33,686 bases of DNA from Gammaproteobacteria bacterium (GCA_012103395.1 WLWV01000009.1:1-33686); one strand, 5' to 3'. Shown: positions 1 to 33,686, counted from the stretch's first letter. Translations and numbers: made by a program. Notes: generated by a model not told the origin, from the letters alone.

Positions 1-113
1 TGTTCCATCACTACTTCATATAGGTTAGGGTAATCAGGTTGGGTCATTGGGTTGTCTCCACATTTGCGTAAGTCACAAACATGGAACGACTTGATGGCTC
101 AACATTCAATACT

Positions 114-178
114 AAAGCCTGAAAAACAGGCTTTGGCTTCGCTCTCTACGTTCACTCCGCCAAAGCCAATAGCGAAGC
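114..178. repeat. Nested inverted-repeat region
   Basis: AAAGCCTG(114-121)-aaaaa-CAGGCTTT(127-134); GGCTTTGGC(129-137)/GCCAAAGCC(159-167); GCTTCGCT(136-143)/AGCGAAGC(171-178). Confidence 0.5.
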
Positions 179-186
179 TGCAATAG

Positions 187-336
187 AAAGCTAAATTACA
201 GACCTCAGATTACACTACCTTTGTCAGAGACCCAGATGGAAATGTCATCGAGTTTGATGAGTACCCGGGAGATGAGCCGGGTGGGCGTATGACGTCAGAC
301 GGTCAAGACGCAAGTTCCTATCATCTGCATCCGTAA
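187..336 (+). pseudogene. C-terminal remnant of a VOC / glyoxalase-like protein (truncated, no start)
   Basis: Frame reads KALQTSDYTTFVRDPDGNVIEFDEYPGDEPGGRMTSDGQDASSYHLHP* ; 'FVRDPDGNVIEFDEY' is the typical C-terminal VOC-fold motif. An in-frame TAG at 184-186 lies immediately upstream, so the rest of the protein is missing in this frame. Confidence 0.6.
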
Positions 337-380
337 AGAAAAACCTCGTGGAAGCTGTGTAAGGTATGTTACAGGCCAGA

Positions 381-410
381 AAAAACCCGTCAGGAATTGA
401 CGGGTTTTTT
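381..410. terminator. Rho-independent terminator, probably bidirectional
   Basis: Perfect 12-bp stem AAAAACCCGTCA-ggaat-TGACGGGTTTTT with A-run and T-run on either side. Lies between the + strand VOC remnant and the 3' end of the - strand transporter. Confidence 0.85.
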
Positions 411-441
411 GTTGGTACTTATTGGCACCTTTACAAAGTGC

Positions 442-2187
442 TTAGCAGCAGTTAGTTGTTATTCTCTTATTCTCTCGTAGTCCATCTCTGTATAACGCTT
501 TAATGAGCGATATACCCATTAATATCATCATGAATGAGAAAGGAACTGCTCCCACGATCATCGCTGCCTGAATCGCATTCAGTCCGCCAGCGAGTAATAG
601 TGAGGCGATCACTGCGGTAAGTATGAGGCCCCAAATAATGATGTGGATCTTACCTTTAGCGCCTGCTGCGCCGCCTGCGTTGATGGTATTAACAACCAGA
701 ACAGCGGAGTCTGCGGAAGTGACAAGATAGGTCAATAACAAGATAACGATTAATACGGATAGCAGTGTCGCAAAACCAGGGCTCAACATAATGTTGATGA
801 CTTCATATAACTGAGCTGTCAAGCTTTTCGCGTAAATCTGTCCCTCTGCTACACCACTTAATTCAAGATCAATGGCGGTGCCTCCAAGTAATGAGAACCA
901 CAAAAAGCACATGAGAGATGGAGCAAGAATTGCGCCAATCACAAATTCTCTAATAGTGCGGTTTTTTGAAATTCGAGCGAGGAATATCCCAACAAACGGA
1001 GCGAAAGCAATCCACCACGCCCAATAGAAGATAGACCACCAACCCTGCCATTCACCAGGACTGCCAGGACCGTCTGCGGGGAACACAGTAAAGGTTAGTG
1101 CAGGTAAATTGATGACGTAGTTAATAAGACCCTTGCCCATGATTTCCAGAGCAACGGTTGTCGCACCAAAAATGATGAAGAAAGTCAGTAATCCAAAAGA
1201 GAGGACCATATTGACATTACTTAACCATTTGATCCCTTTACCTACGCCAGAGAGGGCAGACAAGGTAGAACAAATCATCACTACTCCCAATGCCACAAGT
1301 AATGCTGCGTTGGTGGGCTCTCCATTGACCACTAACCATTCGGCACCGGTGATGTTATACAAACCAGAAGCGAAAGAAGCTAAACCTAACCCTATGGTTT
1401 GAGAGATACCGAGAATCGTCGCGACTACGGCAGTGATGTCAACAACATGACCAAGAGGGCCTTCAAGGTTGCGCCCGAAAAGTGGGGCTAGTGTAGAGCG
1501 AATCGTTAAGGGTAGACCTCTCGAGTAACTGAAAAATGCCAGTGAAATACCGACTAAGGCATAACACGCCCAAGCACCTAGTCCCCAATGAAGAAAAGCA
1601 TATTTGTAAACAGAGTCGATCGCAGACGCTGATTTGGGGGTGACCAAGCCATCAATGGCGCCAATCGTTCCAGCAGCAACTTGGGTGTTGTATTCAGCCC
1701 AAATATCAGCGCCTTCAGCAATGGCAATATTGGCCGACCCAAATGCGACTCTAATTGCTTCGGCACTCATTCTGATATCGGGGTTGTCCGCCATATGCCA
1801 CATGGGTTCGCCAGTGGCATAACCCAACATGCCAATTCCGATACCGGCCCCAAACATCATGGAAAACCATGAAAAACTGGAGAATTCGGGCTTCCCATCT
1901 GCGGTGCCCAGTTTAGTACGTCCCCATTTTGGATGAACTGATATCACTAAGCAAACAATGATGTAGAAAGCAACACCCCAAGTATAGTAGTAGTTGAGAT
2001 GGTCAAACGACCAGGTTTTCATTTGCCCCAGAATGCTACCGGCCTGTTCTGGATAAATAACGCACCAGATGACAATTAGCGCGATAATGATTTTAGATGC
2101 GAGAGCGACGAGATTATTAAAGCCTCGATAAAATCCACTTTCCGCGAGCTGTATGTTGAGCTCTTTTAACGGTGGCGAGATAGCCAT
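442..2187 (-). CDS. BCCT-family (betaine/carnitine/choline-type) transporter
   Basis: 581-aa ORF with many hydrophobic segments; BCCT signatures 'MMFGAGIGIGMLGYATGEPMWH' and 'FYWAWWIAFAPFVGIFLARISKNRTIREF'. Confidence 0.93.
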   Translation of the reverse strand: MAISPPLKELNIQLAESGFYRGFNNLVALASKIIIALIVIWCVIYPEQAGSILGQMKTWSFDHLNYYYTWGVAFYIIVCLVISVHPKWGRTKLGTADGKPEFSSFSWFSMMFGAGIGIGMLGYATGEPMWHMADNPDIRMSAEAIRVAFGSANIAIAEGADIWAEYNTQVAAGTIGAIDGLVTPKSASAIDSVYKYAFLHWGLGAWACYALVGISLAFFSYSRGLPLTIRSTLAPLFGRNLEGPLGHVVDITAVVATILGISQTIGLGLASFASGLYNITGAEWLVVNGEPTNAALLVALGVVMICSTLSALSGVGKGIKWLSNVNMVLSFGLLTFFIIFGATTVALEIMGKGLINYVINLPALTFTVFPADGPGSPGEWQGWWSIFYWAWWIAFAPFVGIFLARISKNRTIREFVIGAILAPSLMCFLWFSLLGGTAIDLELSGVAEGQIYAKSLTAQLYEVINIMLSPGFATLLSVLIVILLLTYLVTSADSAVLVVNTINAGGAAGAKGKIHIIIWGLILTAVIASLLLAGGLNAIQAAMIVGAVPFSFMMILMGISLIKALYRDGLRENKRITTNCC

Positions 2188-2695
2188 GTCTATGTCCTCG
2201 TGAGTTAGTAATTAATAGTGTTTCGATAAAAATAGGGTTTTTCGCTGAGCAGTTATTATTGTTAGTCTGTAGGGTCAGCGAGATGACTTATTCTGCGTGA
2301 CAATATTGTTAGGCGCAAGTGTTGTCCCGACAATTAGAGTAATCTGTCAGGGCTGTTCCGGTAATCTGAACTGTTTGGAGATAAAATGATTGAGCAGGAG
2401 CCCCTAAGATTACGACTGTTTCACAAATTCAGAGAAACCAGATAATCCCAGCCCTGATTATGTGTTGTATTTTCGATGATACTCGTTGAGCCACGATTTT
2501 GCGTTGAACCCGGTATTTTGTCTCCTTCTTGAATCGCGCTAGAAACAGATGCTTTTGCTATTCTATTCAATAAGTTAAACGATATATAGGTATTCTAGGT
2601 GGGATCAAATGCCACAATACTTCGTTTTTCCAGTCACAGTGCCGGGCGAGCTCTCACATAACAGTGGGATCGCAAGTAGAGATCAAGAATTATGT

Positions 2696-2854
2696 CTAAA
2701 AACCAGTTTCAGCATCTGCGATAACGCGGTATTATTCAATACCCATACCTAAAAATCGGTTTCAGCATCTGTGGTAACGCAGTATTATTCAATATCCAGA
2801 TCTACAAATTAGTTTAAGTACCAGTGGTAACATATGGTTATTATTGGTATTATT
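2696..2854. repeat. Three imperfect tandem copies of a 53-bp unit upstream of the PKS operon
   Basis: Units at 2696-2748, 2749-2801 and 2802-2854; core 'CTAAAAAyCrGTTTCAGCATCTGyGrTAACGCrGTATTATTCAATA' in copies 1-2, copy 3 more diverged ('CTACAAATTAGTTTAAGTACCAGTGGTAACATATGGTTATTATT'). Confidence 0.7.
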
Positions 2855-2859
2855 GTTGC

Positions 2860-2940
2860 GGACTACGGCCTATTTCTTATTTTATTTAGCTGATTTTTAG
2901 TAAAACCAATTTTATCAAGTTACGAAGACGTAGTCCTTCG
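2860..2940. promoter_or_regulatory. Possible operator/promoter-proximal inverted repeats
   Basis: GGACTACG (2860-2867) and its inverse CGTAGTCC (2929-2936); local imperfect palindrome CGAAGACGTAGTCCTTCG (2923-2940). AT-rich surroundings upstream of the PKS start. Confidence 0.3.
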
Positions 2941-3167
2941 TTCTTTCAATGGGACAGCAGTGAGTTCGGGTATTTAGATACAATTAGTTCTATAGAGTAA
3001 TTTTTCGTACCGTTGGACTTCAACCCCCTGTACAGATCCATTTATCGCCTAGAAATAATATAAAGCACTGCTAGTGTGCAATGCTTTTTCTGGGTATGTG
3101 TTAACTGGCTCAAATGCAGCGTCTTAAAATCGGCTGCAACGGACGACTAAATAAAGAGTGCTTAAAA

Positions 3168-6100
3168 ATGTTTCGAAAACATAAGGCTGACGAGGATGAG
3201 GTTGCTATAGTTGGTATATCCTGCCGGTTTCCGGGAGCTAAAAGCTATGAGGGTTTTTGGTTAAACCTAGAAAAGGGCAAAAATGATGTCCGTGAGATAC
3301 CAGAATCGCGTTGGAGTTCTGAATTTTATTCTACTGATTTCCATGAGCCGAATAGGTCAATAAGCAAATGGTGCGGGCTGTTAGATGATATAGAGCGTTT
3401 TGATTCTGCGTTCTTCGGTATCTCTGCGCGTGAAAGTAAGAGCATGGATCCTCAGCAACGTTTACTTCTTCAGGAAACGGTACGCTGTATCGAAGATTCA
3501 GGTATCCCACTTGCCGATTTGAAGAAGAAGAAAACCGGCGTTTATGTGGGCGTAATGACTTTAGATTATTTAATTGAATCTAATAAATCTGACGTTGTTA
3601 CAGATAGCTATTCTTGTTTGGGTAACTATGAAAGTATCCTTGCTAACCGGTTATCCCATTTTTTTGATTTTAAAGGACCCAGTTTTTCAATTGACGCAGC
3701 CTGTGCTTCTTCGTTAGTTGCATTGCATCAGGCTAAACTATCCCTTTTATCAGGAGAGTCGGATTACGCTATTGCTGGTGGTGTGAGCCTAAATCTCAAT
3801 CCTTGGAAATATATCTCTTTTTCGAAATCACGTATGCTAAGCCCAGATGGGCAATGTAAAACGTTTGATCAGGATGCCAATGGTTATGTTCCGGGCGAAG
3901 GGGTTGGTGTTGTTCTTTTGCAGCGATTGGAAGATGCCCTGAAACAAAATAGCCATATATATGGTGTTGTCAAAGGGTCTGCAGTTCAGCATGTCGGTAA
4001 AAGTCTTTCAATTACTTCTCCCGACATTAAATCCCAGCAGGCACTAATAGAGCAAGTATTACAGGAAAGTAATCTTAACCCGGAGAAAGTGTCCTATATC
4101 GAGGCACATGGCACAGGTACTTCACTAGGAGATCCAATAGAAGTTGCGGCACTTACACACGCATTTAATAAGCACACCTCCAAAAAGAACTACTGCTATT
4201 TAGGATCAGTAAAGAGTAATGTTGGGCACCTAGAAGCCGCTGCCGGGGTGGCTGGTATCATCAAAGTGTTGATGATGATGAAATACCGTAAGATTGCTCC
4301 TACACTAAACGTTAAACGCCCCAATCCCCTACTATTTTTAGATGATTCTGCTTTTAAATTGGCATTAGAAGCGGGAGAGTGGCAGCCTGAACCTGGTGAG
4401 CAAAGTTTAAGAGCTGGAATTAGCTCTTTCGGTTTCGGCGGTACTATGTCTCACGTTATTCTTGAATCGAGTAAACCTCACTATGCTCAGCTAAATACTA
4501 AGTCTACATCCCATCCTTTTTTATTGTCAGCAAAGACGGAAAGCGCACTAAATGCACTGATAGTTAAGTGGCGAAGTGTCATTCAAAAAGATGATTTCAA
4601 AAATCTGTCATTGCGTGATTGCTGCGGAACCTTAGCTACCGGGAGGGAACATTACCTCTATCGTTGGGGGTGCCAGGTAACGAGCATGGCAAATCTACAA
4701 CAGCAGTTGCAAAATGCCCAGCCTGTTCTTACTGCTGTTAAGCCCACGGGTGCATTGTTAATTGGCGATACCACTTGGGGCAGTTTTGGCCAGGTTAAAC
4801 CCTTTTTTCGTCATGCTAGTCTAGTTCGTGAGCAGTGGGTTGCTCTAAGAGATGATTTGAATGCCTCGATTTGGTTCCAAAGTGAACCGTTTGATTTAAA
4901 CGCGAAGTGGAATGAAGAAAATCGAGACACCTATACTTTTCTGTCTAATTATGTCTATTTGGCGAGCCTATTGAAATCAGGTTTTAGTCCCGGACTTATT
5001 GCAGGACAAGGCTCAGGTATCTGGTTAAGCCTATCGTTGAGCGGAATGTTGCCAGTTACTGAAGTATTAGCCATTTTGGCTGGTAAGTTGTCGCCGGAAG
5101 ATGTTCATCTCTCGATACCCAAAATCCCATTTTATGATGCGGTCATGTGCCAGACCGTTCGTCCGTTTCATCTTGATGGAACCTACGTGTCAGAACTTGT
5201 TAATAATGTAGATATAGGGGGGCAGGACTGGGGTAAATGTTTGAATGAATCTGCATCACTGCAAAATAGCCAGCACACCTTTAAGAGTTACCTAAATGAA
5301 TGGTTTCTGATCGTTAAAAACCGAGGGGTTGATGCAGAAACGCTTTTTGATCATTCGTTGCTGTCATCAAAAGAAAAGATATTGAGTATCGTTGTTATTC
5401 AAAGTTCATTGTTGAAGCTTTACCAAAAGTGGTCGCTTTCTCCGGTGGACCCGGTTGAGGATAAGTTCTTATCTGAGCTGATTTTACTCATTGCTCACTT
5501 TGACCTTGATAAAGGCGCTATTGTTGATTTAATCATTGGTAATGAATTTGATTCGTCCGTTATTGATGAGTATTTTAGTGGTGAAACTTCGGGCGATTTT
5601 ACCGAGGAAAAAATGTTATTAAAGGGTAAAAATCAGTTGCCAGAATCTCTGATTAAATTCTCAGAGTGGTTAGATAAGGCGAAAAGGGTAGAAGAAAGTG
5701 GATTAATCGATAGCGACATGACCGTTATTGAATGGGGTGACTATAAGCAAACTAATGCCCATTCTAAAGAAGCAAAACTTAGCCCACCAACATCATTGCC
5801 TGAAACCTTTCTTACTTTGTGGAAACATGGCTTTGACCTGAAATGGAAAGAGTGCTTTCCGGACAAAATGTTTTCTAAACTGCCACTGCCCGTTTATGAA
5901 TTTGGCGGCGAGCGTCACTGGTTGAATCATAAAAATAAAGAATCACAACCTGTGATTTCGACGGTGGTAAATAAGTTGATTCATGATGCGGACAAGCCTC
6001 ATCACTATTTCCGCGTCTTATCCCCACTTGGCGACTCAGTCATCGGCGATACCGTCGTTGAAGGCCAATGTATTACTCCTAGCCCTTTGAGATTAGCGTT

Positions 6101-9100
6101 AGCGTTGCAGGCAGGTAAAGCTGAGTCTGGTATGGAAGTTAATAGCCTTAAGAATGTCTATTTTCCTAATCCAGGTATTATCAAAGACGAGGTTCGGATG
6201 TCTATTGATATTGGTGATCAGTGTCAATTTCAACTAACAAAATCAGAGCTTAGCGGTAACGTCGACACTGAGGAAGTGCTAGCCAAGGGTTTGTTCGAGC
6301 AAGCTGATCTAAGTAGACCAGATGATTTCAATCCAGATTTATATCCTGTAGAAAAAACCGAGAGTGAAGCAGAACTTTATGAGCTATTTGATCAGTGGGG
6401 TTATCAGTATGGCCCCGGCATGTGCTTGATTGATAGAATTGATCAGACGTCTGATCATTTTATTATTCATATAAAAGCAAAGCCGACTGATGAAGCGGGA
6501 AGTGCGGGATTAGATCCATTTATCCTAGATTGTATGTTTCAAGGCGTTTTTTACATGGGACATATACAAGGCGATTTACTAAAGAATCGTTTTTTGTATG
6601 TACCTATTAGCATCAAACAACTCACATTGCTCACTGAGCTAGCAAGCGACTGTTATGCGGTGATTAATATAGCTGATTTCCATATTACTGATGATGGGGA
6701 TATACGCTTGAGTTTTACTGCTTATGATCAGCAGGGTTCTGCTGTGTTACTCGTCGACACCATTTATTTTCGCCGCGTTAAACGTGATTTTCTTTCTATT
6801 TCTCCAAAAATACCGGATGCAATACCTGCTATGCCAGACAATGATCGTTATGACACTGCTGAGCGGTTAACCAGAACAACACAATATTTGCAAAAAGCGG
6901 TCGCCGAAAGTTTGGGTGAACCGATGGACGCCATTGATATTGGCGCGCCGCTTCAGGAGATAGGTGTTGATTCATTGGTTAATCAAGAAATTGTTGAAAA
7001 ACTAGCAAAAGTTTTCCCTGATTTGTCAAGTACAGTCTTATTTGAATATACGACTGTCAAACAGTTGACTGGCTATTTTATTAAGACCTATGCGGACCGG
7101 CTGGGTGAAATATTAGATTTACCTTTATTGACGATTGATGAGCCACCTTTGCAGGGTGTTGGTAGCACGAGCGCTCCTAGTGGGGAGGTATCTGTTGAAG
7201 CTGCGCGTTCCGCAACGCCAATGGCGAGTTCGTTGGATAGCAAAGCCATTGAGGAACAGCTTACCGATACTGTTAACAAGGCGGCTAATATTGATGCTGA
7301 GGCATCTGAACCCGTCGCGATTATCGGATGCAGTGGTCGTTTTCCGCAGGCAGCCGATCTGACGGAGTTTTGGAGAAATTTGAAACAAGGTAAAAACAGT
7401 ATTACCGAGGTCCCTGAACAACGTTGGGATTATGAGGATTATTACGACAGCAGCAAGCGGAAGGGGAAAAGCTATACCAAATGGGGAGGATTTCTTGATG
7501 GTTATGATGAGTTTGATCCACTCTTTTTTAATATAACTCCCAATCAGGCACAAATGATGGACCCCCAACAGCGGGTCTTTCTTCAAACAGCTTGGAGTAG
7601 TATCGAGGATGCCGGCTACACTCGAGCCAATTTACCTAGAAATACCGGTGTTTTTGTCGGTGTAACAACCAATACTTATGCCCTGTGGGCTGCACAGCAA
7701 TCATCGGTAGATAGCCCGCAATGTCCTGATACTGACTTGTACGATGTGGCGAATCGAGTGTCTTATTTCTGTGATTTCCAAGGACCTAGCATGAGTGTTG
7801 ATACTGCATGCTCTTCATCCCTTAGTTGTGTGCACCTTGCCGTACAAAGCTTGCAACGTAAAGAATGTGAAATGGCGGTTGCTGGTGGTGTCAGTTTGAC
7901 GCTACATCCTAATCGAGTTGTGCAGTTCTGCCAGAAAAATATGCTTTCTAGCGAAAACTACTGCCATCCCTTTGGCGAAGGAAAGGGCGGTTTTGTTGAT
8001 TCTGAGGGAGCTGGTGCGATCATTCTGAAGCCCTTATCCGCTGCAATTGCAGACGGTGATTCTATTTATGGAGTGATTCGCGGCACAGCGATTAACAGTG
8101 GCGGCAGGACCGGTGGGTATACAGTTCCCAGTCCTAAAGCACAAGCCAAACTGGTTTCTAAAGCGATCGAACGTGCTGGCGTTTCGGCACGCAGTATCAG
8201 TTATCTAGAGACTCATGGCACGGGTACAACACTTGGCGACCCTATCGAAGTTGAAGGTTTGACTCAAGCATTCCGCCAACATACTGATAACACGCAATTT
8301 TGTGCAGTGGGTTCAGTCAAATCCAACATTGGCCATTTAATCTCAGCAGCCGGTATCTCGGGGTTGATCAAAGTCTTGTTACAGTTGAAACACCGCACGT
8401 TGGTGCCTTCACTCAATGCTTCCCCCACCAACTCAAAAATTCCCTTTTCTAAAACACCCTTTTACGTGCAACAACACCTGAGTGAGTGGAAGTCAGAATA
8501 TCCGCGTCGAGCTGGTGTTAGCTCATTTGGCGTTGGTGGATCGAATGCACACGTGATCGTCGAAGAGTATGCCGTTGATGAACCTGCTCTGTTTGAAAAC
8601 GAGCCCTGTCTAATTGTCATTTCCGCCAAGAACAAGGAAAGATTACAGTCCTACGTACAAAAGTTTCTCGATTTCCTACCTGAAAACCTGGCAACTCTCA
8701 GCTTACGAAATATTGCCTACACCCTACAGCTCGGGCGTGAGTCGATGGAGGAACGTTTAGCTTTTGTCGTGAATAATGTGCAAGAGCTACTTGATGCTTT
8801 GAGGAAAGTGCAGGCAGGTCATGACCTTGGCCAGGACATCTGTTTTCAAACTGACAGCCATTCTGGTAACAAAAAACAAACTTTATCATTCGAAGGAGAA
8901 GCCGGTGAGGCTTACATTAAGGTGTTGCTGGAGCAGAAACAGCTGGTCCAACTTGCTGCGTTGTGGGTACAGGGCGCAGAGATAGATTGGCAGTCACTAT
9001 ATAAAGAGAGTAACGCAGCTGGGAACGAGCTTAGACCTCGCAGAATTTCTCTTCCACAGTATCCATTTCTGAAACAACGTTATTGGCTTCCTGAAGAGCA

Positions 9101-12100
9101 GAAATTGACGGCGGATGTTGCTGAATACAATATTTCCTCTTCGACGATCCATCCATTGCTCGATAAAGTGGATATTCAGCAAAGCTTCCGACAAAAGTCT
9201 GGCTTGACCTTCTGTAAAACACTGCGCCCATCCGATTGGATTTTGCAGGATCATCAGGTTAATGAGCAAGCGCTGCTCCCTGGTGTGGCTTGTCTGGAAA
9301 TGGCTCGTGCTGCTGCTGAACATATTCAAAATAGATCGTTTAATGTAAAGAACATGGTGTGGCAGGCAGCGTTGTCCGTGGAACAATCTCCTGTAGAAGT
9401 GCAATTGATATTATCTGAACAGGGTGTTGAAGGAGCGATTTCATTTGAGATAAGTAGTTGTTTAGGTGTCAACTCCTCTGGAAAAAAATGTGCTTACGGG
9501 CTGCTAATTCCATCTCCTGAAAATAATGCGCAGCCCGAAGTTATATCACTGAACGAAATTCAGGCGCGTTGCGCGGATACAATGCTTCCTCAGACTCTAT
9601 ATGCTGATTTTAATGATTCAGGCATTCGCTATGGCGATACTTTTCAGTGTATTAACCATGTGCAAAAGAACGATCGTGAGGCATTAGCCTTTTTGAAATT
9701 GCCGGCAGCACTTAATGCGAGCTTTAACGACTACCATAACCACCCAGCGCTGATGGATGCTGCGTTACAGACAGCTTTGTTGTTGAGGGAAGACACCAAA
9801 CGAATGGCAATGCCGTTCATGGTTGAAGAAGTGCTTCATTATCAGGCAATAAGCGCTGAAGTAACTGTTTATGTTAAAAAGATAGGAGACTTACGGTTTG
9901 ACGTATTTTTACTTACGCCCGCGGGCGCTGTGTGTGTGCAGTTCAAAAACGTGGTTTTCCAACCCGCTAGCCCAGATCCTCTGGATGACTTTTTCTATAC
10001 ACCAGCGTGGGTAGCAAAGGACACGCCGCCAACAAGCATGACATCAACAGCCGTAACGCCACAGACTGTGTTAGCGTTTCTCCCGCCTCCCGAGATTTCA
10101 CATGCAGCGCAGCGGGTAGTCAACGAGCTGCAGCAACGTAACCCTTCCGTACGAATAGTTTCGCTTCGGGAAAGCGATTTCAATGCCCAAGCATTTCCAG
10201 ACACCCAGGCGATTTATTTTTTGCCGGGCTTGGTGGATCATCAGCCCGGGGCAGGTGATGTGCAAAAATTAGCAATGGCCCAGGACTTTACATCACATGC
10301 TCTGCATCGGATCGTTAAGGCGCTGGCGCGAAGTGGGCAAGCAGAATCCCCATTAACATTTACTGTTTTAACATCCCCTATTTACCCCGTAGAGGCTTCA
10401 TCGGTGCTATTTCCCTCGGTGGCCGGCCTTGCGGGGTTGACTAAAACCCTTATCAGGGAATACCCACACTGGAGAGTGAATCGGGTTGCGTTGAATCCTA
10501 TGGAAATACTCGAAGGACATGTTGACGTGACTGAAGTGCTCGCAGAACCAAGACATACCGGAGCTGAAGAGGTTGCTTGGCATGGAGGCCAACGCTATAT
10601 CCGAGAAATGAAACCTGTACAGTTTAAGCCGTCAGCTCAGGCGCCATTGCGCGAGCGAGGTGTGTATCTCATTGCGGGTGGTTTGGGCGGGGTTGGACAA
10701 CAGCTCAGTGAGTATCTGGCCAAGAACTTTCGAGCGCGATTGGTTTTGCTAGGTAGAAAGCCGCTTGATTCAGCTCGTAGTGCACAGGTTAAACAAATCG
10801 AAGAACACGGGGGTGAAGTACTGTATTTGCCAACAGATTTGAATTCGGCGAGAGAAACCCAGCGAGCCATTGAGCAATGCTTGTCTCGATTTGGTGAAAT
10901 TCATGGTGTCTTTAATTCAGCGATAGTATTGCAAGATAAAGCGCTGGAAAATATGTCGGAAGAGGATTTTCGCATCGCATACGACACCAAGGTATTGGGT
11001 AGTATCAATCTCACCCAGGCTCTGGATGGTCAGAATCTTGACTTTCTAATCTTCTTCTCTTCGATTCTGTCCATTGTTGGTAATCCCGGCCAAGGTAACT
11101 ACGTTGCTGGCGGTACTTTTCAGGATGCGCTTTCTCACTACCTGAACCAACGACAATCTTATCCGGTACAAGTCGTGAACTGGGGCTATTGGGGCACAGT
11201 CGGTATTGTTGCCACTGAAGATTATCAGCGCCGCATGAATCAACAAGGCATGAGTTCTATTGCTCCAGAAGAGGGCATGGAAGCGATTCTTCGAATTCTA
11301 AATCACCGCGAAGCGCAAGTCGTGGCGATTAAAGCTAATAGTCAGCTACAGGAAAAAATGTATGTCCAAACAGCCTCTCCCGCTCCCATTTACATTTCGG
11401 AAAACTCTACAAGTATGCCTACTCTACTAACAACGTTGGGTGACAAGTTAGACTCTGCTGTTGCACTGCAAAGCGAATTGTTCCGTTTTCAAGAGGGCTA
11501 CCAGGCACTTCAACAGTTTGCTCATCAACAGTTACTTGCCAGCTTTGTAGAAATGCAGATTTTGGCACTGAGCGATGCTGAGGCCTTACCTTCCCGCTTC
11601 GAACGTTTTTACACTGCCGCTAAACGGATGCTGGCACGTTCTTCACTAAACCTTAGTCATCCTAGTCCGTGGAGTAAGCAGGAGGCTATTTCACAGCAGG
11701 CTTTTTTGGCTGAAAAATATCCGGAGATACGCGCTCATTTGGAGTTGCTGACCCATTGTTTAGCGCACTATACTGAGTTGTTTCAGGAAACTGTTTTACC
11801 CACTGAGGTGATGTTTCCGGGCTCTTCGATGGCTAAAGTGGAAGGAATCTACAAGAATAACCCTGTTTCAGATTACTTTAATACGCTGGCTTCTCATAGT
11901 GTGCTGAATTTTATTCAGGAGAAAGCAAAGACTATTCCCACCGGTAAGAAAATTCGTATTCTGGAGATCGGCGCTGGCACCGGCGGGACTTCGGCCAAAG
12001 TGCTTGAAACGATTCAGCCTTATGGTGAACAACTGGAATATGTTTACACCGACGTTTCCAACTTTTTCTTAGTTCATGGTAAGAAGCAATTTGCACAATC

Positions 12101-15100
12101 GTATCCATTCGTGTCGTTTCAATTGTTGGACATTGTTAAAGACATAGGCAACCAATCGGCCCAACCCAGTAGTTTTGATCTGATTTTGGCAACCAATGTG
12201 CTTCACGCAACCCCGAACATCAAAACAACATTGAGTAATGTGGCGTTGTTGCTCAAACCTGATGGTTGGGTTGTACTGAATGAGATGACCAATACCCAAG
12301 ATATGTTAACGTTGACGTTTGGGTTGCTGGATGGTTGGTGGTTATACGAAGATGAAGAATATCGAATACAAGATAGTCCGCTACTAACTCCCACTACTTG
12401 GGGGCAGTTGTTTCTTGAAGCGGGCTTGCCATACTGTAAGGTTTTGGGGCCAGCAGCACAGACGAATCTGAATTTGTCCCAGAGTGTCATCGTTGCTGAG
12501 AAGTCTTCGGAGCCAAAATCTGAATCAAATATCACTCAACCATCGCAGCGAATTCAGAGTGAATCCATAGGGTATGAGATTCATAACGTAGTCGCATCCA
12601 GTGTCGCTCCTGTATCTGCGCCGCCAGTGAGTGTGGCGAATAGTGAGGTATTGGAGCAGCAGTTGTTAGACAGTGTGCTAGCAAGTGTGGAAACAGCATC
12701 AGGAATTGCGGCGCAAGAGATTGATGAGGATAAACCCTTTTCGGAATACGGCATCGATTCGATCACAGGTATTGAGCTAATTAATGCGTTGAATCAGACC
12801 TTGGATATTTCGCTAAGTAAGACAGCGCTATTTGATTACACCACGGTATCCGCCTTATCTGATTACATTCTGGAGCAATATGGTGACGAGCTTGATATCG
12901 CAGCCCCCGAAGGCCTAGCTCCGTCTAAAGCGACTTTAGAGAGCACCGCGTCAGCAGCAATCAATAACGTCCCTGTATCTGCGTCGCCAGTGAGTGTGGT
13001 GAATAGTGAGGCATTAGAGCAGCAGTTGTTAGACAGTGTGCTAGCAAGTGTGGAAACAGCATCAGGAATTGCGGCGCAAGAGATTGATGAGGATAAACCC
13101 TTTTCGGAATACGGCATCGACTCGATCACTGGTATTGAGCTAATTAATGCATTGAATCAGACCTTGGATATTTCGCTAAGTAAGACAGCGTTATTTGATT
13201 ACACCACGGTATCCGCCTTATCTGATTACATTCTGGAGCAATATGGTGACGAGCTTGATATTGCAGCCCCCGAAGGCCTAGCTCCGTCTAAAGCGACTTT
13301 AGAGAGCACAGCATCAATCCTACCCCAGACATCGCTTGGTGTGGTTTCTTCTAGTCTGCCGCCGTCAAGCAGAATAGGTGGACACTGTCTGCATTATGGG
13401 ACGAACCCGTTGGGAAACTGGCAGAAAAATGAGTCGGTTACGCTCGACTACCCAATTACGGTAGAGAGTAACAACTGCATTCGTGACCATGTTATTTATG
13501 GCCAATATATTATGCCATCAGATGCATATCTGGAAATGCTATACATTGGTGCCCATCGCTTATTGGGCTACGACTCTGGTCTGGAGGTGGAGAGCTTCAA
13601 TCTACAATTCCCAATGATTACCTTCCCTGGTATTGCATTAGATTGCCAGTTGAAGCTGACACCGGGTAAAGGCAATAAAGCTAGCCGGTTTGCGATTCAA
13701 AGCAGAAAAGCAGGGGATGTCGGTGCTTATCAAGTCAGTGTTGATGGGCGATTTAGAGCTATCGATGGTACGACTCCAGTTAACAATGATTTTCGTCAGT
13801 TCTGGCAACCCTGTGAAAAAGTGGTGCAGCCGTACGAAATTTATACGCCGGATGCGATTTTAAAGGTAGGACCTTCGTATGAAACGATTCAGGCAATTCA
13901 TATTCAGGGCCAAACGGCGGTTAGCCAGTTAAAGCGTACTCCCACAGGCGAACCCTTGAGACAACAGTTTGTGTTGGAGCCTTCAATTGTGGACGGTCTA
14001 TTTGCAACAGGGCTTTACTTCGCCAGTTATCTTTCTGGTAACCCGAAAGATTTCTTTATTCCTGTGCTATTTGATCGTATCAGGGTGTTTCGTGAGTTGC
14101 ACGATGATGTTTATTATGGCGTTGTTAAGACCATCTCTGTCAAAGCAGAGCACATAACATTTGATTTGGCATTGGTCGATGAGCAGGGTAATGAGGTCCT
14201 GTCATTTGAAGGCTTTCACCTGCAAAAAATCTTGGCCGAAGATCTTAAGAAAAACGCCCAAGCACCCACAGACCAACCTATACAGACCTCCGCTGCTCGA
14301 ACAAACAAGAGTCCAACCAAAACAGGAACACCAGCACTGTCTGCGCAAGCAGTACAACCTAATAGTGCTGTAAACAGTACTGACTCAGGAATGGCTGTCG
14401 CTATTATAGGAATGGCGGGACGTTTTCCAGAAGCTAACAGTGTTGATGCGTTTTGGGAAAATCTAGCATCAGGGCGAAACTCTGTCACAGAAGTACCGGC
14501 AGATCGATGGAGTATCGATGAGCACTATGACGTTGATGAGTCCAAGCGTGATAAAACATACTCTAAGTGGGGAGGTTTTCTAAGTGATGTTGATTGCTTC
14601 GATTCATTATTTTTCCAGATTTCTGGAAAAGAAAGTGAGCTAACGGATCCTCAGCAACGGGTATTTCTAGAGGATTGCTGGCATACCCTTGAGGATGCGG
14701 GGTATTCAGACGTTGCCTTGTCAGGCCTTAAGCTAGGAGTTTTTGCCGGAGCGACTAAGGGCGATTATCAGCTCAAAATGCATCATGAAGACGGTGCGGC
14801 AATTGAAGGATTCTCGTTTCCCGGTAACGAACCTTCCGTGATGGCAGCACGCATCTCTTACTTTCTTAACTTAAAGGGACCGAGTATAGCCATTAACACG
14901 GCTTGCTCTTCTTCTTTGGTCGCCATGAATTTGGCCTGTCAGAGTTTGTTGACAGGGGAGAGTGATATGGCACTAGCCGGTGGTATACATATTTGTACTA
15001 CGCCGCGGTTTTATAAGCTGACAAGTAAATCTGGAATGCTTTCACCGACGGGCGAATGTCGTGCATTTGATAATGATGCTAATGGCTTTGTACCAGGGGA

Positions 15101-18100
15101 AGCCTCTGCGGCTATTTTGTTGAAACCGTTGGATAAGGCGCTGAAGGATGGTGACCATGTCTACGGTGTTGTGCGCGGTATTGGGGTTAATCAGGACGGA
15201 AAGACTAATGGTATGACCGCACCGAGTTCGGTTTCTCAGGCTGAATTAGAGGTATCAGTTTATGAGCGTTATGGGATTAACCCAGCTAGTATTAATTACA
15301 TAGAAACCCATGGCACTGGCACCAAACTTGGTGATCCGATTGAAATTGAAGCGCTGTCAAATGCATTTCGTAAATTCACCTCTGCTAAGCAGTTTTGCCC
15401 GATTGGTTCGGTAAAAAGCAATATTGGCCATACGGCATATGCTGCGGGTGTTTCTGGCGTGATAAAAGTTTTGCAATCAATGAAGCACCGCAAGATAGCA
15501 CCTTCATTACACTGCCATACTCCTAATGAATACATCAATTTCGCCGACAGCCCATTCTATGTGAATACGCAATTAGCTGACTGGGAAGTGCCGGAAGGCC
15601 ATGTACGCCGGGCGACGGTTAGCTCATTTGGCATCAGTGGCACCAATTGTCACCTAGTGATTGACGAACCACCTGGGGCAGCGACACCGGAAGTGATTGT
15701 GACTCGACCGGTTTACTTAATCCCAATCTCGGCAAAAACGAAACAGGCTTTCAAACAAAAATGCATTGATCTATTGCAGTGGTTTGATGGGGAAGGTCGT
15801 GGGGCTAGTGTCGCAAATATTGCTTACACCCTACAGGCTGGGCGCAGCCACTTTGCTTATCGTAAAGCATTCCTGTTGAATTCTGCCGAGGAGCTTCCAA
15901 CCTGCTTGCAAACAATGGCAGAGCTTGAAGTGCAGAGTAAAACCCCCAGTCGTGAAGTTAAAAAAGAAGGTAAGCAATTACTTAAGCAGGTGCAGTTAGA
16001 CGGTAATCAGCTCAGTGAACAGGATTATCGCGCACGCCTACAACAGTTCGTAACCTTGTATGAGCAGGGTTTTACACCGGACTGGGAGGCATTAAATCCA
16101 GAAACCGATCAGTTGCAACGCCTTTCCATGCCCGGATATCCCTTTGAGCGCGAGCGGTTTTGGATTCCCGACACAGCACTTCAAACAGAAACACGTGGGA
16201 CTGAATTATCCACAATGGAAACCACAGGATCATTCCGGCATCCATTGCTCGATAACCTCCAACTCGATCTCAGCTTAGCTCAAGGCCTGTGTTACGAAAA
16301 GCAGTTTAAGCCCGATGACTGGCTTCTGCAACATCATGAGATTGATGGCAAAGCAACGTTACCGGGTGTGGCCTATTTGGAAATGGCGCGTGCTGCGTTA
16401 GCGAATGTCACCGATCAAACTTATCAGCTATCACGTGTGGTTTGGGCCAGCCCTTTGGTCGTTGATCAACCGAAAACTATCAATATTATGCTGCTGAAGG
16501 AACAGCAACAGTATCGATTCGTTATCAGAGATGCTGAGGGTGAAAACTATTGCAACGGTGAGTTTGTCCCTAGTGATCCACAGGCTCCGCCAGCGTTAGA
16601 AGATAAAATGACGGCTTTGCAAAGTGCATTGCTACCCCAAGTAACCGGCGCGCAGTTGTATTTGCAGCTTCAAAACTTGGGTGTTAATCATGGTGCCGGC
16701 TTGCAATGTATGCAGCAGATTTGGTTTGGCCAAAATAGTGCGTTAGCCAAACTTACTATTTCACCGGAATGGAAACAAAAGTCTCAACCGTATGCCTTGT
16801 CACCCGTACTACTGGACGGTTGTTTACAGTTGGGTGCCGCGTTTATCCTGCAGCGCAATGCTAGTCAGGGCATCACCAGCACTGCTTTCATGCCATATTC
16901 GCTTGAAGCCTTAGAGTACTTTTCGTCGATACCTGAAGAGTGCTACGTTCTATTGGAAGAACGGGATGAAATGAGATTTAATTTGACACTCATGAACAGA
17001 GAGGGGCAGGTTTGTCTTCGTTTCTGTGATGTGTTTTATCGTTACCAGAAACAGACAGAAACCTTGGATGACTTCTTCTATCTACCCCGTTGGCAAACCA
17101 AGGCGATGAGCATTCAATCTCCACCTTCTCAGACTGCTAGATCGGTGCTTTTTGTGTCCAACGATCAGCCCATTTCGATAAGTTTAACCCAGAGTTTGAG
17201 GTCAGCGCATCAATCTGATTCTCTGGCAGAAGTACGGCTGGGCACACAGACTCAAGCATTGGGAGAACAGTACTGGCAGATCGATTGTTCATCTCCATCG
17301 GCCATTGAAGATTGTTTGCAGACCGGTGAGTATTCTTGCCCAGATCGTATCTATTTTATGGGCAGTGTTCAGGAAGCGGTGCAGACTCCTTTATCAGCAG
17401 AGCAGCTAGAGCGAAGCCAACAGCAAAGTGTTCTGTCGTTGTTTAGATTGATAAAAGCACTTATCAAACTCCAGTGGATATATAACGGTATTGAATTATG
17501 CATTCTAACAGAGGGCGCGCAAGCGGTTGACGCTCAGGAAACCATTAACCCTCTAGGGTCGGGAGTCTTTGGCCTAGCCAGAACTGCGATCAAAGAATAT
17601 CCCCAGCTAAAGATTAATTGTGTGGATTTCCACAGGGCAGATGCCATGCCACAATTAGTCAATCAAATTCAATCGGAACCTTTTGAACACAAAGGACAGG
17701 AAGTCGCATTCCGACAAGGTGTACGCAGTGTCTTGACACTTGAATCAATAAGTATTCCGCCTGCACCACAGACTATTTTCCGCCATCAGGGTGTTTACAT
17801 GATTTTAGGGGGAGCAGGAGGCCTTGGTTTTACCTTTAGCTGCTACCTCGCTGAAAAAGTACAGGCTCGCCTGATCTGGATAGGTCGCAGCCCACTTAAT
17901 CCTACACTGCAGGAAAAAATTAAAACTGTCGAAGCCAAGGGCGGGCAGGTAATTTATGAACAGGCAGATGTTAATGACATGACCGCCATACGCCAAGCGG
18001 TTATTCGAGGCAAGCAACACTTCGGTTGTATTCATGGTGTGATCCATTCAGCCCTAGGATTGCATGATAAATCGCTAGCCAATATGGAGGAATCTGTCTT

Positions 18101-21100
18101 CCTTAAAGCCTTGGCCCCAAAGGTTCAGGGTAGTGTCAATCTGCAGCAAGCTGTTTCTCAAGAAGCGCTTGATTTTCTGCTGTTCTTTTCTTCCGGTGAA
18201 TCGTTTACCTGTTATGCGGGGCAAAGTAATTATGCGGCGGCTTGTACTTTTAAAGATGCGTTTGCCCGCTACCTTGAGCGTGAGCTTCCCTATCCGGTAA
18301 AAATTCTTAACTGGGGTTATTGGGGAACTGTGGGTGTGGTCTCAAGCGAAGATTATCGTCAACAACTGGCGGCTCGGGGCGTTTACTCTATCGATCCAGC
18401 CGAGGGTATGGAAGCGATTGAGCGAGTCATGGCGAGTTCGTTTAGCCAGGTCGTACCGATGAAAGTCAGTCGGGCACACCTAGAGGAACTAGGCGTGGAA
18501 TTGTATGGTGAGGCATCGCCCGAGCGTGGGTCAGAGTTAACAGGCCATTTGGAGCTAATAGAGAGTCCACCTCATTCGCCCGTGGCCTCAACAACGCCGC
18601 TGAGTGTACCAATTGATGCAGGGATCGCTATCGAGCAAAAAGTGCAAGACTTTATTAAAACTGTCTTTGCTGAAACATTAAAGATTAACGAAGACAGTAT
18701 TGATCCCGAAGCGACGTTTGATGTGTATGGCATGGATTCGCTGATTATTACCAGCGTACTCCGGGCTTTCGAAAGCCACTTGGGGAAGTTACCTGTCGTG
18801 ACTTTGTATCAACATAATACCACTAGTAGCTTGGCTGAGTACCTGATTTCGGAGCATCGCGAAGCACTAGAAACCTTGCCAAGTATTGCTGCCATGCAAG
18901 AAGAAGCATCTGCCGTTACACCACTATCTTCTTCAACACCAATTGCTGAGCAATCGTCGTTTTCTGCTAGTCAGTCGGATAGTTTACAGACACCAGTAGC
19001 AGCATCGGGGGCTGATTTCGTTACGGCTCCACTAACGCATCGTCAACCAGAGACCCTTTTTGGTCGCGAGTCGTTAAGTTCAATGGCGCCTCCTGCTGAT
19101 TCTGACATTGCAATTATAGGCATTGATGGACGTTATCCGATGTCTGTGAATACGACGGAGTTCTGGCAAAACCTTAAAGCTGGTGAAAATTGTATCAGTG
19201 AAATACCCGGTGATCGTTGGGATTGGACTCGTTATCACTCATCTAACAAACATCAAGTTGGACGTATTTATAGTAAGTATGGTGGGTTTATCGATGATGT
19301 TGACAAATTTGATGCTTTGTTTTTTTCCATCCCACCGAATGAAGCCCGACTCATGGATCCTCAAGAACGTCTATTTATTGAAAGTGCTTGGACGGTATTG
19401 GAGGATGCGGGTTATACGCGGGAGGCACTGTCCAATAATGCTCAGCAAGTGGGTGTCTTTGTGGGTGTGATGCATGCGGATTATGAAGCCTTGGCAGGGG
19501 AGTTATGGTCGCCGGATAACCCAGAGGCAGGACACTCTTCTTCTTGGTCATTGGCTAATCGACTTTCCTATTTGCTGGATCTTGATGGTCCGAGCCTCGC
19601 AGTTAATACGGCTTGTTCCAGTTCGTTAACCGCGATTCATCTTGCTTACGAAAGCTTTTTGCGGGGTGAATGCGACGTGGCGATCGCTGGTGGTGTGAAT
19701 CTAATTCTTCATCCAAAACATTATCTACGCCTGTCGGCTGCCACCATGATTACACCAGGTAATCAATGTAAAAGTTTTGGTGCAGATGCGGATGGTTTTG
19801 TTGACGGTGAAGGTGTTGGAACCGTTCTATTGAAACCACTAGCATCGGCGGTACGTGATGGCGACCATATCTATGGCGTGATTAAGGCATCCGCAATGAA
19901 TTCCGGCGGAAAAACGAGCGGCTATACCGTCCCGAATCCGAATGCCCAAGCCAAAGTGATCACTAAAGCATTACGGCAAGGGAACATTGATCCGGCAACG
20001 ATTAACTACGTTGAAGCCCATGGTACCGGGACGTCCTTAGGAGATCCCATTGAAGTTACCGCGTTGACGCAGGCCTACCAAGAGCTAGGCGTTCATCAGC
20101 GCCAGTACTGTGCATTGGGTTCCGTTAAATCAAACGTTGGTCATCTGGAATCTGCTGCTGGGATGGCTGGATTAACCAAAGTGCTGTTACAAATGAAGCA
20201 TAAGATGTTGGTACCATCATTACATGCTAGTCGTTTGAATCCCCATATTGCGTTTACAGAATCGCCTTTCTATGTCCAGCAGGGCCTGTCTGAGTGGCAT
20301 CCAGTATCGCTCAATGGTCGTACCTATCCAAGGCGAGCTGGTTTGAGTTCGTTTGGTGCCGGTGGCACTAACCATCATTTGATTATTGAAGAGTATCAGG
20401 ATCCTGAAGCTGCTCGCGCTACGACTCAGTCATCAAACCCTTTTGAGACTGTCGGACAGATCTTTCCCTTATCGGCAAAGGAGCCTGAACAGCTCCGAGC
20501 ATACGCCAGACGACAGGTACGTTTCTTGAGTGAGCAGACACTGAACATGCGCGATGTGGCCTATACTTTGCAGCAAGGCCGTGAGGCCATGCCAGAACGC
20601 TTAGCCATTGTTTTCTCCAATCAAGATGACCTGTTAATGAAACTTGAGCAATGGTTACAAGCGTCTCAGCATTCCATTGCTATTGATAGTGTATTTTATG
20701 GACGCGCGCAAAGTGATGCTGCGACCATGTCTGCTAGCAAACAGGGGGTTTCAGGGGTTGAGCAGCAAAGAGCCATGGCTCAAGCATGGGTGTCAGGTAG
20801 TAAAATCGATTGGTCACAACTCCCGGTAGGTGAAGTGCCGTTACGTCGCTTGGCTTTACCGACCTATCCCTTCGAGAAACAAAGCCATTGGTTGAAAGGC
20901 AGGCCAGCAACAGCGGTGATTGCATCGCCTGATTCGAATGCAGCGCCTAAGCATACTGTCATCTCATCAGGCACAAACGCTAAGTCAGTTGCGGTTATTG
21001 GTGGTGGCCCTGCAGGGCTGGCTGCTGCTAAGTGCTTGCTGGATGATGGACATTTGCCGGTTTTGTTTGAGAAAACAGATCGAGTGGGCGGTATATGGTG

Positions 21101-22586
21101 TTTTCGTGATGATCATCAGGGGGGGCCATATCAGTCGACGCGGTTGCAAACCTCCAAGCTGACGTCACTGTTTTCTGATTTCCCACCGCCGGAATCAATG
21201 CCGGTATTTCCTGGAGTGACGGCTCTAAATCAATATCTTAACGACTATGCAGACCACTTTGGTTTAAGGCCACACATCAAGCTTGAGACTGTGTTGGAAA
21301 GTTTGACAAAAGAAGGGGAGAAATGGTTGCTGGTTTTGCGCAAAAGTGATGGCAGCAGACAAACCCAACTGTTTGATGCGGTCAGTATTTGTACGGGTGG
21401 TTTTTGGCAGCCCAAAACCCTGTCCTGTCCAGGGATGGAGTCGTTTCAGGGGGAGTATTTACACTCCAGTAATTATCACTCTCCAGAGATGTTCCGTGGT
21501 AAACGGGTGCTGGTCGTCGGTAATGGTGTTAGTGGTATGGATGTTGCCGTGGATGCCACTAAAGAAGCGGATCAGGTCATGATTAGCATGCGTTCAAAGA
21601 AAATGATCATTCCTCGTATGTTTGGTTTCACCACAAACGATGGCTCAATAACGTCTGTTAAGAGATCAATTATTGATAAACAAAAAGTTCCCGATATCTT
21701 ACAAGAATGGCGGGCTTCCATTCCCCAGTATATGGAAGCTATGGAAAAAGGCGACCTGCTACCGAGTTTTCCGGTTAAGGAGAGTGTGTTATTGGTGAGT
21801 TGTGATTTTCCTCAGGCTGTTAGCGATGGCAAGATTCAGTTAAAACCAGAGCTACGTAATCTATCAGGTAATCAGTGTGAGTTTACAGATGGTAGCCTCG
21901 CGCACATCGACATCATTGTCGACTGCACTGGCTATAACGAGATGAGCTTGCCATTTTTACCTAACTCAATTCAGTGCGATGAGTTGTACAAACATCAGTT
22001 TCACCCAGACCATCCTACACTGTGTTTTATAGGACGCAAACATGCTTCTTTGAGCGTAATTCCAACCCTTGAGCTAGAAGCTCGTTGGTTTTCGAAAGTT
22101 TTATCTGGTACCTGTTCCCTACCTGACGGGGCCACAATGCGAAAATCGATTCACAGCGATTATGTCAAGGAGAATCGGCGTGGAGGGTTGTTTCCCTCTA
22201 TTGATTCTTCGCAACAAAACATGTGGCTGGCGGAGCAAGTAGGTGCTTTTCCTAACCCTGTGACAAATTGGAAACTCTATTGGAAGTTGATCAATCTGCC
22301 AGCTATTCCCGCAACTTATCGTTTGGTTGGTTCAAATAGTTGGTCCGGTGCCGAAGCGTTCCTCGAAATGATCAAACAAAAACTGTATATCAACCAAAAT
22401 GATCCTCGGATAGAAGCAGTGAAGCATCAGCTACTAGCCCGATTAGGTGAGCGGAACTTGGAGACGATGGTGCATCTGAATCAAATTTCAAAGCATGAAC
22501 AGAATCAGGCTCTTGCCTTGATGAGTTCTGGAAAAAAGCAGGCGGGAGCCACCTCTAAAACAGTGATGAAGGGAGCGATGGTATGA
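3168..22586 (+). CDS. Giant trans-AT-type modular polyketide synthase (gene 1): KS-AT*-DH*-ACP-KS-DH-KR-MT-ACP-ACP-DH-KS-DH-KR-ACP-KS-FMO
   Basis: Track ORF 3114-22586 (6490 aa). In-frame ATG at 3168 preceded by AAAGAG (3153-3158, 9 nt spacing) is a better start than 3114. Four KS domains with Cys/His/His motifs, ACPs with GxDS motifs, and no GHSxG acyltransferase anywhere. Confidence 0.95.
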   Translation: MFRKHKADEDEVAIVGISCRFPGAKSYEGFWLNLEKGKNDVREIPESRWSSEFYSTDFHEPNRSISKWCGLLDDIERFDSAFFGISARESKSMDPQQRLLLQETVRCIEDSGIPLADLKKKKTGVYVGVMTLDYLIESNKSDVVTDSYSCLGNYESILANRLSHFFDFKGPSFSIDAACASSLVALHQAKLSLLSGESDYAIAGGVSLNLNPWKYISFSKSRMLSPDGQCKTFDQDANGYVPGEGVGVVLLQRLEDALKQNSHIYGVVKGSAVQHVGKSLSITSPDIKSQQALIEQVLQESNLNPEKVSYIEAHGTGTSLGDPIEVAALTHAFNKHTSKKNYCYLGSVKSNVGHLEAAAGVAGIIKVLMMMKYRKIAPTLNVKRPNPLLFLDDSAFKLALEAGEWQPEPGEQSLRAGISSFGFGGTMSHVILESSKPHYAQLNTKSTSHPFLLSAKTESALNALIVKWRSVIQKDDFKNLSLRDCCGTLATGREHYLYRWGCQVTSMANLQQQLQNAQPVLTAVKPTGALLIGDTTWGSFGQVKPFFRHASLVREQWVALRDDLNASIWFQSEPFDLNAKWNEENRDTYTFLSNYVYLASLLKSGFSPGLIAGQGSGIWLSLSLSGMLPVTEVLAILAGKLSPEDVHLSIPKIPFYDAVMCQTVRPFHLDGTYVSELVNNVDIGGQDWGKCLNESASLQNSQHTFKSYLNEWFLIVKNRGVDAETLFDHSLLSSKEKILSIVVIQSSLLKLYQKWSLSPVDPVEDKFLSELILLIAHFDLDKGAIVDLIIGNEFDSSVIDEYFSGETSGDFTEEKMLLKGKNQLPESLIKFSEWLDKAKRVEESGLIDSDMTVIEWGDYKQTNAHSKEAKLSPPTSLPETFLTLWKHGFDLKWKECFPDKMFSKLPLPVYEFGGERHWLNHKNKESQPVISTVVNKLIHDADKPHHYFRVLSPLGDSVIGDTVVEGQCITPSPLRLALALQAGKAESGMEVNSLKNVYFPNPGIIKDEVRMSIDIGDQCQFQLTKSELSGNVDTEEVLAKGLFEQADLSRPDDFNPDLYPVEKTESEAELYELFDQWGYQYGPGMCLIDRIDQTSDHFIIHIKAKPTDEAGSAGLDPFILDCMFQGVFYMGHIQGDLLKNRFLYVPISIKQLTLLTELASDCYAVINIADFHITDDGDIRLSFTAYDQQGSAVLLVDTIYFRRVKRDFLSISPKIPDAIPAMPDNDRYDTAERLTRTTQYLQKAVAESLGEPMDAIDIGAPLQEIGVDSLVNQEIVEKLAKVFPDLSSTVLFEYTTVKQLTGYFIKTYADRLGEILDLPLLTIDEPPLQGVGSTSAPSGEVSVEAARSATPMASSLDSKAIEEQLTDTVNKAANIDAEASEPVAIIGCSGRFPQAADLTEFWRNLKQGKNSITEVPEQRWDYEDYYDSSKRKGKSYTKWGGFLDGYDEFDPLFFNITPNQAQMMDPQQRVFLQTAWSSIEDAGYTRANLPRNTGVFVGVTTNTYALWAAQQSSVDSPQCPDTDLYDVANRVSYFCDFQGPSMSVDTACSSSLSCVHLAVQSLQRKECEMAVAGGVSLTLHPNRVVQFCQKNMLSSENYCHPFGEGKGGFVDSEGAGAIILKPLSAAIADGDSIYGVIRGTAINSGGRTGGYTVPSPKAQAKLVSKAIERAGVSARSISYLETHGTGTTLGDPIEVEGLTQAFRQHTDNTQFCAVGSVKSNIGHLISAAGISGLIKVLLQLKHRTLVPSLNASPTNSKIPFSKTPFYVQQHLSEWKSEYPRRAGVSSFGVGGSNAHVIVEEYAVDEPALFENEPCLIVISAKNKERLQSYVQKFLDFLPENLATLSLRNIAYTLQLGRESMEERLAFVVNNVQELLDALRKVQAGHDLGQDICFQTDSHSGNKKQTLSFEGEAGEAYIKVLLEQKQLVQLAALWVQGAEIDWQSLYKESNAAGNELRPRRISLPQYPFLKQRYWLPEEQKLTADVAEYNISSSTIHPLLDKVDIQQSFRQKSGLTFCKTLRPSDWILQDHQVNEQALLPGVACLEMARAAAEHIQNRSFNVKNMVWQAALSVEQSPVEVQLILSEQGVEGAISFEISSCLGVNSSGKKCAYGLLIPSPENNAQPEVISLNEIQARCADTMLPQTLYADFNDSGIRYGDTFQCINHVQKNDREALAFLKLPAALNASFNDYHNHPALMDAALQTALLLREDTKRMAMPFMVEEVLHYQAISAEVTVYVKKIGDLRFDVFLLTPAGAVCVQFKNVVFQPASPDPLDDFFYTPAWVAKDTPPTSMTSTAVTPQTVLAFLPPPEISHAAQRVVNELQQRNPSVRIVSLRESDFNAQAFPDTQAIYFLPGLVDHQPGAGDVQKLAMAQDFTSHALHRIVKALARSGQAESPLTFTVLTSPIYPVEASSVLFPSVAGLAGLTKTLIREYPHWRVNRVALNPMEILEGHVDVTEVLAEPRHTGAEEVAWHGGQRYIREMKPVQFKPSAQAPLRERGVYLIAGGLGGVGQQLSEYLAKNFRARLVLLGRKPLDSARSAQVKQIEEHGGEVLYLPTDLNSARETQRAIEQCLSRFGEIHGVFNSAIVLQDKALENMSEEDFRIAYDTKVLGSINLTQALDGQNLDFLIFFSSILSIVGNPGQGNYVAGGTFQDALSHYLNQRQSYPVQVVNWGYWGTVGIVATEDYQRRMNQQGMSSIAPEEGMEAILRILNHREAQVVAIKANSQLQEKMYVQTASPAPIYISENSTSMPTLLTTLGDKLDSAVALQSELFRFQEGYQALQQFAHQQLLASFVEMQILALSDAEALPSRFERFYTAAKRMLARSSLNLSHPSPWSKQEAISQQAFLAEKYPEIRAHLELLTHCLAHYTELFQETVLPTEVMFPGSSMAKVEGIYKNNPVSDYFNTLASHSVLNFIQEKAKTIPTGKKIRILEIGAGTGGTSAKVLETIQPYGEQLEYVYTDVSNFFLVHGKKQFAQSYPFVSFQLLDIVKDIGNQSAQPSSFDLILATNVLHATPNIKTTLSNVALLLKPDGWVVLNEMTNTQDMLTLTFGLLDGWWLYEDEEYRIQDSPLLTPTTWGQLFLEAGLPYCKVLGPAAQTNLNLSQSVIVAEKSSEPKSESNITQPSQRIQSESIGYEIHNVVASSVAPVSAPPVSVANSEVLEQQLLDSVLASVETASGIAAQEIDEDKPFSEYGIDSITGIELINALNQTLDISLSKTALFDYTTVSALSDYILEQYGDELDIAAPEGLAPSKATLESTASAAINNVPVSASPVSVVNSEALEQQLLDSVLASVETASGIAAQEIDEDKPFSEYGIDSITGIELINALNQTLDISLSKTALFDYTTVSALSDYILEQYGDELDIAAPEGLAPSKATLESTASILPQTSLGVVSSSLPPSSRIGGHCLHYGTNPLGNWQKNESVTLDYPITVESNNCIRDHVIYGQYIMPSDAYLEMLYIGAHRLLGYDSGLEVESFNLQFPMITFPGIALDCQLKLTPGKGNKASRFAIQSRKAGDVGAYQVSVDGRFRAIDGTTPVNNDFRQFWQPCEKVVQPYEIYTPDAILKVGPSYETIQAIHIQGQTAVSQLKRTPTGEPLRQQFVLEPSIVDGLFATGLYFASYLSGNPKDFFIPVLFDRIRVFRELHDDVYYGVVKTISVKAEHITFDLALVDEQGNEVLSFEGFHLQKILAEDLKKNAQAPTDQPIQTSAARTNKSPTKTGTPALSAQAVQPNSAVNSTDSGMAVAIIGMAGRFPEANSVDAFWENLASGRNSVTEVPADRWSIDEHYDVDESKRDKTYSKWGGFLSDVDCFDSLFFQISGKESELTDPQQRVFLEDCWHTLEDAGYSDVALSGLKLGVFAGATKGDYQLKMHHEDGAAIEGFSFPGNEPSVMAARISYFLNLKGPSIAINTACSSSLVAMNLACQSLLTGESDMALAGGIHICTTPRFYKLTSKSGMLSPTGECRAFDNDANGFVPGEASAAILLKPLDKALKDGDHVYGVVRGIGVNQDGKTNGMTAPSSVSQAELEVSVYERYGINPASINYIETHGTGTKLGDPIEIEALSNAFRKFTSAKQFCPIGSVKSNIGHTAYAAGVSGVIKVLQSMKHRKIAPSLHCHTPNEYINFADSPFYVNTQLADWEVPEGHVRRATVSSFGISGTNCHLVIDEPPGAATPEVIVTRPVYLIPISAKTKQAFKQKCIDLLQWFDGEGRGASVANIAYTLQAGRSHFAYRKAFLLNSAEELPTCLQTMAELEVQSKTPSREVKKEGKQLLKQVQLDGNQLSEQDYRARLQQFVTLYEQGFTPDWEALNPETDQLQRLSMPGYPFERERFWIPDTALQTETRGTELSTMETTGSFRHPLLDNLQLDLSLAQGLCYEKQFKPDDWLLQHHEIDGKATLPGVAYLEMARAALANVTDQTYQLSRVVWASPLVVDQPKTINIMLLKEQQQYRFVIRDAEGENYCNGEFVPSDPQAPPALEDKMTALQSALLPQVTGAQLYLQLQNLGVNHGAGLQCMQQIWFGQNSALAKLTISPEWKQKSQPYALSPVLLDGCLQLGAAFILQRNASQGITSTAFMPYSLEALEYFSSIPEECYVLLEERDEMRFNLTLMNREGQVCLRFCDVFYRYQKQTETLDDFFYLPRWQTKAMSIQSPPSQTARSVLFVSNDQPISISLTQSLRSAHQSDSLAEVRLGTQTQALGEQYWQIDCSSPSAIEDCLQTGEYSCPDRIYFMGSVQEAVQTPLSAEQLERSQQQSVLSLFRLIKALIKLQWIYNGIELCILTEGAQAVDAQETINPLGSGVFGLARTAIKEYPQLKINCVDFHRADAMPQLVNQIQSEPFEHKGQEVAFRQGVRSVLTLESISIPPAPQTIFRHQGVYMILGGAGGLGFTFSCYLAEKVQARLIWIGRSPLNPTLQEKIKTVEAKGGQVIYEQADVNDMTAIRQAVIRGKQHFGCIHGVIHSALGLHDKSLANMEESVFLKALAPKVQGSVNLQQAVSQEALDFLLFFSSGESFTCYAGQSNYAAACTFKDAFARYLERELPYPVKILNWGYWGTVGVVSSEDYRQQLAARGVYSIDPAEGMEAIERVMASSFSQVVPMKVSRAHLEELGVELYGEASPERGSELTGHLELIESPPHSPVASTTPLSVPIDAGIAIEQKVQDFIKTVFAETLKINEDSIDPEATFDVYGMDSLIITSVLRAFESHLGKLPVVTLYQHNTTSSLAEYLISEHREALETLPSIAAMQEEASAVTPLSSSTPIAEQSSFSASQSDSLQTPVAASGADFVTAPLTHRQPETLFGRESLSSMAPPADSDIAIIGIDGRYPMSVNTTEFWQNLKAGENCISEIPGDRWDWTRYHSSNKHQVGRIYSKYGGFIDDVDKFDALFFSIPPNEARLMDPQERLFIESAWTVLEDAGYTREALSNNAQQVGVFVGVMHADYEALAGELWSPDNPEAGHSSSWSLANRLSYLLDLDGPSLAVNTACSSSLTAIHLAYESFLRGECDVAIAGGVNLILHPKHYLRLSAATMITPGNQCKSFGADADGFVDGEGVGTVLLKPLASAVRDGDHIYGVIKASAMNSGGKTSGYTVPNPNAQAKVITKALRQGNIDPATINYVEAHGTGTSLGDPIEVTALTQAYQELGVHQRQYCALGSVKSNVGHLESAAGMAGLTKVLLQMKHKMLVPSLHASRLNPHIAFTESPFYVQQGLSEWHPVSLNGRTYPRRAGLSSFGAGGTNHHLIIEEYQDPEAARATTQSSNPFETVGQIFPLSAKEPEQLRAYARRQVRFLSEQTLNMRDVAYTLQQGREAMPERLAIVFSNQDDLLMKLEQWLQASQHSIAIDSVFYGRAQSDAATMSASKQGVSGVEQQRAMAQAWVSGSKIDWSQLPVGEVPLRRLALPTYPFEKQSHWLKGRPATAVIASPDSNAAPKHTVISSGTNAKSVAVIGGGPAGLAAAKCLLDDGHLPVLFEKTDRVGGIWCFRDDHQGGPYQSTRLQTSKLTSLFSDFPPPESMPVFPGVTALNQYLNDYADHFGLRPHIKLETVLESLTKEGEKWLLVLRKSDGSRQTQLFDAVSICTGGFWQPKTLSCPGMESFQGEYLHSSNYHSPEMFRGKRVLVVGNGVSGMDVAVDATKEADQVMISMRSKKMIIPRMFGFTTNDGSITSVKRSIIDKQKVPDILQEWRASIPQYMEAMEKGDLLPSFPVKESVLLVSCDFPQAVSDGKIQLKPELRNLSGNQCEFTDGSLAHIDIIVDCTGYNEMSLPFLPNSIQCDELYKHQFHPDHPTLCFIGRKHASLSVIPTLELEARWFSKVLSGTCSLPDGATMRKSIHSDYVKENRRGGLFPSIDSSQQNMWLAEQVGAFPNPVTNWKLYWKLINLPAIPATYRLVGSNSWSGAEAFLEMIKQKLYINQNDPRIEAVKHQLLARLGERNLETMVHLNQISKHEQNQALALMSSGKKQAGATSKTVMKGAMV
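3198..4470 (+). other. KS1 domain
   Basis: SIDAACASSL, EAHGTGTSLGDPIEV and SVKSNVGHLEAAAG: catalytic Cys and both His present. Confidence 0.93.
4920..5250 (+). other. Degenerate acyltransferase-like region
   Basis: 'SLLKSGFSPGLIAGQGSGIWLSLSLSGMLPVTEVLAILAG' aligns by eye with the AT nucleophile elbow GHSxGE..A..AG..S...A, with GHSxGE replaced by GQGSGI. Catalytic Ser context lost; the following ~700 bp has no recognisable domain. Confidence 0.5.
5998..6790 (+). other. Inactive DH-like (double hotdog) domain
   Basis: HxxxGxxxxP motif present as TVVEGQCITP (His->Thr, codon ACC 6051-6053). C-terminal hotdog 'YGPGMCLID...LDPFILDCMFQ' retained. Confidence 0.7.
6870..7085 (+). other. ACP1
   Basis: LQEIGVDSLVNQEIVEKL; Ser at 6972-6974 is the predicted phosphopantetheine site. 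Confidence 0.9.
7308..8570 (+). other. KS2 domain
   Basis: VDTACSSSL, ETHGTGTTLGDPIEV, SVKSNIGHLISAAG. Confidence 0.95.
9147..9990 (+). other. DH domain (module 2)
   Basis: DHQVNEQALLPG (His kept, motif Gly->Glu) and HPALMDAALQ (Asp kept). Confidence 0.85.
9991..11330 (+). other. KR domain (module 2)
   Basis: YLIAGGLGGVG nucleotide-binding motif; FFSSILSIVGNPGQGNYVAGG (Ser/Tyr catalytic residues); IVLQDKAL (Asp of the LDD position). Confidence 0.92.
11460..12500 (+). other. SAM-dependent methyltransferase domain MT1 (probably C-MT)
   Basis: VMFPGSSMAKVEGIYKNNPVSDYFN ... RILEIGAGTGGTSAKVLE ... NVLHATPN ... LTFGLLDGWW, typical of PKS MT domains. Confidence 0.9.
12609..12953 (+). repeat. 345-bp direct repeat, copy 1 (encodes ACP2a plus flanking linker)
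   Basis: By-eye alignment with 12972-13316 shows about 11 mismatches, no indels, 363-bp period. Confidence 0.92.
12649..12900 (+). other. ACP2a (tandem ACP, first copy)
   Basis: FSEYGIDSITGIELINALNQTLDISLSKTALFDYTTVSALSDYILEQYGDEL. Confidence 0.93.
12972..13316 (+). repeat. 345-bp direct repeat, copy 2 (encodes ACP2b plus flanking linker)
   Basis: See copy 1. Confidence 0.92.
13012..13263 (+). other. ACP2b (tandem ACP, second copy; protein core identical to ACP2a)
   Basis: Same amino-acid sequence as ACP2a from LEQQLLDSV through ATLESTAS. Confidence 0.93.
13378..14235 (+). other. DH-family domain after the ACP doublet and before KS3 (DH, isomerase, or pyran-synthase-like)
   Basis: RDHVIYGQYIMPSDAYLEM gives an intact HxxxGxxxxP; KVGPSYETIQAI; EPSIVDGLF retains the Asp. 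Position is ACP-ACP-[DH]-KS. Confidence 0.7.
14391..15673 (+). other. KS3 domain
   Basis: INTACSSSL, ETHGTGTKLGDPIEI, SVKSNIGHTAYAAG. Confidence 0.95.
16237..17055 (+). other. DH domain (module 3)
   Basis: HHEIDGKATLPGVAYLEMA (intact HxxxGxxxxP) and SPVLLDGCLQ (Asp). Confidence 0.9.
17060..18480 (+). other. KR domain (module 3)
   Basis: YMILGGAGGLG; FFSSGESFTCYAGQSNYAAACTFKDAFA; LGLHDKSL (Asp of the LDD position). Confidence 0.93.
18630..18860 (+). other. ACP3
   Basis: FDVYGMDSLIITSVLRAFESHL. Confidence 0.88.
19101..20397 (+). other. KS4 domain (module 4)
   Basis: VNTACSSSL, EAHGTGTSLGDPIEV, SVKSNVGHLESAAG: full catalytic set. Confidence 0.95.
20982..22390 (+). other. Embedded class B flavin-dependent monooxygenase (FMO / Baeyer-Villiger-type) domain
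   Basis: VAVIGGGPAGLAAAKCLLDDG (FAD Rossmann, ~20988-21050); FQGEYLHSSNY = FxGxxxHxxxY fingerprint (21444-21476); VLVVGNGVSGMDVA (NADPH Rossmann, ~21508-21549); IVDCTGYN motif. Confidence 0.93.
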
Positions 22587-25500
22587 GCAACACAGAACAA
22601 GTATTGACTCACTTAGAACAAGCTTTGATAGCGGCTGTTAGCAAAGTACTCGGAATCGATCAGCATCGTGTGCATGCCAATGAGAGCCTAAGCCACTATG
22701 GCTTTGATTCCATCACACTAACCCAATTGGCTAATCAGCTAAATGAACGGTTTGATTTCATCCGTCTGGATGCTTCGACCTTTTTAGAGCACACCTCGAT
22801 AGCAGCACTGCATAAGCACTTATGTAACCGCTATGCTGACGAGTTAGCGGGTTTGTTTGAAGTGGCAGCAGAAGCGCCCACAGACGTAACCGTGCCGGCA
22901 AAAATAATACTGGATGAGACACCTAAGGTGCAAAGCACCGCGAGTAGTTTTGACGGAGAAGCGGTATCTGGATCTTCACTCCTAGATGATTTCGAGTTTT
23001 CTGAACTTACAGAGCATTCGGAGTCGCCGCCGATACAGACACATGATGTTGCTATGACATCAAAACAAAGCGAACCGGTTGAGGGAGCTGATGATATCGC
23101 CATTATTGGGGTTGCAGGCCAATTCCCGGGCGCTGACAACATCATTGAGCTATGGGAAAATCTTTACCGCGAGAAAAATGCACTCACTAAGATTCCTAAC
23201 GACCGTTGGGACTGGGAGGCTATCTACGGAGACCCTGAGTCTGAAGACAATTTAACAGACTGCTGTTATGGCGGGTTTATTAAGGACTTGGAACGTTTCG
23301 ATCCTCTGTTTTTCGGGATATCTCCCCTAGAAGCATCCCAAATGGATCCCCAACAAAAGCTAGTTTTACAGTCAACTTGGGAAACCTTAGAAAATGCTGG
23401 ATATTCGATTGATCAGCTTCGCGGTGAAGATGTTGGGGTATTTCTCGGTGTTCAGCGTAATGAGAATCTGTTTAATTTGATGAAAGCAGGTGAGGATTTC
23501 GGCCCCTATACCAATATTGGCAACACTCACTCAATGCTGGCAAATAGGGTGTCGTATTTTTTCGATTGGAAAGGGAATAGCTTATCCGTTGATACCGCTT
23601 GTTCAGCATCTTCTAGCGCCTTACATTTAGCTTATCACGCTCTACGTCGCGGTGAAATTCGATATGCGTTAGTCGGTGGAGTCACTGTTGTACAAGACTC
23701 TTTTTCACATATTGCTAACCGTAAGATGGGCTTGTTGACGAATAAGCCTCGGGTGCGTTCTTTTGATAAGGACTCGGACGGTTATCTGATTGGTGAAGGC
23801 GTGGCCACCGTGATGTTAAAACCGGCCAATCAGGCTGAGAAAGATGGTGATTACATCTATGGCGTTATCAAAAGCTGTTCAGTTAACCAAGGGGGAAAGA
23901 CGCTATTTTTAACCGCTCCTGATCCGGCTGCCCATGTGAAAGTTATTCGCTCAGCGTTGAAGGATGCAGGGCTCAAACCAGACGATATTGATTATATCGA
24001 GGGGCAGGGCACTGGTACGACCTTGTCAGATAAGGCGGAGCTTAAAGCCTATGCTGAAGTATTCGCCTCTAACAGTGAAAAGAACCTGAAATTGGGGGTT
24101 GGTAGTATCAAAGGAAATATCGGTCATGTGGAATCAGCTTCTGGTATTACGGCATTAATCAAAGTTTGTCTGTCGATGAAAAATGGACTTATCCCACCGG
24201 TGCTTAATTTTAGCGAACTAAATTGGGATCAAGCAGCAGAAGCTCCTCCTTTCGAAGTGGTCGGTCAGCAACGTTTATGGCTTCGTAAAATGGGCGAAGA
24301 ACATATCCACATCCCACGGCGTGCAGGTGTACACAATTTTGGCTACGGTGGTTTGAGTGCTCACTTTGTTGTTGAAGAACACGATAATACTTGTGAAGCC
24401 TCAATGGCAGGTAACGTGGCTAACACTCTGTCAAATGACGAATTACTACTTTTCTCTTCAAAAAGTCAGAAACAGTTAGATGACTACTTGGCGAAACTAT
24501 TGCGCTATCTGGTGAATGATGAATATCAATATTTTGGCATTCAACAACTTCGTTTAGCTGATGTCGCTCACACGTTGCAAGTGGGCCGTGAAGACATGCC
24601 TTGTCGCGTGGCCATGATTGTGGCCTCTGTAGAAGAACTCGTTGCCTGTTTAAAGCAATATCTTGCTGGAGTTACATCGGTTACTGGGCTGTTGAGAGGT
24701 TCCGTTGATACTAATACGGATCATCGCTTTAGCCGTGAACAAATCTCTCCAATGCTCTACCAAAATCAGTCATGGCGCGATATTGCAGAGCGCTGGATAA
24801 AGGGCGCTTCACGTTCACAGTGGCTTACGCAGATTTGGTCTGGTGAATTGCCATCAAGAGGGAGTCGAATTCCGTTACCTGGATACTGTTTTGATTTTAT
24901 GACTTCTAGTGTTGAAAGGGAGGTTAAGTCTTTCCCGCTAGCAGAACCACAAGCCAATCCTGTTGCTTGGTTACAATACTCAACCGCTTTTCAACGTCTG
25001 GAAGTATTGGCCCGCGAAGGGCTATTTAGCGGTTTCCAGTCTTGGGGAGCGTGCCAAACGCTAGATGAAATACTTGACCCCAAGCAGCTAGAAAATGCAT
25101 TGGGCATTGCACAACAGCATCGACGTTTGTTCAAAGTCTTGCTGAATATCCTGGTCAGGGCCAATGTCTTAGAAGCAGTTGGTAATAACTATCGTGTAGT
25201 ACGGGTGGTCAGCGCCAGTACAGAACAATTGGAAGAACAAGTTCATCAACTGATACGCGATTTTCCTGAGTTGGAAACACAGGTGAGTTTGACATGGGAT
25301 TGTTTGCAGAATCTGCGTGCGGTGTTGCGAGATGAAATGCCTGCTACACAGATCTTATTCCCGGACGCTTCTATGCAACGAGTTGAGGGCTTCTATAAAG
25401 GGAATCCGATTATCGATTATTTTAATAAGCAGGTCAGTTGGCATGTATTGACAGCTGTTCATGAGATGAGCCAGAAGCTGCCCGCCAATGCCAGGGAGAA

Positions 25501-28500
25501 GATTCGTATTCTAGAGATTGGAGCCGGAACCGGTGGTATTACCGCCGGTATTCTGAGGTCGATCAGAGGTTCTGCTGAACACTTGCATTATGTTTATAGC
25601 GACATTTCGCCTGGGTTTACGCAATTTGGACAGCGTACCTTTGAGGCTGATTTTCCATTTCTGGCATTTCAGGTATTAGATATCGAAAAAGATCTGTCGG
25701 AACAAGGCTTCTCTGAACATAGTTTTGACCTGATTGTCGCCAGTAATGTGCTGCATGCGACTGTCAATATGCAGCGTACTTTGGGAAATACACAGCGATT
25801 GTTGAAACCGACAGGCCGTTTGATTCTTAATGAAGTGACCGATGCATCAGATCATATTTCGCTGACCTTCGGTTTGCTAAAAGGCTGGTGGGCGTTTGAG
25901 GATGATGCCCAACGTTTGCCTGGCGGTCCTTTATTGAATTCAGCAATGTGGACGGACCTGCTGCAGCAGCAAGGTTTTGCTACTGTGGATGTGTTTGGTA
26001 ACATTGGTCCAGATAGTAAGGATAGCGGTTACAATGTTGTGGTTGCTTCTCTAAAAGAGAGAACTGCTCCTGCACATGGAGATGTCGCAGCGCGATCATC
26101 TAACGATACTGTGGATGCTTCGGAAAAGATTTCTGTATTGACTCCCAATGCCCCAGCTCATTCCTATGCTTCCATATCTTCCACTCCGACTCTAAGCCAA
26201 GTATCAGAAGTATTTGCTCGTGTATTGATGATTGATGTTAACGAGATTCGCGTCAGTGAGCCATATGTCAATTATGGTGTAGATTCTTTTACGTCACTAA
26301 AAATTGTGAAAGCAATAAATGATGCATTGGGTGTGCAGCTACGCAGTACCGAGCTATTCAATTTTCCAGACATAACAGCCCTTAGTCATCATATTCAGCA
26401 ACTACCGAGTACTGCAGGTATTGCTCAAGAAACAGTAACAAAGCCGATGGACTCCAACGTGACACACAACACGCCCGCGGCAACTTCCATTGAGGTCAGC
26501 GCTACGCCTTCCACCACAGCTGCTACCAATAAAAATGCCAGAATTGCGGTAATCGGCATGTCGGGTCGGTTTCCTCAGGCTGCTGATACTGGCGAATTTT
26601 GGGAGAATCTAGCGGCAGGTAAAGATAGTATTCAAAAAACACCCGCCCATCGCTGGAATGGCGAACAATTTTGGGGTGGTTTTGTTGATGATATCGACAG
26701 TTTTGATCCACTATTTTTTAATATCTCTCCTAAGGAAGCGGAGTGGATGAATCCGCAACAGCGGCTTTTCATACAGGAGGCATGGCGAACATTTGAACAC
26801 GCGGGCTATTCTAGCGATGCAGTTAAAGGCAGTCGCTGTGGTGTATTTGCCGGCTGCCAAGAGAGTGATTATCTTCAAGCTTTTGATGAACTTGAGCTAA
26901 ATGGGTATCAGGGTATCGGGAATAGTGCGGCGATATTGTCCGCACGTATTGCTTATTTTCTTGATCTAAAAGGCCCCAGTTTATCGATTGATACAGCGTG
27001 TTCTTCTTCATTGGTGGCGGTGCATTTAGCCTGTGAGAGTATCCGTAGCGGTACCTGTGATATGGCTTTGGCGGGTGGTGTTTCGATCTTATGTACTGAC
27101 GAAAGTCATCGTGTTCTTAGTAAATCGGGGATGCTATCGCCTGAAGGGCGCTGTAAAACTTTCGATGACAGCGCTAACGGTTTTGTGCCAGCAGAAGCTG
27201 TTGGGGTTGTGCTACTTAAATCATTAGATCAGGCTCTGCTCGATGGTGATCATGTTCTTGGCGTAATCCAAGCGCACGGTATTAACCAAGACGGCAAAAC
27301 AAATGGGATTACTGCTTCCAGCTCACCATCACAATTTGCCTTGCAAACTGAAACTTACCAGCGTTTCGGCATAAACCCAGAACGAATCAGTTATGTCGAA
27401 GCGCATGGAACAGGTACAAGCTTGGGAGATCCGATTGAGGTTGACGCACTGGATGATACCTTCCGGGGACAGACTTCAAGCCAGCAGTTCTGCGCAATTG
27501 GCTCGGTAAAAACGAATATTGGGCATACTTTAGCAGCGGCGGGCGTCGTCGGACTCATTAAGGTACTGCTGTCTTTGCAACACAAACAGATACCGGCTTC
27601 TTTGCATTTTGAAAAAGAAAACCAGCATTTTCAATTGGAAAAAACTGCCTTTTATGTCAATACGGCTTTGCAGGTGTGGGAAAGCCCCATGGGCGTACCT
27701 CGTCAGGCTGCCATTAATTCGTTTGGCTTTAGCGGCACCAATGCACACTGTGTTGTCGAAGAAGCTCCCGCTTTTACTGGTACTACAAATGTCGCAAACA
27801 CGGCTCCTTATCTGATTCCCTTATCAGCAAAAACCGTTGTTGATCTAAGTGATAGTGTTCAGTTACTAGCTGAGTGGCTGGAACAAGGTGATGGTAGCTA
27901 CCAAATTAATGATGTTGCAGCCACTTTACTGTTGGGACGAACGCATTTCGATTACCGTATTGCATTGGTGGTTGAAGATTGGCAGGAATTGGTCACTGTA
28001 TTGAAAGAGGTAATGCAACAGCCTGAATCCTACCTATTTAAAGTTAAGCCTAAACAAGATCATAGCACTGCATTGCAATATTTTGGGCAACAATTGTTGC
28101 TAGGAATTAATGATAAGACGGGGCACCTACTACCGAGTTCAGGGTATCGTGAAACGTTGCTGAGCCTTGCTGATCTTTATCAGCAAGGCTATCCGCTGGA
28201 ATGGCAAAGAATTTATCAAAACGACCCCGGTTCAGCTGCAGTGTTTCGCAAAGTACCACTACCAACCTATCCATTTAACGGTCAACGTTATTGGTTGGCT
28301 CCGGTCACCTCTGCCGTCGATCACATGGTAGTTGTTGAAGATACACAGAAGCCATCTGTATTTAACTTTAGCCCTACCGGTTTTCCTGATCAATCTTCTG
28401 AGTTGCGAGCTTTTCAGGAAGCTTACGCCACACTGTCACCACTGTGCGCAGTTTTGTTGTCCAGTACTTTGCAAAGTATGGGGGCTTTCACCACAGTGGG

Positions 28501-31500
28501 TGCGCATTATTCATTAACTGAGTTGTCTAACTTGCTGCAATTGGAGTCTAAGTACGCTTGCTTGTTAGATGCCTTTATGAGCATCCTACTGGAAGCAGGG
28601 CATGTTCGCCGACAAGGCACTGATTATGTTCGTATCGACGATAATCCGCAGGCTTGGCAATTGCCTTTCGATCAAGTGGCTAAAGAAACACAGAATCTGG
28701 CTGATAAATATCCCCGAATTAAAGCCTTTGTCAATTTGTTGGCTGTCTGTGTGCAAAATTGCCCCGAGGTCTTGCAAGGCAAACTAAATGCCACGGAAGT
28801 GATGTTTCCAGGATCTTCTTTTGATCTGGTTAAAGGTATCTATAAAGAGAATGCAACTGCTGATTTTTATAACCAAATCTTAGTGAATAATGTGATTGAG
28901 CATATTCGCCAAAAGATTGCAGACACTGTGACACCTACAACACTGAACATTTTGGAAATTGGTGCCGGTACGGGAGGAACTTCGGCCTTATTGTTGAAGG
29001 CACTGAAGCAACATGGCTTTGGGGAACATATCAGTTATCTTTATACCGATATTTCTTCTGGCTTCGTTCAGTATGGGCGAAGAACGTATGGAGTTGATCA
29101 TCCATTTGCACGTTTTGAAATGTTAGATATTGAAAAGATTATACCCAGTGATTGTACCTATCGTCAGACATTCGACATTGTTGTTGCAGCCAATGTTATT
29201 CATGCTACCCGTGATCTCGACAAAACAATGGATCATGTTAAGGCGTTGATGAAACAAGAGGGCTATTTGTTTCTTAACGAGGCAACTGATGTACAACCGT
29301 TTGCGACCATGACTTATGGCTTGTTGGATGGATGGTGGTTGTTTGAGGACGACCTACGACTGGAAAATTCGCCACTGCTGGATGCTGAGAAATGGGTTGA
29401 ATTCCTTCAGAGTAAAGAATTCATGGTAGCACCACCCCAAGGGTTGGAAGGTGATAGAAAAGGGCCGGGGCAGCATATCCTCATTGCTAAACATCATGCT
29501 GTTAACCCGGGTAAAACCGATACATACACGGTTGCTGATATTCCTGCGACGGTTGATTCTTCTCGACAGCAAAAGACAACAACACCTAATATCGTAGCAG
29601 CGCCACTCGTCTTGGCTAACTCTGAAATCGCATCATTGGACAACATTAAGCGACAAGTTCAACAAGAAGTCATGTCGGCTATTTCCTTTATTTTGGGATT
29701 GCAGGATGACGATCTATTGTTAGAAAAGCAGTTTTCTGATTATGGCCTAGATTCCATTTCTGGTATTGATTTTCTAAATCGAATTAATGAACGCTTGGCG
29801 ATTGATGTTCGAGTTACCGCTCTGTTTGACTATCCGAGTGTCCGTGAGTTATCGGTTTTTATCTATGATAGTTATCAGGAGCAGTTGTTACACACGATTG
29901 GGCAAGAGTTTGTTCAGGAGCAAGAGAGTCCATTAACGCCTTCTGGCAAGTTGCCAGATGAATCATGTATCACACCAGCGGTGTCTACTGACTCAGCTAG
30001 CACCTCAAAAGTGGAAATAGCACCAAGTAATGGTGAAACGCAAACGGTGTCTAGTGATTTGGCCATCATTGGTATGTCAGGACGGTTTGCTGGAGCTAAA
30101 GATGCGCATGAGTTCTGGGATAATTTGGCGGCTGGAGTCTGCAGTATAGACAACCCGCCCTCCGATCGATGGCCTGAAGAGAGTGTCGCTGCCAACTATC
30201 AGGCTGGTTTTTTGCAGGGTATTGATCAGTTCGATCCGTTGTTCTTCAACTGGTCAGGTTCGGAGTCAGAGCAAGCTGATCCTCAGCAGCGCATTTTTCT
30301 GGAAGAGGCTTACACAGCTTTGGAGGATGCGGGCTATCCGCCCAAGCTTTTGAAGGAACTGAAATGTGGCGTTTTTGCGGGTGTTGGGATGAGTGACTAC
30401 CTGATGAATATGAGGGAGCAAGGCTATACTGGTGAGGCGCAGACCTTTTGGGGTAATTCTCCAGCGGTGGTTCCGGCGCGAATTTCCTATTTTCTTAACC
30501 TCAAAGGCCCAAGTATTTCCATTGATACTGCGTGTTCAGCGTCATTAGTCGCAATGCATACTGCCCGTCAAAGCATCCTTGCAGGAGAATGTGATATGGC
30601 ACTGGCAGGAGGGGTTTTCCTCTATACAACGCCACATTTTCACACGTTAGCACAAAAAGCCCAAATGCTTGCACCAGATGGTAAATGTAAAGCGTTCGAT
30701 CAAAATGCCGATGGTTTTGTGTTTGGCGAAGGTGCTGGGGTAGTCGTCCTGAAACGGTTGGATGCAGCCTTGCGTGATAATGATCATATTCATGCGGTGG
30801 TGAAGGCATCCGGGGTTAATCAGGATGGCAAAACTAATGGCATTACCGCGCCTAGTTCACTCTCACAGTCGGAATTGGAAATAGCTGTTTATAACGAAGC
30901 GGGTATTAATCCTGAAACAATTAGCTATGTCGAAGCGCATGGCACAGGTACTAAACTCGGTGACCCAGTTGAAGTCGCCGCATTAACTAAGGCATTTGGA
31001 AAATACACTGACAAAAAACAATTTTGTCATATTGGTTCAGTTAAAACTAATATCGGCCATGCTTCGTTAGCAGCAGGTGTTGCCAGTGTCATTAAGGTTA
31101 TACAGTCTTTTTCCCATGAGAAAATTCCTCCGTTATTAAACTTTTCTGAGGTTAATGAGCATATTGATTTTACTAGTAGTCCGTTTTTGATTAATACCGA
31201 GTTACATAATTGGGAAAGTACTCAAGAATCTCCCAGAAGAGCGGCTATTAGTGGGTTTGGTCTGAGTGGCACGAATGCCCATTTGGTGTTGGAAGAGCCT
31301 CCGGTTCAGTTGAGTTCTCAACCAATGGAAGCAGACATGCCGGTATTAATCTGCTTATCAGCAAAGACAGCATTGTATCTCCAGCAGAAAATACGGGACC
31401 TGATTGTCTATTTAGAAGGCCGAGGTCAGAAATATTCACTGGAAAATATCGCCTATTCATTGCACGTCGGACGTGAGCATTTCAAACACAGAGCTCGATG

Positions 31501-33686
31501 GGTTGTTCGTAATCGTGAGCAATTGCTTAGCTTGTTGCAACAAGGCGGTACTCAAATCGACGCTGGTGTGTCTACCACGGCAGAAGTAGGGCCGACACAT
31601 TTGAAACACTTGATGGCGCAGCTAAGTACGACCAGTCTCCCATTTGCAGAGGCGTTGGAAGCACTTTCAACGCTAGGTGATACTTACCATCGTGGTGAAG
31701 ATATAAATTGGGAGGTTATGTATAGCTCCGATACACGTTACCGTGTGCCGGTCCCTTGTTATCCTTTTGATCGCTCAAGATTTTGGTTTCCCGAGCAGCC
31801 TCCAGCGGCCTCCCGTAGAAAACCAGAACAGTTGGCGACCGCAACATCCACACCAATGCCTACCTTACCCCCTCGTTCCCCAATAGCAGGAAGTCTTACC
31901 GAGCGATCGGTTAGTAAGACATGGTGGCAGCCTGTCTGGCTGTCTACTGCATTGCCAATATCGTCTACCCAGTCAACGGGAAAACCTTTATTGGTTTTCG
32001 GTGCGGTCGAGTATGACTTATCTTTCGCCCAAGGTCGTCCCGTCATATTGGTAGTAGCTGGTTCTGAGTTTGCATTGATTGACTCTGCGACGACACGACA
32101 GGCTACTTTAGTCGTGCAGTTGCGGCCGGGGCAGTTAGCTGATTATCAACAACTGGTTGAATTACTAGCTCAGCGTGACTTGTTACCAGAGCAGATTTTG
32201 CATGCTTGGCCAGCACATGCATTCGCATTAGAGACATTAACCGCACATTTAGATCAAGGGTTTTATTCCATCTTGTTTATTGCTCAGACACTGATGCAAC
32301 AAACGGGGTGTCCTGAAAGAATCCATTTACTTCATGCCTTTAGCCCAACCAATACACGTGACTATGCGCTTAATCAAGCCATCGGTGGTTTTGCTAGAAC
32401 GCTAAATCGCGAGAATCCTAGGTTCTTCTGTCAGACGCTCGAAATACCACAAGACGGTTTGTTAGCTGAAGTAGCTGGGATGGAGTTTCAACAAATAGTT
32501 CCCAAAGAAGTAGAAGTGCGCTATGAGAAAACTACCGATGGTGAACTAAGACGCAGCGTTAAAACTTGGGAAGAGAGCCGTGGATGGAATGATCACCCTT
32601 CTGAGGCGGTGGCATTGAAAGCCAATGGTACCTATTTGTTATTAGGAGGTGCTGGTGGATTGGGAATGGTGTTCTGCCAGTATCTCCACCAGTTAGCTGA
32701 AGCACAATCCATTAAAATTCATGTAGTACTCACAGGTCGCAACCCGTTAACATCTGAAAAAGTACAAAAAATCCAAACCATGCAATCACGCTGGTGTGAG
32801 GTTAGCTACGTTCAAGCGGATATTGCTGATTCACAACAAATCAATCAGGTTATTGAACAGGCAAAAAGCAATGTGTGCGGCATCACCGGCATTTTTCATT
32901 TTGCAGGTAGCAACCGAGATGCTTTCCTTTTACGGAAAACTCGCATGGAAAGTCAGGAAGTTTTGGCTGCAAAAGTTCAGGGCACCCTGTTGCTAGAACA
33001 GGCATTAAGAGATGAAAACGTTGATTTCGTCACATTCTTTTCCTCAGCAAGTGCAGCCATCGGTAATGTTGGACAGGCTGATTATGCCTATGCAAACAGT
33101 GTCCTTGATGCGATTGCGATGCAAGGAGGTATTGCTGGCAGTCGTACGTTTAGTGTGAACTGGGCGTTATGGGAGGCAGGAGGTATGCAGCTTTCCATGC
33201 AAAAGCGGGATGCGATGACCTCTGGCATGGGCATAATCGGCATGACTAGTGAATTGGGAATCGCGGCTTGGGAGACTGTCTTACAATCCTCCGCCCAACA
33301 TTGCTTGTTTCTGGCTGGTGATGATACGAAAATCAGGAATTTTGTAACGAAGGAGCTGGTTGTATCATCGCCTGTCCTCCAAGCGTCTGTTCCTCGTCCA
33401 TCGCCGGTCAATATCCAGGGTTTGTATAGTAAAGCGGAAAAAATAGGAAAGATATCAACTGAGGATGAACAGATCACCTATACCCAGGCTCCTTCTATGT
33501 CGCCGCGAATCACGACCATGGCGCCCAAAGCCGTGGGTGAAACACGGGAGACGATTGAGCAGTATTTGAAGACTTCCATGTCTGAAGTGAGCCGACTGCC
33601 GCTTGATAAAATCAGTACTCAACGGAGCCTGGATGAGTTTGGTCTCGATTCGCTGATGATCATGGCTTTTAACGATAAGTTGATTG
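22583..33686 (+). CDS. Trans-AT-type modular polyketide synthase (gene 2), truncated by window end: ACP-KS0-MT-ACP-KS-MT-ACP-KS-KR-ACP(partial)
   Basis: Open frame from ATG 22583 (MSNTEQVLTHLEQALIAAVSKVLGIDQHRV...) to the window end with no stop seen; missing from the ORF track because unterminated. GGGAG upstream (22571-22575) and ATGA overlap with the gene 1 stop. Confidence 0.95.
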   Translation, partial: MSNTEQVLTHLEQALIAAVSKVLGIDQHRVHANESLSHYGFDSITLTQLANQLNERFDFIRLDASTFLEHTSIAALHKHLCNRYADELAGLFEVAAEAPTDVTVPAKIILDETPKVQSTASSFDGEAVSGSSLLDDFEFSELTEHSESPPIQTHDVAMTSKQSEPVEGADDIAIIGVAGQFPGADNIIELWENLYREKNALTKIPNDRWDWEAIYGDPESEDNLTDCCYGGFIKDLERFDPLFFGISPLEASQMDPQQKLVLQSTWETLENAGYSIDQLRGEDVGVFLGVQRNENLFNLMKAGEDFGPYTNIGNTHSMLANRVSYFFDWKGNSLSVDTACSASSSALHLAYHALRRGEIRYALVGGVTVVQDSFSHIANRKMGLLTNKPRVRSFDKDSDGYLIGEGVATVMLKPANQAEKDGDYIYGVIKSCSVNQGGKTLFLTAPDPAAHVKVIRSALKDAGLKPDDIDYIEGQGTGTTLSDKAELKAYAEVFASNSEKNLKLGVGSIKGNIGHVESASGITALIKVCLSMKNGLIPPVLNFSELNWDQAAEAPPFEVVGQQRLWLRKMGEEHIHIPRRAGVHNFGYGGLSAHFVVEEHDNTCEASMAGNVANTLSNDELLLFSSKSQKQLDDYLAKLLRYLVNDEYQYFGIQQLRLADVAHTLQVGREDMPCRVAMIVASVEELVACLKQYLAGVTSVTGLLRGSVDTNTDHRFSREQISPMLYQNQSWRDIAERWIKGASRSQWLTQIWSGELPSRGSRIPLPGYCFDFMTSSVEREVKSFPLAEPQANPVAWLQYSTAFQRLEVLAREGLFSGFQSWGACQTLDEILDPKQLENALGIAQQHRRLFKVLLNILVRANVLEAVGNNYRVVRVVSASTEQLEEQVHQLIRDFPELETQVSLTWDCLQNLRAVLRDEMPATQILFPDASMQRVEGFYKGNPIIDYFNKQVSWHVLTAVHEMSQKLPANAREKIRILEIGAGTGGITAGILRSIRGSAEHLHYVYSDISPGFTQFGQRTFEADFPFLAFQVLDIEKDLSEQGFSEHSFDLIVASNVLHATVNMQRTLGNTQRLLKPTGRLILNEVTDASDHISLTFGLLKGWWAFEDDAQRLPGGPLLNSAMWTDLLQQQGFATVDVFGNIGPDSKDSGYNVVVASLKERTAPAHGDVAARSSNDTVDASEKISVLTPNAPAHSYASISSTPTLSQVSEVFARVLMIDVNEIRVSEPYVNYGVDSFTSLKIVKAINDALGVQLRSTELFNFPDITALSHHIQQLPSTAGIAQETVTKPMDSNVTHNTPAATSIEVSATPSTTAATNKNARIAVIGMSGRFPQAADTGEFWENLAAGKDSIQKTPAHRWNGEQFWGGFVDDIDSFDPLFFNISPKEAEWMNPQQRLFIQEAWRTFEHAGYSSDAVKGSRCGVFAGCQESDYLQAFDELELNGYQGIGNSAAILSARIAYFLDLKGPSLSIDTACSSSLVAVHLACESIRSGTCDMALAGGVSILCTDESHRVLSKSGMLSPEGRCKTFDDSANGFVPAEAVGVVLLKSLDQALLDGDHVLGVIQAHGINQDGKTNGITASSSPSQFALQTETYQRFGINPERISYVEAHGTGTSLGDPIEVDALDDTFRGQTSSQQFCAIGSVKTNIGHTLAAAGVVGLIKVLLSLQHKQIPASLHFEKENQHFQLEKTAFYVNTALQVWESPMGVPRQAAINSFGFSGTNAHCVVEEAPAFTGTTNVANTAPYLIPLSAKTVVDLSDSVQLLAEWLEQGDGSYQINDVAATLLLGRTHFDYRIALVVEDWQELVTVLKEVMQQPESYLFKVKPKQDHSTALQYFGQQLLLGINDKTGHLLPSSGYRETLLSLADLYQQGYPLEWQRIYQNDPGSAAVFRKVPLPTYPFNGQRYWLAPVTSAVDHMVVVEDTQKPSVFNFSPTGFPDQSSELRAFQEAYATLSPLCAVLLSSTLQSMGAFTTVGAHYSLTELSNLLQLESKYACLLDAFMSILLEAGHVRRQGTDYVRIDDNPQAWQLPFDQVAKETQNLADKYPRIKAFVNLLAVCVQNCPEVLQGKLNATEVMFPGSSFDLVKGIYKENATADFYNQILVNNVIEHIRQKIADTVTPTTLNILEIGAGTGGTSALLLKALKQHGFGEHISYLYTDISSGFVQYGRRTYGVDHPFARFEMLDIEKIIPSDCTYRQTFDIVVAANVIHATRDLDKTMDHVKALMKQEGYLFLNEATDVQPFATMTYGLLDGWWLFEDDLRLENSPLLDAEKWVEFLQSKEFMVAPPQGLEGDRKGPGQHILIAKHHAVNPGKTDTYTVADIPATVDSSRQQKTTTPNIVAAPLVLANSEIASLDNIKRQVQQEVMSAISFILGLQDDDLLLEKQFSDYGLDSISGIDFLNRINERLAIDVRVTALFDYPSVRELSVFIYDSYQEQLLHTIGQEFVQEQESPLTPSGKLPDESCITPAVSTDSASTSKVEIAPSNGETQTVSSDLAIIGMSGRFAGAKDAHEFWDNLAAGVCSIDNPPSDRWPEESVAANYQAGFLQGIDQFDPLFFNWSGSESEQADPQQRIFLEEAYTALEDAGYPPKLLKELKCGVFAGVGMSDYLMNMREQGYTGEAQTFWGNSPAVVPARISYFLNLKGPSISIDTACSASLVAMHTARQSILAGECDMALAGGVFLYTTPHFHTLAQKAQMLAPDGKCKAFDQNADGFVFGEGAGVVVLKRLDAALRDNDHIHAVVKASGVNQDGKTNGITAPSSLSQSELEIAVYNEAGINPETISYVEAHGTGTKLGDPVEVAALTKAFGKYTDKKQFCHIGSVKTNIGHASLAAGVASVIKVIQSFSHEKIPPLLNFSEVNEHIDFTSSPFLINTELHNWESTQESPRRAAISGFGLSGTNAHLVLEEPPVQLSSQPMEADMPVLICLSAKTALYLQQKIRDLIVYLEGRGQKYSLENIAYSLHVGREHFKHRARWVVRNREQLLSLLQQGGTQIDAGVSTTAEVGPTHLKHLMAQLSTTSLPFAEALEALSTLGDTYHRGEDINWEVMYSSDTRYRVPVPCYPFDRSRFWFPEQPPAASRRKPEQLATATSTPMPTLPPRSPIAGSLTERSVSKTWWQPVWLSTALPISSTQSTGKPLLVFGAVEYDLSFAQGRPVILVVAGSEFALIDSATTRQATLVVQLRPGQLADYQQLVELLAQRDLLPEQILHAWPAHAFALETLTAHLDQGFYSILFIAQTLMQQTGCPERIHLLHAFSPTNTRDYALNQAIGGFARTLNRENPRFFCQTLEIPQDGLLAEVAGMEFQQIVPKEVEVRYEKTTDGELRRSVKTWEESRGWNDHPSEAVALKANGTYLLLGGAGGLGMVFCQYLHQLAEAQSIKIHVVLTGRNPLTSEKVQKIQTMQSRWCEVSYVQADIADSQQINQVIEQAKSNVCGITGIFHFAGSNRDAFLLRKTRMESQEVLAAKVQGTLLLEQALRDENVDFVTFFSSASAAIGNVGQADYAYANSVLDAIAMQGGIAGSRTFSVNWALWEAGGMQLSMQKRDAMTSGMGIIGMTSELGIAAWETVLQSSAQHCLFLAGDDTKIRNFVTKELVVSSPVLQASVPRPSPVNIQGLYSKAEKIGKISTEDEQITYTQAPSMSPRITTMAPKAVGETRETIEQYLKTSMSEVSRLPLDKISTQRSLDEFGLDSLMIMAFNDKLI
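22604..22840 (+). other. ACP4 (N-terminal, completes the FMO module)
   Basis: LSHYGFDSITLTQLANQLNERFDFIRLDASTFLEHTSIAAL. Confidence 0.9.
23092..24383 (+). other. KS5, predicted non-elongating (KS0)
   Basis: VDTACSAS retains Cys and GNIGHVES retains the second His, but the first catalytic His motif reads EGQGTGTTLSDKAELK; HGTGT His is Gln (CAG, 24005-24007). Confidence 0.9.
25350..26060 (+). other. SAM-dependent methyltransferase domain MT2
   Basis: ILFPDASMQRVEGFYKGNPIIDYFN ... RILEIGAGTGGITAG ... NVLHATVN ... LTFGLLKGWWAFEDD. Confidence 0.88.
26190..26405 (+). other. ACP5
   Basis: YVNYGVDSFTSLKIVKAINDALGVQLRSTELFNFPDITAL. Confidence 0.88.
26536..27770 (+). other. KS6 domain
   Basis: IDTACSSSL, EAHGTGTSLGDPIEV, SVKTNIGHTLAAAG. 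Confidence 0.94.
28420..29490 (+). other. SAM-dependent methyltransferase domain MT3
   Basis: VMFPGSSFDLVKGIYKENATADFYN ... NILEIGAGTGGTSALLLK ... NVIHATRD ... MTYGLLDGWW. Confidence 0.88.
29650..29885 (+). other. ACP6
   Basis: FSDYGLDSISGIDFLNRINERLAIDVRVTALFDYPSVREL. Confidence 0.9.
30055..31305 (+). other. KS7 domain
   Basis: IDTACSASL, EAHGTGTKLGDPVEV, SVKTNIGHASLAAG. Confidence 0.94.
31915..33365 (+). other. KR domain (module 7)
   Basis: YLLLGGAGGLGMVF; FFSSASAAIGNVGQADYAYANSVLD (Ser/Tyr); HFAGSNRDAFL (Asp at the LDD position). Confidence 0.9.
33550..33686 (+). other. ACP7, truncated by window end
   Basis: TIEQYLKTSMSEVSRLPLDKISTQRSLDEFGLDSLMIMAFNDKLI-. Confidence 0.8.

Follow-up and report, generated by a model that had tools for sequence, protein, structure and literature searches.

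What does a flavin monooxygenase do when it is built into a module of a polyketide synthase (PKS)? The question is raised by the window, the whole 33,686-nucleotide stretch of gammaproteobacterial DNA analyzed here. Two large PKS genes lie on the same strand, at 3114–22586 (+, 6490 amino acids) and 22583–33685, the latter being open at the contig edge. A BCCT transporter gene is found on the opposite strand. In the domain scan, the first gene reads KS1-DH-ACP, KS2-DH-KR-MT-ACP-ACP-DH, KS3-DH-KR-ACP, and KS4-FMO, and the second reads ACP4, KS5-MT-ACP, KS6-MT-ACP, and KS7-KR. Since no AT domain was detected in the PKS modules of either gene, the assembly line is of the trans-AT type. The initial annotation had noticed an FMO embedded in a trans-AT PKS module, and this observation is confirmed: KS4 is continuous with a PF00743 FMO-like domain (Pfam, E = 1.3e-76) in the ORF at 3114–22586. 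The relevant features are as follows.

19101–20399, +, KS4, elongating ketosynthase with a C-H-H triad (PF00109/PF02801; triad by alignment)
20856–20891, +, LPTYPFEKQSHW, the LPTYPFx5W post-KS recombination/fusion motif, 24 residues upstream of the FMO match
about 20961–22517, +, class B flavin monooxygenase domain, predicted FMO type of the LbmA-Ox family (PF00743, 8odw, AF2)
21138–21158, +, TRLQTSK, the R-x-Q signature common to PKS-embedded FMOs (motif table, 45 FMOs)
21444–21476, +, FQGEYLHSSNY, the FxGxxxHxxxY fingerprint (motif table)
22583–22586, +, ATGA, where the stop of the first ORF overlaps the start of the second
22619–22819, +, ACP4, first domain of the second ORF (PF00550), with the phosphopantetheine Ser in YGFDSIT at 22697–22717
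23096–24385, +, KS5, predicted non-elongating ketosynthase (KS0) with C-Q-H, the Gln lying in EGQGTGT at 23999–24019 (alignment, KS tree)
24926–26047, +, C-methyltransferase (C-MT) of the KS0 module (PF08242; PDB matches DisA and CurJ)
26201–26404, +, ACP5 (domain scan)
26543–27769, +, KS6, the next elongating ketosynthase, C-H-H (triad by alignment)

The ATGA overlap of the two genes indicates that the module is split between the FMO and its ACP. The spacer between KS4 and the FMO consists of the KS linker alone, the end of which is LPTYPFEKQSHW; LPTYPFx5W has been described as a module boundary and serves as a fusion site in engineering (PMC11260071). As claimed earlier, the Cys, His, His triad of KS4 is intact, and the FMO that follows is a complete class B enzyme with both nucleotide-binding motifs. 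The cofactor motifs are GGGPAG for FAD (21000–21017), GGIW (21087–21098), GNGVSG for NADPH (21519–21536), and CTGY (21924–21935). The Pfam scan also bears out that the stretch from KS4 to ACP4 is free of KR and DH domains, and the FMO would thus meet a beta-keto chain. Within the 16 kb upstream of KS4, where only three PKS modules lie, no A, C, or PCP domain was found.

To which oxygenase class does the domain belong? The AF2 model of the window FMO has a pLDDT of 86.8, and its best solved match, both by sequence and by fold, is 8odw, the record of which is titled as the lobatamide PKS LbmA Ox-ACP didomain with NADP and ethyl glycinate. The identity with LbmA-Ox is 35.6% over 494 amino acids. 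The genome G800, taken as Gynuella sunshinyii, encodes an FMO domain 100% identical to 8odw, and a second, BVMO-like oxygenase in the same cluster is taken as LbmC-Ox. The lobatamide pathway holds two different oxygenases, LbmA-Ox (oxime) and LbmC-Ox (Baeyer–Villiger), and the lobatamide-type kinship proposed for the window holds for the former but fails for the latter, with which the window FMO shares a local identity of only 28% over 197 amino acids.

In the tree of 45 FMOs, all PKS-embedded FMOs fall into one clade (22 rows including two free enzymes, support 100/99). The window FMO lies inside this clade, not among unrelated enzymes, in line with the relationship to PKS-embedded oxygenases suggested in the initial annotation. 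One branch of the clade, the oxime branch, includes LbmA-Ox and the necroxime FMO among others, and its sister branch includes domains from Ensifer, Xanthomonas, and the genome G186. The window FMO branches with those of three methanotrophs, of a betaproteobacterial MAG, and, weakly, of Hahella and Photobacterium (node 81/57). LbmC-Ox is placed outside the clade, and its fingerprint region reads FRGTLKHALDC. A type I BVMO of the LbmC-Ox kind was ruled out by FQGEYLHSSNY as opposed to FxGxxxHxxxW(P/D), by the low identity, and by the tree position. Judged from these comparisons, the window FMO is of the FMO type and kin to LbmA-Ox. The Tyr in place of W(P/D), pointed out earlier, is indeed there, but it says little alone because it is the usual state throughout the PKS-FMO clade in the motif table.

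The R-x-Q signature should be noted. R-[LF]-Q occurs in all PKS-embedded FMOs and in no free FMO of the 45, and the Gln aligns where free FMOs commonly carry Asn, also in the alignment with the ancestral FMO 6sem. In FMOs, oxygen activation depends on this Asn (Asn78 in mutant structures), and its match to the Gln site of the window is putative.

The neighbor of the module, which escaped the earlier reading, gives a further clue. The alignment assigns C-H-H triads to KS1–KS4, KS6, and KS7, and C-Q-H to KS5. Since a catalytic His is replaced by Gln, KS5 is predicted to be non-elongating and should pass the chain on without extension. The loss of His and the C-MT that follows (top PDB matches DisA 6cca, E = 2.5e-74, and CurJ 5thy, E = 1e-53) suggest that the FMO, ACP4, and KS5 together constitute a bimodule. 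Every one of the 17 KSs that follow an FMO-type domain in the clusters examined is C-Q-H. The clusters mapped contain 21 C-Q-H KSs, each located after an FMO-type or a luciferase-type oxygenase, versus none among the 101 other KSs (Fisher p = 5e-24, a value overstated by the relatedness of the KSs). The KSs after three LbmC-type BVMOs are all C-H-H, and a C-Q-H KS is likewise absent after the SbnP module (PMC8262917).

In the KS tree, the post-FMO KSs including KS5 form one clade (n = 17, SH-aLRT 99) neighboring a clade of post-luciferase KSs (n = 4, 100), while the KSs bearing the FMOs are scattered at several places among ordinary extenders. The traveling unit is thus FMO-ACP-KS0, and its start lies shortly after LPTYPFx5W in several clusters, among them that of the window. 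A Mantel test gave r = 0.958 between FMO and KS0 distances and r = 0.951 between FMO and upstream KS distances; as the values are alike and give no separation, the KS tree is used as evidence instead. With an FMO in the PKS-FMO clade and a C-Q-H KS in the post-FMO clade but no glycine loading upstream, the locus is, as far as homology tells, an LbmA-Ox-type unit and not an oxime-forming module.

The unit is not confined to the window. Orthologues of the FMO with 69–72% identity occur in Methylobacter sp., Ca. Methylobacter oryzae, and Ca. Methylumidiphilus, and the order KS4-FMO | ACP-KS0 is kept in all three methanotroph genomes, which rules out chance and an assembly artifact. KS1–KS7 of the window pair one to one with the KSs of these clusters in the KS tree. 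The methanotroph clusters differ from the window in being more complete and in their GC contents (0.52–0.58 versus 0.456). The M. oryzae cluster additionally contains PhyH, a TE, and, near its end, a luciferase-type oxygenase with a KS0-MT module of different MT. The sequence directly shows the order of the domains, the integrity of the cofactor motifs, the missing His of KS5, the homology to LbmA-Ox, and the conservation of the unit.

As for its origin, the relatives sampled around the window's genome yielded no FMO of the window type, the remaining cluster genes were not recovered from its own 3.36 Mb draft genome, and no relative was found in IMG/VR. The tetranucleotide correlation of the window is 0.87 with its own bin and 0.16–0.41 with the methanotrophs. 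A search for methane/ammonia monooxygenase was empty in the window's genome, its control also matching nowhere. Horizontal transfer is the simplest reading, with a mis-binned contig as a less likely alternative.

What, then, would the FMO do? With no module for amine loading ahead of KS4, an oxime is an unlikely product, and the oxygen probably goes to carbon. We tentatively read KS4-FMO-ACP4-KS5-C-MT as a bimodule of the LbmA-Ox kind that oxygenates an all-carbon chain on-line, in which alpha-hydroxylation of the beta-ketoacyl-ACP comes close to an even prospect. We infer the use of the cofactors, the sequence of steps, and the alpha-carbon as the site as follows. KS4 would condense malonyl with the chain to give a beta-ketoacyl thioester on ACP4. 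NADPH would reduce the FMO-bound FAD, and O2 would then give the C4a-(hydro)peroxyflavin. Delivery of oxygen to the nucleophilic alpha-carbon would produce alpha-hydroxy-beta-ketoacyl-ACP. KS5, which is without the first catalytic His, would hand the unextended product to ACP5, where the C-MT could methylate it, and extension would resume at KS6.

The layout of oxygenase, ACP, and KS0 is shared by known alpha-hydroxylation bimodules (PMC10953402 and PMC9600693), though the known PKS alpha-hydroxylases MupA, OocM, and CalD are luciferase-like and differ in fold from FMO (PMC10953402). The context is taken as amine-free because NRPS domains are missing both from the 16 kb ahead of KS4 and from the mapped orthologues; a starter amine could conceivably be supplied in trans, but would then lie far from the oxidized site.

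Baeyer–Villiger oxidation is a plausible but less probable alternative. Here the peroxyflavin would attack the ACP4-bound beta-ketone and insert oxygen between the gamma- and beta-carbons to give a malonyl half-ester; KS5 would pass the half-ester on, the C-MT would convert it to a methylmalonyl ester, and the backbone ester would remain. The class B fold and the window module without KR or DH are compatible with this reaction, and trans-AT PKSs do convert beta-keto thioesters to malonyl esters (PMC8262917 and PMC7930024); an embedded monooxygenase of the mandelalide PKS has also been proposed to be of Baeyer–Villiger type (PMC5698493). The activated malonyl methylene is chemically easy to C-methylate, and the C-MT after the FMO fits the malonyl ester product at least as well as the alpha-hydroxy product. 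The luciferase-type oxygenase located later in the orthologous methanotroph clusters also counts against alpha-hydroxylation by the FMO, since that reaction is already provided for there. However, LbmC-Ox of lobatamide is an enzyme of another sort, which resembles type I BVMOs and is followed by an elongating KS, the sesbanimide KS after SbnP retains its His (PMC8262917), and neither OocK nor LbmC_OX occurs in alpha-hydroxylation-like bimodules (PMC10953402).

Among the related FMO bimodules without an amine-loading module are some arranged as KS-FMO | KR-ACP-KS0 (L030 and L025) or FMO-ACP-ACP-KS0-DH-KR (L024 and L032), and their KRs retain the catalytic residues. The beta-ketone must survive for these KRs, which would be left with nothing to reduce after a Baeyer–Villiger reaction. 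Alpha-hydroxylation is favored because KRs remain intact in related FMO bimodules and because the Baeyer–Villiger modules described in the literature precede active KSs; for the window module, itself without a KR, the KR argument applies by analogy. The low support (81/57) of the node that links the window's subclade to Hahella and Photobacterium also speaks against this reading. Alpha-hydroxylation is thus only slightly ahead of Baeyer–Villiger oxidation, and the reaction class is still not fixed, as the initial annotation had held.

It is improbable that the domain over-oxidizes the chain to an alpha,beta-diketone, or idles and is kept for structure: the replacement of the Asn of free FMOs by Gln in all PKS-embedded members could be taken in this sense, but the same Gln is present in LbmA-Ox, the oxime oxygenase of its pathway, the cofactor motifs are all intact, and the domain is well conserved among the orthologues. 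N-Oxygenation of a chain-borne amine, which yields the oximes of lobatamide and necroxime, is the way in which the closest characterized relative acts on a glycyl chain, but is very improbable here and was rejected for the window FMO, as the amine-loading module is absent and the C-MT differs in type from the MT after KS0 in a lobatamide-type cluster.

The window FMO probably oxygenates carbon, an activity that has yet to be demonstrated for the LbmA-Ox type. With somewhat less assurance than alpha-hydroxylation in the window itself, we suggest that PKS-embedded class B FMOs may include on-line alpha-carbon hydroxylases, functional counterparts of MupA/OocM, in a portable FMO-ACP-KS0 unit whose product, N-oxime or C-OH group, is set by the chain supplied. 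If the amine-free branch does hydroxylate carbon, the unit taken from near LPTYPFx5W would be a candidate exchange piece with which engineered assembly lines could be made to install oxygen. The analysis also splits the oxygenases of trans-AT PKSs into two lineages, the LbmA-like FMO units and the LbmC-like BVMOs. A simple rule emerges for reading clusters: where the oxygenase is of the FMO or luciferase type, the ketosynthase of the next module is C-Q-H. This rule aids structure prediction for orphan polyketides, including that of the cluster common to the window and the three methanotroph genomes.

Among known systems, the LbmA-Ox module of the lobatamide PKS (Gynuella sunshinyii, 8odw) resembles the window in having an FMO-type domain after a KS, followed by an ACP and a C-Q-H KS0, as well as in the R-x-Q signature and Tyr fingerprint. 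The two differ in that LbmA-Ox has a glycine-derived chain and a different MT type downstream, whereas in the window three PKS modules but no amine-loading module precede KS4, and the methyltransferase is a C-MT. The necroxime module (Mycetohabitans) shows the same KS-FMO | ACP-KS0 split, but its FMO lies in the oxime subclade and its primer is glycine (PMC7318616).

The Baeyer–Villiger modules of LbmC-Ox and OocK/SbnP share with the window the use of class B flavoenzymes on beta-keto thioesters in trans-AT PKSs, but LbmC-Ox resembles BVMOs, and the KSs downstream of such domains are elongating. Their layout has been described as KS-DH* | monooxygenase | ACP-KS (PMC9600693). In sesbanimide the module consists of KS-DH* with a free-standing monooxygenase, and the KS that comes next is active, the only non-elongating KS of that pathway not being the one after SbnP (PMC8262917). 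Compared by published descriptions, the window departs from the OocK/SbnP-type malonyl layout, as KS4 is without a following DH and the downstream KS is a KS0. The orders of Hahella and Vibrio and the class of Rhizobium, each sampled with about 390 genomes, and the order of the betaproteobacterial MAG, sampled with 271, gave no OocK/SbnP relative that could be named; these samples score few candidates per genome, and absence there means little.

The MupA/OocM bimodule is similar to the window in the succession of oxygenase, ACP, and KS0, and the post-luciferase KS0s are also C-Q-H and neighbors of KS5 in the KS tree. The oxygenase itself is different: that of MupA/OocM is a luciferase-like FMN enzyme of unrelated fold acting in trans (PMC10953402), whereas the window places an FMO fold at the same point of the assembly line.

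In Ca. Methylobacter oryzae, the cluster orthologous to that of the window ends (L069:2491-10290) with a luciferase-type oxygenase, a non-elongating ketosynthase (KS0) carrying the C-Q-H triad and followed by MT-ACP-ACP, and KS-ACP-TE. This line thus contains a second oxygenation bimodule, which uses an enzyme class other than the flavin monooxygenase (FMO), in one assembly line. In G186:C12 (L112-L114), from a gammaproteobacterial genome of 1.7 Mb, a single protein is organized as luciferase-KS0-FMO-ACP-TE, so that the two oxygenase types are placed back to back at the terminal position of the line.

Ketosynthases with the C-N-H triad, where the first His is replaced by Asn, form a separate clade of their own in the KS tree. 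They are found in the PKS loci L037, L027, and L026, as the fourth KS of G800 (the genome taken as Gynuella sunshinyii), and as the sixth KS of the genome G579, and are located immediately upstream of a DH domain or at the protein end.

In module 2 of the window, the two ACPs and their linkers (12600-13300) are near-identical copies when compared in translation, suggesting that the pair arose by recent duplication or conversion. Between KS1 and the first DH (4700-5970), several hundred residues have no Pfam domain of their own; an AT-like remnant, GQGSGIW, lies within this stretch. A 23 kb contig of the window's own genome (G000:C17; L021 and L022) encodes a separate assembly line, starting with an acyl-ligase-like domain, an ACP, and a KS.

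A gene for a free FMO, with an identity of about 32%, is carried on more than 200 enterobacterial plasmids (plasmid search, H5-H50 among the matches), the majority of which are conjugative. A SemiSWEET transporter is often annotated adjoining this gene.
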